This document shows positions 1 to 64,000 of a DNA stretch of 64,000 bases, piece by piece; positions within the stretch are counted from its first letter, which is position 1, and every line of letters starts with the position of its first letter. The stretch comes from Desulfomonilia bacterium (GTDB lineage Bacteria; Desulfobacterota; Desulfomonilia; UBA1062). The position numbers and the translations under genes are program-made. Location: assembly GCA_036567785.1 (NCBI GenBank), contig DATCTV010000035.1:1-64000 (forward strand), read 5' to 3'. The notes beneath the pieces are model-generated. The model saw only the letters and a program-made list of their open reading frames with translations. It was not told the DNA's origin and searched no databases.

Positions 1-141
1 ATATGCTACATATTCGGCCATCCCCTTCTTCGCCAAATGCTTCGTTATCGCCGCCGTCAACGTCGTCTTACCATGATCTATGTGCCCTATCGTACCTATA
101 TTAACATGCGGCTTCGTCCTCTTAAATACTTCCTTGGCCAT
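1..141 (-). CDS. tuf: Elongation factor Tu, N-terminal part (cut by window edge)
   Basis: The reverse strand encodes the first 47 residues of EF-Tu: it opens [20 protein letters not shown] and carries the G1 GTP-binding loop [11 protein letters not shown]-Tu delivers aminoacyl-tRNA to the ribosome in the cytoplasm. The start ATG is at 139-141, preceded by a purine-rich stretch (AAGAGAAAGGGGG). It lies directly downstream of four tRNA genes on the same strand, the tufB-type arrangement known from many proteobacteria, so it is probably cotranscribed with them. The rest of the gene lies beyond the left edge. Confidence 0.97.
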
Positions 142-192
142 GTCAGAACCCCCTTTCTCTTATTTCTATTTTTCTTTTATATACGTTATTAA

Positions 193-268
193 TGGAGCCC
201 ACATCCAGGATTGAACTGGAGACCTCGTCCTTACCAAGGACGTGCTCTACCAACTGAGCTATGTGGGC
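193..268 (-). tRNA. tRNA-Thr (anticodon GGT)
   Basis: A 76-nt cloverleaf on the minus strand. The acceptor stem GCCCACA pairs with TGTGGGC, the anticodon loop reads TTGGTAA (anticodon GGT), the T-loop is TTCAATC, and the CCA end is encoded. It is the last tRNA before tuf. Confidence 0.96.
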
Positions 269-294
269 ATCTCTGCCAGTTCTTTGAGGGAAAG

Positions 295-370
295 TGGAGC
301 GGGAAACGGGATTCGAACCCGCGACCCTCAGCTTGGAAGGCTGACGCTCTAGCCACTGAGCTATTCCCGC
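295..370 (-). tRNA. tRNA-Gly (anticodon TCC)
   Basis: A 76-nt cloverleaf on the minus strand with acceptor stem GCGGGAA/TTCCCGC, anticodon loop CTTCCAA (anticodon TCC), T-loop TTCGAAT and an encoded CCA. Third of four tRNAs in the tuf transcription unit. Confidence 0.96.
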
Positions 371-441
371 ATATCCGTCAAGATGAACGCAGTCAATATC
401 GACTATAGTCTCCTGCGATCCCTCTTTTTAAAGCCTATTCC

Positions 442-526
442 TGGTGGAGGGGGGTGGATTCGAACCACCGAAGGCGCCGCCGGCAGATTTACAGTCTGCT
501 CCCTTTAGCCACTCGGGAACCCCTCC
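442..526 (-). tRNA. tRNA-Tyr (anticodon GTA)
   Basis: An 85-nt class II tRNA on the minus strand with acceptor stem GGAGGGG/CCCCTCC, anticodon loop CTGTAAA (anticodon GTA), a long variable arm typical of bacterial tRNA-Tyr, T-loop TTCGAAT and an encoded CCA. Confidence 0.96.
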
Positions 527-535
527 GTATTTTTC

Positions 536-611
536 TGGAGCTGGAGATGGGACTTGAACCCGCAACCTGCTGATTACAAATCAGCTGCTCTGCCGATTGA
601 GCTACTCCAGC
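536..611 (-). tRNA. tRNA-Thr (anticodon TGT)
   Basis: A 76-nt cloverleaf on the minus strand with acceptor stem GCTGGAG/CTCCAGC, anticodon loop TTTGTAA (anticodon TGT), T-loop TTCAAGT and an encoded CCA. It is the first gene of the tRNA-Thr/Tyr/Gly/Thr-tuf unit. Confidence 0.96.
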
Positions 612-647
612 CCTGTGTGCGCACACCTATTCTATGCGCAGATTCCG

Positions 648-676
648 TCTCTAAACAATGCATTATTAAAAGTCAA
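648..676 (-). promoter_or_regulatory. Possible promoter of the tRNA-tuf unit
   Basis: On the minus strand TTGACT (671-676) is followed after 17 bases by TAGAGA (648-653). The -35 matches the sigma-70 consensus at 5 of 6; the -10 is weak. It lies about 37 bases upstream of the first tRNA, the expected place. A 12-base palindrome GTGTGCGCACAC (615-626) sits in the leader between this site and the tRNA. Confidence 0.4.
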
Positions 677-737
677 GCTTTAATCTTGTATTTATTATAA
701 ATTCTTTGAAAAATGATTCTATTATATTTCCTTATCA

Positions 738-1595
738 TCATGACTGGGAATATTCATAGAAACCCTTGCCCGTTTTCTTGCCCAGCCATCCTGCTTCGAC
801 ATATTTCCTAAGCAATGGGCACGGACGATATTTAGAATCGCAGAAACCATCATAAAGAGTCTGCATAATGGCAAGGCAGGTATCCAGTCCTATCAGGTCT
901 GCAAGAGCTAAAGGACCCATCGGATGATTCATCCCGAGTTTCATTACCGTATCGATCGCATCTGCCGTGCCGACTCCGTGATAAAGACAGTAGACCGCCT
1001 CGTTTATCATGGGCATAAGTATCCTGTTGGCTATGAATCCCGGATAGTCGTTCGCCTCGGCCGGAATCTTTCCGAATTTAACAGACAGATCCCATGTTAG
1101 CTTGAAGGTCTCATCGGATGTAGCTATTCCTCGAATGATTTCGACCAGCTTCATTACCGGAACCGGGTTCATGAAGTGCATCCCTATTACTTTGTCAGGT
1201 CTCTTCGTTTTTGCGGCTATACGGCCAATCGGAATGGATGACGTATTTGTTGAAAGTATTGAGTCTGCAGGACAGACCTCGTCCAGCGTTTTGAATATTC
1301 CAAACTTTATGTCTTCCCTCTCGCTGGCAGCTTCCACTATGAAATCCGCTGATTCCATATCCTTAAGGTTTGTACTGAGCTTAATCCTGTCGAGAACCGC
1401 ATTCTTTTCGTCCTCGCTCATCTTTCCTTTCTCGACGTTTTTGGAAAGAAGCTTCGCAATATTCTTGAGTCCTTTGTCGACGAACTCCTGTGCTATATCG
1501 TTCATGATCACATTGATACCGCTCATTGCTGCAACCTGTGCAATACCATTGCCCATCTGTCCCGCGCCGATCACTCCGAAAGTCTTAATTTCCAT
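738..1595 (-). CDS. 3-hydroxybutyryl-CoA dehydrogenase
   Basis: This 285-residue protein is expected to interconvert acetoacetyl-CoA and 3-hydroxybutyryl-CoA with NAD(P)H in the cytoplasm. The N-terminal Rossmann motif GVIGAGQMGNGIAQ is seen within the first 20 residues, and the family catalytic segment MHFMNPVPVMKLVEI and the C-terminal helical domain (NRILMPMINEA onward) are intact. The ATG at 1595 is chosen over an upstream in-frame start because GAAGGGAG lies 7 bases ahead and the Rossmann strand begins directly after it. It starts 14 bases downstream of the thiolase stop, so the two genes form an operon and probably act in sequence in butyrate, polyhydroxybutyrate or beta-oxidation metabolism. 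The direction of flux cannot be told from sequence. Confidence 0.93.
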   Translation of the reverse strand: MEIKTFGVIGAGQMGNGIAQVAAMSGINVIMNDIAQEFVDKGLKNIAKLLSKNVEKGKMSEDEKNAVLDRIKLSTNLKDMESADFIVEAASEREDIKFGIFKTLDEVCPADSILSTNTSSIPIGRIAAKTKRPDKVIGMHFMNPVPVMKLVEIIRGIATSDETFKLTWDLSVKFGKIPAEANDYPGFIANRILMPMINEAVYCLYHGVGTADAIDTVMKLGMNHPMGPLALADLIGLDTCLAIMQTLYDGFCDSKYRPCPLLRKYVEAGWLGKKTGKGFYEYSQS

Positions 1596-1609
1596 TGTTT
1601 TTCTCCCTT

Positions 1610-2788
1610 CTATCTCTTCACTACCAGTGCGACGGCCTCTCCTCCGCCAAGACACAGTGAGGCGAGCCCTGTCTTCAGATCTCTTTTTTCCATTTCATAT
1701 AAAAGCGTCGTCAGAATCCGAGCGCCGCTTGCACCGATTGGATGGCCTAAAGCAACGCTTCCGCCGTTCACATTTACCCTGGCCCTATCTAGCTTGAGTT
1801 CTTTCTCGATGGCACATGAAGAACCTGAAAACGCCTCGTTTACCTCGAACAAATCAACCTCATTCAGGCTGATACCCTGTTTTTTTAGCACCTTCGGAAT
1901 AGCCAGTATAGGTGCGACGAGAACGTATTTCATATCCAGACCTGCCGAAGCCTGAGCACCTATGGTGGCCATGATTCTGCACTCCAGTTCCACTGCCTTT
2001 TCCCTTGCCATAACGACAACCGCAGCAGCTCCATCGGAAATGACGGATGCATTTCCTGCGGTGCCTACGCCCCCGTTCTTCTTGAACGCGGGAGGCATTT
2101 TGGCCAGTACCTCGTAAGGAGTCGGTTTCGGACATTCATCGGTATCGAACATCGATATATTTCCCTTTCTGTCTTTTATAGGTACGGGCACTATTTCATC
2201 CTTGAATCTTCCCGATTCTATGGCCGTAATGGCTCTTTTGTAGGATTCCTCGGCAAACCTGTCCTGATCTTCACGGGTGATTCCGTATTTTTCCGAGCAG
2301 AGTTCGTTTGACATCCCCATGTGGAAATCATTTACGACATCCCACAGACCATCGTGGACCATATGGTCCCGGATTGCCCCGTCGCCCATGCGGTAGCCGA
2401 ATCTGCCTTTTTCCAGATAATAGGGGGCCATACTCATACATTCCATACCGCCCGCCACTACAACATCCGCATCACCGCATTGAACCGCCTGTGCTGCAAG
2501 CATCACGGCCTTGAGACTGGAGCCGCATACCTTATTTACCGAAATTGCCTCTACCTCCCATGGCATGCCTGCTTCTATCACTGCGAGTTTTCCAGGATTC
2601 TGGCCGTAACCGCACGGAAGCACTATTCCCATTATGGCTTCGTCAACATCTGATTTCTTTATGCCGGCCCTTTTCACTGCTTCATCGATAACCAGGGCTC
2701 CCAGTTTTACTGCCCCCAAATTTGCCAGCGATCCGCCGAAAGATCCCAATGGAGTCCTTACAGCACTGACTATGACAGCTTCTCTCAT
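1610..2788 (-). CDS. Acetyl-CoA C-acetyltransferase (thiolase)
   Basis: A 392-residue thiolase, the usual family length, that condenses two acetyl-CoA to acetoacetyl-CoA or cleaves 3-ketoacyl-CoA. The nucleophilic cysteine lies in VNKVCGSSLKAV (about residue 89), the catalytic histidine in GGSVALGHPIGASGARI, and the second cysteine in LCLGGGEA near the C-terminus. The start at 2788 is supported by GGAGGA 7 bases upstream; an ATG two codons earlier is too close to that site. It is transcribed away from the Bat operon and precedes the hydroxybutyryl-CoA dehydrogenase, its natural partner. Confidence 0.94.
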   Translation of the reverse strand: MREAVIVSAVRTPLGSFGGSLANLGAVKLGALVIDEAVKRAGIKKSDVDEAIMGIVLPCGYGQNPGKLAVIEAGMPWEVEAISVNKVCGSSLKAVMLAAQAVQCGDADVVVAGGMECMSMAPYYLEKGRFGYRMGDGAIRDHMVHDGLWDVVNDFHMGMSNELCSEKYGITREDQDRFAEESYKRAITAIESGRFKDEIVPVPIKDRKGNISMFDTDECPKPTPYEVLAKMPPAFKKNGGVGTAGNASVISDGAAAVVVMAREKAVELECRIMATIGAQASAGLDMKYVLVAPILAIPKVLKKQGISLNEVDLFEVNEAFSGSSCAIEKELKLDRARVNVNGGSVALGHPIGASGARILTTLLYEMEKRDLKTGLASLCLGGGEAVALVVKR

Positions 2789-2955
2789 GAACATTTCCTC
2801 CAATCTTAAGAAAAGTGTCCCATGGATAAACGAGCGTGCAGATAATATCAAGCAAAAAGGATGTATATTTGACAATACAGGAAATGAAGGCAAGTGCCAC
2901 TTCAGTTTATATGCATTAAAATTTTTTAGTCTTTGTAAAAAAATGTAAACCCGTC

Positions 2956-2984
2956 TTGAAAAGAAAAAACAATGTTATTAATAA
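2956..2984 (+). promoter_or_regulatory. Predicted promoter of the moxR/bat operon
   Basis: TTGAAA (2956-2961) and TAATAA (2979-2984) are separated by 17 bases and lie about 34 bases before the moxR ATG, which is preceded by GGGAGGG. This fits a sigma-70 promoter with a short leader. Confidence 0.55.
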
Positions 2985-3017
2985 CTCAAGCATTCTTTCA
3001 GGGAGGGTTGAACAGTT

Positions 3018-3997
<980 letters not shown>

Positions 3998-3998
<1 letters not shown>

Positions 3999-4879
3999 TG
4001 CTCTCGGAAGAGATCCTTTCGAAGATACAGAAGTTCCACTTCCACACCCGCCACATGGCCAACGAAATGTTCGCGGGACAGTACGTAAGCGCCTTCAAGG
4101 GTCACGGCATGGAATTTTCCGAAGTGCGTGAATATCAGTCTGGCGACGATATACGATCAATCGACTGGAATGTCTCGGCCAGAAACGGCCGTCCCTTTGT
4201 AAAGGTATTCCACGAGGAACGAGAGCTTACCCTTATCCTGCTAATAGACATGTCCGGTTCGCAGCAGTTCGGGACAAAAGGCCGCTTCAAGAGGGATGTC
4301 ATGGCTGAAATAGCCGGCATGCTGGCATTCCTCGCCATACGCACGAACGACAAGGTCGGTGCGATACTTTTCACCTCTCAGGTCGAGAGATTCCTCCCCC
4401 CGAAAAAAGGGGCGAATCACGTATGGAGGCTCATCAAGGAGATATTTACATTCGAGGCCGTAAGGCCGCGAACCAGCATCGACTCCGCGCTGACATATCT
4501 CAACCGTGCCGTTAAACGACATGCGATCGTCTTCCTGCTTTCCGACTGCATGGACGAGGGGTTTGAAAAAAGCCTCAGACTTACAGCCAGAAAGCATGAC
4601 CTAACCATACTGCGTATTACCGATCCCGCCGAATCCGAACTTCCGGATGCAGGACTCATACGCATGAGAGATCCCGAGACAGGCGAAAGTTCAGTGATAA
4701 ACACTTCGAGCACTCAGGTAAGACAGAGGTGGAGAATGGAAAAGGCCCAACAGGATGCCTATCTGAAGACAATAACATCCGCATGTGGCGTGGATGTAGT
4801 TGATATAAGCACCAACGGTGATGTCATGGAGCCTCTTTCCAGACTTTTCCTAAGCAGGAGAAACCGGATAAATGTCTGA
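3998..4879 (+). CDS. DUF58 family protein
   Basis: A 293-residue DUF58 protein with a vWA-like fold in its C-terminal two-thirds: MIDAS-like DMSGS appears in LLIDMSGSQQF (about residue 85), and a second acidic strand in VFLLSDCMDEG. The N-terminal signature GMEFSEVREYQ and GDDIRSIDW is the hallmark of the family. There is no signal peptide or clear membrane segment, so it is probably cytoplasmic and may be a direct partner of the MoxR ATPase. Its start overlaps the moxR stop and its end overlaps the next gene by 8 bases. Confidence 0.93.
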
Positions 4880-5834
4880 AAAATCCTTCATTCGCTGCAT
4901 CATTTTGATTACCGTACTTATGATATGCGCTTCAGTGCTGATGGCCGCAACGCCTCAACAGAAGGCAGCGAATCCTGCAAATGCGCCTGTATCCAACGGG
5001 ACAATGAAAATCGCAGCACGCCTAGATCCCGTTTCGGCAAAGGTCGGTGACACCGTAACGCTCAACCTTGGATTTACCCTCCCTAAAGATTGCCGGCTTC
5101 CTGAAAAGCCTCAGATCGAAGGTATTGACAATCTTAGCATCACAGGAATAAAGGCCGATCCCAGCGGTCTCAAAGTGACTTTCATAGCAGATTCCCTCGA
5201 GAGCATACCTATAGGCCCGGTTAAGCTCACCTATCTGAACGGCAAGGGAGAAAGGCTTACCGCCTCGTCGGATGCCCTCATATTAAAGGTTGGCAGTAAC
5301 ATGGGATCGAGTCCGGATAAACAGCATCTCAAGCCTATACAGGACATCATACCTGCCTATCCGCTCTGGCTGCCATGGGTTCTCTGGACGGCACTAGCTG
5401 TACTAATTGTTGCATGTGCTGCAGGCATCATCCTGTGGCTCAAGAAACGATCAGCAAGAAGGCAAGGAATTTTAGCAGCCCCGCCATATATACGTGCAAG
5501 GAATGGTCTCGAACAACTGGAGGCATCGGCGCTTTTTGAATCAGGCAGGATAAAGGAATACTATTTTCGCTTCTCCGAGATCATGAAGCGGTATCTTGAG
5601 GAGATAAGAGGCTTTCCTGCGGCAGAATCCACGACGGAAGAGATATCCCAGTTCATTGCCCTGGATATCGACCGGGAACTTCTGGCCATCCTGAAAAGGG
5701 CGGATATGGTTAAATTCGCGGACAGCGTTCCATCACCATCACAAAAGTCTCAGGACATTGAATCTGCACTTGAATACATCTCGTGCACTTCACCGGAATC
5801 GAAACCCGCACATGAAGGGGAGAATCTGCAATGA
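4872..5834 (+). CDS. Bat-operon membrane protein, BatD-like N-domain (DUF4381-like)
   Basis: A 320-residue protein with an N-terminal hydrophobic signal segment (about 7-25), a periplasmic beta-rich domain resembling the first domain of BatD (VSAKVGDTVTLNLGF and IPIGPVKLTY), one membrane segment (about 166-190) ending in KKRSARR, and a cytoplasmic tail of about 125 residues. The architecture matches small DUF4381/BatD-like proteins found between DUF58 and the vWA genes. The tail (about 205-300) has helices like those that end BatD here. It overlaps both neighbours (8 and 4 bases), so translation is probably coupled. No enzymatic motif is visible. Confidence 0.75.
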   Translation: MSEKSFIRCIILITVLMICASVLMAATPQQKAANPANAPVSNGTMKIAARLDPVSAKVGDTVTLNLGFTLPKDCRLPEKPQIEGIDNLSITGIKADPSGLKVTFIADSLESIPIGPVKLTYLNGKGERLTASSDALILKVGSNMGSSPDKQHLKPIQDIIPAYPLWLPWVLWTALAVLIVACAAGIILWLKKRSARRQGILAAPPYIRARNGLEQLEASALFESGRIKEYYFRFSEIMKRYLEEIRGFPAAESTTEEISQFIALDIDRELLAILKRADMVKFADSVPSPSQKSQDIESALEYISCTSPESKPAHEGENLQ

Positions 5835-6829
5835 GTTTCCGTTTCGCTTACCCGATTCTTATGTGCGTGCTACTTGCTCTGGTCTTTATATGGTTGTTCC
5901 TTGAGACAAGGCACTCGAATTCATCGGCTGTCTTTTCGACCGCATCGTCCCTCAAAAAGCTCATGAATGGAGGAGAAAGGCTGAAGGCACGCCTTCCCCT
6001 CATACTGGCCGCCTCGGCCCTTATACTATTGTGCGTTGCCGCAGGCCGGCCTCAGCTCTACAATGTTGAACATGAAACCATCTCGCCGGGTGTGGATATA
6101 ATACTATGCCTTGATACATCACGCTCTATGGAAGCCATGGATTTCACTCTAGACGGTCAACCCGCAACACGCCTTACTGCAGTCAAGAAGGTCGTGAGCG
6201 AATTCATAAAGGAGCGCGAGCACGACAGGATGGGCATAGTCGTCTTCGGAGCCGAGGCATATACACAAGCACCTCTCACCATGGACAAAGGTCTGCTCCT
6301 TAAGCTTGTAGAAAACATGCAGACAGGGATGGCGGGCGACAGCACTTCCATGGGCGACGCCATCGCCATCAGCGCAAAACGGCTCAAGGATATCAATGCG
6401 CCATCGAAGATAATCATCCTGGTTACCGATGGACGAAGCAACACGGGAAAAATTTCTCCGCAGCAGGCCGCAGAGGCCGCAAGGGCGCTGGGGATAAAGA
6501 TCTACACGATAGGCGTGGGAGGGCACGGAAGGGCGCCGATTGTAGTAAATACTCCATTCGGACAGCAGGTGGGTTATATCGATGACGACCTCGACGAAAA
6601 CACGCTGACTGACATAGCCAGGACAACGGACGCCCGATTCTTCCTGGCATCCGACACCAAAGGGCTTGAAGATATCTACGGCATCATAAACAAGGCCGAG
6701 AAGCGCGATGTCAAGATAAAGGAATTTTTCAGTTTCAAGGAGCTTTACCGCTGGCTGCTCATTCCAGCGCTTGTTCTTCTTTTCGCCGCCCTCGGGCTGG
6801 AAATAAGCATATTCGGAGTTGTACCATGA
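5831..6829 (+). CDS. batA: vWA domain membrane protein BatA
   Basis: A 332-residue inner-membrane protein with two N-terminal membrane segments (about 5-25 and 55-72), a vWA domain containing the metal-binding MIDAS motif DTSRS (about 95-99), the second MIDAS element in GDSTSMGDA and the acidic ILVTDGRSN strand, then a C-terminal membrane segment (about 307-330). In the Bacteroides aerotolerance family these proteins form an inner-membrane complex with their siblings and are linked to stress tolerance. The start ATG overlaps the previous stop in ATGA. Confidence 0.9.
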   Translation: MSFRFAYPILMCVLLALVFIWLFLETRHSNSSAVFSTASSLKKLMNGGERLKARLPLILAASALILLCVAAGRPQLYNVEHETISPGVDIILCLDTSRSMEAMDFTLDGQPATRLTAVKKVVSEFIKEREHDRMGIVVFGAEAYTQAPLTMDKGLLLKLVENMQTGMAGDSTSMGDAIAISAKRLKDINAPSKIIILVTDGRSNTGKISPQQAAEAARALGIKIYTIGVGGHGRAPIVVNTPFGQQVGYIDDDLDENTLTDIARTTDARFFLASDTKGLEDIYGIINKAEKRDVKIKEFFSFKELYRWLLIPALVLLFAALGLEISIFGVVP

Positions 6830-7842
6830 GCTTCAGCAATACATGGATACTTCATTTTCTGTGGTTGTTGCCGTTCGTTGCTGCCGGCCTCATTATCTCC
6901 GGACGGCTGAGAACCGCAAGGCTCAAAAGGATGGCCGATCCGGACCTTCTCGTCCGTCTCGCAGGAAAGCCGAGACCCGGTGTACGCTTTTTCAAGGGCG
7001 TGCTCATCACAGCCGCGCTGGCTCTACTGATTACAGCACTTGCGGGCCCGCGCTGGGGGTCTCATTATCAGGAGGTGACCCAGAAGGGAGTGGATATCAT
7101 AGTCTGTGTGGATGCAAGCCCTAGCATGCTGGCTTCTGATGTTAAACCGAACAGGCTCGAGCAGGCGAAACGCGAGGTATCTGATTTCATAAAGGTGGTG
7201 CAGGGAGACCGTGTAGGACTGGTGGCGTTTTCAGGAGAGGCGTTTCTCGAATGCCCGCTCACCCTGGACTATTCCGCACTACAGATGTTTCTCGGTCAGA
7301 TCGAGCCGGGGATGATACCTGTTCCCGGCACCGACCTCGGAAAGGCCATTGACAAGTCGCTGGACGCCTTTGACTATAAATCCGCCACGGACAAGGTAAT
7401 ACTTCTGATCACTGACGGTGAGGACAATGAAGGCAGGGGAAAGGCGGCGGCAGAAAAGGCAAAGGCAAAAGGCGTGAAGATTTATGTCTTCGGCATAGGA
7501 GCACCGGAAGGCGCGCCTGTTCCGGACACAGAAGGGGGCGGATTTGCAAAGGACAGCGAGGGAAACATGGTGCTTTCGAAGCTTGACGAAAACGGCCTCA
7601 GGGAAATCGCCCGGCTTACAGGAGGCGGCTATGTCCGCGCCGCAACTGGCGACCTCGACCTGGACATGCTCTACTTCGCCGGCATCAAATTCCACACGAA
7701 GGCAAGCGAACTCAAGAGCGGCAAAATCAAGGTCTATGAGGACAGATTCGCCTGGTTCATTGCTGCCGCAATACTTCTCTTATTGTGCGAAAGACTTTTG
7801 AAAGAGCGGGGCAAACCTCAGGATTTGGTAAAGGGTGCATAA
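6826..7842 (+). CDS. batB: vWA domain membrane protein BatB
   Basis: A 338-residue paralogue of the preceding gene, with membrane segments at about 7-25 and 55-72, a vWA domain with MIDAS motif DASPS (about 96-100), the threonine-bearing loop VPGTDLGKA, the strand LLITDGEDNEG, and a C-terminal membrane helix rich in leucine (FIAAAILLLLCERLL). It overlaps the previous gene by four bases. Two adjacent vWA proteins of this kind are the BatA/BatB pair. Confidence 0.9.
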   Translation: MSFSNTWILHFLWLLPFVAAGLIISGRLRTARLKRMADPDLLVRLAGKPRPGVRFFKGVLITAALALLITALAGPRWGSHYQEVTQKGVDIIVCVDASPSMLASDVKPNRLEQAKREVSDFIKVVQGDRVGLVAFSGEAFLECPLTLDYSALQMFLGQIEPGMIPVPGTDLGKAIDKSLDAFDYKSATDKVILLITDGEDNEGRGKAAAEKAKAKGVKIYVFGIGAPEGAPVPDTEGGGFAKDSEGNMVLSKLDENGLREIARLTGGGYVRAATGDLDLDMLYFAGIKFHTKASELKSGKIKVYEDRFAWFIAAAILLLLCERLLKERGKPQDLVKGA

Positions 7843-7843
7843 G

Positions 7844-8695
7844 ATGAAAAACTTAACCTTCATTTTTGTCATTCTTCTCACCATCAGCCTTTCATTTGAA
7901 TTCGCTCATGCAGCATCCAATCCCGACAGGCTTTACAGAAAAGGTGAATACAAGCAGGCCGAATCCTCATATGAAAAACTCGACCTGGAGAATCCCAAGG
8001 ACATATCATACCGCTACAACAAAGGCTGTGCCCTTTATCAGCTCAAAGACTACAAAAAGGCACAAGAAGCATTTACAAGCGTCTATCAGAGGGCCGTGGA
8101 TAATGACATGCGCTTCAGGGCGGCATACAACCTCGGGAATACCGCCTTTATGGCAGGTGATATGCAGTCTGCAGTATCATTTTTCAAGGAAGCCCTTCGC
8201 ATGAAACCTGGAAGCGGCGATGCCCGCAACAATCTCGAACTGGCACTTAAAAAAATAAAAGAGGAAGAGGAGAAAAAGAAACAGCAGCAGCAACAACAAC
8301 AGAATCAGCAGAACAAAAAGGAGCAGGAAAACAAGCAGCAGAATGACCAGTCCGGAAACAACCAGCAGAATGACCAGCAGAAAAATGACAAGCAGCAGAA
8401 AGGCAAAAACGACACCCTGAAAGATCAATCCGGACAAAAACAGCAAAAGGATGGAAACCAGCAACAGCAACAACAACAGCAGCAGCCGCAGAATCTTGAA
8501 GGAGAACTGAAGGCCGTTAATCCTGCTCAAGTTGACAAACAGGATAAAACGGGTCAGAAACAGCAGCAGGCCAACTCGCCTGCCAGGGCACAGGCCGAGG
8601 CACTGCTGGGAAACATCCAGGAGGACCGGTCCCGCTTCCACAAGAACCAGCCCCAGCAGGAGGACGGGTCACCTAAATCGGGTAAATACTGGTAA
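7844..8695 (+). CDS. batC: BatC-like TPR protein with Gln-rich tail
   Basis: A 283-residue exported protein. A signal peptide ends near FAHAAS (about residue 24). Two to three TPR-like repeats follow (YRKGEYKQAESSYEKL, YNKGCALYQLKDYKKA, YNLGNTAFMAGDMQSA). From about residue 140 the protein becomes an extended, highly hydrophilic tract dominated by glutamine, lysine, asparagine and aspartate. The ATG at 7844 has AAAGGG 8 bases upstream; a GTG at 7835 is the alternative start. The TPR part fits BatC; the low-complexity tail is likely disordered in the periplasm. Confidence 0.82.
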   Translation: MKNLTFIFVILLTISLSFEFAHAASNPDRLYRKGEYKQAESSYEKLDLENPKDISYRYNKGCALYQLKDYKKAQEAFTSVYQRAVDNDMRFRAAYNLGNTAFMAGDMQSAVSFFKEALRMKPGSGDARNNLELALKKIKEEEEKKKQQQQQQQNQQNKKEQENKQQNDQSGNNQQNDQQKNDKQQKGKNDTLKDQSGQKQQKDGNQQQQQQQQQPQNLEGELKAVNPAQVDKQDKTGQKQQQANSPARAQAEALLGNIQEDRSRFHKNQPQQEDGSPKSGKYW

Positions 8696-10434
8696 TGAAA
8701 AAGATTACGATCATATCTATATTAATATTATGCCTTCTGGCGCCGGGAATTGTCTCGGCCAAGACCGGTATAAGCATCTCACTCGACCGCAATGAAGCAA
8801 CCGTGGGCGATACGGTGCAGCTGAACGTCAGCATCGAAGGAGGCTCAGGAGGCGACCCTTCCATACAGGGACTTCAGGATTTTACAGTAAGCCGTGGCGG
8901 GACATCTTCACAGATACAGATCATCAACGGCAGCATGACAAGGTCGAACCAGACCACATACATCCTGCAGCCCATAAAGACCGGAACCTTCACCATAGGA
9001 CCGGCAAGCATAACTGTCTCGGGAAGAACATACTCGAGCAACACAGTACGTTTGAGCGTTTCAAGAGAGCCAAATGTTAACGCCGGTGCGGCAGGTCCTC
9101 TTTCTCTCTCTGCAAGCATGTCCTCGACAACTGCCTATCCCGGTCAGCAGATCGTCTACACGCTAAAGCTGTTTCGTTCGGTCAGGGTAAGCGACGTCTC
9201 GGTTCAGCTTCCTGAGGTAAAAGGCATATCGTTCAAACAGCTGGGCGAGCCTTCCGAATACCAGACAACTGCAGGCGGGAATGTTGTGCAGGTCCTGGAA
9301 GTCCGATATCTGCTCAGCGTAAGCAAACCCGGGGAATACAGGATAGCCCCTTCATCGATGCGGATGAGCGTCTATGACCAGTCGCGACGCAGCAGACAGG
9401 ATTTTTTCAATGACCCTTTCTTCGAGACACGCGGCAAACCGGCAGTGGTTTCATCCGGAGCGCTCAGCCTCAGCGTAAGGCCTTTTCCCCAGGAGGGAAG
9501 ACCTGCCGATTTCAGCGGCCTCGTAGGGAAATTCGATATGAAGACACAACTCGATCCTGCTCAGGTCAAGACCGGCGACTCCGCCAACCTGACAATAACG
9601 GTAAGCGGCGAAGGCACTGTGAACATGATACCGGACCTTACATTTGCCGATATCGATGGACTCAAGGTATATCCGGACCAGCCGAAGATCGAATCGGATA
9701 CGACTTCAGGAGGGGAAACCGGATCGAAGACTATGAAATGGGCCATCGTGCCGAAGAAACCGGGTATCTATGAATTGCCGCAGCTCAGTCTTACATATTT
9801 CGATACGGCCTCCGGCAGCTACAGGACCCTCAAGTCTCCTGCGCTCAGGCTTAACGTCTCCCAGGGTGATGTACAGTCCGGGCAGGCCCCTGCCGCCGGC
9901 AGCCAGTTACAGACATCCGACGCAACCCAAAAATCAGAGGTCAGGGAACTCGGCAGGGATATCCTTCCCATACACACCGATGCAGGGGACATGAGACAGG
10001 GCTTTAACGTCATGAAAAACACCCTTTACGCATCAATAATCCTTCTCATTCCACCAATTGCCTGGCTGGCCGTTGCAGCTTTTGTCAGACGAAGGAATTG
10101 GGGCATGAAGCATGAAGGCGTGATAAAAGCGAAAAAGGCGGCAGATGTTTTCTGTTCATCGCTCACAGGACATAATCTCAGCGCAAACCTGACAATAGAA
10201 GCCATACGCATCTTTATCAACAACAGATTCGGGCTTTCCTACGGCATCATAACACCTGAAGAAGCATATGACATCCTTACGGACCGGGGAGTCGGCCAGA
10301 CAGATGCAGGTGACCTCAGGAAGGCGCTTTCAGAACTCCAGCAGTCAGTCTATACAGGAAAAGGGGATATGCCCGCAAAAACAGAGATCGACCTTTGCAG
10401 ATTGATAAGGCGCATAGACAGGGAGGCGAAATGA
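8695..10434 (+). CDS. batD: BatD family protein
   Basis: A 579-residue protein with a signal peptide (cleavage near VSAKTG, about residue 22), several periplasmic beta-sandwich domains (the first opening ISISLDRNEATVGDTVQLNV), a membrane segment near residues 442-462 followed by RRR, and a cytoplasmic tail of about 115 residues. This is the BatD family layout. It overlaps the batC stop by one base (TAATG) and batE by four. It is the largest product of the operon and probably the periplasmic scaffold. Confidence 0.88.
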   Translation: MKKITIISILILCLLAPGIVSAKTGISISLDRNEATVGDTVQLNVSIEGGSGGDPSIQGLQDFTVSRGGTSSQIQIINGSMTRSNQTTYILQPIKTGTFTIGPASITVSGRTYSSNTVRLSVSREPNVNAGAAGPLSLSASMSSTTAYPGQQIVYTLKLFRSVRVSDVSVQLPEVKGISFKQLGEPSEYQTTAGGNVVQVLEVRYLLSVSKPGEYRIAPSSMRMSVYDQSRRSRQDFFNDPFFETRGKPAVVSSGALSLSVRPFPQEGRPADFSGLVGKFDMKTQLDPAQVKTGDSANLTITVSGEGTVNMIPDLTFADIDGLKVYPDQPKIESDTTSGGETGSKTMKWAIVPKKPGIYELPQLSLTYFDTASGSYRTLKSPALRLNVSQGDVQSGQAPAAGSQLQTSDATQKSEVRELGRDILPIHTDAGDMRQGFNVMKNTLYASIILLIPPIAWLAVAAFVRRRNWGMKHEGVIKAKKAADVFCSSLTGHNLSANLTIEAIRIFINNRFGLSYGIITPEEAYDILTDRGVGQTDAGDLRKALSELQQSVYTGKGDMPAKTEIDLCRLIRRIDREAK

Positions 10435-11192
10435 AACGTTTCTTCATGAGCGCATTAACGCTAACTTCAATGCTCTTTATCATCGGTATTTCAAACGCAT
10501 ACGCAACGAACGCCGAAGAAGACTTTTTCAAGGGCAATCAGGCATACAGGAACGGGGACTATGCAGATGCCGTTCGTCTTTATTCCAAGCTTGCAGGCAA
10601 AAGATATCCGTCGCCTCATCTGTTATACAATCTCGGGAACGCCTATTTCCGGCTCGGAGACAAAGGAAACACAATATTGAATTATGAACGGGCCAGAATG
10701 TTCCTGCCAAGGGATGCAGACCTTATATTCAACCTGGGTTATGTCAGGGACAGATTGCAGGATGCGACGGAACCTCCCGGCCCCCCTCTTCAGTCAGTAT
10801 TCTTCTGGCTTGATTCCGTGAATCCTAATGAGCTGTTCGTCATGTTCGCAGTTGTGAACCTGCTTTTCTTTGCCGTTCTGATCCTCAGAATTTTCGTAAA
10901 AGAGGAATGGGCTTTTGTAATGCTCATAGTTCTTCTCGTGGCCTGGCTGGGCACAGGTGTTTCATTCGGCGTCAAATGCTATCAGGCGGCATATGATAAC
11001 CGCGCCGTGGTCACCGGCAAAGAGGTATCGGTGCTGGCAGGGCCTGATCCGAAAGACACTGAACTCTTCAGGCTTCATGCCGGAACAGTCGTCAGGACTG
11101 ACAAGAGAGAAGGCGGCTGGACATTGATCAGGTTAGCGTCAGATAAACGCGGATGGGTTAATGATTCGTCTATTGGCATGATCAAAGGCTGA
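10431..11192 (+). CDS. batE: BatE-like TPR/SH3 membrane protein
   Basis: A 253-residue protein with signal peptide (ending near NAYATNA), TPR-like repeats (FKGNQAYRNGDYADAVRLY, LLYNLGNAYFRLGDKGNTI), two membrane helices in the middle (about 132-150 and 158-178), and a C-terminal bacterial SH3-like domain (VSVLAGPDPKDTELFRLHAG to GWTLIRL and RGWVNDSSI). This matches BatE. The start at 10431 overlaps the batD stop in ATGA; an in-frame start 36 bases earlier lies inside batD and is less likely. It ends the Bat operon. Confidence 0.85.
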   Translation: MKRFFMSALTLTSMLFIIGISNAYATNAEEDFFKGNQAYRNGDYADAVRLYSKLAGKRYPSPHLLYNLGNAYFRLGDKGNTILNYERARMFLPRDADLIFNLGYVRDRLQDATEPPGPPLQSVFFWLDSVNPNELFVMFAVVNLLFFAVLILRIFVKEEWAFVMLIVLLVAWLGTGVSFGVKCYQAAYDNRAVVTGKEVSVLAGPDPKDTELFRLHAGTVVRTDKREGGWTLIRLASDKRGWVNDSSIGMIKG

Positions 11193-11214
11193 TATCTTAG
11201 TTGAGTTATTTATT

Positions 11215-11736
11215 CTAAAGCCTTCCGTCTAGCTTCTCCGCTACATCCGCCTTACAGTTGCGGCAGGTTTTGGCTCCACGGAACAAGGGTTTGCCGCATT
11301 CGGGACAATGATATCGCTTGCAGACCGACCGGGCCCATTCAACGCTGCCCTCTTCGTCACCTAGTTCCCTGACCTTTTTACGCCATACAGGGATAGTATC
11401 TTTCATAACGCGCCTGCCTGTGGCGAATCCGAAATTCTCGATCATTTCACATGGCCAATCCGTACATTGGTGGCATGAATAGAACCCCTTGGCTCTTATA
11501 CAGTCTCTGATTGAGCACATTTTACAGTAGCCATAAAGCTTCTCGGGAGGCTCAGGCTGCATGCAACCCATGCATTCGGTATCTTCAGGTTTAGTTCCGT
11601 AGAGATTACCCATGACTGTCTTGAATTTTTCATTTTTGTCCCTGGTTGCGATATAAACCCCGCAGGCCCCGCAATAAAGCCCGCACGGCGCCATAAGACT
11701 CTTGTTTCTTATCTCTTCCTCGCTCCACCCTTCCAT
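11215..11736 (-). CDS. DUF3795 cysteine-rich protein
   Basis: A 173-residue protein with the DUF3795 signature MAPCGLYCGACGVY near the N-terminus, more cysteine pairs (CMGCMQP, CKMCSIRDC, CHQCTDWPC), and a C-terminal zinc-ribbon (CPECGKP and CRNCKAD). It probably binds zinc or an iron-sulfur cluster; the biochemical role of the family is not known. It is the last gene of the minus-strand run, 24 bases after lepB, and meets the Bat operon tail to tail. Confidence 0.8.
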   Translation of the reverse strand: MEGWSEEEIRNKSLMAPCGLYCGACGVYIATRDKNEKFKTVMGNLYGTKPEDTECMGCMQPEPPEKLYGYCKMCSIRDCIRAKGFYSCHQCTDWPCEMIENFGFATGRRVMKDTIPVWRKKVRELGDEEGSVEWARSVCKRYHCPECGKPLFRGAKTCRNCKADVAEKLDGRL

Positions 11737-11760
11737 TTTCTTCTCCTTTTTTTGTTCACA

Positions 11761-12405
11761 TCACCTTATCACATGGCCTATCCTGCCGAGCCGCTGCAGA
11801 ATATGATCCTTATCCCATGAGAAGTAGAGTATAAGGGCCTTGCCCTTGATGTTCTGTATGGAAAGCGGCCCCCAGAACCGGCTGTCGAAACTGTTGTCCC
11901 TGTTATCACCCATCACGAAAACAGTACCCTGCGGAATCGTCATCTCAGGCATGTTGTCCCTGATAGCTGCCTCGCCGCTGTTAATAAGCGGTTCGGTATA
12001 TTTTTCATGTCCCAGAACAAGTTCTCTGCCGTTTATAAAAACTTTCTTGTCCTTTATCGCAATTCTCTCACCGGGCAGACCTACGACGCGCTTTACAAAA
12101 TCGACCGACTTGTCCAGCGGAAAGGAAAATATTATGACATCGCCTCTCCCGGGTACTATATCCTTTCCCCATAATTTGTCAGTTGTGAACGGTATGGTGG
12201 AGCCGTAATTGAATTTAGTAGCCAGGAGCCAGTCGTTTTTGAATACGGTATCTTCCATTGAAGAACTGGGTACCCAGTAGGATCCCAGAATAAAAGCCTT
12301 TATTATCATGGCAAGAATGAAAGCCACGACCAATGCCTCGGCCCATTCCCGCAATGCACCTTTCTTCTTTATTACCACCGGTTCGTTTGCAGTTTTATCC
12401 ATCAC
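11761..12405 (-). CDS. lepB: Signal peptidase I
   Basis: A 214-residue serine/lysine-dyad peptidase that removes signal peptides at the outer face of the inner membrane. One membrane anchor is seen (about 25-40), then the nucleophile box PSSSMEDT (Ser about 49), the lysine box FVKRVVGLPGE (Lys about 105) and the box MGDNRDNSFDSRFWG. Its start touches the preceding stop as TAAGTGATG: the GTG at 12405 has GGAG 8 bases upstream; the ATG one codon later is the alternative. Confidence 0.94.
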   Translation of the reverse strand: MMDKTANEPVVIKKKGALREWAEALVVAFILAMIIKAFILGSYWVPSSSMEDTVFKNDWLLATKFNYGSTIPFTTDKLWGKDIVPGRGDVIIFSFPLDKSVDFVKRVVGLPGERIAIKDKKVFINGRELVLGHEKYTEPLINSGEAAIRDNMPEMTIPQGTVFVMGDNRDNSFDSRFWGPLSIQNIKGKALILYFSWDKDHILQRLGRIGHVIR

Positions 12406-13068
12406 TTATATCTCTCCTGCACTGATACTTTGATACATTAGTTTCCTGACCGCCTCAACAAACGACTTTTCGGGAAATTCCGGCAGCATTTCATAAATGC
12501 CCGCCGGCGGTCTTGCCTCCGGACCGAAAACCCTTTTATAGAGATCACGGTCAACATTCAGCGGGATCACCCCTTGCAGAAGAAAGAACTCTTTTTTTCT
12601 CATCTGTGCCGCACCCATTATTTTCCTTCCCATGTATTGAAGCTCAAGCTGTGCACCCCTCTCAAAACAGATGCTTGAGAAACCGCTTTTGTGAGTAAGC
12701 AACCCGGCTTCAAGTCCGCAGACCTTGAATGCCTTGAGAAAAATATGGGATATCATGCCATATGCTGCCATTATATCGCCCTTGAACTGTCCTTCCAAAG
12801 GGGCGCTGACGCTGAAGGTTATATCATCTGAATGCAGCACGGCTCCTCCTCCTGTTGGACGCATAAGCACAGGTATGTCAAGGTCCTTATCATAAAGCCT
12901 GAAACCCTTCTGGTGATAGCCTGCCGTCACCGCAACCCTGTCCCAGTTGTAGAATCTTAGCGCTCCTGGTATTTCTCTACTGATGACTTTTTCGAAAAGG
13001 GCCTCGTCCCTGCCCATGTTCATCTCAGAGGGATATCTGCCGTCAGAAATAAAAAGCCAGGGGCTCAT
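12406..13068 (-). CDS. Lipoyl/octanoyl transferase family protein (LplA/LipM-like)
   Basis: A 220-residue member of the lipoate-protein ligase/biotin ligase fold. The substrate loop RPTGGGAVLH and the catalytic lysine motif MGRKIMGAAQ are clear, followed by LLQGVIPL. A cysteine in SSICFERGA sits where LipM octanoyl transferases carry the acyl-accepting cysteine, so transfer of octanoyl from acyl carrier protein to a lipoyl domain is more likely than ATP-dependent lipoate ligation; this is an inference from motif position. It lies in the operon between accB and lepB. Confidence 0.8.
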   Translation of the reverse strand: MSPWLFISDGRYPSEMNMGRDEALFEKVISREIPGALRFYNWDRVAVTAGYHQKGFRLYDKDLDIPVLMRPTGGGAVLHSDDITFSVSAPLEGQFKGDIMAAYGMISHIFLKAFKVCGLEAGLLTHKSGFSSICFERGAQLELQYMGRKIMGAAQMRKKEFFLLQGVIPLNVDRDLYKRVFGPEARPPAGIYEMLPEFPEKSFVEAVRKLMYQSISAGEI

Positions 13069-13108
13069 CGTTCCCCCCCGGCATTTTTAATCGGGATCAT
13101 TTTCTGGT

Positions 13109-13513
13109 TTATAATCCTTCAATTATAAAAAGAGGGTCTCCATATCCGACCCTTTCGCCATCCTGTTTCAAAATAGCCGATACTGTGCCGTTCACATGAG
13201 ACTCTATCTCGTTCATCAGCTTCATAGCCTCAATTACGCAGAGGCATTGCCCTTTTGCCACCCTGTCACCCACCTGCACAAACGGTTGGGCTTCAGGAAC
13301 GGAAGCCCTGTAAAAAGTGCCTACAAGTGGTGAGGTCACTGTAATAGTCGGCTTTTCTTCTACCTTGGTCATTGCCCTCGGCTCTGAAGATGCTTTTTCT
13401 GGCTGCGGTTTGATTCCTCTTACGACATGGATCCTTTCGGGTGTCCATTCAAGCTCGACGATATCCGTCCCTTTGATAATATCAATAACATCTTTGAGTG
13501 TTTTCAGATTCAT
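13109..13513 (-). CDS. accB: Acetyl-CoA carboxylase biotin carboxyl carrier protein
   Basis: A 134-residue biotin carrier with a short N-terminal helical region, an Ala/Pro/Lys/Glu linker (about 36-55) and a C-terminal biotinyl domain with the biotinylation motif EAMKLMNEI (Lys about 98). It carries CO2 between biotin carboxylase and carboxyltransferase for malonyl-CoA synthesis. The start codon follows the efp stop without a gap. accC, usually the next gene, is not here; a lipoyl/octanoyl transferase-like gene is found instead. Confidence 0.94.
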   Translation of the reverse strand: MNLKTLKDVIDIIKGTDIVELEWTPERIHVVRGIKPQPEKASSEPRAMTKVEEKPTITVTSPLVGTFYRASVPEAQPFVQVGDRVAKGQCLCVIEAMKLMNEIESHVNGTVSAILKQDGERVGYGDPLFIIEGL

Positions 13514-14077
13514 TCAGCTCACTCTCTCGATATAGGTCCCGTTTCTTGTATCAACCTTTAAAAGATCACCCTCGTTTATAAAGAGAGGAACCTGTATGGT
13601 CGCGCCTGTCTCAAGCTTGGCGGGTTTTGTCCCCCCGCTTACCGTATTGCCTCTGACTCCGGGAACGGTTTCGACAACTTTAAGCTCAAGAAAATTTGGG
13701 AGTTCGACTCCGATGGGTTTCTTATTATGGAACAGGATATCGACAATGCAGTTTTCTTTCAGATAACCCAGGGTATCACCCATATGGTCTTCGGTGAGCG
13801 CCATCTGCTCATACGTCTCGTTGTCCATGAAATGATAGCCCGAATCATCATTATAAAGGTAAACCATGTTTTTATCTTCGAGATCTGGCACATCAACCTT
13901 TTCTCCGGATCGAAATGTCTTTTCGAGAACACGGCCCGAAACAAGGCTTTTCATTTTTGTCCTTACGAAAGCCCCGCCCTTTCCGGGTTTGACATGCTGA
14001 AAATCAACAATGATGAACGGCTCCTTATCAAGCTCTATCCTCAGTCCCTTTCTGAAATCCGCTGTCGAATATTGCAT
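13514..14077 (-). CDS. efp: Elongation factor P
   Basis: A 187-residue EF-P with its three domains: the N-terminal KOW-like domain with the modifiable loop PGKGGAF (Lys about 33), the central OB domain (VDVPDLEDKNMVYLY) and the C-terminal OB domain ending in the DTRNGTYIERV signature. EF-P relieves ribosome stalling at proline runs. The lysine at the loop tip suggests lysine-type modification, but no epmA/epmB genes are in the window. It is followed directly by accB. Confidence 0.96.
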   Translation of the reverse strand: MQYSTADFRKGLRIELDKEPFIIVDFQHVKPGKGGAFVRTKMKSLVSGRVLEKTFRSGEKVDVPDLEDKNMVYLYNDDSGYHFMDNETYEQMALTEDHMGDTLGYLKENCIVDILFHNKKPIGVELPNFLELKVVETVPGVRGNTVSGGTKPAKLETGATIQVPLFINEGDLLKVDTRNGTYIERVS

Positions 14078-14103
14078 TGCTACCTCTTAATAATTTTTTC
14101 ACC

Positions 14104-15168
14104 TCAGTCGGCTATTATTATAGCACCCTTAGCAATATTTGTAAGGTGCTTGCAAGAGCTATCTGTTACAAAAAGGCAATCCTCAATGCGTATGCCGTAC
14201 CTTCCTTCAAAATATGCGGCAGGCTCAATTGTTATAACCATACCCTGTCTGATTGAATCGCCCGATCTTGGAGAAATTGCGGGCGGTTCGTGAACCTCCA
14301 TGCCTACGCCATGACCCGTACCGTGTCCATAGCAGTGTTCCAGCCCGTTTTCATCAAGATAGCCCCTTGCAAGCGCATCTATATCCGAGGCCTTTTTCCC
14401 AGGCGCGATTCCTTCGATGGCCCTCTGCTGGGCTTTCCAAACCTTTGCATAGACATCCTTGAACTCAGCATCCGGTTCTCCCGTGAATACGGTAACTGTC
14501 TGGTCGGAACAGTATCCTTCATATATGCATCCGAAATCGAAGACGACAGCCTCCTTTCTGCCGATTATCTTATCCGTCGGGGAAGCATGCGGCATTGCGC
14601 TTCTCGGACCCGATGCCACAATTGTCTCGAATGACGGGCCATCCGCCCCTGACCTTCTCATCTCATATTCAATCTCGATTGCAACATCCCTTTCGGTCCT
14701 TCCAATGATGCCCTTCTCAAGGATGCTTTTCATTACCTTTTCTGATATCTCTGCCGCCTGAACTATTTTCCTGACCTCTACGCCGTCCTTGATTATTCTA
14801 AGGTCCCTGAGCATACTCCCTGCAGGCACAAGCTCCACACCTGAAAATATCTCCTTGAGCTTCGTGGCCATATCGTAATCAAGGATATTCGATTCAAAAC
14901 CGATTCTTGATATCTTCCTTTCCGTCAGAAAGAGGCCGATTTCTTCCCACTTCTGAGAAATTTCCTGAACATCATAAGAAGTTTCAAGTTCAGCCTGGAC
15001 CGTGTATCGCGAATCGACAAAGAGCCTTACCTGATCACTCGTAATTATGAGCGCAGCATCCGTGCCAGTGAAACCGGTGACCCATAAAATATTGGGCCTG
15101 GATACCAAAAGAAGCGCATCAAGGCCGTCGGAGAGATACGCCCTGGCCCTTGCTAGCCTCGTTTCCAT
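14104..15168 (-). CDS. M24 family Xaa-Pro peptidase
   Basis: A 354-residue cytoplasmic metallopeptidase expected to cleave X-Pro bonds. The N-terminal creatinase-like domain (1-120) is followed by the pita-bread domain with all five metal ligands: Asp211 and Asp222 (VVFDFG and CSDQTV), His286 (GTGHGVG), Glu315 (ITIEPA) and Glu329 (IRIEDC). The start overlaps the end of aroQ by 16 bases. A peptidase of this family next to aroQ and efp is a common bacterial arrangement. Confidence 0.92.
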
Positions 15169-15590
15169 CCGGCCAGTCCCTCAAGGGCAAGGCAGTACCC
15201 TATGGGACCCAGACCCGCTATGGTCCCTATGGCGATATCGGAGAAAAAGCTCTTATGTCTGAAATCTTCACGTTTCGCGACATTACTTATGTGGACTTCG
15301 ACAAACGGGATATCTGCCGCCAGCATGGCATCGCGCAATGCTACAGATGTGTGGGTAAATCCGCCTGGGTTGATGATGATGCCGTCCATCTTTTCAATTC
15401 CGGCCTTGTGAATCCTGTCAATAAGCTCCCCTTCATGGTTCGATTGAAAAAAATCGATTTCTGCTCCGAGTATTTGAGCCTTTTCCCTGATCATCTTCTC
15501 GATATCGGCAAGGGTGGTGGTCCCGTAAACAGATGTCTCCCTTTTTCCGAGCATATTGAGATTCGGGCCGTTAATTATCAGAACCTTCAT
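15153..15590 (-). CDS. aroQ: 3-dehydroquinate dehydratase, type II
   Basis: A 145-residue type II dehydroquinase that makes 3-dehydroshikimate in the cytoplasm. Family motifs are [13 protein letters not shown] (about 6-18), the catalytic tyrosine in SVYG (about 22), [10 protein letters not shown] (49-58), [16 protein letters not shown] (73-88) and EVHISN (98-103). The ATG at 15590 is used because the protein begins exactly at the conserved [10 protein letters not shown]; an upstream in-frame start lacks support. It overlaps the TPR gene by 20 bases and the peptidase by 16. Confidence 0.95.
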
Positions 15591-16095
15591 ATTTAATCCT
15601 CCCAAGCCATTCTTCAAGCGTTTTGATGATGAAAAGCTTCTGTATGTCGGTGGCCTCTTTTTTTACTCCGGCATCAGTCCTGATTTCTTCAAGCGCAGCA
15701 AATATGTCAAGCGACTGCTCATAAAGCCCCTGTGCCGCATATACCCTGGCAAGTTCAATCGATTGGCCCGAAACCATTTCAGTTTCAGGTGTCCCTTCAA
15801 GAAGATCCAGCGCCTCGTCATCCTCCGGCCTGAATGCAATATAGCGTTCAATGCATCTTCTGGAAAGGTCTGACTCGCCCATTTTCGCATAAACGGTTCC
15901 CAGATGCTTCAGGGCATCTACCATTTCATCGATCTGCGCCTCGATGCCGGCAAGTATGAGGGCCGCCTGCTGATACTCGCCCATTTTCATGAGCGACATA
16001 CCCAGAATTATCTTATCCCTGGTAGTCGTAATCTCACTGGATGCCTCGATTATATCGAGATATCTTCCTTCAGCGAACGCCTTTTTTATATCCAC
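15571..16095 (-). CDS. TPR-like protein within the aro operon
   Basis: A helical protein of about 174 residues with degenerate tetratricopeptide-like repeats ([55 protein letters not shown]). No signal peptide or catalytic motif is seen. A GTG at 16095 is preferred because AAGAGG lies 7 bases ahead; an ATG at 16119 has no such site. Either way the gene begins inside the end of aroKB and its own end overlaps aroQ, so it is translationally coupled to shikimate genes. A protein-interaction role is likely; the partner is unknown. Confidence 0.75.
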
Positions 16096-17626
16096 GTGAA
16101 TACCTCTTATATGCATCAAGTATGAAATCCAGTTTCAATTTTCTGACCTCAAAGCCGCCTATCCCCTTTGCCAGAACGAAATTGATGCCATCGGAAGCGG
16201 ACTTCTTGTCGACCGCCATTGCCGTGCCGACTCTGCCAGCCGGGGGAAGAGAATATCTGCCCGAGACCATGCCGTATTTGTCCATTAGCTTTTTCACCCT
16301 GGATATTTCACTGCTCTTCATCAGACCGAGTTCACCGGAAAGGAAACACGCAAACTCCATACCCATGGCGACCGCCTCGCCATGATGCATTTTAAATTCA
16401 TAATACTGCTCGATTGCATGGCCGAGCGTATGTCCGAAATTGAGGATACGTCTCAGTGATCCTTCCAGTTCATCTCTGGCCACCACATACGCCTTGTCCC
16501 TGCAGCACATCCTGACAACAGTTTCCATATCGAGGCCTTCATTCTCAAGACCGTCGAAAATGACCCTGTCCATAATGATGCCGTATTTAACGACCTCTCC
16601 CATACCGCCTGTGATTTCTTCCTTTTCAAGTGTATCAAGAAACTTTGTATCACACACAACGAATGCAGGCTGTTTGAACAGGCCTATCAGATTTTTGCCC
16701 TTTTCATGGTTTATTCCGGTCTTGCCCCCAATGCTTGCATCCACTTGTGAAAGCAGCGTAGTGGGCACCTGGACAACAGGAATCCCCCTCATGAAAACGC
16801 CCGATGCAAACCCGGAAAGATCCCCGGTAACGCCCCCGCCGATTGCGAGGCAGGACCACTGCCGGTTCATACCGGATGAAAGCATTTCTGAAAGAACCTT
16901 ATCAAGAAACTCGCAGCTCTTAGACCCTTCACCCGCCGGGACTTCCATTATTAGGTGCCTGAATCCGGAAACTGCCTTTTTGATTTTACTTTTGTAAAGC
17001 CTTGATACATTTTCATCGACAAGGCAGAAAATGCCTTCGGGTTTCATATGGCGGCTGATAAGTGCATCAAGCCCGTCGAATATTCCCTTACCGATATAGA
17101 CAGGGTAAGGCTGGTTTTCCAGAAGCACCGGCACAGGCTCTGGTGCGGTTTCTATGAATTTCTTTATTTTCTTTGCCGATCCTTTTACGCTCAGTCGATT
17201 TGTATCGATTATCAGATCTGCGTCCGAGTAGGCGGTCCGGCGCGAATCGAAAAGCTTTTCGATTCCATCGTTCCAGTTCGGTCTGTTGCTGTCCCTGCCC
17301 ACACGTTTTCTGAGGACATCTAGCGGCGCCGTAAGGTTTATTATCGCACCTGATGCCTTCATGACAGCACGATTCAATGGATTTACAGGCGCGCCGCCGC
17401 CGGTTGAGACAATACCTGTACCTTTACCGGCTACTTCAAAGAGGACATCCCTTTCTATCATACGAAATGCCTTCTCGCCGGCATATTTGAAAATTTCGGG
17501 AATGGTGGAACCTGTCTTTGAGACAATTACTTCATCCATGTCGATAAACGGCTGAGACATTATCTTCGCAAGCTCTGCGCCTATAGTTGTCTTGCCAGTT
17601 CCCATGAATCCAGTAAGAAAGATCAT
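16070..17626 (-). CDS. aroKB: Shikimate kinase / 3-dehydroquinate synthase fusion
   Basis: A 518-residue fusion of two shikimate-pathway enzymes. Residues 1 to about 165 form shikimate kinase: P-loop GFMGTGKTT (about 6-14), shikimate-binding MDEVI, the STGGGAP loop and the RDSNRPNW lid region. Residues about 170-518 form 3-dehydroquinate synthase: GEGSKS, GGGVTGDLSGFASG, VPTTLLSQVDASIGGKTGIN and the zinc-ligand segment GHTLGHAIE. The two activities are non-consecutive (steps 2 and 5), so the fusion serves co-expression rather than simple channelling. It overlaps aroC by four bases. Confidence 0.95.
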   Translation of the reverse strand: MIFLTGFMGTGKTTIGAELAKIMSQPFIDMDEVIVSKTGSTIPEIFKYAGEKAFRMIERDVLFEVAGKGTGIVSTGGGAPVNPLNRAVMKASGAIINLTAPLDVLRKRVGRDSNRPNWNDGIEKLFDSRRTAYSDADLIIDTNRLSVKGSAKKIKKFIETAPEPVPVLLENQPYPVYIGKGIFDGLDALISRHMKPEGIFCLVDENVSRLYKSKIKKAVSGFRHLIMEVPAGEGSKSCEFLDKVLSEMLSSGMNRQWSCLAIGGGVTGDLSGFASGVFMRGIPVVQVPTTLLSQVDASIGGKTGINHEKGKNLIGLFKQPAFVVCDTKFLDTLEKEEITGGMGEVVKYGIIMDRVIFDGLENEGLDMETVVRMCCRDKAYVVARDELEGSLRRILNFGHTLGHAIEQYYEFKMHHGEAVAMGMEFACFLSGELGLMKSSEISRVKKLMDKYGMVSGRYSLPPAGRVGTAMAVDKKSASDGINFVLAKGIGGFEVRKLKLDFILDAYKRYSRGYKKGVR

Positions 17627-18750
17627 CGAAGTATCGAACGCCTCCTGTGTTCATCAAATGCATATTTCAACTCGTCAATATTTGCCTGACCGTAATCGTT
17701 TAATATTGCTCTGGCGATTGCAATAATCATCATTGCCTCGCCTGCAACGCTTGCGGCAGGCACTGCGCAGTAATCGGAGCGTTCATATTGCGCCTTCACT
17801 TCCGCACCGCTTCTGATGTCAATTGAATTTAGCCCCTTGATAAGCGTTGGAATAGGTTTCATCGTGCATGTGACGATAATATTCTCTCCGTTTGAAATGC
17901 CGCCTTCAATACCGCCTGCATTGTTCGTTCCCCTTTTGCCTCCTGCGTATATTTCATCATGAAGAACAGAGCCTCTCATCTCACCCGACAGTGTACCCTT
18001 TCCAATCTGTACAGCTTTAATCGCAGGAATGGACATCATGAATGCGGATATCATCGTATCCAGCCTCTTGTCCCACTGTGCGGATGAGCCGATGCCGGCA
18101 GGAAGCCCTGTGACCTCTATCCTGAAATTTCCACCCAGGGTGTCACCATCCTTGATGGCCTTTTCAATTTCCTTTTCCATTTCTTCCGATGCCGCCGGGT
18201 CAGGACAGAAAACACTCGATGCGTCTCTTTTCATTATATCAAACTCACCATCGAACCTCGCCTTCCCTATTCCTGTGACGAAGCCGTAAACCTCGATGCC
18301 GAGCACTTTTAACAGGCACCTTAAAAATCCGCCCGCGGCAACCCTTCCTGCTGTTTCTCTTGCGCTGCTCCTTTCCAGGACATTGCGCAAATCCTTGTGG
18401 CCGAACCTTATTGCGCCTGACAAGTCCGCATGCCCGGGTCTGGGCGTATAAAGTTCTTTTCCCGGAATTATGCTGAAAGGGTCCATAAAACTTTTCCAGT
18501 TTTCAAAATCGACATTCCACACAGCTAGAAGTACCGGGCTTCCCAGAGTTATGCCGCCGCGAATACCGGACAGGACATCAACCTTGTCTTTTTCTATCTT
18601 CATCCGTCCGCCACGGCCGTAACCCATTTGCCGCCTGGCAAGGTCGTTATCAACAGCCTCTTTTGAAATCTCGAGTCCCGCAGGTATCCCGTCAAGAAAG
18701 GCAAATATTCCCCTGCCGTGTGATTCTCCAGCCGTATAGAATGTCAGCAT
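17623..18750 (-). CDS. aroC: Chorismate synthase
   Basis: A 375-residue chorismate synthase, which eliminates phosphate from EPSP to give chorismate using reduced FMN. Seen are the N-terminal TAGESHGRG with its catalytic histidine, RRQMGYGRGGRM, the RPGHADLSGAIRFG segment, and the RSSARETAGRVAAG FMN-binding region. It is the first gene of the minus-strand aroC-aroKB-TPR-aroQ run. A GGAGG lies 12 bases upstream and a nearer AAAAGG is also present. Confidence 0.95.
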   Translation of the reverse strand: MLTFYTAGESHGRGIFAFLDGIPAGLEISKEAVDNDLARRQMGYGRGGRMKIEKDKVDVLSGIRGGITLGSPVLLAVWNVDFENWKSFMDPFSIIPGKELYTPRPGHADLSGAIRFGHKDLRNVLERSSARETAGRVAAGGFLRCLLKVLGIEVYGFVTGIGKARFDGEFDIMKRDASSVFCPDPAASEEMEKEIEKAIKDGDTLGGNFRIEVTGLPAGIGSSAQWDKRLDTMISAFMMSIPAIKAVQIGKGTLSGEMRGSVLHDEIYAGGKRGTNNAGGIEGGISNGENIIVTCTMKPIPTLIKGLNSIDIRSGAEVKAQYERSDYCAVPAASVAGEAMMIIAIARAILNDYGQANIDELKYAFDEHRRRSILR

Positions 18751-18884
18751 GGCCTTTTACCGCCTCCGAATTTCTTTATTGGAATCTAATACAGATATAA
18801 CCCCATAGGCAACAAAGGGAATACTAAAAAAGGAATAAATATGAGAAATTGTTTTTTCGATTACCGGCATCCACTTTTGGGCAT

Positions 18885-19514
18885 TCATCCATTTACAATA
18901 CCCAGAATCTCATCAAGCGAATCTATCGAGCTTTCATGCCTTTCACCTTTACCTCGGAATATATGGCAGGCGTCATAGCCCGCTTTTACAGGCGCCATGA
19001 AATCATGATGAATGCTGTCGCCCACATGGATGAATGGACCTGCAACATTCTCGAGCCTGCTGAAGGCGTATGGGCCCGACTTGAGCATATTCCAGTCATC
19101 AGGGAGTGAAACTACAAGGTCAAAATAGGGGTTCAACCCGCCTCTGCTCATCTCTTCATCAAGAAAGAGCCTTGTTGCGTTTGAAAATATTATAAGCTTG
19201 AAACCCTGCTGCTTAAGCCTGCTGAGGGTCGGTATGACATCGCTGTAAAGCGCTATGCGATGGGAGAAATTTCTGATTATTTCATCTGCATCTTCATCAA
19301 GCCCGAAATGTTTAAGCCAGAAAGGAAGCTGGTAATATCTGATTGACCTGTCTCCTATAATCTCGTAGGCGTTCCGGCATATAAATCTCGCCGCTTCTTC
19401 AGGGATCTTATAGCTCCGAGATACACTTGAAGGAACCCCCTCTTCCCAGACGGCATCGACGAATGTACGGGTGGTAAGAGTCCCGTCCAGGTCGAAGGAT
19501 ATTGCCCTGTTCAT
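18885..19514 (-). CDS. HAD superfamily hydrolase
   Basis: A 209-residue cytoplasmic HAD phosphatase. Motif I is FDLDGTLTT near the N-terminus, motif II is IIFSNAT, the motif III lysine is in LKSGPYAF, and motif IV is HVGDSIHHDF. The ATG at 19514 is preferred since the HAD fold begins right after it; an in-frame start at 19583 would overlap the upstream gene by 35 bases. The substrate cannot be told. It follows a phosphoribosyltransferase gene on the same strand, hinting at nucleotide salvage. Confidence 0.85.
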   Translation of the reverse strand: MNRAISFDLDGTLTTRTFVDAVWEEGVPSSVSRSYKIPEEAARFICRNAYEIIGDRSIRYYQLPFWLKHFGLDEDADEIIRNFSHRIALYSDVIPTLSRLKQQGFKLIIFSNATRLFLDEEMSRGGLNPYFDLVVSLPDDWNMLKSGPYAFSRLENVAGPFIHVGDSIHHDFMAPVKAGYDACHIFRGKGERHESSIDSLDEILGIVNG

Positions 19515-19548
19515 TTTATCTTTTTTATGTCCTTTAGCACTGACATGA

Positions 19549-20220
19549 TCAGAGAAGGTGCCATGCCCCGTCGCGCTCTTCAATCTCTCCCGATATGCTC
19601 ATGTCCGAGAGCGCTTTTTCGATATCCCGCGTGGCTATCTCCAGGTTCATTGAATCTTCAAGTATCCCTATTATCTCTTCAATTGTAGCACCGCCTGTTA
19701 TCTGGAGAGCTTTCTCGGTAAATATGACCAGGTCTTCATGCTTGGACCACGGGAACAGCACCCACCGCCAGTCATCCATGACCCTGGGACAGAAATCCGC
19801 CTTGAATCTGCTGTCCTTTTTACTGACAAGAACCGCTGTTTTTATATCTCCAACCTTTGAACTCAGGTAGTTTACAACCGCATTCATGGTCATGCCTTCA
19901 TCGCTGACATCATCGACAACAAGCACTTTCTTATCGGTAAGGTTGATTTCCGGGAGCGGATATATCAGTATCGGATTTTCAGTAATTGTCATATCGCCTG
20001 TCAGATGACCCATCTGGAATGTACATATATGTTTTTTCTGAAGGTAATCGAGCAGTATTCTTGCAGGGACAAGCCCTCCCCTTGCAACCGCAATAACCAC
20101 ATCAGGGTCATAGCCTGTCTCGTTGAGATTCAAATAGACATCCCAGACTAGATTTTCCAGGTCATCCCAGGTTATGTTTATCGCTTTTGGAAAATTGCTT
20201 TTCTTATTGTTCAAGTCCAT
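19549..20220 (-). CDS. Purine-type phosphoribosyltransferase
   Basis: A 223-residue type I phosphoribosyltransferase. The PRPP-binding motif is VLVVDDVSDEGMTM, with an upstream VVIAVARGGLVPA loop and a hood/aromatic stretch DDWRWVLFPWSKHED. The core resembles xanthine-guanine or hypoxanthine enzymes. A C-terminal extension of about 60 residues (after FTEKAL) is helical and looks like a small wHTH or lid. The start at 20220 is chosen because GGGGAG sits 6 bases upstream while the ATG at 20226 abuts it. Confidence 0.8.
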   Translation of the reverse strand: MDLNNKKSNFPKAINITWDDLENLVWDVYLNLNETGYDPDVVIAVARGGLVPARILLDYLQKKHICTFQMGHLTGDMTITENPILIYPLPEINLTDKKVLVVDDVSDEGMTMNAVVNYLSSKVGDIKTAVLVSKKDSRFKADFCPRVMDDWRWVLFPWSKHEDLVIFTEKALQITGGATIEEIIGILEDSMNLEIATRDIEKALSDMSISGEIEERDGAWHLL

Positions 20221-20276
20221 TTTCATCTCCCCCCATTTCTATCCTCAACTGCTGTTTGTCTGTCTCCACTGATTCT

Positions 20277-21122
20277 CTAATTGAAATTCGTTCTAGGTGA
20301 ACCCAATTTTCCCCCGATAGAGATCCTGACATTTTCATTTCCTGACGATCCGAGAAAAGACCTGTAAGCTGGTGAAAGCCTCAGACCGACTACAAAATTA
20401 AGGTCAGAGTTCTCAATACTGTCCCCCATTTTCATATCGCCGCGCATATTGCCCGAAACATCGTTCCCTGACAGATCAGCCTTGGAGATTTTCAATAATC
20501 CCTTATCCATATCCGCCTTCAGCTCAAACTTACTGAACGGGATGGCAGCAATAGGAAAGCCCGGTATGTTAATCGGTATCTGACCGTTGTCGACAAGGAG
20601 GTTTATTTCACCTTTTGATCTTTCAGGTTCTTTCTTTATGTATGTAACATCCACCTCGCCGCTCACTGTACCAGACAACTCCTCGAGCTTTTTGGAAAAA
20701 TGCCTCACTACTGCCAGTTCGAACTTCTTCATGCTCAGATCGACATCAATCCTGTTCCCGATCTTTAAAAAGGTCGTGGCAATGCGCCCTTTGAGCGAAC
20801 CCTTCCCTTCCGTCATTTTAACGCCCAGAGCGAACCGGCCGATGAACAGGGGGAGTATCTTCGGTTTTAATGTCAGGCTGTCCATGACATGCTCATCAGA
20901 TATATCAAGTCCGATCATCGTCCATCCTATAGGCAATGCGGGCTTAATCGCGTTTATGGAAACATCCATGTCAATGACCCTGCTCAAAGCATCTTCGAAT
21001 TTCGGCTTTAATGCATAATAGGGAAACAGCAGATATGAAAACAGCAGAACACAGAAAACCCCATAGACAATATAAAGAGTTTTCTTCCAGAAATTGGGTT
21101 TTGCTGCAGTTGCATTATCCAT
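20277..21122 (-). CDS. gspN: Type II secretion system protein GspN
   Basis: A 281-residue protein with a single N-terminal membrane helix (about 14-32) and a periplasmic domain typical of the GspN family as found in deltaproteobacteria (PYYALKPKFEDALS, a central region of repeated beta strands, and ISIGGKLGSPRTNFN at the end). It belongs to the inner-membrane part of the type II secretion machine. It overlaps gspM by 8 bases and is the last gene of the gsp run. Confidence 0.82.
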   Translation of the reverse strand: MDNATAAKPNFWKKTLYIVYGVFCVLLFSYLLFPYYALKPKFEDALSRVIDMDVSINAIKPALPIGWTMIGLDISDEHVMDSLTLKPKILPLFIGRFALGVKMTEGKGSLKGRIATTFLKIGNRIDVDLSMKKFELAVVRHFSKKLEELSGTVSGEVDVTYIKKEPERSKGEINLLVDNGQIPINIPGFPIAAIPFSKFELKADMDKGLLKISKADLSGNDVSGNMRGDMKMGDSIENSDLNFVVGLRLSPAYRSFLGSSGNENVRISIGGKLGSPRTNFN

Positions 21123-21684
21123 TTATCTGCACCTGAAAAGTGACATCTATGGTTTTATCCTTCTCCGATTTTCTTAGATTGAAACGATTGAACTTCAGAT
21201 TGGTCGGCGAAGTATCAATACCATATAAAAATCCTATCAGATCTCCTTCGGAAACCCCCTTGATCCTTATTTCCACAGCCTCTCTCTTGTTGTCGGCCAG
21301 TGTCACAGGTTTCATATACTCTATTTTGTCCTTGATATTCTGTTTCCCGGCAAGATCCTCAAGGTATCCGAATACGGTGAAATCACCCCTCGACGCCCGG
21401 CTGCTTGCATTTGCGGATTCAATCGCCTTAATCTTCGAACCGATTTCATATACCTTATTTAACTGCTTTTCCTTAATATCAATATTTTTCTCCATCCTGG
21501 CATTGAGCCTTCCCAGTGGAAGCATGACGAATATAACCAGAATAAAGATCATGGCAAAACAGCAGCCTGCAAAAAGGTATTGTTTCTCTCTCCTGGTAAG
21601 CTTCTGATTCAGCTTGTCATTCAATTCATCCTTTAACTTGATCACACCATTCAGATTAATGGCATCCTTCAGATTAATTTTCAT
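21115..21684 (-). CDS. gspM: Type II secretion system protein GspM
   Basis: A 189-residue bitopic membrane protein: short cytoplasmic N-terminus rich in lysine and asparagine, one membrane helix (about 36-58, FAGCCFAMIFILVIFVMLP), a coiled-coil segment and a periplasmic ferredoxin-like domain. GspM partners GspL in the inner-membrane platform. Position between gspL and gspN and overlap with both support the call, since the sequence family is poorly conserved. Confidence 0.8.
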   Translation of the reverse strand: MKINLKDAINLNGVIKLKDELNDKLNQKLTRREKQYLFAGCCFAMIFILVIFVMLPLGRLNARMEKNIDIKEKQLNKVYEIGSKIKAIESANASSRASRGDFTVFGYLEDLAGKQNIKDKIEYMKPVTLADNKREAVEIRIKGVSEGDLIGFLYGIDTSPTNLKFNRFNLRKSEKDKTIDVTFQVQING

Positions 21685-23183
21685 TTTGGACCGCCCATGG
21701 AACAGGTTAATTTGAATATGACCTTCTGATCATTTTTGTTTACATTTGCGGATATGATTTTCACTTCCCTTATAAACGGGATCTTAGAAATGCCTGATTT
21801 GATTTTTTCGACATTTTCATATGAATCCGTCGTGCCTGAGATAGTCAGCGCACTTTCATCAAGTGTCAGGGAATCAATTACCGTATTCAGATCCGCCGGA
21901 ATCTTTTCGCTCAGTTCTCTCATAACGGCAAGGGGCGATTGTCCTGCACCTGCACCGGTTCCATATTCGGAATTGAGGGTTTTGAGCCTTTGCTCAAGCT
22001 GAATAACAGGGTCTACCATCGGGGACCCGGGCGGCATAAGCATTGCAAACTGTTTTTTTACCTGCGCATCAAGCTTGTGGCTGATCCGGCTTTTCAGAAC
22101 AGTGTCCGCCGTATAGCCGATACCCCACAGCACGACAAGAATGACGGCTGCCTTTACCCAGACACCGAATTGTGCCTTCAATTTTCCCAGTTGAGCTGTA
22201 AAAGGATTGGCGTTTTGATAGAAATTCACCATGTCGACCTTGTCTTCACCCCTGAAGGCAAGTGATACGGACATGAACGAGAGCATCATGTCCTTTGTCG
22301 AGCCGTCATATATGATACCTTTAAAGGACGGCTGGCTGTTGTATATTTCCGAACTCTCGAGCATTGTGGAAAAATCGTTAATGCAGGTGGCATAACCGGC
22401 AGGTATCGCTATATAGTTCTCAACCTCCCGCGGAATCTTATACAGAGATATCATCACTTCCATTATAAGCCTGTCGAGATGGCCGCCTCCGTCAATACCT
22501 GTTTCCATGGCTTTTTCGAATGCGTCGTTTATGCTTATCGCCATATCTTTCGCCACAGACTCCAGAAGCATTTCAAAACCCTGAGGCAGAGAACCCATAT
22601 GCTTGACCACATTTCCGTGTAATATACAGATGGATGTGTCTCTCCATCCCATATGGATTACGACGTATCCCTTTTCTTCTCCCAGATTGAATATGTTCCT
22701 GGCCCCGGCTCCTATTGCCGATGAAGGGGCTTCCAGGACTTCGGGATCAATTCCCGCGTTCCTTAAGCCCGATACTATTTTTTCAACCTCTGTCTTTCTG
22801 GCCGCAGCAGCCTCGATGAGAGTCTCACCTGCATCATCCTTGCCGACTATTACGAAATCAACCTTAAGGTCATCCCCGACAGGGAGCAGAGTCTCCGCCT
22901 CCGGGCCAACCGTCTCCGCAATCTTCTTTCTGTCGGTGAAAGGCCTTTTCATCTGGCGGTACATGACATACTGGCCTGATAATGCGGTTATGTTTTTTTC
23001 TGCACGAAAACCAATCTCGGAAATAAGCGATTTGACGTCTTCTTCAAAGCTCTTGACAGGACGGCCGTGAGCAACATCTCTCCTTCGTCTTATAAGCTTC
23101 TCAATGGTGGATTCTCCAGAGTTAAAAAGGCATGCCTGTATTTCGGTATCGTCTCCGTAAACACCCAGAGAGTATCTTGCCAT
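21681..23183 (-). CDS. gspL: Type II secretion system protein GspL
   Basis: A 500-residue GspL: cytoplasmic actin-like/PilM-like domain (1 to about 330; VVIHMGWRDTSICIL is a nucleotide-loop-like strand), a membrane helix (about 345-365, VKAAVILVVLWGIGYTADTV) and a periplasmic ferredoxin-like domain resembling PilN. GspL links the GspE ATPase to GspF and GspM. It begins 20 bases after gspK. Confidence 0.85.
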   Translation of the reverse strand: MARYSLGVYGDDTEIQACLFNSGESTIEKLIRRRRDVAHGRPVKSFEEDVKSLISEIGFRAEKNITALSGQYVMYRQMKRPFTDRKKIAETVGPEAETLLPVGDDLKVDFVIVGKDDAGETLIEAAAARKTEVEKIVSGLRNAGIDPEVLEAPSSAIGAGARNIFNLGEEKGYVVIHMGWRDTSICILHGNVVKHMGSLPQGFEMLLESVAKDMAISINDAFEKAMETGIDGGGHLDRLIMEVMISLYKIPREVENYIAIPAGYATCINDFSTMLESSEIYNSQPSFKGIIYDGSTKDMMLSFMSVSLAFRGEDKVDMVNFYQNANPFTAQLGKLKAQFGVWVKAAVILVVLWGIGYTADTVLKSRISHKLDAQVKKQFAMLMPPGSPMVDPVIQLEQRLKTLNSEYGTGAGAGQSPLAVMRELSEKIPADLNTVIDSLTLDESALTISGTTDSYENVEKIKSGISKIPFIREVKIISANVNKNDQKVIFKLTCSMGGPK

Positions 23184-23203
23184 ATTTGAGTCGCTCCCCT
23201 TGT

Positions 23204-24220
23204 TTAATATATTTTATAATATACTATTTGCGGGGTACCATTATCAATCACAAAGAGCTTTGCTTTTGTATTAATCGTAGCACCAGTTGATACTATGGTA
23301 CCTTTGATGTCCACACTGAACATGGTGCTTTGTATGTCAAGCATCGCCTTCAGTTTGGCAGCCTCATTCGGGTCTTCCACCAGCGTATCGTAATTCGGGA
23401 TGCATTTAAGCACTTCATCTGTTTTTTTAAACGGTCTGCAGTCAATGATCTGTTCGGCAGTCATTTCATCAATCCTTGGGGCAAGGCACATCAGCACCTC
23501 TTTCGAAGCGGTATTCAAATTTACTACACCCTTGCCCATTGAATTTGTCCCGGCCGTTATGAACTGTCCTATGCCCTTGTAGTCTTCTGTACCGTAATAC
23601 CATTCCTTTTTCATGCCTTTGACCAGAAGGATTTCTTCCGGCGAGTCCATTGGACCGTCCTTGCAGTCGTAAGGCTCGTCCAGCGTCTTGTAATAATCAT
23701 CCTCAGCACCGCCGTTCGGCTGAGGTTCATTATCAATGTCGATCCAGTCACAAATACTGTTAATAAGATCATCAGCCTCTTTGTCAGATATATCTATCTT
23801 AAGGACATCAATCATCAGTCTCTTAAGCTGTGCCGCCCTGAATTCATTCTTTTTATATATGTCGCCATCAAGTTCGACCAGGCTGTTTATATCGAGCTTG
23901 GAACACTCGTCTGTAATTTTTCCTTCTATGTTCATATCTTCAAGACTGCCGCTCGCCACCATCATGAATTGAGAAAACTTGGCCCAGTCTTCATCATCAG
24001 CATCATATTCGTTGTCGTCATCAGCCAGTATGGACATTGCAGCCTCAACCCCTGCGCTTCCCAGATACTGCAACTGGAGGGAATCCCTGAAATTATAGGC
24101 AAGCGCCCGGTCCATGCCCTGATCGGATTTGAAATTGAATATGAGTATGTAGAACAGCGCACATACAGCCAGCACAAGAATAAGCACCACCCCTTTTTTA
24201 TCCTTGATCAGCGGTCTCAT
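23204..24220 (-). CDS. gspK: Type II secretion system minor pseudopilin GspK
   Basis: A 338-residue minor pseudopilin that caps the pseudopilus. It starts with a short basic leader followed by a hydrophobic helix (GVVLILVLAVCALFYILIF), and contains the helix-hairpin-helix-like SPEEILLVKGM and LNTASKEVLMCLAP segments typical of GspK. The usual glutamate at +5 of the mature pilin is absent, which is normal for GspK. Its start overlaps gspJ by four bases. Confidence 0.87.
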   Translation of the reverse strand: MRPLIKDKKGVVLILVLAVCALFYILIFNFKSDQGMDRALAYNFRDSLQLQYLGSAGVEAAMSILADDDNEYDADDEDWAKFSQFMMVASGSLEDMNIEGKITDECSKLDINSLVELDGDIYKKNEFRAAQLKRLMIDVLKIDISDKEADDLINSICDWIDIDNEPQPNGGAEDDYYKTLDEPYDCKDGPMDSPEEILLVKGMKKEWYYGTEDYKGIGQFITAGTNSMGKGVVNLNTASKEVLMCLAPRIDEMTAEQIIDCRPFKKTDEVLKCIPNYDTLVEDPNEAAKLKAMLDIQSTMFSVDIKGTIVSTGATINTKAKLFVIDNGTPQIVYYKIY

Positions 24221-25038
24221 TCCTGCTTTTCCCCGCTTGCCGGCAGCTGCATCTTTGCAATCACCGGATACGCAACCCCGGTAAACGCATATTTATCATT
24301 GCCGTTTTTAAATGTTATTGTGATCTTGATTAAAGACGGCAGTGTTGGGGGAGACATGCTTGTTGCATCCCACTCATCGCTTTCTTTCCCGCTTTTGTCA
24401 TAATAGACTATATTCATGGAAACAACGTTCTCTGCTATTTCCATCCCGGGATTTTTCCCTGAGTCGGTTATCCCGTCATGGGGTTTATTGTCCTCGCGTC
24501 TTATCAGCAAATAGAGTTCCTTGTTGTCAGGGTCTTCCTTAAGCTCGTAGTCAACCTCGTTTACGATACCGCTTATATCGCCAAGACCGATATCGCTCGT
24601 GGTCGTGAAATATATCTTGTCGGTATCATTTGTCCCGTCATTCTCATTCTTTCCTATAAACCTGTATTTCTGGGCAAGTTCGTTGGCCTTTTCATTTTTC
24701 TTGAGGTCTTCGTCCAATATCAGATACGGTGAAAAATATATGCAGTTCAGGTCCTTAATCATCCGGTCCAGACAAAGCCTCGCCATCTGGTAAACTTCCG
24801 TCTGGGCAGCTACCGTGCTTGTCACCTTATGCGACTGGTAGAATGTGACGTAGACCGTACCCATGACAACAATGGATATGGCAATCGCGAGCATTACCTC
24901 TATCAGGGTAAAGCCCTTTCTTCTTGATTTCTCTTCTATTTCTGTCATGCGGAAGTTCGTCGATAACGGCTCAATCACACCGGCGTAATCGTCATTGAAG
25001 TCGGCGCATGAATCGAGATTGTCTCTGTCAGCTTGCAT
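24217..25038 (-). CDS. gspJ: Type II secretion system minor pseudopilin GspJ
   Basis: A pseudopilin with the prepilin peptidase site RRKG/FTLIEVML and a hydrophobic helix. The open frame reaches ATG 25038, overlapping gspI by 11 bases, which would give an unusually long leader of 41 residues; an internal ATG at 24948 would give a 12-residue leader more like other prepilins. Neither has a clear ribosome site. The longer form is listed because the overlap pattern matches the neighbours and the frame stays open. Confidence 0.82.
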   Translation of the reverse strand: MQADRDNLDSCADFNDDYAGVIEPLSTNFRMTEIEEKSRRKGFTLIEVMLAIAISIVVMGTVYVTFYQSHKVTSTVAAQTEVYQMARLCLDRMIKDLNCIYFSPYLILDEDLKKNEKANELAQKYRFIGKNENDGTNDTDKIYFTTTSDIGLGDISGIVNEVDYELKEDPDNKELYLLIRREDNKPHDGITDSGKNPGMEIAENVVSMNIVYYDKSGKESDEWDATSMSPPTLPSLIKITITFKNGNDKYAFTGVAYPVIAKMQLPASGEKQE

Positions 25039-25405
25039 ATATAAAAGTTATGATCTTATTCTGGTAGGCATCTTTGCCTGTTCCAAATTTCACTGTAAGC
25101 GTATATTTGTAGTAGGCGGCTAATGGTGTAGCCTCAATATCTTCTATGTATGTATATCCCGGGTAATCCGCTCCGAAATCTCCGCTTTTCTGTCCCGGCG
25201 TCGGCTTCTCCTGATTAATCCCGGCCTTGACCTCGGAGATATGCTTTTCCGCAAGAAGTGTTGCTGTTGTTATGAACTTTGACTGCGAGCACATTTTTAT
25301 GCCCTCGGCCTCCGCCTCCAGAAGAGCCATGAATGTAATGCTTAGAAAAACCATCGCAATCATTACTTCAAGCAGGCTGAATCCTTTGCTGCTATTGCTT
25401 GCCAT
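25028..25405 (-). CDS. gspI: Type II secretion system minor pseudopilin GspI
   Basis: A pseudopilin of about 125 residues with leader MASNSSKG, cleavage before FSLLEVMIAM (Glu at +5) and a hydrophobic helix. The ATG at 25405 is chosen because it gives a normal 8-residue leader and overlaps gspH by 14 bases; an earlier start at 25495 would add 30 residues with no prepilin precedent. Confidence 0.87.
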   Translation of the reverse strand: MASNSSKGFSLLEVMIAMVFLSITFMALLEAEAEGIKMCSQSKFITTATLLAEKHISEVKAGINQEKPTPGQKSGDFGADYPGYTYIEDIEATPLAAYYKYTLTVKFGTGKDAYQNKIITFIYAS

Positions 25406-25910
25406 ATCCCATCTCGATATAACTGTCGTGAACCTTGAATTTGCCTGAAAACGGCTTGACTTCCAGCGTATATATTTTGTCGCCGCTTCCTTCAAGATAA
25501 ATAAGGCTCTTCTCGATTATTCCGTCTGTGTTTACCTTGATATCGGCCTTGCCCTGTTCTTTTTTCGGCTGATTCATGGTCTTGACGCCCTTGATTTCGA
25601 TTGAACCAGGAAGTTTGATCTTCTTTTCCAGCTCGGGTTCTTTTCCCGAACTCTCAGGTACCGGGTAAAAACCGACCGTCTTGTTATCGATATCATACTG
25701 GATATAACAGGGTTTATGCTGGTTTACCGCAAAGGACTTGGTATTGAGATACAGGCCTTCCAGCATCCTCTGTGCCACGTCAATATCGGAATTGGTCAGA
25801 CTGGTTATTATACGGGGGGCTGCATATCCAAGAACAATGCTGATGATCGCCATAACGATCATCAGCTCAAGGAGAGTAAACCCTTTACTGGGTCCGTTCC
25901 TGCGACTCAC
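25392..25910 (-). CDS. gspH: Type II secretion system minor pseudopilin GspH
   Basis: A 172-residue pseudopilin with leader MSRRNGPSKG, cleavage before FTLLELMIVM (Glu at +5), and the GspH/FimT-type globular domain. It starts 26 bases inside the end of gspG and ends inside gspI, so expression is probably coupled. Confidence 0.87.
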   Translation of the reverse strand: MSRRNGPSKGFTLLELMIVMAIISIVLGYAAPRIITSLTNSDIDVAQRMLEGLYLNTKSFAVNQHKPCYIQYDIDNKTVGFYPVPESSGKEPELEKKIKLPGSIEIKGVKTMNQPKKEQGKADIKVNTDGIIEKSLIYLEGSGDKIYTLEVKPFSGKFKVHDSYIEMGYGKQ

Positions 25911-26337
25911 TTTCCCAGTTCCCTATTATTTTGCTCTGATCTCCGCCCGGACCGTCAGGACCGTAAGAGAATATATCGACACCATTCACATTATGGGTTC
26001 CGGGATTCAAGTACATATATTCATTTCCCCAGGGATCTTTGGGCACTTTCCCCTTTTCAAGATAACCGCCTTCTTTCCAGTTCTTGGGAATATTGCCCAC
26101 AACAGGCTTTTCCACAAGGGCCTTGAGGCCCTGTTCGGTCGACGGATATTCAAAGTTTTCCAGTTTGTAGAGTTTGAGTGCATCTTCAAGGGTCTGTATC
26201 TGAATTTTTGTCTGGTTTATCCTTGCCTTCTCAGGTTCCTTCATCAGATTTGTTGCGACAAATGTGACGAGAATGCCAAGAATAACCACAACCACAAGCA
26301 ATTCGATAAGTGTAAATCCTCTTTTGTCAGTCTGCAT
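25885..26337 (-). CDS. gspG: Type II secretion system major pseudopilin GspG
   Basis: A 150-residue major pseudopilin with leader MQTDKRG, cleavage before FTLIELLVVVVILG, and the family's C-terminal calcium-binding region (YPSTEQGLKALVEKP, GGYLEKGKVPKDPWGNEY and FSYGPDGPGG). It forms the shaft of the pseudopilus. It lies 15 bases after gspF. Confidence 0.94.
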   Translation of the reverse strand: MQTDKRGFTLIELLVVVVILGILVTFVATNLMKEPEKARINQTKIQIQTLEDALKLYKLENFEYPSTEQGLKALVEKPVVGNIPKNWKEGGYLEKGKVPKDPWGNEYMYLNPGTHNVNGVDIFSYGPDGPGGDQSKIIGNWESESQERTQ

Positions 26338-26352
26338 TCTCTTCCCCCTTCT

Positions 26353-27576
26353 CTACTTGATTGCTGTGCTCATCTGTATCATCGGCAACAGCACTGAAAT
26401 GATAATGAATCCTACGATAAACGCCATGAATATGATCATAACCGGTTCAAGTACGGAAGTAAGCCCGGCAACCGTTGTTTCGATATCGTCTTCATAGGCA
26501 TCCGCAGCCTTGATAAGCATCTCTTCAAGGGTTCCGCTTCGCTCGCCCACTTCAATCATATGATACACCATCGACGGGAATATGCCTGACCTCCTGAGCG
26601 GAGCGGCAAGAGTAGAACCTTCAATGATATCGTTTGTCGCCTCGCTCAGATACGCCTCCATAACCTTGTTCTGAACAATCGTCTTCACAATCGTCATCGC
26701 CTCGACAATAGGGACACCTGCCGTTAAAAGCGTACCGAGAGTTCTGGCAAACCTGGCAACCGACACCTTGACGAATACCGCGCCGAATAAAGGCATGCGC
26801 ATTTTGAACTTATCGAATTTGAGGGCGCCTGTCTCGGTCTTTTTCCAGCGGTTCAGAAGAAACATCGCGGCCACAAACAGAAGTATTATGATCCACCATG
26901 TCTTCCCAAGAAAAGAGCTGATTAAAATAAGGACCTTCGTGGGAAGCGGTAAGTTCTGATGCATGCTTTCAAACATCGATACAACCTTGGGAACAATCGT
27001 CGTGAGCAGAAAGAACACTATACCGACCGCAACAAACAGCAGCAGGACCGGATAGATCATTGCAGATTGAACTTTCGCCATGAGCTTGCGCTGGCCTTCG
27101 AGAAAATCAGCCAGACGGTCTAGAACGATATCCAGGGCACCGCTCGCCTCTCCTGACCTGACCATGTTTACATACAGATCGGGGAATATCTTCTTGTGCT
27201 GAGCCAATGCGTCGGCAAAGCCGGAGCCTTCGTTTACAGCATCCCTTACCTGTGCCATTGTTTTTTTCAGCGTGGGATTATCCGTCTGATCGTACAGGGC
27301 GCTAAGAGCCTCAACCAGCGGAACACTTGCCCCTATAAGGGTTGAAAGCTGTCTTGTAACAATTGCGACATCCTCTTTTTTGACTTTGCCGAGGATGTCG
27401 CGGATATTCGCCGTTCCGGTTTGTACCGCACCTACAGGGGCCTCTTCATTAATTGAACTTACAAAAAGGCCCATGGCCTTCAGCTTGACTTTCGCTTCCC
27501 TGAGGGATGCCGCATCGAGCATCCCTTTTTCGGTCTTACCTTTATCGGTATAACCTGTCCAGCTGAAGAGAGGCAA
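26353..27576 (-). CDS. gspF: Type II secretion system inner-membrane protein GspF
   Basis: A 407-residue platform protein with the two repeated GspF domains (about 70-195 and 270-395) and three membrane helices (about 170-195, 220-245 and 375-400). Characteristic parts are the tandem FARTLGTLLTAGVPIVEA and RQLSTLIGASVPLVEAL. It anchors the assembly ATPase, which is not encoded here. gspE, gspD and gspC, usually upstream, are missing; the upstream neighbour is a parvulin lipoprotein. Confidence 0.95.
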   Translation of the reverse strand: MPLFSWTGYTDKGKTEKGMLDAASLREAKVKLKAMGLFVSSINEEAPVGAVQTGTANIRDILGKVKKEDVAIVTRQLSTLIGASVPLVEALSALYDQTDNPTLKKTMAQVRDAVNEGSGFADALAQHKKIFPDLYVNMVRSGEASGALDIVLDRLADFLEGQRKLMAKVQSAMIYPVLLLFVAVGIVFFLLTTIVPKVVSMFESMHQNLPLPTKVLILISSFLGKTWWIIILLFVAAMFLLNRWKKTETGALKFDKFKMRMPLFGAVFVKVSVARFARTLGTLLTAGVPIVEAMTIVKTIVQNKVMEAYLSEATNDIIEGSTLAAPLRRSGIFPSMVYHMIEVGERSGTLEEMLIKAADAYEDDIETTVAGLTSVLEPVMIIFMAFIVGFIIISVLLPMIQMSTAIK

Positions 27577-27585
27577 GGCTACTCC

Positions 27586-28614
27586 TTACTTTGCCGGCTG
27601 AGCCTGTTGAGGTGCTGTTTTTGGAGCATTCTGAGAAGTCTGTGGTCCGGGAGCAGGTGCGCCGGGTGCTGATTCACCTGGTGTCCCGGGAGCGGCAGGT
27701 GCTTTCTGAGCTTCTTCTTTTGTCTTCTTGGCTGCTTCTTCCTGCGCCTTCTTGAAGTACTCCTCGTTTATTGTAATCGGGAAATCCTTCTTTACCTGTT
27801 CTTTCATCTTGTTGACGGCTTCCTCTTTCTTCTCTCTCTGAAGCTGCCTTTCTATCTGCGGTTTTACCTCGGCAAGGCTCTTTTCTTTCTTGGCCTCTAT
27901 GTCGTCACAGATAATAATATGATAACCGAAAGAGGATTTCACAATCCCGCTCATCTGACCTTTTTTAAGGGCAAAAGCGGCCTTTTCAAATTCAGGGTCC
28001 ATTCTTCCAGGTGTTACCCATCCAAGGTCTCCTCCCCTTTGAGCCGAAGGGCATTTTGATTTTTCTTTTGCAAGTTTTGCAAAATCGGCGCCTTTTTTGA
28101 GCTGGTCGAGAATCGCCTTGGCTTCAGGCTCAGTAGCGACAAGAATATGCCTTACCTTTACCCTTGGACCCTGTGCAAACTTGTCCTTGTTATCGTTATA
28201 ATATTTCGTGATGTCGGCATCGCTTATTTTAATGTTTTCTACAGTCGATTCCTCAAGATCACGGGCTAGAATCTGATCGCCAATATACTCAAGCTTCAGC
28301 TTTGTTTCAGGCTTCTTGTCTATGCCTCTCTTCTTTGCTTCCATTGCCATCATCTTTACTTCCGCCATCTTCTCGATGATTTCCCTTTTTGCCTCAGGCG
28401 TCGCATAACGCTCACGGTAAGGCTCTGGAATCTGGGACAGTATCGCATCAAGATCGGAATCCTTTATTTCGGTTGTCCCTATCTTGGCTATTACGTGCGG
28501 ATTGCTGAACTTAACCGCCTTCTGATCCGCAGGTTTTCCACCCTCAGTGCCCTTTGAACAGCCGACTACGGCCAATCCCAATACAACCAGTAAAATTATT
28601 AACCTTTTCACCAT
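27586..28614 (-). CDS. Parvulin-type peptidyl-prolyl isomerase lipoprotein
   Basis: A 342-residue exported PPIase. The signal peptide ends in lipobox VVGC, so it is probably lipid-anchored in the periplasm. A SurA-like N-terminal helical region (about 35-125) precedes one parvulin domain (VKVRHILVATEPEA to SSFGYHIIICDD), followed by a charged helix and a Pro/Ala/Gln-rich tail. The ATG at 28614 has AAAGGAG just upstream; GTG one codon on and ATG 28629 are alternatives. It heads the gsp operon, 9 bases before gspF, and may help fold secreted or secretin proteins. Confidence 0.88.
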   Translation of the reverse strand: MVKRLIILLVVLGLAVVGCSKGTEGGKPADQKAVKFSNPHVIAKIGTTEIKDSDLDAILSQIPEPYRERYATPEAKREIIEKMAEVKMMAMEAKKRGIDKKPETKLKLEYIGDQILARDLEESTVENIKISDADITKYYNDNKDKFAQGPRVKVRHILVATEPEAKAILDQLKKGADFAKLAKEKSKCPSAQRGGDLGWVTPGRMDPEFEKAAFALKKGQMSGIVKSSFGYHIIICDDIEAKKEKSLAEVKPQIERQLQREKKEEAVNKMKEQVKKDFPITINEEYFKKAQEEAAKKTKEEAQKAPAAPGTPGESAPGAPAPGPQTSQNAPKTAPQQAQPAK

Positions 28615-28727
28615 GTTCTCCTTTCTCATCTTTCTTATAATTTTTGGTTTAACTTAAAACCTTTTTTATATCGTTATTTATGAAACTGAAGAAACGATAG
28701 CATCATTGGGTTTCTCTGTCACTAGTG

Positions 28728-28733
28728 ATTATA
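28728..28733 (-). promoter_or_regulatory. Possible -10 element before the gsp operon
   Basis: On the minus strand a perfect TATAAT lies about 115 bases upstream of the parvulin gene, in the 158-base gap after the thiamine pyrophosphokinase gene. No good -35 hexamer is found 17 bases further up, so the site is only a candidate. Confidence 0.3.
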
Positions 28734-28772
28734 GAACATTAGCCAGTCTTAATCCTGTCATATCCTTCTCCA

Positions 28773-29414
28773 TCACTCCCCGCTTCTTATAATTACAGCA
28801 ATCAGAATACCATCCGAAACAAAAACCTCCGCGGAATTCGAACGGATGACATTGCTGACACCAATGGGGAAACTCATATCCATATTCATATTATCCGTCT
28901 CGTATTCGAATCCCTTCAAGGTTATGCCTTTTGCATAACGCTCAAGGGGAAGGAAGGAGACAATTGCACCGGCTTCATTCATAATAATGTTCTTTCTTTC
29001 GATCAGGAATATTTCATGGATTCCGGAAACAATCTTCGCATTAGCACCCTGTTTCATCGCCCTGAAGAGAAGGTGCACATTCGCCAGACTGTGGTCAAAT
29101 CTCGAGCCAATACCTGCCAGTATTTCAATTTCATCTGCGCCCTTCTCGATCGCCGCATCGACGGCAATCTGGGTATCGGTCATATCCTTTCTGCAATCAA
29201 ACCTGCGGATTTCTATTCCTTTTGAAACAAGTTCATCATGAAAACCGGAATGTAGAGAGTCCATATCTCCGACAACCATGTCTGGAAGTATGCCGGCATC
29301 CAGGCAATATCCGGCACCCCTGTCTGCTGCAATAATCATGGAAGAAAAAGAGGCCTTTTTTTTCAGCAGGTCTTTTTCAGGCCTTTCACCGCCCGTAACA
29401 ATAAGCGCTTTCAT
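28773..29414 (-). CDS. Thiamine pyrophosphokinase
   Basis: A 213-residue cytoplasmic enzyme that makes thiamine diphosphate from thiamine and ATP. Family signatures are the AADRGAGYCLDAGILPDMVVGD segment (IIAADRGA, PDMVVGDMDSL), DMTDTQIAVDAAIEKGA, the GSRFDHSLANVHLL core and the C-terminal beta domain with SNVIRSN. It is followed 11 bases upstream on the same strand by rfbC, so the two may be cotranscribed though unrelated in function. Confidence 0.9.
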   Translation of the reverse strand: MKALIVTGGERPEKDLLKKKASFSSMIIAADRGAGYCLDAGILPDMVVGDMDSLHSGFHDELVSKGIEIRRFDCRKDMTDTQIAVDAAIEKGADEIEILAGIGSRFDHSLANVHLLFRAMKQGANAKIVSGIHEIFLIERKNIIMNEAGAIVSFLPLERYAKGITLKGFEYETDNMNMDMSFPIGVSNVIRSNSAEVFVSDGILIAVIIRSGE

Positions 29415-29426
29415 CTTCTTTACTGT

Positions 29427-29972
29427 TTAAAACACATCTCCGATTTCACTCATTAACGGCAGCCGCCTGTCCTTGTCGGACAGAAGGATATCTTTAAAAG
29501 GCCAATCTATATCGAGCACTGGATCGTTCCATATTATCCCGCCTTCGGACTTCGGAGCATAGAATTCATCAACCTTGTAAAAAACAATACTTTCCGGCTC
29601 AAGGGTGCAGAAGGCATGTGCAAAACCCTTCGGAACCAGAAGCATCTTCATGTTATCGGCAGAAAGCTCCACACCTGTCCATTTCCCGAATGTCTCGGAA
29701 GTTTTCCTTAAATCAACTATCACATCATAGACGCTTCCCTTTAAGGTGCGGACGAGCTTTGTCTGGGCGTGAGGAGGCTTCTGGAAATGAAGGCCCCGCA
29801 ACACACCCTTTTCTTTTGAAAAAGAGTGGTTATCCTGCACGAAATCGATCTTGAAACCTTTATCTTCAAATATCCTTTTACTGTACGTTTCTGTAAAAAA
29901 ACCTCGCTGATCCTTGAATATTACAGGTTCAATTACAAACGCGTCTTTAAGGGATGTTTCCGTAAATTTCAT
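29427..29972 (-). CDS. rfbC: dTDP-4-dehydrorhamnose 3,5-epimerase
   Basis: A 181-residue RmlC-family cupin that epimerises dTDP-4-keto-6-deoxyglucose for rhamnose synthesis. The typical N-terminal DAFVIEPVIFKDQRGFF, catalytic histidine in LRGLHFQ, the VYDVIVDLRKTS strand, the PKGFAHAF loop and the C-terminal tyrosine segment VDEFYAP are seen. rfbA, B and D are not adjacent, so the gene is isolated from its pathway. Confidence 0.93.
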   Translation of the reverse strand: MKFTETSLKDAFVIEPVIFKDQRGFFTETYSKRIFEDKGFKIDFVQDNHSFSKEKGVLRGLHFQKPPHAQTKLVRTLKGSVYDVIVDLRKTSETFGKWTGVELSADNMKMLLVPKGFAHAFCTLEPESIVFYKVDEFYAPKSEGGIIWNDPVLDIDWPFKDILLSDKDRRLPLMSEIGDVF

Positions 29973-30021
29973 GAGCGCCAGATATATATCAACGTATCTA
30001 AGTTGGCAAGGATTAGACTAT

Positions 30022-30597
30022 CTAAGAATGAATCTTCTTTAAAAGCCATGCCATATTTACACCGAGCGTCTTCATGATGGCTATGCCTTCCTCATCCGAC
30101 TCTACCGACCCGGGTTCCCTCCCCATGCCCATATTCCAGTAGCTTGAACCTGGCACAATCATCTGGTTTATGAAGAAGAAATGGTTGATCGTATCGAATG
30201 CATACACTGCACCTGCCCGTCTGACCGCTATGACAGCCGCTCCCACCTTGCGCCTGAACATATCGGCGTTCATTTTTGCCACCATGCCCGCACGATCGAT
30301 CAGTGCCTTCATCTCTGCCGTCACATCCGTGAAGTAGGTGGGTGAGGCCAGTATTATTCCGTCGGCATCAAGCATCTTCTCGATATAACCGTTGAGCGGA
30401 TCATCTTTCACGGCACACCTTCTGTCAAGATTCTCACCGCATTTAAAGCATGCGGCACAGCCTCTGATTTTAATTCCTGAAAGCTGAATCATTTCAGTCT
30501 GAATACCGGCCTTCTCAAGCTCACTGAAAACATGTCCGATCAATATCCCGGTATTTCCGTTTTTTCGCGGGCTTCCGTTTATTGCAATAACTTTCAT
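30022..30597 (-). CDS. Iron-sulfur flavoprotein-like FMN reductase
   Basis: A 191-residue NADPH-dependent FMN reductase-fold protein. The flavin phosphate loop INGSPRKNGNTG opens it, and a compact cysteine motif CAACFKCGENLDRRC (C-x2-C-x2-C-x7-C) matches the 4Fe-4S motif of iron-sulfur flavoproteins. ASPTYFTDVT forms the second flavin loop. It likely carries electrons in the cytoplasm. AAAGGAG lies 5 bases before the start and a Fur-box-like sequence lies directly upstream. Confidence 0.88.
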   Translation of the reverse strand: MKVIAINGSPRKNGNTGILIGHVFSELEKAGIQTEMIQLSGIKIRGCAACFKCGENLDRRCAVKDDPLNGYIEKMLDADGIILASPTYFTDVTAEMKALIDRAGMVAKMNADMFRRKVGAAVIAVRRAGAVYAFDTINHFFFINQMIVPGSSYWNMGMGREPGSVESDEEGIAIMKTLGVNMAWLLKKIHS

Positions 30598-30616
30598 GTC
30601 CTCTCCTTTATCTCAA

Positions 30617-30635
30617 AATAATGATAATAATCTTA
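30617..30635. promoter_or_regulatory. Fur-box-like sequence
   Basis: AATAATGATAATAATCTTA matches the 19-base Fur consensus at 14 of 19 positions by eye. It lies 20 bases upstream of the iron-sulfur flavoprotein start, where a repressor could act. The surrounding region is A/T-rich, so chance similarity is possible. Confidence 0.3.
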
Positions 30636-30764
30636 ATAGCACAATGCCCGATCATTCAAAACCCATGACTTGACAGACACTATCGAACACCAAATTTATG
30701 CTTTTAAAAAAACCGCCAATCTGCTACTTCCTGAAGAATATTATTGCATATGAGGAGAAATAAA

Positions 30765-31922
30765 ATGAGACATCTTGAATGTGGTAGAAAGAATCTGTTT
30801 CTGTCTGTGTTCTTATCAGTTGCAGTTTTATTCCTGAGCGGATGCCCTGAAGTCACAATTACAAAAGGTCCTTACCTTCAGAATGTAACCACCGATGGCA
30901 TTACAATCTGCTGGGAAACCACATCGGCCTGCCTTGGTGCCGTTAATTATACATTAGCGGGCTCTGCCCAGGCAGTACCTTTTACTGCCGTCGAGGAGAT
31001 ACCTCAGACATTCCACACCATCAGGCTCAAGAATCTATCGACAGAAAGCTATTACGATTATCAGATAATCAATAAAGTGAAGTCCAGCCTGTTTAAAAAA
31101 TGGGTGGATAATCCAGGCCCTTCGTCAACCTTCAGAACGGCGCCGGATACCGAAACTCCTTTCAGTTTTACAGTATGGGGCGACTCTCAGGATAATCCGG
31201 ATATTTTCGGAAGGCTGATCAACCTGATGGATGAGTATGATCCCGATATAGCAGTCGGTGTAGGTGACCTGGTATCCGACGGATGGGTGCTTTCGGAATG
31301 GGATCTGAAACATTTCGGACCCATGAAGGATTTTCGAACAAGAATCCCTGTATTCTCAGCAATCGGCAATCATGAGGGTGAATCGCCTTATTTCTATAAG
31401 TATTTTTCACAACCCGGCAATGACCACTGGTTTTCTTTCACTTACGGAAACAGCATATTCATAGTGCTGGATTCTGTAATATTCTTCCCATACAGCCCTC
31501 AGCACCTGTGGTTCCTCAATACCGTCAAATCCGACGGCTTCAGGAATGCCGCACATAAATTCGTATTCTTTCATTATCCTCCATATACGGAACTCTGGAA
31601 CGGCCACTATTACGATGGAGACCAGCTTACAAGAGACTTCCTTGTGCCGGTTATCGAAGGATCCGGTGTCGATATTGTATTCAGCGGTCACACACATGCA
31701 TATGAACGCGGCAGATGGCCCCGGGAAGGTGAACCTTTTACCTATTATGTCGTAACCGGAGGAGGCGGGGGAGGTCTTGACACTGAAGCATGGAAAGACT
31801 GGCCTCAGCTTGAAATCATCGAGTCGCAGCATCACTTCATGATCATCGACGTAGACGGCGAGCACCTGAGCGGAAGGGCTGTGAATATAGACGGTGAGGT
31901 TATTGACAGCTTCAGCAAGTAA
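30765..31922 (+). CDS. Purple acid phosphatase-like metallophosphoesterase lipoprotein
   Basis: A 385-residue exported protein. The signal peptide ends in the lipobox FLSGC (about residue 27). Residues about 30-110 form a fibronectin-like N-terminal domain typical of purple acid phosphatases (ITKGPYLQNVTTDGITICW). The metallophosphoesterase domain holds metal motifs WGDSQDN, VGDLVSDG, IGNHEGE, FFHYPPY and FSGHTHAYER. The ATG at 30765 is chosen because GAGGAG lies 7 bases ahead; two earlier in-frame ATGs do not have this. It probably acts on phosphoesters in the periplasm. Confidence 0.9.
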   Translation: MRHLECGRKNLFLSVFLSVAVLFLSGCPEVTITKGPYLQNVTTDGITICWETTSACLGAVNYTLAGSAQAVPFTAVEEIPQTFHTIRLKNLSTESYYDYQIINKVKSSLFKKWVDNPGPSSTFRTAPDTETPFSFTVWGDSQDNPDIFGRLINLMDEYDPDIAVGVGDLVSDGWVLSEWDLKHFGPMKDFRTRIPVFSAIGNHEGESPYFYKYFSQPGNDHWFSFTYGNSIFIVLDSVIFFPYSPQHLWFLNTVKSDGFRNAAHKFVFFHYPPYTELWNGHYYDGDQLTRDFLVPVIEGSGVDIVFSGHTHAYERGRWPREGEPFTYYVVTGGGGGGLDTEAWKDWPQLEIIESQHHFMIIDVDGEHLSGRAVNIDGEVIDSFSK

Positions 31923-31931
31923 TACGATGAA

Positions 31932-31964
31932 AAGCCTCTGCCTTTTGTTACGGCAGAGGCTTTA
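31932..31964. terminator. Bidirectional terminator
   Basis: A perfect 9-bp stem GCCTCTGCC/GGCAGAGGC, extended by three A-T pairs on each side, with a 9-base loop. T runs flank it on both strands. It sits between the convergent metallophosphoesterase and marR genes and can end both transcripts. Confidence 0.8.
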
Positions 31965-31988
31965 TTACAATCCCCTTTTCTTTATCTT

Positions 31989-32489
31989 CTAGAAAACGAC
32001 CTCGACTGCACCGGGTTCCTCATTGCGAGGAACAGCTTTTTCAGGTCTTTTCTTTGTGCTTATGGTCTCGAGCAGTTTGCCGACATTGCCCATCGAGGAA
32101 ATCATTATAGAGGCTTCATTTTCATTCATAAGCTCCAGATATGAAGTGAATATATGGTAATGATGGGCCTGTACCTGCTTTATGATTCTTGCACCTTCGG
32201 GTGTCAGGCTTAGGTAAGTATTGCGTTTGTCTACCTCGTCTTTTGCTTTGGCAACAAGACCTTTTTCCGTCATGGCCGCAAGAAGCCTTGAAACAGCGAA
32301 AAGCGGCATATTCAATTCATTTGCAAGATCGCTTACCCTGCAGGGAGAATGCTTCAAAAGGAATTTCAGGGAATGAATGTCACGCCAGGAAAGGCCGAAC
32401 CGTTCCATGTCCATGTTCTCCAGTCTGTGAACCTCTTTGAAAATCTTGAATACAATTTCCTCAAGCAGATCATTTGTAACCCTGTTCAT
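31989..32489 (-). CDS. MarR family transcriptional regulator
   Basis: A 166-residue winged-helix regulator. The recognition region is RVSDLANELNMPLFAVSRLLAAMTEKGLV (helix-turn-helix around residues 56-82), the wing is KDEVDKRNTYLSLTPEG, and flanking N- and C-terminal helices form the dimer interface. GGGAG lies 9 bases upstream. It is divergent from a small lipoprotein gene and the shared intergenic region holds two perfect palindromes that could be its operators. Confidence 0.93.
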   Translation of the reverse strand: MNRVTNDLLEEIVFKIFKEVHRLENMDMERFGLSWRDIHSLKFLLKHSPCRVSDLANELNMPLFAVSRLLAAMTEKGLVAKAKDEVDKRNTYLSLTPEGARIIKQVQAHHYHIFTSYLELMNENEASIMISSMGNVGKLLETISTKKRPEKAVPRNEEPGAVEVVF

Positions 32490-32505
32490 AAATTAAATCT
32501 CCCAT

Positions 32506-32517
32506 TTGAAATTTCAA
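32506..32517. promoter_or_regulatory. Palindrome, possible MarR operator 1
   Basis: TTGAAATTTCAA is a perfect 12-base palindrome located 17 bases upstream of the marR start codon, next to its ribosome site. Size and symmetry fit a MarR-dimer half-site pair. The assignment to the adjacent regulator is by position. Confidence 0.4.
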
Positions 32518-32542
32518 TTTCAGCAAATTATATCAATCTTAC

Positions 32543-32555
32543 TTGCAAATTGCAA
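32543..32555. promoter_or_regulatory. Palindrome, possible MarR operator 2
   Basis: TTGCAAATTGCAA is a perfect 13-base inverted repeat around a single central base, between marR and the divergent lipoprotein gene. With the palindrome at 32506 it gives two sites 25 bases apart in a shared control region. Confidence 0.45.
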
Positions 32556-32651
32556 CTACACGGATCATTCATTAAAATATTCTTCCTTCCTTTTGTTTTA
32601 TCTAATGCTTGAATCATTTCAGCCGAAATATATTTCAAGGGGAGATATCAA

Positions 32652-33170
32652 ATGAACAAAACCATAAGTTACATTCTATCAATATTTTTCATTGCGTTCG
32701 TATCATCAGGTTGTTCAACGGTAAATGTAAAACAAATCCCTTCAAAAGAAGACCTTTCAGGAAAAGGCATTCTGATAGTGACCTCCTATGACACAAAAGG
32801 CGACATGGATGACAATAAGCCGACCTCTCACCAGATGATTATCGCAGTTTATGACGGGAACCCCGATGACGATGACTCCAAGATCATTCAGGAGGTCGAA
32901 GGCCCGGTATTGCGTGTAGAAAACCTTTTACCAGGCAAATATTATTTGAGAATAAAAGGCTGGAAGGATGAAAAAGGAAAGATTGACAGCTCTAAATCAC
33001 GGGACATGAAATTCAAAATCGAACCCGGAAAAATAACCGAGATCAACCTCGTGATCACAGATTATCTGAAGTCAACCATTCTAGTCGGTGGAGTGGCTGT
33101 TGGAACTGCAGCCTTACTGGCGGTAGGTTTTTCGGTTGTATTGGTGTTAGCCTTGATTGCGGCGATATGA
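32652..33170 (+). CDS. Small lipoprotein with C-terminal membrane segment, function unknown
   Basis: A 172-residue protein not recognised as a known family. The signal peptide ends in the lipobox VSSGC (about residue 20). Residues about 35-140 look like a small beta-sandwich (LSGKGILIVTSYDTKG, VLRVENLLPGKYYLRIKGW). The C-terminus is a glycine- and valine-rich hydrophobic helix (about 142-170). The SD site AGGGGAG is 7 bases upstream. It is divergent from the marR gene and may be under its control. Confidence 0.75.
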   Translation: MNKTISYILSIFFIAFVSSGCSTVNVKQIPSKEDLSGKGILIVTSYDTKGDMDDNKPTSHQMIIAVYDGNPDDDDSKIIQEVEGPVLRVENLLPGKYYLRIKGWKDEKGKIDSSKSRDMKFKIEPGKITEINLVITDYLKSTILVGGVAVGTAALLAVGFSVVLVLALIAAI

Positions 33171-33186
33171 AAACACCAAATGTATC

Positions 33187-34347
33187 TCATTCTCCCATCC
33201 ATTTTCTGATTGCCTTCATCCTGTCCTGCCAGGTATTTGAGAGTCTTTCAGCAAGGAATGCCCTGAAGAAACTGTCAAAGAGCTGAATGCCGGAATCCAT
33301 AAGGCTCATGCGTTCAAGAAAAGCCGCCTCTCGCTCGGCTGAAGGATCTTCGATAAGCTCCCCCTTTTCAATCCTTACCGGGGGGGATTTGAATGATGAA
33401 AAAACAAAAGAATCGCTTTTCAGATTGAGGCTCCAGCTCAGGTCGGCCTTTTCAAAATAAATCGCCGCTTCACAAATGTTCTTGCCTGCTGCAAGGGCTT
33501 TCTTTGCCTCACCGAAGTCCTGCTGGGGTCCTATTATTCTGCTCTTACGAACGCCCTTTTCAGGCTCTCCGGCAAGGAGGAACGAGTCGTGAAGATAAGC
33601 CACAAAAACCTCCCCCTTATTGAATGGCCCGTCCGTACAAATCCTGTATTCGCCCTGTGACATGCTTGTGGAATACATTGCCCAGAGCAGGAATTCGTGG
33701 CCTAGCCACCTGTTCTTGTTTATCTGCTGAAGGACATCCTTTGTCGAGGCCTTGTCCTCATGCGCCAGAGATGCCTTCATGCCGTCGTCTATCACCAGCT
33801 CGGCCCTGGCCATTGGATAAATTGAAACCAGCTTGAGCCCCTCAAAAGTCTGCATGAATTTGTCTTCCACAAGTTCAAGTGTTTTTGCGCTTACGGATGC
33901 GAACGTGACTGTCGAGGTCTTGACATTCCAGATAAGATCACACACGGACGGCACCGGCAGCGACCTTGTTACAAGGCTGGCCACAAGATTGTCTCTGATT
34001 TCCGCCTTTCGTTTTGACGGCATCTTTTTTATATCCGGATGATCCGCCATCCATTTGCCGCATTCAAGATCAAGCCTGCTCTTGATCACGGCTGCAGGAA
34101 CGCTTCTTTTGTCCCTTCTCAGTGAAAGTCCTATATAATCGCCGATCCTGGGAGAACCGAGGCTGAACGAGCTGTCGTTGTAGTCGAAAAGGCTGACCCA
34201 GCCGGTCGTTTCTTCATCGGGAAGGTTGTCTATCGGCGAGAATCTGTTCCTGTAAAGACAGTCGGCAAGCCATGATTCGATATCCGAAGGCACCGGCCCT
34301 TTCACCTTGTATTGCGATATGCTTACGGTATTCGATAATATCCCCAT
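33187..34347 (-). CDS. RdgC-like recombination-associated protein
   Basis: A 386-residue protein resembling RdgC, a ring-shaped DNA-binding protein that limits RecA action in some proteobacteria. Shared features include the central stretch RAEIRDNLVASLVTRSLPVP (here KAEIRDNLVASLVTRSLPVP), the WNVKTSTVTFASVSAKTLE segment, and GHEFLLWAMY. It is longer than the usual ~300 residues, with extra sequence after residue 250. The SD site AAAGGGAA lies ahead of the ATG at 34347. Its 3' end meets the lipoprotein gene with 16 bases between. Confidence 0.7.
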   Translation of the reverse strand: MGILSNTVSISQYKVKGPVPSDIESWLADCLYRNRFSPIDNLPDEETTGWVSLFDYNDSSFSLGSPRIGDYIGLSLRRDKRSVPAAVIKSRLDLECGKWMADHPDIKKMPSKRKAEIRDNLVASLVTRSLPVPSVCDLIWNVKTSTVTFASVSAKTLELVEDKFMQTFEGLKLVSIYPMARAELVIDDGMKASLAHEDKASTKDVLQQINKNRWLGHEFLLWAMYSTSMSQGEYRICTDGPFNKGEVFVAYLHDSFLLAGEPEKGVRKSRIIGPQQDFGEAKKALAAGKNICEAAIYFEKADLSWSLNLKSDSFVFSSFKSPPVRIEKGELIEDPSAEREAAFLERMSLMDSGIQLFDSFFRAFLAERLSNTWQDRMKAIRKWMGE

Positions 34348-34506
34348 AGATTATTCCCTTTCATTAAAATTGCGATATTCTCCAGAATCTTAACATCATC
34401 CGGCAGTGCATCCGTGTAGCATATTTTACCTCGAATCCTCCAGAAGTTTATGCATGTTTCATCGGGGAAAATTTATTAAGAGTTCAATTCGAAAACATTC
34501 GTTGTT

Positions 34507-37500
34507 TCAACCGAGAACTTTCTTTAGTATATCGGTCAGATTACTCAGGCTGTAGGGTTTCTGAATGAAGCCTGAAAAGCCTTTGCCTGAAATTTTCTGA
34601 GCGATCTCCTGCTCGTTGTAGCCGCTGCTCATTATCACACGGATATCGGGATCGATCTTAATCAGTTCACGGAAGGTCTCTTCCCCGTCCATATGCGGCA
34701 TGGTCAGGTCGAGAATTATGCAGCGGATTTTACCCCTGTTTTGATTAAAGACCTCAACGGCATTCCTCCCGTCACTGGCGGTAAGCACATCAAAGCCTAT
34801 ACGTTCAAGCAGCAGCCGGCAAAGGTTTCTTATGGATTCATCGTCATCTACAAGAAGTATCGTGCCGCTGCCTTTCCAGACGTCCGCTGTCTTTTTATTC
34901 TCAGACGATGTTGTTTCCGACACTGACATGACCGCCGGGAACATCACCCTGAATGTCGTCCCCTTACCCGGTTCGCTGTCAACCATAAGTCCTCCGTTGT
35001 GTCCCCTCACAATGCCCAGAACGGCAGCCAGTCCAAGTCCCCTGCCGGTAAACTTTGTCGTGAAGAACGGATCGAATATTTTATCCATGGTGGCCTTGTC
35101 CATACCCGAACCGGTGTCTGCTATTTCCAGATAGACATACGTGCCTTCTTTTATTTCATTATGAACTTGTGTATTCTTCAGATAATTGCTGTCGCATTCC
35201 ATAAGACCTGTTTCTACCGATATTGCACCGCCCTTTTCGCCTATGGCTTCAGAAGCGTTAATTATAAGGTTCATGATTATCTGCCGGATCTGTGCCGCAT
35301 CAGCCTTTATGAAAGGAAGTCCCTTTGCCAGATTATAATTGAGGATAGCCTTTTTCGACACAGATACATCAAGCATGCGGCCCATTTCGCCTACGACCTC
35401 CGAGAGGTCTATGGGCCGGATGACAAAACGGCCTTTCCCTGAATAAGCCAGCATCTGCTTGCACAGATCCGCCGCTTTTATCGCTACATTGTTTATGTCT
35501 TCAAGCCTCTGTCTTGCAGGCGATGTCTCGGAAATCTCCATCTGGGCAAGCTCCGCATTTCCAAGAACAACCATGAGCATATTGTTGAAATCATGCGCTA
35601 TGCCTCCCGCCAGCACACCCAGGCTCTCGAGTTTCTGCGCCTGCTGAAGCTTTTCCTCAACCTTCCGGCGTTCTTCCTCCGCATTCTTGCGTCTCGTGAT
35701 GTCCCGGAAAAATCCGCAGAAACAGGTCTTACCCTTAACCTCCACGAGGGATGAACTGACATCCGCATAAATTATCGTGCCGTCCGTTTTCTGTAAGGGA
35801 ATGTCCCTTACCATCACAATCTCTCTCTTTATCTGTTTCTCAAATATATCCAAGATATAGGAAAGATCAGTTTCACGGACAATGTCACTGATGCCGTACT
35901 CAGATATCATATCCAGCTGCAGACCGAGCATGTTGCAGAAAGACATGTTACACGATATGAATTTTCTTGTCTCGATATCTATGAGAAGTATGCCGTCATT
36001 TGCATAATCGAATATACTTTTAAAACGGCTCTCCGATTCCTTCAGCGCCTCCTCTGCCTGCTTTTGTTTCGTTACATCTTCGAAGACTGCCACTATCTCA
36101 CCCGAAGGAAGCTTATAGACGAAATTGTCGTACCATTTGTTCAGGCGTTTGTCCTTATATAGCTTCACCGGAAAGTTTTCGGCTGCTCCCGTCTTCCAGA
36201 CGCGTCTGAAGACTTCAATCAGACCGAATTCCTCAACACCCGGCCTTGCCTCGAATATGCTTTTGCCGACGAGATTCTTTCTGTCGTCATTGTCCATGAT
36301 CTCGCCGGCACGGTTGAAGTCCCTGAATATGAAATCCCTGCCGCCGTCCACCACCTCATACACTGCCACCCCGTTGTTTATCCCGTCGAACAGCGCCCGG
36401 TAGCGTTCCTGGCTTTCTTTAAGGGCCTTTTCCGCATTCCTGCGCGTCGTGATATCGCGGACAGTGCCGAACCTGTACAAGGTACGCCCCTCATCATCCC
36501 TGATCATGGAAAACCTGTCGGCCACCCAGTTGTAATGACCCGCCTTCGTTTTGATGCGGAATTCGACATGATAAGGCCCGCCGCCTTCTCTATCTGCTGC
36601 ATCAAGCATTTCTTTGACACCGCCTAAATCTTCGGGATGGATCCTGTCCAATATCTCATCGATACTCATGGATAGCATCTCTTCGGGGGTATATCCAAGG
36701 ACTTGCGATGAAGCAGGACTCATGTATTCGAAACGGTTGGACCTGTAGCTTCTCCTGTATACCGCGTCCGAGGAATTGTCCAGAACCTCCCTCAGGTTCC
36801 TTTCGCTTTCCTTGAGCGCAATCTCGGCCTTGTCCTTTTCGATCATGACCGTTTCGAGTTCGCTGTATACCCTCTGGCCGTTCAGCATGAAAAAGCATGT
36901 ATCCCAAGCGAGTTCTGCAAGCAGTATGGTCAGAAAGAATATCACATCCGGTGTATTGTTAGTAAAATATATGTAATGCCACGAGGAAAGCATGATAAGG
37001 CCTCTCGTGAAGAAAATCGCACCATAAATAAGATGTATTGCTGCGATGATATAGTTGAGCCGCCTGCTGCCTTTATCCCTGTTCCTTATGAACTCGAAGG
37101 CTATTACAAAGGTCATGAAGGAAAAGGCAAGTGTCGAAATGAATCCGCGCGCTTGTATATCGTTCACGATATAATAGAAGTAGCAAAGACACAGGAATGC
37201 CAGAACGGGAATGGCATAATAGGCACGTGATATTTTTTCCCGGCCAAAGAAGAGCCTGATGCCATAAAAACGTATTATCAGGACGCTCGATATGCCTGTA
37301 TTCGCGATTATTATCGTAAAGAAGTCCGCCAGAGCACCCCTGAATATGACCCTCGAGAGCATCATGGCCTGGAAAATCGCGGTCAGGAAAGTTGTCAGCG
37401 TCCAGAATCCGAAGCCCCTGTAGGTCTTCTGTACGCTCATATAGGCATACAGCAGACCTGCCATAACGAACAGCACCAGGATATTGGTCAGGAAGATTGT

Positions 37501-37512
37501 CTTTACGTCCAT
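34507..37512 (-). CDS. Hybrid sensor histidine kinase 1 (7TM, three PAS, REC)
   Basis: A 1001-residue membrane kinase. Residues 1 to about 215 form seven or so membrane helices opening MDVKTIFLTNIL; a short helical linker leads to three PAS domains (about 240-355, 370-480, 495-605). The phospho-acceptor histidine lies in GGIAHDFNN, followed by an HATPase domain (N-box MNLIINASEAIG, G-boxes DTGSGMD and GRGLGLAAV) and a C-terminal receiver with phospho-Asp in ILDLTMPHMDG. The start at 37512 has GGAGGG six bases ahead. No DNA-binding response regulator is next to it. It is most like the kinase at 54911. Confidence 0.92.
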   Translation of the reverse strand: MDVKTIFLTNILVLFVMAGLLYAYMSVQKTYRGFGFWTLTTFLTAIFQAMMLSRVIFRGALADFFTIIIANTGISSVLIIRFYGIRLFFGREKISRAYYAIPVLAFLCLCYFYYIVNDIQARGFISTLAFSFMTFVIAFEFIRNRDKGSRRLNYIIAAIHLIYGAIFFTRGLIMLSSWHYIYFTNNTPDVIFFLTILLAELAWDTCFFMLNGQRVYSELETVMIEKDKAEIALKESERNLREVLDNSSDAVYRRSYRSNRFEYMSPASSQVLGYTPEEMLSMSIDEILDRIHPEDLGGVKEMLDAADREGGGPYHVEFRIKTKAGHYNWVADRFSMIRDDEGRTLYRFGTVRDITTRRNAEKALKESQERYRALFDGINNGVAVYEVVDGGRDFIFRDFNRAGEIMDNDDRKNLVGKSIFEARPGVEEFGLIEVFRRVWKTGAAENFPVKLYKDKRLNKWYDNFVYKLPSGEIVAVFEDVTKQKQAEEALKESESRFKSIFDYANDGILLIDIETRKFISCNMSFCNMLGLQLDMISEYGISDIVRETDLSYILDIFEKQIKREIVMVRDIPLQKTDGTIIYADVSSSLVEVKGKTCFCGFFRDITRRKNAEEERRKVEEKLQQAQKLESLGVLAGGIAHDFNNMLMVVLGNAELAQMEISETSPARQRLEDINNVAIKAADLCKQMLAYSGKGRFVIRPIDLSEVVGEMGRMLDVSVSKKAILNYNLAKGLPFIKADAAQIRQIIMNLIINASEAIGEKGGAISVETGLMECDSNYLKNTQVHNEIKEGTYVYLEIADTGSGMDKATMDKIFDPFFTTKFTGRGLGLAAVLGIVRGHNGGLMVDSEPGKGTTFRVMFPAVMSVSETTSSENKKTADVWKGSGTILLVDDDESIRNLCRLLLERIGFDVLTASDGRNAVEVFNQNRGKIRCIILDLTMPHMDGEETFRELIKIDPDIRVIMSSGYNEQEIAQKISGKGFSGFIQKPYSLSNLTDILKKVLG

Positions 37513-37603
37513 AAGCTTCCCTCCGTATCTGAACACTCACTGTACTTATTTTTCGGAATGCATGGTCAACAAACTTGAAAAAAAATGAAGGACATTCAGG
37601 AAA

Positions 37604-38623
37604 TCAGCCCCCGGATGTATATTCCTCCCTGTACACCTCGATGAAAGACATGGCGGCCGCGAATATAACCGGACCTATCACTATGCCGGGAACTCCGATC
37701 ATCTGAATCCCGCCTAGAATCGAGAAAAGTATCCATATCGGGCTGATTTCCTCCGATCCCCTCATGAGGTAAGGGCCCAGCACATTATCACATATGCCTA
37801 TCACAATGATTCCGTAACATGCGATGAACAGAGCGTCTTTAAGCTCAGAAGTCAGCAGCAGAACGATGACCGCGGATGTCCATACCGTAACAGAGCCTAT
37901 AATGGGAATCATTATCCCGGTTGCAACGGCAAGGCACCATAGAAAAACCGGGAGTCCGGTGAAGTAGAATCCCGGAAAGGAAATGAATGCAACGGCCAGC
38001 GAATTAAGCAGCATGCCTCTGACAACGGATCTGCTGACGCCTTTCAGTTTTTTCATTATCTTAACAGTCTGATGCCCGGGCAGAGGGACCGTTCTGATCA
38101 GAAACCTTATCATGGCGGGTCCGTCCCTTAAAAAGCAGAACATGGACATGAGAAACACCAGGATGCCTGCCGCAATCTTTATGGTGTTGGTCATGAATGC
38201 CGCGCTGATTCCTATTATGAACGACTCGATATGAGATACCTGGCTCATAACCTGCTGTCTTATAGCCTTTTCAGACAGGTGCAGATAATTGTTCGTGTAA
38301 TAGAATATTTTTTTTATTCCTGCGGGAGGCCTGTCAAAATACCGTGGTATGTCGTGCATCCATACCGAGGTCTCGCTGATTATATATGTGCCGATTATCA
38401 CCAGCGGAATAAGCACAATTATAATAAATATGGCCACCACCAGAAGAGATGCCGCCGTACGCCTGCCTTTTAAAAGCACAAGGATCCTTTTATAAAGAGG
38501 GTACATGAATGCGGCGAAAACCATTGCAAGCAGGATTACACTCACATATGGCATGAATACCAGCACAAGCAGAAAGATCGACAGAAACAGAGCAAAAAAG
38601 AAAAACGGTATTTTCTGGTTCAC
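37604..38623 (-). CDS. AI-2E transporter family permease
   Basis: A 339-residue membrane protein of the AI-2E/UPF0118 family with about 8 helices: two near the N-terminus, one at about 60-80, and a cluster from 155 on. Family sequence signs are the SVWMHDIPRYF amphipathic stretch and the C-terminal PIWILFSILGGIQMIGVPGIVIGPVIFA. The transported substrate is not known; members export signals, sodium or act as general efflux. It comes 35 bases after the beta-barrel gene. A second member lies at 58474. Confidence 0.88.
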   Translation of the reverse strand: MNQKIPFFFFALFLSIFLLVLVFMPYVSVILLAMVFAAFMYPLYKRILVLLKGRRTAASLLVVAIFIIIVLIPLVIIGTYIISETSVWMHDIPRYFDRPPAGIKKIFYYTNNYLHLSEKAIRQQVMSQVSHIESFIIGISAAFMTNTIKIAAGILVFLMSMFCFLRDGPAMIRFLIRTVPLPGHQTVKIMKKLKGVSRSVVRGMLLNSLAVAFISFPGFYFTGLPVFLWCLAVATGIMIPIIGSVTVWTSAVIVLLLTSELKDALFIACYGIIVIGICDNVLGPYLMRGSEEISPIWILFSILGGIQMIGVPGIVIGPVIFAAAMSFIEVYREEYTSGG

Positions 38624-38658
38624 TCACACACCTCTGTCATATGCTGCACCACATCATT

Positions 38659-39942
38659 TCAGAAATAAACCCTCCCCAGCAGATAGACCGACCTCGGGTA
38701 AAGGCCGAATTCCGATTTAACATCAAGTGCAAAATCATGAGTATTGTAAAAAGAGGTTTCCCCGTAAGGGATTGTCCCTCCCAATATGAGTTCCGCCTCG
38801 TCGCTTATGCTGTAGATAACGCCAGGACCGAACAGAATGGAGCCGTCATCGAGATTAGCAATCAATACACCCTGAAGTTTAAAAAGCGGTGAAGGTTCTC
38901 CCATAACGAATATCCCGGCATAATTCCTGCCCATATACGGGTCCATGATATCCGGATAGTCCAATATGCGCTCCATATATTGATCCGGATTGGATTTGCC
39001 GTTTCCGTGATAATAATATTCCAGTATCACATGAAGCGAATTTTCCCACCTCTTGTCTATCCCCAGCGAAATCTGGAAGAAATCCGCATGGGCTTCACCT
39101 TCAATCGGATGGGAATAGTTGCCTTCGAGTCTTAACCCCAGACCCGATGCCTCCGCATTAAGCGTCATTCCAAGAAGTCTTCTGGAATCGGTCTTGCCGG
39201 CAAACACTGTAATGTCGAGGCTTTTCACATTCGTGCCGCCTCTCAGGATCACAGCGGATTTCTCCCAGGAAGGGTCATTGTCATCATATCCCGCTACACC
39301 CAGCGCGGTTATGGTTGAGAGGTCCGTAATGTCATAATCGAAGCGCAATGCATCGACCCCGGGCCTGAATTCCCGATCTACTGCGGTTGCTGAAAAAGGA
39401 TAGAAAACATCGTTCGGTGTGAATATGAAATTATTGGCAAGGCTTACAGGCTGCCTGCCTGCGGTCAGATTATACCGGTCAGAGTGGTATTTTACGCTCA
39501 GCTGGTCGATGTCGCCTATTATCATCGAGCTGTCGGTCTCGGATATTTCCCAGTACAGCTGAGGATAGCGGTACGGGCTGTCCTTCTCTTTGCTGAGATT
39601 CGAGAAATACGTCTGCTCGTTCGAGCTAGCATAGATATACCCGTTGAAATCAAGGCGAGTGTTTCCGGCTATTGTCGAATCGAGAAGGAGCCTTGAATTA
39701 GCACTGTTAAAGCCCTCGGTGTCATCGGGATAAATGATTTCCGGCTGAGGATAATGGGTGAATCCGCTCATAAGGTCAATTGCAAGGCGCCCTCTGAAAT
39801 TGGAATTATCCCCCTTGTATTCGTAAAATGCCTCTGCCCTTTCCGGTTGCAGGAAGATTGCCATGGCTATTACAACAAGAACCAGTCTTAAATTGCCATT
39901 ATCCTGTCTCCTGTCCCCTGTCTCCTGCAATCTTCCTGTCAT
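38659..39942 (-). CDS. Predicted outer-membrane beta-barrel protein
   Basis: A 427-residue protein with an N-terminal signal region ending PERAEA/FYEYKG and many alternating beta strands with aromatic ends, closing in YLLGRVYF, the terminal-phenylalanine sign of outer-membrane insertion. The family was not recognised. The start at 39942 overlaps the ABC ATPase stop and has AGGAGG 4 bases ahead. The leader codons derive from a heptamer repeat and spell QETGDRRQDN before the hydrophobic core. It follows a Lol-type ABC system and may be its outer-membrane partner. Confidence 0.75.
   Translation of the reverse strand: MTGRLQETGDRRQDNGNLRLVLVVIAMAIFLQPERAEAFYEYKGDNSNFRGRLAIDLMSGFTHYPQPEIIYPDDTEGFNSANSRLLLDSTIAGNTRLDFNGYIYASSNEQTYFSNLSKEKDSPYRYPQLYWEISETDSSMIIGDIDQLSVKYHSDRYNLTAGRQPVSLANNFIFTPNDVFYPFSATAVDREFRPGVDALRFDYDITDLSTITALGVAGYDDNDPSWEKSAVILRGGTNVKSLDITVFAGKTDSRRLLGMTLNAEASGLGLRLEGNYSHPIEGEAHADFFQISLGIDKRWENSLHVILEYYYHGNGKSNPDQYMERILDYPDIMDPYMGRNYAGIFVMGEPSPLFKLQGVLIANLDDGSILFGPGVIYSISDEAELILGGTIPYGETSFYNTHDFALDVKSEFGLYPRSVYLLGRVYF
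39904..39927. repeat. Three-copy heptamer tandem repeat
   Basis: CTGTCTC, CTGTCCC and CTGTCTC follow in tandem (plus strand), with a partial fourth unit. They lie in the first codons of the beta-barrel gene. A change of one copy would shift the reading frame. Confidence 0.7.
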
Positions 39943-40631
39943 TCAACCCTCCTGTCCTCTGTTATCTCCCCGTCTTTCATCATGATAAGCCTGTGCGCTC
40001 GCTCCATAACCCTTGAATCATGCGTCGAGAAAAGAAACGTTGAGTTGTGGTCGTGATTAAGACGCTCCATCAGCACCAGCAGAGACTCGGCGGTCCTGGA
40101 ATCCACATTTGCTGTAGGCTCGTCGGCAAGGATAAGGGCCGGGTCCGACACCATGGCCCTTGCAATTGCGACGCGCTGCTGCTGGCCTCCGGAAAGCTGG
40201 TTCGGTCTTCTGTCGGCAAGATCCGCCATACCGACTTCATCAAGAATGGCCATAACCCTTTCCCTTCTTTCCTTCTCGTGAATTCCCTGAAGAACCAGCA
40301 CGAACTCGGCATTTTCATAGGCGGTAAGTACAGGGATAAGGTTGTAGGCCTGAAACACGATCCCGATCCGGTTCATTCTCATAATCGAGAGCTCGGCCTT
40401 TGACATTTCGGCTATATTCCTGCCTTCCACCACGATTTTTCCCGAACTCGGGGTATCGAGCGCACCTATCAGGTTGAGAGCCGTAGTCTTGCCCGAACCC
40501 GACGGACCGCAAAGGGCTGCAAACTCACCTTTTTTCACCGAAAGAGATATCCCGTTAAGTGCATATGTCTCGACATCACCTGTTATGTATATTTTTTTTA
40601 CGTCTTCAAGCCTTACGATCTCTTCATTCAT
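39939..40631 (-). CDS. ABC transporter ATPase, LolD-type
   Basis: A 230-residue ATPase of the MacB/LolD class. Walker A is GPSGSGKTT (about 40-48), the signature [14 protein letters not shown], Walker [13 protein letters not shown], and the H-loop is in FSTHDSR. It pairs with the two FtsX-type permeases directly upstream and would power extraction of lipoproteins or a small molecule from the inner membrane. It begins 36 bases after the second permease. Confidence 0.93.
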
Positions 40632-40667
40632 CCTTTAACTCCGGAACCTGAATTTGTCCTTTCCTGC

Positions 40668-41900
40668 TTAAATTATCTTTATCGTCTCGACCGGGTTCGT
40701 CCTTGCAGCCAGAAACGCCGGATAAAGGCCGGTTGTCATTATCAGCAGCATTATCGCACCGATGATATTCGCAAGATGTCTGGGGATGATGGCCCCTTTT
40801 ACAAGGGGCTCGAAAATAATCCCGCCAATAGTATTCTCTCCATTGGAGAGGAAGATGGAAAAATCAATTCCGTAGACATGAAGATACCAGTATACGGGAG
40901 CCGTGAGAATAAAGCCCGCAACAAGTCCGGCCACGGCAAGCCAGAATGCCTCGGCCATGACCAGTCTTATGATCTTTCCCGGCGTCATGCCCATTGATAT
41001 CATTATGCCGAATTCGCGCATCCTTTCAGTCACGCCCATGAGTATAGTGTTCAGGATACCGGCTGAAATCAAAAGAAAAATAAAAATCTGGAATATCACT
41101 GACGAGGTCATGTCCATTGTCATGTATCCATAGAAATCGGGCATGAGCACGGACCACGGCAATGAGACTCCGCCGTAATTCTTCGACAGGGGAAGCATCT
41201 TTTCCGCTATTTTCTCCGAATCCCATCGCTCTTTGACGTAAACCGCTATATGGCTTGATTCACCGGAATTATATCCTATCTGTGAACGGACAAAACCTAT
41301 GGGCATTATGACAATATTATTGTCGGCCTCATTCATGCCGGTCGAAAATATGCCAGAAACCTTGACAAGGAAATTGACGACCTGGCCGTGCCTGTCCGTA
41401 GTGGTGATCACAAGTTTTTTACCTGGCCTCAAATCGAGCTGCTTCGCCATCAAGGAACCGATAAGCGCATGCGCCCCGTCACCCGGAAGCCCGGAACCCG
41501 CTTTAATATGTTTGAAGAAATACATTGTGTCATTTTCTTTTTCCGGATCTATTGCAATATAACCCATTCCTGTCGAATCGGCAGCCGAAGAAGCCATCCC
41601 CTGGCCCACAACCCTTTCCCTCAATGCCTTAACACCTTTAAAGCGCGCCAGCTTTTCCATAAGCTCCCGGGTGTTTGATATGACCTTGTCGGACCCCGGA
41701 TGATCCCTGTAATCCTCGGGTTCGACGGTTATGTGCCCTGCCCCCATGTCGGCGGCGATATCTATCATCCTTCCGTATGAACCGTCCGAAAGGCTTGTAA
41801 ATACGATCGTCAGCAGGAATCCGAATGAGATTGAAATCAGGGTGATTATTGTCCTGCGTTTGTTCCGCCACAGGTTTCTCCATGCGAGCTTTAATATCAT
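40668..41900 (-). CDS. ABC transporter permease, FtsX/LolC type (second)
   Basis: A 410-residue permease with an N-terminal helix opening LKLAWRNLWRNKRRTIITL, a large periplasmic domain (about 45-265), and three C-terminal helices (about 270-290, 320-345, 375-395), the FtsX/MacB layout. The ending TNPVETIKII is typical. It starts 10 bases after the first permease and is expected to form a heterodimer with it. Confidence 0.9.
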   Translation of the reverse strand: MILKLAWRNLWRNKRRTIITLISISFGFLLTIVFTSLSDGSYGRMIDIAADMGAGHITVEPEDYRDHPGSDKVISNTRELMEKLARFKGVKALRERVVGQGMASSAADSTGMGYIAIDPEKENDTMYFFKHIKAGSGLPGDGAHALIGSLMAKQLDLRPGKKLVITTTDRHGQVVNFLVKVSGIFSTGMNEADNNIVIMPIGFVRSQIGYNSGESSHIAVYVKERWDSEKIAEKMLPLSKNYGGVSLPWSVLMPDFYGYMTMDMTSSVIFQIFIFLLISAGILNTILMGVTERMREFGIMISMGMTPGKIIRLVMAEAFWLAVAGLVAGFILTAPVYWYLHVYGIDFSIFLSNGENTIGGIIFEPLVKGAIIPRHLANIIGAIMLLIMTTGLYPAFLAARTNPVETIKII

Positions 41901-41910
41901 CCGGGTTTCC

Positions 41911-43137
41911 TCATGTGTAATGAATGGCCCTGATAGGATCCAGTCTGGCCGCCCTTATCGCCGGTATTGCACCGGCCGCCAGCGAAAACACAAACAGCGC
42001 CGCAAGGGGAGTAAGAACGGCAAAGGGTGTAAGATAGGAAAAAAGGGCAAGGCTGACGGCCACCCCCGAAATGGTTCCACCGTCCACAAGAACGGAGAGA
42101 TCGATGCCGTATGTCTGAAGGCTTATTGCAAGAGGTATGCTGAATGCAAGGCCTATAACCGCCGCAGCTGCCGCCTGGACAAGTATTTCCACAATCACCA
42201 TACAAAAAATATCAAAAGGGGTCACACCCAGGGCCTTCATCATTCCGTATTCACGAATGCGCTCGAAAACGGCCATGAGCATGGCATTGAGTATGACTAT
42301 GGAGATCGCCGCAGAAGTAATGATTACCAGGAATATCATGACAATATCGAGTATGTTTATAATATTCGCCAGAGCCGGATTAAGCAGCTGCCATGACCTT
42401 ATGTCCTGGCCCCTGCATATCCCTTCAACTATTCTCAACGCTATATTCGAATCGTATCCGGCAGGTATCATGACTGCTATTTCGTGCGCGCCTTCCGGCA
42501 TCACCATAAGGTCCCTGAATGTGTTTATTGGCATGATAAATCCGGCACGGTCGGTTATTTCACTAACGGATTTGAGAATTCCCCTCACCCTGAACAGATC
42601 ATTTGCAATCGACCCGTCGGCGGCCTGCGAGACTATGACTATCTCATCCCCGATGCCTGCGGAAAGGCTTCTGGCAAGCCTTTTGCCGATCACGACCCCT
42701 TTCGGATCCGCATTATCAAGCCATTTGCCGTCCATCAGCTGCCGGGGCATCTTAAACGCCCAATTCTCCGCTGAAGCGTCCACACCCTCTATCAGAACGC
42801 CGGCCGAAGACTCATCCTTTGCGGCAAGCCCGCTTGAGAACAGCCTTGGAACGGCCTTGAAACCTCTTGAGTCGATGGCCCTGATATAATCATCCGGGCT
42901 GCTGATCATTTTATAAACGGATCTCGTCTCGAGGTACCCCGGGGCATGAACCTGGATACTGCCCATCTGCATGGAAACTGCATTATCAGCCATGCCCCTG
43001 CTGTATCCGTCAGTCAGACTCAGGTATATAATCATCATGCCAAGCGCAAAAGCCATTACAAGAGTGGTTATGGCGCTCCTTCTTCTAGCCCTGAAGACGT
43101 TCCTGAAAGAAAGCTTTATGATGCTTGCCGGTTTCAA
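41911..43137 (-). CDS. ABC transporter permease, FtsX/LolC type (first)
   Basis: A 408-residue FtsX-type permease with helix 1 opening KLSFRNVFRARRRSAI, a periplasmic domain (about 45-260) and three C-terminal helices, ending ARLDPIRAIHYT. It starts 2 bases after the LolA-like gene. The two permeases differ enough in sequence to be old paralogues that work together. Confidence 0.9.
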   Translation of the reverse strand: MKPASIIKLSFRNVFRARRRSAITTLVMAFALGMMIIYLSLTDGYSRGMADNAVSMQMGSIQVHAPGYLETRSVYKMISSPDDYIRAIDSRGFKAVPRLFSSGLAAKDESSAGVLIEGVDASAENWAFKMPRQLMDGKWLDNADPKGVVIGKRLARSLSAGIGDEIVIVSQAADGSIANDLFRVRGILKSVSEITDRAGFIMPINTFRDLMVMPEGAHEIAVMIPAGYDSNIALRIVEGICRGQDIRSWQLLNPALANIINILDIVMIFLVIITSAAISIVILNAMLMAVFERIREYGMMKALGVTPFDIFCMVIVEILVQAAAAAVIGLAFSIPLAISLQTYGIDLSVLVDGGTISGVAVSLALFSYLTPFAVLTPLAALFVFSLAAGAIPAIRAARLDPIRAIHYT

Positions 43138-43139
43138 TC

Positions 43140-43889
43140 CTATCTCCTCAGTTCGGCAATGGAAAAAAATCCTTTCTTGAACGAAACATCGAATGTCAGA
43201 TCGCTGTATATGACCTCGGTATATTCACCGGGCTTATCCAGCGGGGACATTACAATCCTTGTTGGTACCAGCCTTCCCGAGACGGTCTTGTAATCAGAGC
43301 AGGTCATTATCCTTACGATTTTTCCATCCTCGTCGTAGTATGTGTTCTTTACGGGCATCCAGTCCGAGGCACGGGCCACAACTACAATTTTTCCCCATAC
43401 GACCGGGGCATCGGGCTTAGGTGTGAGTGTTATCTCGATAACATCCTCCGAGTCGCGTCTGCCCTGAAAAGTTATCCTGGCATTGTAGTCTTCGGATAGC
43501 CTGCTTCCCTTCACGAGGTCGTCATTATTAAAGTGGCTGCCCATCCATGACCCCATCATCATGGCGGAAGTAAGCTTGATCGTCCTGTCCGTCTTGGGAA
43601 GATAATTATAAATCTCGTCAAATACCTTAAGGGTGGCAGTTCCCTGCTCCTTCATCGGCAGAATGACCTTCACGAGGGAATAGTCCTTTCCCTGCGAGTA
43701 CACATCCATTGTAAGGGACCTCTTCCAGTTCGATGTTTTGACATTCATAACCATCTTTCCCTTTGAGGAAGTCCCGCGCCACAGGTCGTCCTGTTTCGCA
43801 AGCACTTCATGGGCCTCAGGAGTCTTTGCCCCGAGCATCGCAAAAACAGCAGCCATAACGGCAAACAGACACATCCTTCTCGAATTCAT
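43140..43889 (-). CDS. LolA-like outer-membrane lipoprotein-sorting protein
   Basis: A 249-residue exported protein with signal peptide (cleavage near AKTPEAHE) and a fold signature of the LolA/LppX-like family: LWRGTSSKGKMVMNV, SLVKVILPMKEQGTATLKV, and EIYNYLPKTDRTIKL. The ATG at 43889 is chosen because GGAGG lies just upstream and it yields a normal signal peptide. It is the first gene of a run of LolA-like protein, two permeases, ATPase and a beta-barrel, suggesting a trans-envelope route for a lipid or lipoprotein. Confidence 0.87.
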   Translation of the reverse strand: MNSRRMCLFAVMAAVFAMLGAKTPEAHEVLAKQDDLWRGTSSKGKMVMNVKTSNWKRSLTMDVYSQGKDYSLVKVILPMKEQGTATLKVFDEIYNYLPKTDRTIKLTSAMMMGSWMGSHFNNDDLVKGSRLSEDYNARITFQGRRDSEDVIEITLTPKPDAPVVWGKIVVVARASDWMPVKNTYYDEDGKIVRIMTCSDYKTVSGRLVPTRIVMSPLDKPGEYTEVIYSDLTFDVSFKKGFFSIAELRR

Positions 43890-44042
43890 GCATCCTCCGC
43901 AGAAAAGATATTCATTCAGTGACAAGTCCTATACCATTTTATTTTTATTAAACGCAGACCTTTTGTAATAATAAATTATTCAAGTCAGTCCACAATATAT
44001 TCCGATATATAAAAATATTTCGGTTCAAAAAAGGTGAGCGTT

Positions 44043-46376
44043 ATGACCACTTCGAAACGGCTTGAGAATGCCCTTCTTACAGGCAATACCGCTGATGAAG
44101 AAGCATCAAAGCTCAAGGCTGCATTCGAGCTCAATCCCGGCGCACTCTCCATATCGACATTCGACGAGGGAGTATTCATAGAGGTCAATGATAATTTCTC
44201 ACGCATATCAGGCTATGAGAAAAATGAGATCATCGGCAGAAGCGCCTTTGAAATAGGCTTCTGGAAAGATCCTCAGGACGGCCTGCGGTTGAGGAAACTG
44301 CTGGAAACAGAAAAAACGGTCCGGAATTTTGAATTCGAGACCAGGAAAAAGAACGGTGAATCCGCCTGGATACTTCTTTCAGGAACGCTTATCAGCTTCG
44401 GAGGCAGGCGGTGCATATTCGCTCAGTCTATCGACATTACCGAAAAAATCGTTGCGGAAAAGGCCATTAAGGCCAAGACCGAGGAGCTTGACCAGTTTTT
44501 TACAAGTGCACTCGACCTTTTGTGCATTGCGGATACCGACGGCTATTTTATCAGGCTTAATCCGATGTGGTCAGAAGTGCTCGGCTATCCGCTCACCGAA
44601 CTTGAAGGCAGGCGCTTTCTCGACCTGGTCCACCCGGATGACATTTCATCGACAATGGAAGCAATAAAAAAGCTGGACAGCGGAACCAATGTGCTCAATT
44701 TCAGCAACCGCTACCGTGCAATTGACGGCTCCTGGCGATGGCTCGAATGGAGATCCTTTCCGTACGGCAACAAGCTCATATATGCAGCAGCAAGGGATGT
44801 GACTGAAAGGATAATGGCGGAAAAGGCTCTCAGAGAAAGCGAGGAAAAGTATCGTATAATATCCGAAAACACGGGCGACGTCATATGGGTGCTCGACCCT
44901 TTATCAGCGAAATTCACATATGTCAGTCCTTCGGTAGAACGGCTGAGGGGTTTCACGCCCGAAGAGGTAATGTCCCAGCCACTCGAAAATGCCCTCACGC
45001 CCGAATCCTTTACCAGACTTGCCAATGAACTGCCGGGTGCGATTCAGGCTGTCGAATCAGGAGACGAAAAGGCAAGGGTACGTTTCGATTATGTCGACCA
45101 GCCGCACAAGAACGGTTCAATCGTAAATACCGAGGTAGTCACCACTTTTCTCACCGGAGACGATGGAAAAGTGATTCATATTGTAGGCGTCTCGAGAGAC
45201 ATAACCGAGCGCAAGGCCAATGAGGAAACTCTGCGTGAAGTCCAGAAACTGGAAAGCCTTGGCGTGCTTGCCGGAGGCATCGCTCATGACTTCAACAACC
45301 TGTTGATGGTGATACTCGGGAATATCGACATGAGCCTGATGTCAATACCTGAAAATTCACCTGTGGTTAAAAATCTGAAGGCCGCTGAAAAGGCATGCCA
45401 GAGTGCAGCCGACCTGACCAAGCAGATGCTGGCATATGCCGGGAAAGGCCAGTTTTTCCCGCAGGAGATAAGTTTCGAGGACATTATTTCAGAAATTGAA
45501 ATGGTCATGTCAATTTCCATATCCAGGAAGATCAGCCTCAAATGCAGGATAGATAAAGCTGTTCCCGGCATAATAGCCGACCCGGGACAGATGAAGCAGA
45601 TGATCATGAATCTTGTAATGAACGCATCCGAGGCGATAGGAGACAGACAGGGGGACATCACTGTTTCCATCGGAATATATGATCCAACGGCAAGCACTTC
45701 GAAGAAGGGTACGGTATTCCTCGAGAAAAATCTCATTCCGGGTTCATACGCCTTTATTGAAGTTGCAGATACCGGTGAAGGAATCGATGACAAAAGCATC
45801 CCCAAGATATTCGACCCGTTCTTCACCACCAGGTTCACAGGCAGGGGGCTGGGGCTTTCCGCTGTCATGGGCATTGTGAGAAGCCTTAAAGGCGCAGTGA
45901 GGGTAGATAGCCAGACAGGCAAAGGCTCTGTATTCACCGTTTACATTCCTGCCGCAACCCCAAGGAAGAATTCCATAAAAACCGGGCCGGAAGTCCAGCG
46001 TAAAACTGTCCTTATCGTCGATGATGAGGAGGACGTCGTGAGACTTGGCTCTCAGATGCTTGAAAATCTAGGTTATATAGTAATGGGAGCGAAAAACGGA
46101 GCCGAAGCCCTCGAAATTATCAGAAATCATGAGGCAGACGGCACAACCCGGATTTCTGCGATTATCCTTGACATAGGCATGCCGGTCATGAACGGCGAAG
46201 AACTTTATGAAGAGCTGATGAAGATGGGCTGTGATATCCCCATATTCATTTCAAGCGGTTATGGTGAAACATACGTCGAAGAACGCTTCAAGGGCAGCAA
46301 GGTGGCCGGAATGCTTCATAAGCCCTATAAATTCGAAGCACTCAAAAAAATGCTGGAGGATTATTTTACCATCTGA
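44043..46376 (+). CDS. Hybrid sensor histidine kinase 2 (soluble, three PAS, REC)
   Basis: A 777-residue kinase with no membrane segment. Three PAS domains (about 20-135, 150-255, 275-390) precede the phospho-acceptor histidine in GGIAHDFNN, an HATPase domain (N-box MNLVMNASEAIG, DTGEGID, GRGLGLSAV) and a receiver with phospho-Asp in ILDIGMPVMNG. The ATG at 44043 has AAGGTGA ahead; an in-frame GTG at 44034 is an alternative. It is 29 bases from kinase 3, and both probably share one transcript with the HMGR-like gene. Confidence 0.92.
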   Translation: MTTSKRLENALLTGNTADEEASKLKAAFELNPGALSISTFDEGVFIEVNDNFSRISGYEKNEIIGRSAFEIGFWKDPQDGLRLRKLLETEKTVRNFEFETRKKNGESAWILLSGTLISFGGRRCIFAQSIDITEKIVAEKAIKAKTEELDQFFTSALDLLCIADTDGYFIRLNPMWSEVLGYPLTELEGRRFLDLVHPDDISSTMEAIKKLDSGTNVLNFSNRYRAIDGSWRWLEWRSFPYGNKLIYAAARDVTERIMAEKALRESEEKYRIISENTGDVIWVLDPLSAKFTYVSPSVERLRGFTPEEVMSQPLENALTPESFTRLANELPGAIQAVESGDEKARVRFDYVDQPHKNGSIVNTEVVTTFLTGDDGKVIHIVGVSRDITERKANEETLREVQKLESLGVLAGGIAHDFNNLLMVILGNIDMSLMSIPENSPVVKNLKAAEKACQSAADLTKQMLAYAGKGQFFPQEISFEDIISEIEMVMSISISRKISLKCRIDKAVPGIIADPGQMKQMIMNLVMNASEAIGDRQGDITVSIGIYDPTASTSKKGTVFLEKNLIPGSYAFIEVADTGEGIDDKSIPKIFDPFFTTRFTGRGLGLSAVMGIVRSLKGAVRVDSQTGKGSVFTVYIPAATPRKNSIKTGPEVQRKTVLIVDDEEDVVRLGSQMLENLGYIVMGAKNGAEALEIIRNHEADGTTRISAIILDIGMPVMNGEELYEELMKMGCDIPIFISSGYGETYVEERFKGSKVAGMLHKPYKFEALKKMLEDYFTI

Positions 46377-46405
46377 AGAAGACACTTTGATCCGGAGGCG
46401 GCTGA

Positions 46406-48652
46406 GTGGATGTAAAAACCCTGTTCATACTCAATATCCTGATAGCCTATCTCATGGGCGGCACTATGCTCATCTTCATGCGCCTGCAGAAAACGCACAG
46501 GGGGTTCGGCTGGTGGACTGCCACCGCCATCATGGCAGGCGCAGGATACTCTCTTGTACTTGCAAGGATTTTTTTCAAAGGCCCTATAGCTGATTTCCTG
46601 ACATTCGTTATCGCAAATACGTTTATATCGAGTCTCCTGCTTTTCAGGCTTCAGGGCGCGAGAAGATTTTTCGGACATGGCAGTATATCACCCGCATACC
46701 TGATAATTCCTGCCCTGGTTTTCATTTCATATTGTTATTTTGTCTACATTACGCCTGATGTCCCGAAGCGTACGTTTTCATCGAGCCTGTTCATATCGTT
46801 ATCTGCATTTATTCTGGCAAGAGAGTTCATCATAAACAGAAAATCGGGAAGCACTCTGCTCAATCTGATCATAGCGTCAATGAACATTTTTTTCGGACTG
46901 ACCTTTTTTTCAAGAGGTTTATATATCCTTATCTCCCGGGATTACCGGTTTTTATCAAACAATCCTTTGGATATGGCGTTCTTCACAATGCTGCCCGTTT
47001 TCGAAGTGACATGGAATGTATTTTTCATACTTCTGAACAGTCAGCGGACATATTACGACCTTGATGCGGCAATGAGGGAAAAAGTAAAGGCGGATGAGGC
47101 AGCAATAGCCGCAAATACGGCCTACCGTGAAATATTCGATAATGCCAATGACGCCATCTTTATTGACGATATGAATACCGGCTCCATGATTGACGTCAAC
47201 AAAAAGATGGTTGAAATGTACGGTTACAGCCGTGAAGAGGTCCTTAAAATCGACATAGGAACGTTAAGCTCCGGAGAACCCGGGTATACTCAGGAGGATG
47301 CAATCGGTCTGGTTAAAAAAGCGATTGAAGGTCAACCTCAGGTATTCGAGTGGAAAGCCAAAGACAAGAGCGGCCGCATATTCTGGGTAGAAGTCAACTT
47401 GAAACGTGTTTCACTGGGTGGCATCGACAGGGTTCTCGCCATAGTCAGGGACATTGACGACAGGAAACGCATCGAGGAGGAACGCAGGAAAAACGATGAA
47501 AAACTCCAGCAGGTGCAGAAACTGGAGAGCCTGGGTGTGCTTGCCGGAGGCATTGCGCATGATTTCAACAACCTGCTCATGATCATCCTCGGCAATATCG
47601 ACATGAGCATGATGTCGGTCCCACCGGATTCCATCGTGGCTAAAAACCTGGAAAACGCTGAGAACGCCTGTATCAACGCAGCCGAACTTACGAGACAGAT
47701 GCTTGCTTATGCAGGCAAGACACAGTTTGCTGTTCGGGATGTGAACTTGAACGAGATTATTTCAGATATGGACACGGCCGTTTCTGTGGCTGCGTCAAAG
47801 AAGGCGGAGATAAGATACTGCCTCTATGAAGAACTCCCTTGCTTTACTGCCGACCCGGGTCAGATAAAACAGCTGTTAATGGCCCTTGTGATGAATGCAG
47901 CAGAGGCTGCAGGTGAAAACGAAGGCTTCATAACCGTTAAAACAGGTGTTTGCGTTTATAAAGATATAACATCGGGAAAGAAAAAGATATTCCTTGCTGA
48001 GAATCTCAAGGAAGGTGAATACGTATTTCTTGAGGTTTCCGATACGGGTTGCGGAATTGAAGAGGAAATGCTGACGAAGATTTTTGACCCGTTCTTCACG
48101 ACAAAATTCGTTGGAAGGGGTCTGGGTCTGGCAGCGGCAATGGGAATCATAAAAAGCGTAAACGGCGCAATCAGTGTGGAAAGCAGTCCCGGCAAAGGCT
48201 CTGTCTTCACATTCTATTTTCCTGTTTCTGAAATTCGAGAAAAAAAGGAAAACAAACTCCAGCGGAGAAAGACAGTACTTCTTGTTGATGATGAGGACAG
48301 TGTCCTTGAAATCGGCGCACAGATGCTTGAAAAGCTCGGATTTGAAACAATCACGGCAAAAAACGGGGCGGAGGCGCTCGATATCGTGAAAGACCGTACC
48401 TGTTCCGGCTCCCCCATATCATTCATTATTCTGGATATAGGCATGCCTCTCATGAATGGGGATGAGACGTATGCCGAAATCGTAAAGGTTGATGAGAAAA
48501 TTCCTGTCTTTATTTCGAGCGGCTATGGAGAAAACGACATAACCAAGCGTTTCAGCGACAAGAAGATCGAGGGTATGCTTCACAAACCCTACAAGCTAGA
48601 GGACATGAGGAAACTTTTTAACGGCTTCTCAAACAGTGATGCCGTGAAGTAA
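46406..48652 (+). CDS. Hybrid sensor histidine kinase 3 (7TM, one PAS, REC)
   Basis: A 748-residue kinase with a seven-helix N-terminal module (about 1-215) related to those of kinases 1 and 4, one PAS domain (about 240-355), histidine in GGIAHDFNN, an HATPase domain (VMNAAEAAG, DTGCGIEEE, GRGLGLAAA) and a receiver (ILDIGMPLMNG). GTG at 46406 is the start, with GGAGG 7 bases upstream. Its catalytic core is closest to kinase 2. It is followed after 36 bases by the HMGR-like fusion. Confidence 0.92.
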   Translation: MDVKTLFILNILIAYLMGGTMLIFMRLQKTHRGFGWWTATAIMAGAGYSLVLARIFFKGPIADFLTFVIANTFISSLLLFRLQGARRFFGHGSISPAYLIIPALVFISYCYFVYITPDVPKRTFSSSLFISLSAFILAREFIINRKSGSTLLNLIIASMNIFFGLTFFSRGLYILISRDYRFLSNNPLDMAFFTMLPVFEVTWNVFFILLNSQRTYYDLDAAMREKVKADEAAIAANTAYREIFDNANDAIFIDDMNTGSMIDVNKKMVEMYGYSREEVLKIDIGTLSSGEPGYTQEDAIGLVKKAIEGQPQVFEWKAKDKSGRIFWVEVNLKRVSLGGIDRVLAIVRDIDDRKRIEEERRKNDEKLQQVQKLESLGVLAGGIAHDFNNLLMIILGNIDMSMMSVPPDSIVAKNLENAENACINAAELTRQMLAYAGKTQFAVRDVNLNEIISDMDTAVSVAASKKAEIRYCLYEELPCFTADPGQIKQLLMALVMNAAEAAGENEGFITVKTGVCVYKDITSGKKKIFLAENLKEGEYVFLEVSDTGCGIEEEMLTKIFDPFFTTKFVGRGLGLAAAMGIIKSVNGAISVESSPGKGSVFTFYFPVSEIREKKENKLQRRKTVLLVDDEDSVLEIGAQMLEKLGFETITAKNGAEALDIVKDRTCSGSPISFIILDIGMPLMNGDETYAEIVKVDEKIPVFISSGYGENDITKRFSDKKIEGMLHKPYKLEDMRKLFNGFSNSDAVK

Positions 48653-48688
48653 TGACAAATATCCTGACATTCATACACAGAGGTAATT

Positions 48689-51430
48689 ATGGCCGAAGAT
48701 TCGCATGAACAGATGGAGGGCCTGGAAGACCGGCATTATTATCATCAGGGAAGAGAACCTAAGGTTGTTTTATTCATAAAAAACGGTTCATATTCAGGGC
48801 TCGTTGACAACTACTGGCGGAACGGACTTACGATCAGCCTGTCCGCGGAACTGCCCGTGAACCCGAACGAGACGATAAAAAGCATTTTTTTCGAACAGCT
48901 CGGTAAAGACTACATCATCGAAGGGATGCGCGTGCTCAACTATTCATGGAACGGGGCCACAGGGACGGGAACACTCGAGCTATACGCTCCCGATCCGGAA
49001 ACAGAAAACCTTTTTGAAAAGATTTTCGACGCACTGTTCGAGAAACCCCCCGATGACCCTGTCGACAGGTTTGAAAACAGTAATATGCCGCAATATACCG
49101 GCAGGGAGCATTATTCAATGGATGCCATGAAGGCTCGCCTGGAATGGGTCAGGGATGTTTCCGGCGCACAGCTCAAGCACCTGCCAAAAAGCATGTTCAC
49201 GCCTGAAAACGTGGCGGGAAACATAGAAAACTATATTGGCGCCGTGCAGATTCCGGTCGGCATTGCAGGACCCATAAAGATATCAGGCACCTATACCCAC
49301 GGCTTCATCCCGGTACCGATAGCTACGACTGAAAGGACTCTAGTCAATTCGATCTGCCGTGGCGCAAAGGCATGCAACGCATCAGGAGGCATCACCACAT
49401 ATGTTACGGGACAGAGCATTTACAGGGTGCCGGTTTTCTTCTGCAGGGACATGTTCGGCGCCATCAATCTTGAGAAATGGATAGTGGCAAATACCGACCT
49501 GATAAAGACTGCAGCTGAAAGCATAACCTCGATTGCAAAGATAAAGGATATCAAACCCTACACCTACGGGGATTCGGTTCATGTAAGGTTCACTTATACG
49601 ACAGGCGATTCATCCGGCTGGAACATGACATCGTCCTGCACCTGGATGGCATGCGAGTTCATAGCAGGTCAGGCCGTGGATAATCCAGCGCTCAAATATG
49701 AAGGATACAACCTTGAAAGCAATATGAGCGGCATCAGAAAGGCTAATTTTCAGAGCCTTATCCAGGGCATGGGCGTAAGCGTGATGGCTTCATGTTTTTT
49801 GCCGGAGGATATAATAAAAGAGAACCTTCACTGTTCGATAAAGGAATTCATGCGAAGCTACAATGCCTTTGAACTCGGTGAAGTGCAGATCGGTACACTC
49901 GGGAGAAACTACAACTTCGCCAGCGCGGTTGCAGGAATATTCACGGCCACAGGTCAGGATATCGCCTGCGTACATGACTCGTCCATCGGAATTTTCCAGG
50001 CCAGAGCCGAAGAAGACGGGATCACCTTTTCCGCATATCTGCCGTCGCTTGTAATCGGTACGGTGGGTGGAGGGACAAGGCTTCCGACCCAGCGTGACTG
50101 TTTGAAGCTTCTTGCATGCTACGGCGAAGGAAAATCATTCAGGCTTGCTGAAATTATCGCATCGGCCTGTCTGGCTCTGGATATCTCAACAGCGGCATCC
50201 ATCGCCACAAACGAATTCGGAGGAGTCCAGGAAAAGGGTGAGCCTTCGAGACAGGCAAAATACCTGACACGATCTGATCTGACTCCTGCGTTTTTTTCAT
50301 CGATGCTGCATGGAAGTGAAACCTCCGTCGAGTCGGTGGAGGAATATCCTTTCGGCTGCAACTCGGCCATAATATCAAATCTTGCCCAGAGCACAATGAA
50401 CATACAGGGATTGTACAGGTTTGTCCTGAAGCTCAAGGCACCGGAAGGGCCATGCAATGTTCCGGCAGTGCTGAAGGTCAAAACCGCTGATGTAGAGCTC
50501 GTCGACATGGCGGTGAATCTTGCCCGTCTGTCAGGGGAAGACCGTCTGCCGGGTCTTATTGAGTCGCATGCCCCGATTTTCGGTTTCGAGAGAAGCCAGG
50601 AAAGGGAGGCCAATTTCTACCGGCATGCGAAACCGGAAATCCTGCAGTACTGCCCGAAGATTTACGGCACCATGATCGACCTCAAAAGAAACATCTTTTC
50701 CATACTTATGGAAGACCTTTCGGAAATGAGCCATCTTGACACGGTCAATAATATCTCCGCCTGGAGCGAATCCGATATCATTGACGTCATAAACGACATG
50801 GCCTGCATGCACAGCATATATCTCGACAGGTTCGGGGACGTTCCGAGGCAGATGCACATCAATATGCTCACACCGGAATACGCCGGCAGCACATCGGAAT
50901 TTCTCATAGACCTCACACAGTACAATCACAGAAGATACCCCGGCATGATTACCAGGGAAATGGAGCTCTTTTTCACCGACGTCCTGAGGGAAGCGCCATC
51001 ATTCGCAACCCAGATGAATGAATTTCCATCCACCCTTACGCACAATGATTTCAACATCAGGAATCTGTGCCTCAGACCCCCCGGAAAAGGATCCAGGCCA
51101 AGACTGGTTCTATACGACTGGGAACTTTCGGCCTTCCAGAATCCACAGACTGACCTGCTGGAGTTTCTCATTTATACACTGCCCCACGGCACCGGGATCA
51201 GCGTTTATGACGTTTTCACCGACAGATACATCGACAGTCTGTCAAGATGCTCCGGCAGGGTTTTTGAAAGAAAAGCCTTCATGCGCATCATGTATCTTAA
51301 TGCATTGAAGATGGCTGCAATAAGATTCAACCTCTATCTGCTGGCTCATAATGTGGCGCATTTCCCTTTCCTGGAAAGGGTATACGGAAACCTGGCTGAT
51401 TATATCAAACAGAAAAGAGGAATTGTTTGA
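48689..51430 (+). CDS. HMG-CoA reductase-like / APH-type kinase fusion protein
   Basis: A 913-residue three-part protein. Residues about 24-100 form a small beta domain resembling PilZ. Residues about 145-520 match class I HMG-CoA reductase: IENYIGAVQIPVGIAGP (179-195), catalytic-type Glu215 in ATTERTL, TTGDSSGWNM (304-313), Lys351 in GIRKANF, Asp424 in TGQDIA, and the IGTVGGGT loop (456-463). The usual C-terminal histidine motif is not seen. Residues about 570-913 match aminoglycoside/choline-type kinases: Lys in VLKVK (594-598), Glu640 in EREANFY, catalytic HNDFNIRN (785-792) and metal-binding YDWE (809-812). AGAGG lies 5 bases before the ATG. Substrate and reaction are unknown. Confidence 0.8.
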   Translation: MAEDSHEQMEGLEDRHYYHQGREPKVVLFIKNGSYSGLVDNYWRNGLTISLSAELPVNPNETIKSIFFEQLGKDYIIEGMRVLNYSWNGATGTGTLELYAPDPETENLFEKIFDALFEKPPDDPVDRFENSNMPQYTGREHYSMDAMKARLEWVRDVSGAQLKHLPKSMFTPENVAGNIENYIGAVQIPVGIAGPIKISGTYTHGFIPVPIATTERTLVNSICRGAKACNASGGITTYVTGQSIYRVPVFFCRDMFGAINLEKWIVANTDLIKTAAESITSIAKIKDIKPYTYGDSVHVRFTYTTGDSSGWNMTSSCTWMACEFIAGQAVDNPALKYEGYNLESNMSGIRKANFQSLIQGMGVSVMASCFLPEDIIKENLHCSIKEFMRSYNAFELGEVQIGTLGRNYNFASAVAGIFTATGQDIACVHDSSIGIFQARAEEDGITFSAYLPSLVIGTVGGGTRLPTQRDCLKLLACYGEGKSFRLAEIIASACLALDISTAASIATNEFGGVQEKGEPSRQAKYLTRSDLTPAFFSSMLHGSETSVESVEEYPFGCNSAIISNLAQSTMNIQGLYRFVLKLKAPEGPCNVPAVLKVKTADVELVDMAVNLARLSGEDRLPGLIESHAPIFGFERSQEREANFYRHAKPEILQYCPKIYGTMIDLKRNIFSILMEDLSEMSHLDTVNNISAWSESDIIDVINDMACMHSIYLDRFGDVPRQMHINMLTPEYAGSTSEFLIDLTQYNHRRYPGMITREMELFFTDVLREAPSFATQMNEFPSTLTHNDFNIRNLCLRPPGKGSRPRLVLYDWELSAFQNPQTDLLEFLIYTLPHGTGISVYDVFTDRYIDSLSRCSGRVFERKAFMRIMYLNALKMAAIRFNLYLLAHNVAHFPFLERVYGNLADYIKQKRGIV

Positions 51431-51468
51431 ACAAACAAGAACATGCGTTTACATAAGTGTGATTTTCT

Positions 51469-51503
51469 GTGCGGTCAACACCGGCTGCAGGTGTTGACCG
51501 CAC
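51469..51503. terminator. Long perfect hairpin between convergent genes
   Basis: A perfect 14-bp stem GTGCGGTCAACACC/GGTGTTGACCGCAC with a 7-base loop lies just after the HMGR-like gene and before the aor stop. The T runs on either side are short, so it may act as a terminator or transcript-stabilising hairpin. Confidence 0.65.
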
Positions 51504-51519
51504 TTGAAATTATCTCACA

Positions 51520-53511
51520 TCATACACCGAAGAGCTGATCAAGTCCGAGCTCTCTCATTTTTGCCGGTGTCGGTTTTCCCGTATCCTGCTCCCAGCCGAC
51601 GGACTGGAAGAAGTATCCCTGGAGCATATCTATGTCTACGGTCTTTCCTTTGTTCGGCCCAGATGCCAGCGGCTTCTTACCTATGGCAAGCGCATGCACT
51701 TTCTGATCCTGAGGTGTAATTCCTTCGCGCACGTTGAACGCCTTGCGCAGACTCAGTATCCTCTCTCCGGTTTCATAATACTCATCCGCGCTCATTTCCC
51801 ATCCGGTGACGGCGTTCAGATATTCGAACAGGGGAAGTGCGGATGTAATCCTGCCGAACAGACACATGCCGCATCCGTTCATAAGCTGCATGTAAATGCT
51901 TGACGCCGCGTAGAGGTATGCATTCTTCTGATTTTCATTCAGTGCTCGTTTGAGCGCCCTCTGCACCTTGGGCACCATATCCTGCACCCTGAAGAGGTTG
52001 GCGTGCATATAACAGCCTATGGTATGGCGGCCCGGAGTCGGTTCGCACTGGTATGCAATCGCATATCCGGCGTCGTTTCTGGGGTCGTGCAGTGGAAGTT
52101 CCTGCCCGCCGGCATGTACAGCATAGGCCTCGGAGCCCTTGCCTATCCTTTCGCTGGCCCTTTTCACCCCGTCTGCCAGCAGATCGCCCAGGCCTTCGCG
52201 GTTTATGATCATTTCCGTTAGCTTAAGGATCGATTCACCATTGCCCCATTTGAGTGCTATTCCACCGGTATCCTTCACTGACAGAATGCCGTGTTCGAAA
52301 CAGTCGATTGCAAAAGCGCACGCTGCGCCGGTAGATATTGTATCGATTCCTGCCCTGTTGCACATCTCGTTGAGTTCGATCAGCGTGTCTGAATCGTCAA
52401 CCAGTGTCAATCCTCCGAAGGCGCCTACAGTCTCATACTCTATCTTGTGTCCTTGTGTCCCTGCGTACCGGCCTTTTTTTATGTCGATTATACCTCCGCA
52501 TCCCAGCGGGCATCCCTGGCAGGCATACTTTTTCTTCTGCCGCTTAAGGATGCTCTCGTCGGAATTCTTGGCCGCGCTCTTCATCGTATAGTCCGTATAT
52601 CCTACCCCGCCCCAGTTCTTGATTGGCGTATCGCCTGTCATGAAGGAGTACACAAGGTTCCCGGTCGTACCGTATTTCTTGAGTATCTCGCGCACCATGG
52701 ACGGGTGGGCAGGAACGGACATCCCTGTCCAGTAGATCATTTTAGTGACGATGTTATTGAGCAGTCGCAGCGATATGCGGTCAGCCAGCTTGGACTGTTT
52801 GAATTCCTTCATATATTCAGAGTTTATCGCCTTGAGTTTTTCCGGATAGGCCACAGGCACTTTCTTGTTTCCGCGCACTGCAACAGCCTTGAGCTTCTTG
52901 CTGCCCATGACGGCGCCGAGCCCTGACCGCGCCGCAATCCTGCCTCCGTCGTGAACTACACCGGCCAACCTTGAAAGACGTTCGCCGCTCTGGCCTATAC
53001 AAGCTACTTGAACCTTTTTGTCGCCAAGAATCTCTCTAATTGACTCTTCAGTCTCTATTGCATCTTTTCCCCAGAGAGATCCTGCGTCCTTGATCTCTAT
53101 ACCCGATTCGGTAATCAGTACCCATACCGGTTTTTCAGCCGCACCGGTAAAAAATACCGCATCATATCCGGCCGCCTTCAGTTCCTTCGACAGGAATCCG
53201 CCTGAATTGGCGTCCCCCCATCCGCCGGTGAGAGGCGATTTGCCGACCACCATAAAACGTCCGGCAAAGAAACATCCCGTCCCGGTCAGCAGTCCCGTAC
53301 AAATTCCCACATGGCTTTCCGGAGAAAGGGCATCGATCCCCGCAGGCTGACGTTCCGTGATCACGGCAGCTCCAAGTCCGTATCCTCCCAGATACTTCCT
53401 GTAAAAATCATCTCCGGGTTCTACGACTTCCGTCTTGCCGGTCGTCAGATTGATTATGCAATACTTACCGACATAACCGCCTTTGGGAACCGTGTTTCTA
53501 TTTGTTTCCAT
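51520..53511 (-). CDS. Aldehyde:ferredoxin oxidoreductase
   Basis: A 663-residue tungsten/molybdopterin enzyme that oxidises aldehydes or reduces acids with ferredoxin. The N-terminal domain (GKYCIINLTTG, LGGYGLGAAV, TGCFFAGRF, GGWGDANSGG) is typical; the 4Fe-4S ligands appear as CQGCPLGC (Cys331, 334, 338) with a fourth cysteine near NGCGMC (about 553). The pterin-binding GGQELPLHDPR segment is present. AAAGGAG lies 6 bases before the start. It is 33 bases after the SDR gene and so last in a padR-SDR-aor operon. Confidence 0.93.
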   Translation of the reverse strand: METNRNTVPKGGYVGKYCIINLTTGKTEVVEPGDDFYRKYLGGYGLGAAVITERQPAGIDALSPESHVGICTGLLTGTGCFFAGRFMVVGKSPLTGGWGDANSGGFLSKELKAAGYDAVFFTGAAEKPVWVLITESGIEIKDAGSLWGKDAIETEESIREILGDKKVQVACIGQSGERLSRLAGVVHDGGRIAARSGLGAVMGSKKLKAVAVRGNKKVPVAYPEKLKAINSEYMKEFKQSKLADRISLRLLNNIVTKMIYWTGMSVPAHPSMVREILKKYGTTGNLVYSFMTGDTPIKNWGGVGYTDYTMKSAAKNSDESILKRQKKKYACQGCPLGCGGIIDIKKGRYAGTQGHKIEYETVGAFGGLTLVDDSDTLIELNEMCNRAGIDTISTGAACAFAIDCFEHGILSVKDTGGIALKWGNGESILKLTEMIINREGLGDLLADGVKRASERIGKGSEAYAVHAGGQELPLHDPRNDAGYAIAYQCEPTPGRHTIGCYMHANLFRVQDMVPKVQRALKRALNENQKNAYLYAASSIYMQLMNGCGMCLFGRITSALPLFEYLNAVTGWEMSADEYYETGERILSLRKAFNVREGITPQDQKVHALAIGKKPLASGPNKGKTVDIDMLQGYFFQSVGWEQDTGKPTPAKMRELGLDQLFGV

Positions 53512-53544
53512 AAAAGTCTCCTTTCATCCTTGTAATATACAGCC

Positions 53545-54375
53545 TTATTCCTGAATTCCCATATGTTTCAGGAACAGGAAATCCACAATTTTCTGAGGCA
53601 GACTGGACATGATCGCCAGATTGATCGTATCCTTCCGGGTTATCTGATTATGCAGTTTCGGATTCGGAGACTCAACAACCTCTGCTATCCTTTGAGCGGC
53701 CTGAAACGGTGTCGGTGCGCTTTTCAATATCTCGCTGTTCTTGGTGGAGAATTTGACCACCCTCTCATAATAAGGCGAGTCCTTTGGCGGCCTCGTATGG
53801 CTCTTTGCCGCAAACTGGGAAGAAACCTGACTCGGTTCCACTAGAGCTACTTTTATCCCGAAAGGCTCGACCTCATATCTCAGAGAACATACCAGTCCTT
53901 CGACGGCATATTTCGCCGCCGAATATATCGATTCGAATGGAAACGGCATGCGGCCTACCATGGAGGCCATAACAACAAGCTTGCCTGCCCTGTTTTTCCT
54001 CATGGAAGGAATGAATGCCTGGAGCAAGGCGGCCGCACCGAATACGTTTATCTCGAAATTCCTGACCGCCTTTTCAAGATCGACCTCTTCAAAGGGTCCG
54101 AAAAACCCCACTCCGACATTGGAAAGCACGGTGTCCACATGGCCGAATTCCTTGAGAACTTCATCCCTGAACCTGAAGATGCCTGGACGATCGGTTATGT
54201 CAAGCGGGACAAGATAATGCTGGACGCCTTTTCCGCCGAGTTCTTTTTTTAGTGACTCAAGTCCATCCTTATCCATGTCGAATCCTGCGATAGACATTCC
54301 CTTACCGGCAAGGATTTTTGCAACCTCACGACCCATACCCTGCGCCAGTCCGCTTATCACCACTACCTGATTCAT
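53545..54375 (-). CDS. Short-chain dehydrogenase/reductase
   Basis: A 276-residue SDR. The nucleotide loop is SGLAQGMG (about 8-15), the structural motif NVGVG (86-90), and the catalytic set is Ser138, Tyr151 and Lys155 (SIYSAAK). An acidic residue after strand 2 (GFDMD) suggests NAD preference. A hydrophobic C-terminal helix ends it. AAGGAGG lies 4 bases before the start. It is between the padR-like gene and aor and may supply or remove the aldehyde or alcohol linked to that enzyme. Confidence 0.9.
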   Translation of the reverse strand: MNQVVVISGLAQGMGREVAKILAGKGMSIAGFDMDKDGLESLKKELGGKGVQHYLVPLDITDRPGIFRFRDEVLKEFGHVDTVLSNVGVGFFGPFEEVDLEKAVRNFEINVFGAAALLQAFIPSMRKNRAGKLVVMASMVGRMPFPFESIYSAAKYAVEGLVCSLRYEVEPFGIKVALVEPSQVSSQFAAKSHTRPPKDSPYYERVVKFSTKNSEILKSAPTPFQAAQRIAEVVESPNPKLHNQITRKDTINLAIMSSLPQKIVDFLFLKHMGIQE

Positions 54376-54414
54376 ATATCCTCCTTAATAGGAACTTCGT
54401 TCTCATTTGATCCT

Positions 54415-54660
54415 TTATTGAAAGCCAATATTTATTATTTGGAATTGAATGTAATTTGACCATAAACCTGAAATACCCGGATGATCCGACTCCTTATTGC
54501 TTATAAGTCCTTCAGCCTTAAAGGTTTTCAGATTGGAATAAAACCGGGCATGGTTAATTGGCCAGACAGGTTTGAATGACCTTTCAATCCGCTTTTTAAT
54601 CTCACACACGTGTATGCCCCTGCAATGAAACAAACCGGATATCGCATGTCCAACCGCCAT
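54415..54660 (-). CDS. Short PadR-like transcriptional regulator
   Basis: An 81-residue protein whose residues 3-58 resemble the PadR winged-helix domain: AISGLFHCRGIHVCEIKKRIE, the W-P-INHARFYSNL recognition part, and LKTFKAEGLISNKE. The wing after residue 58 and the C-terminal dimer helix are missing, so it is either a truncated remnant or an unusually short regulator. GGAGG lies 9 bases upstream and a near-consensus promoter with a palindrome over its -10 precedes it. It heads the operon with the SDR and aor genes, 39 bases before the SDR. Confidence 0.65.
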   Translation of the reverse strand: MAVGHAISGLFHCRGIHVCEIKKRIERSFKPVWPINHARFYSNLKTFKAEGLISNKESDHPGISGLWSNYIQFQIINIGFQ

Positions 54661-54682
54661 ATATAAAGGCCTCCAAACATGG

Positions 54683-54701
54683 TATATATATTTTATATAT
54701 A
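54683..54701. promoter_or_regulatory. Palindrome over the padR-like promoter
   Basis: TATATATA-TTT-TATATATA is a perfect inverted repeat with a 3-base centre. It covers the -10 element of the padR-like gene's promoter, the position where an autorepressor would act. It is pure A/T, so some symmetry by chance is expected. Confidence 0.45.
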
Positions 54702-54720
54702 TCTAATGTATATATGTCAA
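54692..54720 (-). promoter_or_regulatory. Promoter of the padR-like/SDR/aor operon
   Basis: On the minus strand a perfect -35 TTGACA (54715-54720) and a -10 TATAAA (54692-54697) are 17 bases apart, about 32 bases upstream of the padR-like start. This is the strongest promoter by eye in the window. Confidence 0.75.
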
Positions 54721-54910
54721 CTTTGAATTATTCCTGTTGGGTGTTGGCTGTATAGATGAAGATAATTTGATTAATTAGTCGATATCACGGACTTTTCGAA
54801 TCAATGTTATGATTTGGATTCTCCACAAAAAAAATTTCCTTATGAATCTTAATCAGGCTCAGGTTTTACGAATCTTCGTATCATTTTCTATCACGCAATC
54901 ATTTTAATCT

Positions 54911-57127
54911 TCATGCATATTGTTCCTCTGCAAGAACCTTCTTTAACATTCCGGCAAGATTATCAATCTTGTATGGCTTCTGGATAAAACCGGAAAGGCC
55001 GTATTCCGGAAAACGATGCACTACATCGTGCTCGCTGAAGCCGCTGCTTACTATGACCTTCACTTCGGGTTTAACGAGCTTCATTTCACGGTAGGCCTCA
55101 TCTCCGCCCATATGGGGCATTGTCAGGTCAAGAATTACACAGACGATCTCATCCTTGAATGCATTGAACACATCGAGGGCTTCCTTGCCGTCGGCAGCCA
55201 GAACAACGTCGAATTCCATGCCTTCGAGTATCTGGCGGCCCAGAGATCTTATGGGCTCCTCATCATCAACCAGCAGTATGGTACCGCTTCCTTTCCAGTC
55301 AGCATCATGAACATTAACTTCCTCCGGTAAAAAATCTTCATAATGCACCGGAATCGGCAGCAGCACCTTGAAAACCGTTCCCTTGCCGGGCTCGGTCAAG
55401 ACCGACAAACCTCCGTTGTGGCTTTTTATAATCCCCTGCACGGCTGAAAGGCCCAGCCCCCTGCCTGTAAATTTTGTTGTGAAAAACGGATCGAATATCT
55501 TCGAAAGTGTCTCATGATCCATTCCGCAGCCGGTGTCCGCGACTTCAAGATACACATAATGCCCTTCCGGGAGATCACCGTTCATCCTGTTTTCAATCAT
55601 GAAACTGCCGTCGCATTCGATTATTCCGGTGGATATATTGATAACCCCGCTTTTATCGCCCACGGCTTCGGATGCGTTGATTACAAGGTTCATAATTATC
55701 TGCTGCATCTGTGCTACATCAATCTCTACAAGGGGCAGCCCCTTTGCCAGATTATAATTCAAAACAGCTTTCTTTGATATCGACACATCAAGTATGCCGG
55801 TCATTTCCCTTACCAATTCCGAGATATCGACAGGCTTGACCACGAACAGGCCTTTCCCTGAATATGCAAGCATCTGCCTGCAGATTTCGGCTGCTCTTAT
55901 AGATGCCTTATTTATATTTTCCAGCCGCAGCCTCAAGGTTGACGATTCAGGAGCTTCATCAAGGGCAAGCTCCGTATTGCCGAGAATGGCTGTAAGTATA
56001 TTGTTGAAGTCATGTGCTATTCCCCCGGCAAGAATTCCTATGGATTCAAGCTTCTGGGAATGGTGAAGCTGCAGTTCGAAGCGTTTCTGCTCTTCCTGAG
56101 CATTCTTTATTCCGGTGATATCGGCAATCGTGGCAAGGATATTGGTATTGCCGTTGATGGTCATCACCTCAGCTGAATAAAGGCCGGTGATGGTCTCCCC
56201 CGTTTCCTTCCTGAACTGAAATTCCCTGCTGCTTATTCTTTTGTTTGCCGCCAGGTCTTCAATAACAGAGGATCGCTCATCCATATTCACCCAGAGCTTG
56301 ATTTCAAGAGTCGTCTTTCCGATAACATCCTCGCGGTTGAATCCTGTAATATTGATGAACCCTTCATTGACATCCAGAATACGCCCGTCATTGAAATCGG
56401 TAAGCATGATTGCATATGGTGACGATCTGAAAACTGTTTCAAACTTGTCTTCGCTTTCCCTGAGTTCATTCAGAGTACGCTGCGAATTGACGAACAGAAG
56501 GCTTATGCCGAGCCCTATATTGAAAACAGGGGTGGTAAAGAACAGGATGATATTGAAAAAAACAGGGTCCAGCATTCTGTATTCGGGCATGAACAACCAG
56601 AAGGTGGAACGTAAAAGCAGCACAAATCCCCATGCAAGATTGATCAACCCCACAGCAATATACAGTATGTTCCTTTTTCCGCTCCATCGGAAAAACACGG
56701 CCGAGGTGAAAGCAAAAACAAAGAACATCACAGCAGAAAAGACAAGGTTTCTCACTGCAACCGCATCATTCCAGATAAGGAAGTAGCTCATGACAGCCAG
56801 CGTGACTGCGGGAAGCAGATAAAAGGACTTCCAGAGCTTTTTTGCGAGGACGAATCTGAATGTGCCGTCGAGCCTTATAACGATTGCGAGTATCAGCAGA
56901 AAGTTCTGCAGGAAAAAAAATTCAAAGGAAAGAAACCTGTTTGATTCAACATCCGGAATACCCCTTGCAGCCATTGACAGGTATGCAAGAAATAATACCA
57001 GTGATCCTGCCTGCCAGTGACCGAAACCATAATAGGTTTTCTGGGTCTTTTCATAAAATATGAACATCAGCCATATGCTGAAACTGACAACAGCTTCACT
57101 CATAATCAGGGTGTTGATATCAATCAT
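54911..57127 (-). CDS. Hybrid sensor histidine kinase 4 (7TM, one PAS, REC)
   Basis: A 738-residue kinase with an N-terminal block of about seven membrane helices (1-215; MIDINTLIMSEAVV at the start), a PAS domain (about 230-345), the phospho-acceptor histidine in GGIAHDFNN, an HATPase domain (MNLVINASEAVG, DTGCGMD, GRGLGLSAV) and a receiver with phospho-Asp in ILDLTMPHMGG. The segment around SKKAVLNYNLAKGLP is nearly the same as in kinase 1, showing close paralogy. It has no regulator partner next to it. Confidence 0.92.
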   Translation of the reverse strand: MIDINTLIMSEAVVSFSIWLMFIFYEKTQKTYYGFGHWQAGSLVLFLAYLSMAARGIPDVESNRFLSFEFFFLQNFLLILAIVIRLDGTFRFVLAKKLWKSFYLLPAVTLAVMSYFLIWNDAVAVRNLVFSAVMFFVFAFTSAVFFRWSGKRNILYIAVGLINLAWGFVLLLRSTFWLFMPEYRMLDPVFFNIILFFTTPVFNIGLGISLLFVNSQRTLNELRESEDKFETVFRSSPYAIMLTDFNDGRILDVNEGFINITGFNREDVIGKTTLEIKLWVNMDERSSVIEDLAANKRISSREFQFRKETGETITGLYSAEVMTINGNTNILATIADITGIKNAQEEQKRFELQLHHSQKLESIGILAGGIAHDFNNILTAILGNTELALDEAPESSTLRLRLENINKASIRAAEICRQMLAYSGKGLFVVKPVDISELVREMTGILDVSISKKAVLNYNLAKGLPLVEIDVAQMQQIIMNLVINASEAVGDKSGVINISTGIIECDGSFMIENRMNGDLPEGHYVYLEVADTGCGMDHETLSKIFDPFFTTKFTGRGLGLSAVQGIIKSHNGGLSVLTEPGKGTVFKVLLPIPVHYEDFLPEEVNVHDADWKGSGTILLVDDEEPIRSLGRQILEGMEFDVVLAADGKEALDVFNAFKDEIVCVILDLTMPHMGGDEAYREMKLVKPEVKVIVSSGFSEHDVVHRFPEYGLSGFIQKPYKIDNLAGMLKKVLAEEQYA

Positions 57128-57294
57128 AAATGCTCCTTATCGTGCCCGATTACTTTGTCATCTTCCCAACAAATAACATTTAAAAAACAATGTTCTGGCA
57201 AACCGGATTCCTCCGTAAGCTTTCGAAACAGATATCGGCTATCCGGATGAAAATATTTAAATAATTTTTCACCTCCTGAAAGGTTTCATTAGCC

Positions 57295-57792
57295 ATGTAT
57301 TCCGGCGGATCGTTCAAGGAGGAAAGGGATTTCGTAGAGGTTATAAGGAATTATTTCACTTCAACGATATTCATCGCTGTTGTTTCCGCAATGATCCTGT
57401 CGAAAATCGATATTCCCGAAGATCATTTTACAGCCACAATCCAGGAGGAATTAAAAACGGTTCAGTGCTCGCTGGCAGTGATCTCGGCCATAATTCTCGG
57501 GCAGCAGCTTTCTTTCCAGCCGATGAAGGGGTTATGGGCGCTTATCACCTTTTCCATTTTCATCCAGATGCTGTTCCAGGTATGTTTCTGCAGTGCTGTT
57601 TCAAACATCCCGGGAGTCAATCATGTGAACAGGGATATCCTTGTCCTCTCAAGCGCCATGCCTGCAGCCCTTCCTGGCCCGGTTTTCGCAACTCAATATG
57701 ACTGCGCGGCCAGGACGGCAACCCTGCTGACGTTCACCCACATCGTCATCAGCCCGGTTGTCGTTCCGGTTGTCTTTACTTTGTTCCCATAA
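57295..57792 (+). CDS. AEC-family permease, C-terminal half only
   Basis: A 165-residue membrane protein with five predicted helices. The C-terminal part (ILVLSSAMPAALPGPVFATQY and TLLTFTHIVISPVVVP) resembles the end of auxin-efflux-carrier family permeases, which have about 300 residues in two five-helix halves. Here only the second half is present, with a stop codon six codons before the ATG and no room for the first half upstream. It may be a truncated remnant or a half-size transporter that dimerises. Confidence 0.5.
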   Translation: MYSGGSFKEERDFVEVIRNYFTSTIFIAVVSAMILSKIDIPEDHFTATIQEELKTVQCSLAVISAIILGQQLSFQPMKGLWALITFSIFIQMLFQVCFCSAVSNIPGVNHVNRDILVLSSAMPAALPGPVFATQYDCAARTATLLTFTHIVISPVVVPVVFTLFP

Positions 57793-57815
57793 GACGTGTA
57801 ATTGCGGCTGCTGTG

Positions 57816-58430
57816 TTATCCCGCAGGCTTCATTATCCAGAAAACAGAAACAATAACGGCAAGGGCCGGGAATATCACATAGAAAATACCCTTCGGCTTC
57901 GGGAACGGAACCTTAAGCAGAAACAGAACGCCCACAGCCGCATATGAGGCGCGGACCGTCCAGATGTATGAAGGTCCGGAAAGCATAAACTTCACAGAAA
58001 AGACAAGCGGGAATATCATTGCCGAGAATGTGACTGGCAGGCCGGTATAAAACTTGACCGGCCCTTCCCCGATAAGACCTGAGATATTGAAATGTCCGAG
58101 CCTCATGGCTGCGGCACAGCAGTAAGCTGTCAACAATATATGATCAACAGGCGAATTGAACCCAGAGTGAAGTGCGATCATGGCGGGTGCCGCACCGAAA
58201 TTGACAATATCGTTTATCGAGTCGATCTCTGCACCGAATGCCTTTTCCTGTTCGTTCAAATCGAACCTGCGTGCTATGAAACCGTCGAACAGATCGGATA
58301 TGCCGGCCCATATCAGGCAGACAAGGGCATATCCTATATAACCGTTAAATGAAAAAATGCATGACGCCATACCGAAAATGAGCGCCAGAAAAGAAACAGC
58401 AGTAGGAATGTTATAGACTCCCAGAAACAT
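57816..58430 (-). CDS. pssA: CDP-diacylglycerol-serine O-phosphatidyltransferase
   Basis: A 204-residue membrane enzyme that makes phosphatidylserine, the precursor of phosphatidylethanolamine. The CDP-alcohol transferase motif is seen as DLFDGFIARRF with GAEIDSINDIV (D-G-x2-A-R ... G-x3-D-x3-D), and about six membrane helices follow the type II PssA plan. AAGGGG lies 7 bases before the ATG. No psd gene is nearby. Confidence 0.88.
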   Translation of the reverse strand: MFLGVYNIPTAVSFLALIFGMASCIFSFNGYIGYALVCLIWAGISDLFDGFIARRFDLNEQEKAFGAEIDSINDIVNFGAAPAMIALHSGFNSPVDHILLTAYCCAAAMRLGHFNISGLIGEGPVKFYTGLPVTFSAMIFPLVFSVKFMLSGPSYIWTVRASYAAVGVLFLLKVPFPKPKGIFYVIFPALAVIVSVFWIMKPAG

Positions 58431-58473
58431 AGTCTTACCCCTTCGGCAAGCCCGCTATAAAGAAGCTTTAGAT

Positions 58474-59499
58474 TCAAATTATCCCTTGCTCGTAAAGTTC
58501 GCTTTTCAGATAGGCATAGTAAATCGGCGCGGCGATAACTCCCGGGATGCCGAAAGCGGCTTCCATGAATATCATGGTAACAAGCAGTTCCCAAGCCTTT
58601 GAATTGATCTGGGAACCCACAATCTTCGCATTCAGAAAATATTCCAGCTTATGTATTAAGATCAGAAATATTAGTGAAGATACGGCAATTCCCGGAGATA
58701 TGCTCAAGCTGACTACAACTATGACCGTATTCGAAATAAGGTTTCCTATTATCGGTATCAGGCCCACAAGAAAGGTCAGGGCAATCAGGGTCTTGGCAAA
58801 AGGAAGGTGAATGCCCAGAAGCGGCAATGCAACTTCTATATAAAACCACGTAAAGAATGTATTCAGCGCCGAAATTCTCACCTGGGCAAAAACTATGCGC
58901 CTGAATGCCATATGAAACATGTAGACCCTCTTGCTCAGGGCCAATGTGAAAGGCTTTTCAGCAGGGTCATGAGTGACTTCACTCAAAGAAACGATGACGC
59001 CTATTATCATGCCGATGAGGATCATGGTCACCCCGCGCGCCGCCTGTTTACCTGCCATCGGCAACTCATAGGCATGCTGGTTCAGCCAGGCTATTGCAGA
59101 CTCTTTCATTCCTTCAGCATCCTGGGGGATATATGCCATCAGCCAGTCAGGGATAAGCCTGTGCGAACCGCCGATGATCTCTGCCATCTTTCTGAACAGA
59201 TTGGAGACATTATCCGAACCGCTCCTTAAAAACGATATGGCGCCCCATGAAACGCTTATAAGAATTGCGATCACGACAACGGAGATAGCCGCAACAACAA
59301 CGGCTTTTGCACGCGAGCTTCCAAGATACCTTCCTGTTACATACGGGGAAAGGCTGTGGACGATTTCATAAACCAGGAAACCGGAAATAAGTGCGCCTAG
59401 CAGATGAAGCTTGAGCACAAGTATAAGCATTAAACATGCAAGTATCCACGCGATTATATCGCTTGCTGCAATACGTCCGGTTTTTTCAGTATCAGTCAT
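58474..59499 (-). CDS. AI-2E transporter family permease (second)
   Basis: A 341-residue AI-2E/UPF0118 protein, with N-terminal helices (DIIAWILACLMLILVLKLHLL region, about 11-35), a helix near 60-80, and a C-terminal cluster with LVGLIPIIGNLISNTVIV and AAFGIPGVIAAPIYYAYLK. The start at 59499 gives a normal N-terminus and a GGAC site; an ORF start 30 bases earlier is weaker. A consensus-like promoter lies upstream. pssA follows 43 bases later and may share the transcript. Confidence 0.87.
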   Translation of the reverse strand: MTDTEKTGRIAASDIIAWILACLMLILVLKLHLLGALISGFLVYEIVHSLSPYVTGRYLGSSRAKAVVVAAISVVVIAILISVSWGAISFLRSGSDNVSNLFRKMAEIIGGSHRLIPDWLMAYIPQDAEGMKESAIAWLNQHAYELPMAGKQAARGVTMILIGMIIGVIVSLSEVTHDPAEKPFTLALSKRVYMFHMAFRRIVFAQVRISALNTFFTWFYIEVALPLLGIHLPFAKTLIALTFLVGLIPIIGNLISNTVIVVVSLSISPGIAVSSLIFLILIHKLEYFLNAKIVGSQINSKAWELLVTMIFMEAAFGIPGVIAAPIYYAYLKSELYEQGII

Positions 59500-59535
59500 T
59501 AAATAAAGTCCTGTCCCGTTTTCTGGCATTCTTTA

Positions 59536-59547
59536 CTTGCCGGCAAG
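59536..59547. promoter_or_regulatory. Palindrome in the leader of the AI-2E permease gene
   Basis: CTTGCCGGCAAG is a perfect 12-base palindrome between the predicted transcription start and the coding region. It could be an operator or a leader hairpin. Confidence 0.35.
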
Positions 59548-59560
59548 AATATGCGCACGG

Positions 59561-59589
59561 ATTATAGGTTAATTTACAGACCTCGTAAA
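59561..59589 (-). promoter_or_regulatory. Promoter of the second AI-2E permease gene
   Basis: On the minus strand TTTACG (59584-59589) and a perfect TATAAT (59561-59566) are 17 bases apart, about 62 bases upstream of the start codon. Confidence 0.6.
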
Positions 59590-59660
59590 GATGAGTTCAA
59601 AGCACAGACCGTAATTCCGTAATAAAGGGCAGTGTTCTGATATCAGGCGCTGTTTCAGCG

Positions 59661-61046
59661 TCATTTGTTTTTATCTCTGGCCAGCGATGCAAACATACCG
59701 GCAATACAAAGCATTGAATTAAGAATAAAGCACAGACGTACAGCCTGTATGAACCTCGGATAATACTGAGGTGTTATCTCGACACGGCCGATCATCATTG
59801 TGAATATCATCATCACGACAGCCATGCTTATGGTCTGGCCGGTAAGTCTCATGGTGGCAAGCATGCCTGAGGCTACGCCGTAAGCGCTTCTGTCCACAGA
59901 TCCCATGATCGCATTCGTGTTCGGAGAAGAAAACAGGCCCAGTCCGGCACCAAGTATGAGAAGTGACCCGGCTGCATACAAAGTATCCGATTTATCCGAA
60001 AGGAAAATGAGAAAGAAAAGCCCGAGGGCGGTAACAGCCATTCCCAGCGATGAAAGTATCCTGGCGCTTATCTTATCCGACAGCCTTCCTGAGAGAGGAG
60101 CAATGACGGCCATTACAACAGGTGAGGCAATAAGGACCAAACCGGCTTCCTCAGGCGACATGCCTTTTATGTACTGCAGGTAAAGGCTCATGATGAATCC
60201 AGTGGCAAATGTGGCGGCATAATTTATGAGCGCCGCAATGTTGGAAAAAAGGAAAATTCTGTTTCTGGTAAAAAGCTTAAGATCGATCAGAGGGCTGGAT
60301 GATTTGCCTTCCCATAAAATGAAGGCAGCCAGCAAAGAGCCCCCTGCGACAACCAGAAAATACCCCCTGCCCGGCATGAGGGAAAACCCGTATATCGCCA
60401 GAAACAGTCCCAGCGCATATGTGAAGGAGCCTGTATAATCCATGGCGCATTTCTGAATGCATCCGTCTTCGGAAGACGTTATCCTGATGGCGAGAAAAAA
60501 GGCAGCAACTGAAAACGGTACGGTTGCAAGAAAAATCATCCTCCATGAATAGTGCTCGGTCAGCCATCCTCCCAGAAAAGGGCCTGCAGTAAGTCCGATA
60601 TAGACCATAGCGATCGAATATCCTATCACCTTACCCCGGACTTCGGGTCTGTATACCATGGAAAGCATTGCGACACCCGTACTGAAGATGAAGGCACTCC
60701 CTATTCCCTGAACAACCCGCGCGGTTATGAGTACTTCAACTGATTTTGAAATCCCTGCAAGAAGAGTGGAGATGCTGAATATCGCCATACCAATGGCAAA
60801 TATTCTTGCCCGGCCGTGGATATCCGCTATCCTGCCCACAGGCAATAGAAAGACTGCTGTCGCAAGAAGGAACGATGTGGCTACCCAGTTGAGCATAACC
60901 GCATTCAGACCGAACTGCTTGGCAATCTCAGGAAGGGCGATGTTAACAGATGATGACATGAAGGGTGTGATGAACGACGAGAGGAGCACGATAAATAAAA
61001 TCATACCCCTTTTTGCAGCATTATCATCCATCTGCATTTTTCCCAT
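59661..61046 (-). CDS. MFS efflux transporter, EmrB/DHA2-like
   Basis: A 461-residue major facilitator protein with 12 to 14 membrane helices. The family motif A is seen as GRIADIHGRARIFAIG (about 76-91), the antiporter motif C as GLTAGPFLGGWL, and the N-terminus as SSFITPFMSSSVNIALPEIA, typical of drug:H+ antiporters. The export substrate is not known. The next gene upstream is divergent. Confidence 0.9.
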   Translation of the reverse strand: MGKMQMDDNAAKRGMILFIVLLSSFITPFMSSSVNIALPEIAKQFGLNAVMLNWVATSFLLATAVFLLPVGRIADIHGRARIFAIGMAIFSISTLLAGISKSVEVLITARVVQGIGSAFIFSTGVAMLSMVYRPEVRGKVIGYSIAMVYIGLTAGPFLGGWLTEHYSWRMIFLATVPFSVAAFFLAIRITSSEDGCIQKCAMDYTGSFTYALGLFLAIYGFSLMPGRGYFLVVAGGSLLAAFILWEGKSSSPLIDLKLFTRNRIFLFSNIAALINYAATFATGFIMSLYLQYIKGMSPEEAGLVLIASPVVMAVIAPLSGRLSDKISARILSSLGMAVTALGLFFLIFLSDKSDTLYAAGSLLILGAGLGLFSSPNTNAIMGSVDRSAYGVASGMLATMRLTGQTISMAVVMMIFTMMIGRVEITPQYYPRFIQAVRLCFILNSMLCIAGMFASLARDKNK

Positions 61047-61130
61047 AATTATTCCGAGTGTCCGTGATTATAGCCCGCCAAGTCAACATAATACTTGCAA
61101 TAAAAGCAATGCTTGTGCTGATTAATCAAA

Positions 61131-61159
61131 TTGACATTTTCCCTGCTTGGATGGATTAT
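61131..61159 (+). promoter_or_regulatory. Possible promoter of the surface-protein operon
   Basis: TTGACA (61131-61136) and GATTAT (61154-61159) are 17 bases apart, about 63 bases upstream of the CsgG-like gene. The -35 is perfect and the -10 matches at 4 of 6. Confidence 0.5.
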
Positions 61160-61221
61160 TACCCTGAATAAAAAACTTCGGTTCCCTTGAAATCAAAAAA
61201 TCATATTGCGGGATGGTTATT

Positions 61222-62151
61222 ATGATTGGAAAAACAAAATATATTTCAGTAATGACAGCTGTTCTCATCATCTTGAATGCAGCATCCTTGTGTCTGGCAG
61301 GAGAGGTAATTACAGATACCGCAAGACAGTGGGCTAAAGAGGCCGTCAGCCAGGAAAAATCCCTTTCATCCCCTTCTTCAGGAAACACGGTCGCAGTACT
61401 TAATTTCAAGAATGCATCCGGCGACCCGGCCCTGAATCCGCTGCAAAAGGGTTTCTCCTTCATGCTAATGACAGACCTGGCATCGGTTCCAGGTATACAG
61501 CTTGTTGAAAGGGTGAAGCTTCAGGCTCTCATGCAGGAACTTGAAATGGGGGCTTCAGGCATAATCGAAGACGCTTCGACTCCCAGAATGGGAAGGCTCT
61601 TAAGGGCAAACTACCTTATCGGCGGAGAGCTTACTCTTCCCAAGGCTGATGATCTGAATGTAGGTTCTTATCTGTGGGGTGTATCGGGAGACAGAATGCT
61701 AGGACAGCCGAGTGCAAGGGGAAGTCTCAACGATATATTCGACCTGGAGAAAAAGATACTTTTTGAAATTATCGATCAGCTGAAGATCAGCCTCACCGAC
61801 GAGCAGAAACAGAAGCTGAAAAAGCCCTTTACGACAAGCGTCACCGCACTGTACTACTTTTCGAAAGGCATCGACAGCAGCGATAGAGGCAATTACAGGC
61901 AGGCCCAGATATACTACAACAGGGCAGTCGCGGCAGACCCCCAGCTGGGTGCGGCGAATTCAGCAAGAAATGAGCTTATCAGAATGAGGCTTGCCCCTGC
62001 CAGGCCGAAAGAAGACGCGGTTATCAGGTCAATGGAGGCACAGAATTCAAACTCTGCAAGCCTCAAACAGAATAATTCCACATTCAGGGCGCTTAATCCG
62101 TATCAGGTCGAAAAAGGACACGGTTCAGGCCAGGTAAAAGTGTCATGGTAG
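61222..62151 (+). CDS. CsgG/FlgO-like exported protein with TPR region
   Basis: A 309-residue exported protein. A signal peptide (about 1-26, ending near LCLAGEV) precedes a domain resembling CsgG/FlgO-type proteins (TVAVLNFKNASGDP, FSFMLMTDLASVPGIQLVER, LQALMQELEMGASG, LRANYLIGGELTL). A TPR-like stretch follows (ALYYFSKGIDSSDRGNYRQA) and then a disordered tail. CsgG-type proteins act at the outer membrane in assembly of surface structures. The ATG at 61222 is preferred to 61213 on ribosome-site spacing. It is first of three surface-protein genes. Confidence 0.72.
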   Translation: MIGKTKYISVMTAVLIILNAASLCLAGEVITDTARQWAKEAVSQEKSLSSPSSGNTVAVLNFKNASGDPALNPLQKGFSFMLMTDLASVPGIQLVERVKLQALMQELEMGASGIIEDASTPRMGRLLRANYLIGGELTLPKADDLNVGSYLWGVSGDRMLGQPSARGSLNDIFDLEKKILFEIIDQLKISLTDEQKQKLKKPFTTSVTALYYFSKGIDSSDRGNYRQAQIYYNRAVAADPQLGAANSARNELIRMRLAPARPKEDAVIRSMEAQNSNSASLKQNNSTFRALNPYQVEKGHGSGQVKVSW

Positions 62152-62174
62152 GCAATATGAAAGGGGGGCGTTTT

Positions 62175-63536
62175 ATGAGGGGTTATCGTAATATTGGCAT
62201 GCCGGTATTAATCGTCTTCGTATTTCTCATCTGCTCCTGCGGCACGTCGTCAACAGACAGCCCGTCAAATGAAACCGGATCAGTCAGGTTCTCTATTGAT
62301 GTTGCGGAAAAAAGCCCGGCAGCCGTATCCCCTGGTATGGCGACAGTCGACTGCGAAAGAATGAGAATCTCTACGGTAACAGCCGAGTTGAGAGACAACC
62401 GGAACAACCTGACAGCAACCGGCGGGCCATGGTCCTGCAACACAAGACAGGGGACATTGAGCGGCATTCCTGCGGGCGAAGGATATACCCTGATAATCTT
62501 GATGAGAGATGCAGACGGTAATGTGCGCTACCAGGGGTACGTGTACGATATATTGGTTCCTGCAGCAGGAACGGCCGATGCGGGCACCGTTACCGTAAGA
62601 GCTGTAAACAACCCTCCCGTAATATCCGAGATAAGAGGGAATAACCGTGTAACAGGCGGCTCCGGAATAATGCAGCTCGAAGTCATTGCGAGTGATCCTG
62701 ACGGAGACAACCTTACATATTACATGACCGATCTTCCTGAAGCTGAAGAATCTGGATATTTCTCCGGCGCCTCATTCGATCCCGATACCCATATATTCAC
62801 CTGGAATACCGTGAATTATTATTATGAGACCGGAGAATATCTTGTCTGGTTTATCGTGACCGATGACGGCGAACCCAGAAGAAGCGCGTGGAAAAGATGC
62901 AAGATATTTGTTGATAGCCCGACCGGTTCGCCAACCCCCGACACACAGCTTGTTCTGAATACCGACAACGACACGACCGAGGTGGTCGGGAGAAAATACG
63001 CATCCGCAGGCGAACAGTTCACAATGCAGCTGAAAGACACCTCTTCCCCTGTGCATACAGGACTCATTTTCTCCATGTACCCGGAAATAGGGACTCTGAA
63101 TGAGACATCCGGTCTTTTCACATGGACGCCAGACATAATCAATACCGGAAACTCGCTGCTGATGTTCTATATCAGGAGCGCTATGGCTGAACCTGACTGG
63201 AAGAAAATCCTTTTGACTGTTGGCGGCGTCAATGTCTGTCCGCTCTTGGAACCTCTCGGGCTCAGGAGGGTGATGGAGATAAATCATTCATACGAATTCT
63301 ACGTTACCGCTGAAGACCCGGACAGCGAAAACCTCACATTCGAGGCTGTGGGCGGAACAGAAGAATATTCCGATCCTTTCGAATACGGTGCTCAGTTTAA
63401 TGCAAATACCCACAAATTTTCCTGGACTCCGGATTCTTCAGACATTCAGTACAGTCCATTCGGCGTTTTATTTACCGTCACGGACAGTTATGGACAAAGC
63501 GATGTATGGGCAGTCTCCATAGATGTGAGAGAGTGA
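62175..63536 (+). CDS. Lipoprotein with Ig/cadherin-like repeats
   Basis: A 453-residue exported lipoprotein. The lipobox is FLICSC (about residue 20). An N-terminal beta domain (about 30-150) is followed by three similar repeats of 90 to 100 residues of putative Ig/cadherin-like type: IASDPDGDNLTYYM, TGLIFSMYPEIGTLN and TAEDPDSENLTFEA, each with an acidic Asp-Pro-Asp-type turn and ending in a W-T or TWTP-like strand. GGGGGG lies 6 bases before the ATG at 62175; an earlier ATG at 62145 lacks this. It likely lies on the cell surface or outer membrane. Confidence 0.75.
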   Translation: MRGYRNIGMPVLIVFVFLICSCGTSSTDSPSNETGSVRFSIDVAEKSPAAVSPGMATVDCERMRISTVTAELRDNRNNLTATGGPWSCNTRQGTLSGIPAGEGYTLIILMRDADGNVRYQGYVYDILVPAAGTADAGTVTVRAVNNPPVISEIRGNNRVTGGSGIMQLEVIASDPDGDNLTYYMTDLPEAEESGYFSGASFDPDTHIFTWNTVNYYYETGEYLVWFIVTDDGEPRRSAWKRCKIFVDSPTGSPTPDTQLVLNTDNDTTEVVGRKYASAGEQFTMQLKDTSSPVHTGLIFSMYPEIGTLNETSGLFTWTPDIINTGNSLLMFYIRSAMAEPDWKKILLTVGGVNVCPLLEPLGLRRVMEINHSYEFYVTAEDPDSENLTFEAVGGTEEYSDPFEYGAQFNANTHKFSWTPDSSDIQYSPFGVLFTVTDSYGQSDVWAVSIDVRE

Positions 63537-63540
63537 GATT

Positions 63541-64000
63541 ATGAAGACAAAAATTACATTATTATCGTTGATTCTGGCTGGTGTTTTTTCGGCATCACTT
63601 CCCCTTTTCGCGACTGAAATCAATTTCAATTCCGGCCTGATGTTCAATACATGGAAAGACGACAGTTCCGATAAAGGCTTCCAGTCCGCCATACCTGTTG
63701 AACTTTCTGCTGATATAAGCGGGGTGAATCTGGATCTTCTGAACGCCTTTGTCTATACATGGGTAAACCAGAAGGATATGCCGAATGCCAACCTCGGCAA
63801 TTTTCTGGATACCAAGATCAATGCCTCTTACCTGCTTGAGGACGTCATACCGGTGAATATTCTCTTAGGACTCGGCCTTAATCTTCCAACAGGGACCACG
63901 GACCTTTCCCAAAGGCAGCTCATACTCGTTGCGGACCCTGATCTGATGCCGTTCACCACTTTCGGTGAAGGTTTCAATGTCAATCCGTACATCTCTTTGT
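63541..64000 (+). CDS. Outer-membrane protein, N-terminal part (cut by window edge)
   Basis: The first 153 residues of a protein with signal peptide (cleavage near LPLFA/TEINF) and alternating beta strands with aromatic residues (NSGLMFNTWKDD, LLNAFVYTWVNQ, VNILLGLGLNLPTG), as in outer-membrane beta-barrels. It starts 4 bases after the lipoprotein stop, so the three genes form an operon. No stop codon is reached within the window; the family was not recognised. Confidence 0.7.
   Translation, partial: MKTKITLLSLILAGVFSASLPLFATEINFNSGLMFNTWKDDSSDKGFQSAIPVELSADISGVNLDLLNAFVYTWVNQKDMPNANLGNFLDTKINASYLLEDVIPVNILLGLGLNLPTGTTDLSQRQLILVADPDLMPFTTFGEGFNVNPYISL

Follow-up and report, generated by a model that had tools for sequence, protein, structure and literature searches.

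A single open reading frame on the forward strand (48689 to 51430) of the window, the whole 64,000-nucleotide stretch of Desulfomonilia DNA analysed here, joins an HMG-CoA reductase (HMGR)-like domain to an APH/choline-kinase-type domain. What such a protein does, and whether both of its halves still do it, is the question raised by this locus. The initial annotation offered two answers: that the protein reduces an acyl-CoA-derived substrate and phosphorylates the product, or that a retired reductase fold serves as a ligand sensor for the kinase.

Domain architecture of the fusion protein

The frame opens with ATG and runs for 913 codons with zero internal stops, preceded by a well-spaced AGAGG that is a plausible ribosome-binding site. 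The claim of an unbroken fusion is thereby borne out, the same architecture recurring across phyla in relatives 42 to 46% identical over their full length. Promoter and terminator matches occurred at chance level. The Pfam search suggested for this gene identified residues 147 to 510 (49127 to 50218) as a class I HMGR domain (HMG-CoA_red, E = 3.1e-92; 309.9 bits against a curated cut-off of 27), and by sequence its nearest relative of known structure is 6hr7, the class I HMGR from Methanothermococcus. Fold and the motifs ATTEG, GDAxGxNM, DKK, GQD and GTVGGG are common to the family and class I HMGRs (6hr7; human 1dq8). The family differs from these in its fused kinase, in having GDAAGQNM for GDAMGMNM, and in the replacement of the HMG-carboxylate lysine, Lys735.

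The kinase domain spans residues 545 to 905 (50321 to 51403), as delineated by Pfam, conservation and the fold model. EcKL was matched at residues 638 to 854 (E = 1.7e-8), with APH slightly below its cut-off. Both the HxDxxxxN and DxE motifs and an APH/choline-kinase-like fold are present, so that the phosphotransferase signature first read by eye (HNDFNIRN and YDWE) is upheld by the EcKL match and the kinase folds alike. The HNDFNxRN catalytic loop, the YDWE metal motif and an invariant N-lobe KxK are shared with APH, choline kinase and EcKL proteins; in this family, however, the kinase sits C-terminal to an HMGR domain. From its motifs, the kinase half is predicted to phosphorylate a hydroxyl group of a small molecule.

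Structural modelling agreed with both assignments. AlphaFold predicted the whole fusion with a pLDDT of 85.6 and the kinase half with a pLDDT of 93; Foldseek aligned the whole-chain model with HMGR folds and the kinase model with PsiK, LicA, Rv3168, choline kinase and 25-hydroxysteroid kinase. The model and the alignment also delimit an N-terminal beta-barrel domain (residues 20 to 118; 48746 to 49042). No Pfam family matched this region of approximately 100 residues, which occurs in many non-Bacteroidota members and is missing from Bacteroidota members. A PilZ identity, suspected by eye, had no Pfam support and is not claimed; a tree of the domain was set aside as it had one usable column.

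The fusion is a widespread family

Full-length fusions were recovered from three more of 395 sampled genomes of the phylum (42 to 44% identity), all in one other family, and two further fusions in the phylum, the fourth and fifth, are interrupted by contig ends. The survey of genomes proposed at the outset was extended to GTDB species genomes, where scanning with an alignment revealed approximately 40 further fused loci; a contig scan with a single fusion protein as the query returned no matches. The hosts include Nitrospiraceae and Desulfobacterales MAGs, four Paenibacillus species, Streptomyces mashuensis, Streptomyces huiliensis, Marinobacter, Moraxellaceae, Beijerinckiaceae, Rhodococcus, Bdellovibrionota, Myxococcales and many Bacteroidota, including Kordia isolates. 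No viral contigs carrying the fusion were found.

The fused reductases cluster together in a tree that also places a few unfused sequences, actinobacterial and other, among them, and in one member of the Acidimicrobiia (L093) the halves are encoded by separate genes lying side by side. An assembly or gene-prediction artefact merging two genes, the refutation originally envisaged, is itself refuted by the recurrence of one full-length architecture in independently assembled genomes of different phyla, isolates of Paenibacillus, Kordia and Streptomyces among them. The reductase-kinase pairing is a widespread family rather than a local oddity.

The reductase half of the window copy is degenerate and the kinase half conserved

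Catalysis by human HMGR depends on E559, K691, D767 and H866, and its HMG pocket includes S684, D690, K691, K692 and K735 (PMC7503714). In the window copy, Glu215 corresponds to E559 and Asp424 to D767, and both are retained. Lys351, however, which the initial annotation listed among the HMGR landmarks, corresponds to K692, the second lysine of the DKK motif; the catalytic K691 position is occupied by Arg350 and that of D690 by Ile349, such that D-K-K of the family has become I-R-K. Hence Glu215, Asp424 and the GTVGGG loop stand as landmarks, while Lys351 as the catalytic lysine does not. In addition, R361 of the GRG motif is replaced by methionine (GMG), and the catalytic histidine (H866; within SAHERLGRNR in relatives) is absent, the corresponding site (50219 to 50260) reading GGVQEKGEPSRQAK in a region of low model confidence. 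The active site previously taken to be complete is not so, its decay having been overlooked.

The other aligned fusions conserve ATTEG or TLEG, DKK, GRG, GQD and a C-terminal HE(R/K)LGRN, whereas the window copy alone has TTER, IRK, GMG and no histidine. The catalytic glutamate, DKK, aspartate and histidine are kept in these other fusions, as in class I HMGRs, and the losses of the K691, D690 and histidine positions are limited to the window. Thus, the catalytic Glu/Lys/Asp/His set is complete in intact relatives but reduced to Glu215 and Asp424 in the window copy, which therefore has an HMGR fold without the full catalytic set. Considering positions at least 97% conserved in other members, 15 of 77 near-invariant reductase positions are altered in the window copy (0 to 3 in ten other members), as against none of 24 in the kinase (0 to 2 in controls). 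The loss thus falls mainly on the reductase and spares the kinase.

Judging from these residues, the window copy has probably lost its reductase activity and become a kinase bearing a pseudo-reductase half. The fusion itself is the single HMGR match in the window genome; no second, intact HMGR was found there, and the kinase half alone looks active on sequence grounds. Each of the two original answers thus fits a different protein. Reduction followed by phosphorylation is best supported for the family, since the catalytic residues persist in the other aligned members; for the window protein, with its lost residues, a retired reductase fold is the more fitting interpretation. The window copy also offers a natural pseudo-reductase/kinase for comparison with its active sisters.

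Intact relatives adjoin membrane-lipid genes

In three relatives (G321, G302 and G392) the fusion belongs to a six-gene operon with genes for a PPDK_N/PEP-utiliser protein, a UbiA-like protein, a CDP-alcohol phosphotransferase, a PS-decarboxylase-like protein and a CarS-like protein. A fourth genome (G420) matches this operon across two contigs, with the non-fusion genes on the second. Among the matches listed for six fusion-less genomes of the same family (G240, G340, G374, G423, G282 and G410), there was neither CarS nor UbiA.

Similar partners recur elsewhere. Within 10 kb of the fusion at 46 loci, counted by hand and with many contigs ending early, we found PEP-synthase-like genes at 28, CarS-like genes at 27, UbiA-like genes at 22 and CDP-alcohol transferase genes at 20, including the window. 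The CarS label is Pfam-backed at two loci (L039 and L096) and similarity-based at the others. In Marinobacter and Moraxellaceae the order is LolA_like, a Pfam-less protein, MMPL, UbiA-like, fusion, PEP-synthase-like, a second Pfam-less protein, AMP-ligase and CDP-alcohol transferase, the Moraxellaceae locus additionally having a CarS-like protein. In some Flavobacteriales and Bdellovibrionota the fusion is accompanied by CarS-like and PEP-synthase-like proteins, a possibly UbiA-like membrane protein, a methyltransferase, an acyltransferase and a desaturase. PS decarboxylase, acyl ligase, acyltransferase and MMPL/LolA export genes are partners at some loci only. The divergent UbiA-like group of Marinobacter was linked to the Pfam-recognised UbiA-like group by profile comparison (probability 99%), and six of its nine members match UbiA directly; the small Bdellovibrionota/Flavobacteriales UbiA-like group gave no Pfam UbiA match. 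Separately, MMPL-like and squalene-hopene-cyclase-like reading frames were seen by eye in translations near the fusion of Streptomyces mashuensis (L070:9965-20986).

The association of intact relatives with membrane-lipid genes points to an undescribed lipid pathway. We found no paper in the open-access literature describing the pairing or the gene set, in keeping with the earlier remark that no described enzyme with an HMGR-kinase pairing was known. The family is apparently undescribed, combining known enzyme kinds within a set of lipid genes that itself seems undescribed. The suggestion of an undescribed system therefore holds for the literature searched, with the correction that the system is this wider gene set and not the window gene alone.

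Mevalonate is disfavoured as the product

The closest parallel to the operon is the archaeal ether-lipid head-group pathway (UbiA-type DGGGP synthase, CarS, archaetidylserine synthase and a decarboxylase), of which the relatives have UbiA-like, CarS-like, CDP-alcohol transferase and PS-decarboxylase-like counterparts. Their operon differs in adding the reductase-kinase and a PEP-synthase-like enzyme, and the hosts are mostly MEP bacteria; neither GGGP synthase nor G1P dehydrogenase was seen within it. The intact catalytic residues of the relatives, together with the use of UbiA, CarS and CDP-alcohol enzymes in archaeal lipid synthesis, would accord with a bifunctional mevalonate enzyme that converts HMG-CoA to mevalonate, which a mevalonate kinase of non-GHMP type then phosphorylates, for isoprenoid or archaeal-type lipids.

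We consider this decidedly unlikely. Of the 24 genomes examined, 21 gave no HMG-CoA synthase (PF01154) match, the window genome (G000) among them, and 18 encode IspH of the MEP route, again including the window genome; the set includes two genomes (G010 and G007) with unfused HMGR-like genes instead of the fusion. Moreover, the position of the HMG-carboxylate lysine, human K735, is occupied by lysine or arginine in 0 of 47 fused and 0 of 66 unfused relatives, selected by patterns typical of this HMGR-like branch and therefore not representative of bacterial HMGRs at large. When L021 is aligned pairwise with human HMGR, an alanine falls at this position. As the lysine is missing from every unfused bacterial HMGR-like sequence sampled, its loss is not specific to the fusion. 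Taken together, the missing HMG-CoA synthase, the MEP route and the missing lysine indicate that the intact enzyme is probably not a mevalonate enzyme, and the window copy further lacks the catalytic lysine and histidine. Mevalonate and HMG-CoA are thus disfavoured as substrates.

Few enzymes have been studied as thoroughly as HMGR, which is usually read as a mevalonate marker, whereas this branch occurs mostly in organisms in which HMG-CoA synthase was not found. Automatic annotation is likely to label the fusion genes as HMG-CoA reductase, so that a mevalonate pathway may be called too readily in many genomes.

A proposed role in the synthesis of a membrane lipid

Clues to the chemistry came from three directions. 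In a Riflebacteria locus (L105:8123-11134), an AMP-binding ligase, a weakly scoring carrier domain and an HMGR-like reductase form one chain, suggesting that the acyl thioester to be reduced is bound to a carrier. In the window's family and in G361, a genome of another family, unfused HMGR-like genes (L042, L043 and L044) adjoin LPG_synthase_C genes of aminoacyl-lipid type, and that of G361 (L044) also adjoins a PfaD-like gene. Among PDB profiles, the kinase half matches the APH domain of ACAD11 best, albeit weakly (E = 3.5e-4). ACAD10/11 and LvaA phosphorylate 4-hydroxyacyl-CoA (PMC11342911); like the fusion, ACAD10, ACAD11 and bacterial LvaA place an APH-type kinase on one chain or in one operon with an acyl-CoA enzyme, although their partner is a dehydrogenase acting in catabolism and that of the fusion family a reductase. 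The fold search favours amine, choline and sugar kinases over ACAD11, leaving the substrate ambiguous from fold. Taken together, the carrier-fused reductase, the LPG_synthase_C and PfaD-like neighbours and the ACAD11 match favour a reductase-kinase that would act on (hydroxy)acyl thioesters to yield a phospho-alcohol for CDP activation. An unfused HMGR-like gene on a Sinorhizobium medicae plasmid (L153:8963-13672) lies within an acyl-CoA carboxylase/biotin carboxylase cluster; being unfused and so placed, the Sinorhizobium plasmid matches were ruled out as members.

The best explanation as a whole, to which we assign a probability of roughly 0.5, is a reductase-kinase family that feeds a membrane lipid, of which the window member would be a reductase-dead form with its kinase retained. 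In intact members, the class I HMGR-like, NAD(P)H-dependent half would reduce an acyl thioester, probably a hydroxyacyl one, bound to a carrier or to CoA, rather than HMG-CoA, to an alcohol, and the fused kinase would phosphorylate the product. The CarS-like cytidylyltransferase, CDP-alcohol phosphotransferase, UbiA-like and PEP-synthase-like proteins may then incorporate the phospho-alcohol into a membrane lipid. In the window member, the kinase half would act on a hydroxylated lipid precursor, the HMGR half possibly being kept as a dimerisation or substrate-holding scaffold. The data directly show the fusion and its conservation, the residue losses, the conserved kinase, the neighbouring genes and the failure to find HMG-CoA synthase; we infer the loss of reductase activity, the substrate, the product, the order of the steps and the role of the dead half.

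A fuller version, put forward tentatively at a little short of even odds, is a horizontally spread pathway to a lipid of no known structure. Its backbone or head-group alcohol would be released when the HMGR-fold enzyme reductively off-loads a hydroxyacyl thioester, to be phosphorylated at once by the fused kinase and then CDP-activated by the CarS-like enzyme, with the window protein a kinase bearing a pseudo-reductase regulatory half. The gene set provides a testable lead to this lipid in culturable Paenibacillus, Marinobacter, Kordia and Streptomyces.

Surroundings of the window copy

The sole recognisable partner near the window fusion is a CDP-alcohol phosphotransferase (archaetidylserine/PssA-like; 57816 to 58430, reverse strand), 6.4 kb away. 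It is 42 to 43% identical to that of the intact operon, as against only 25 to 31% for CDP-alcohol transferase matches in seven other genomes of the family. Homologues of CarS, UbiA and the PPDK/PEP-synthase-like protein were not found in the window genome; thus, of the UbiA, CarS and CDP-alcohol transferase trio that is complete in the relatives' operon, it has the last only, and the window protein may do something else.

These missing partners, the lost reductase residues and the single HMGR match in the genome could mean that the gene is a functionless relic, still decaying, of a lipid pathway gained by horizontal transfer. This is unlikely, given a stop-free frame, intact near-invariant kinase positions and the retention of the CDP-alcohol transferase. 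A further alternative is suggested by two genes for PAS hybrid histidine kinases on the same strand (44034 to 46376 and 46406 to 48652), which may form a co-directional group, possibly an operon, with the fusion, the second ending 36 bp upstream of it. With its reductase half catalytically decayed yet still in frame and structured, the protein could be a CoA or acyl-CoA sensor controlling its own kinase or the neighbouring histidine kinases. We regard this as rather unlikely: among the inspected loci, no relative is linked to a histidine kinase, and similar histidine kinases recur across the window, such that their adjacency to the fusion may be due to chance. A third such gene lies at 54911 to 57127 on the reverse strand, and the three flank the fusion within 44034 to 57127. 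The reductase-dead kinase with a lipid precursor as its substrate remains the preferred reading of the window protein.

Further upstream, an export group on the reverse strand (39939 to 43925) comprises an ABC ATPase, two MacB/FtsX-type permeases and a LolA_like protein; some other bacteria also have such genes close to their fusions, an association that is at most suggestive. Downstream, on the opposite strand (51520 to 54375), an aldehyde-ferredoxin-oxidoreductase-like and an SDR-like reading frame were recognised by eye.
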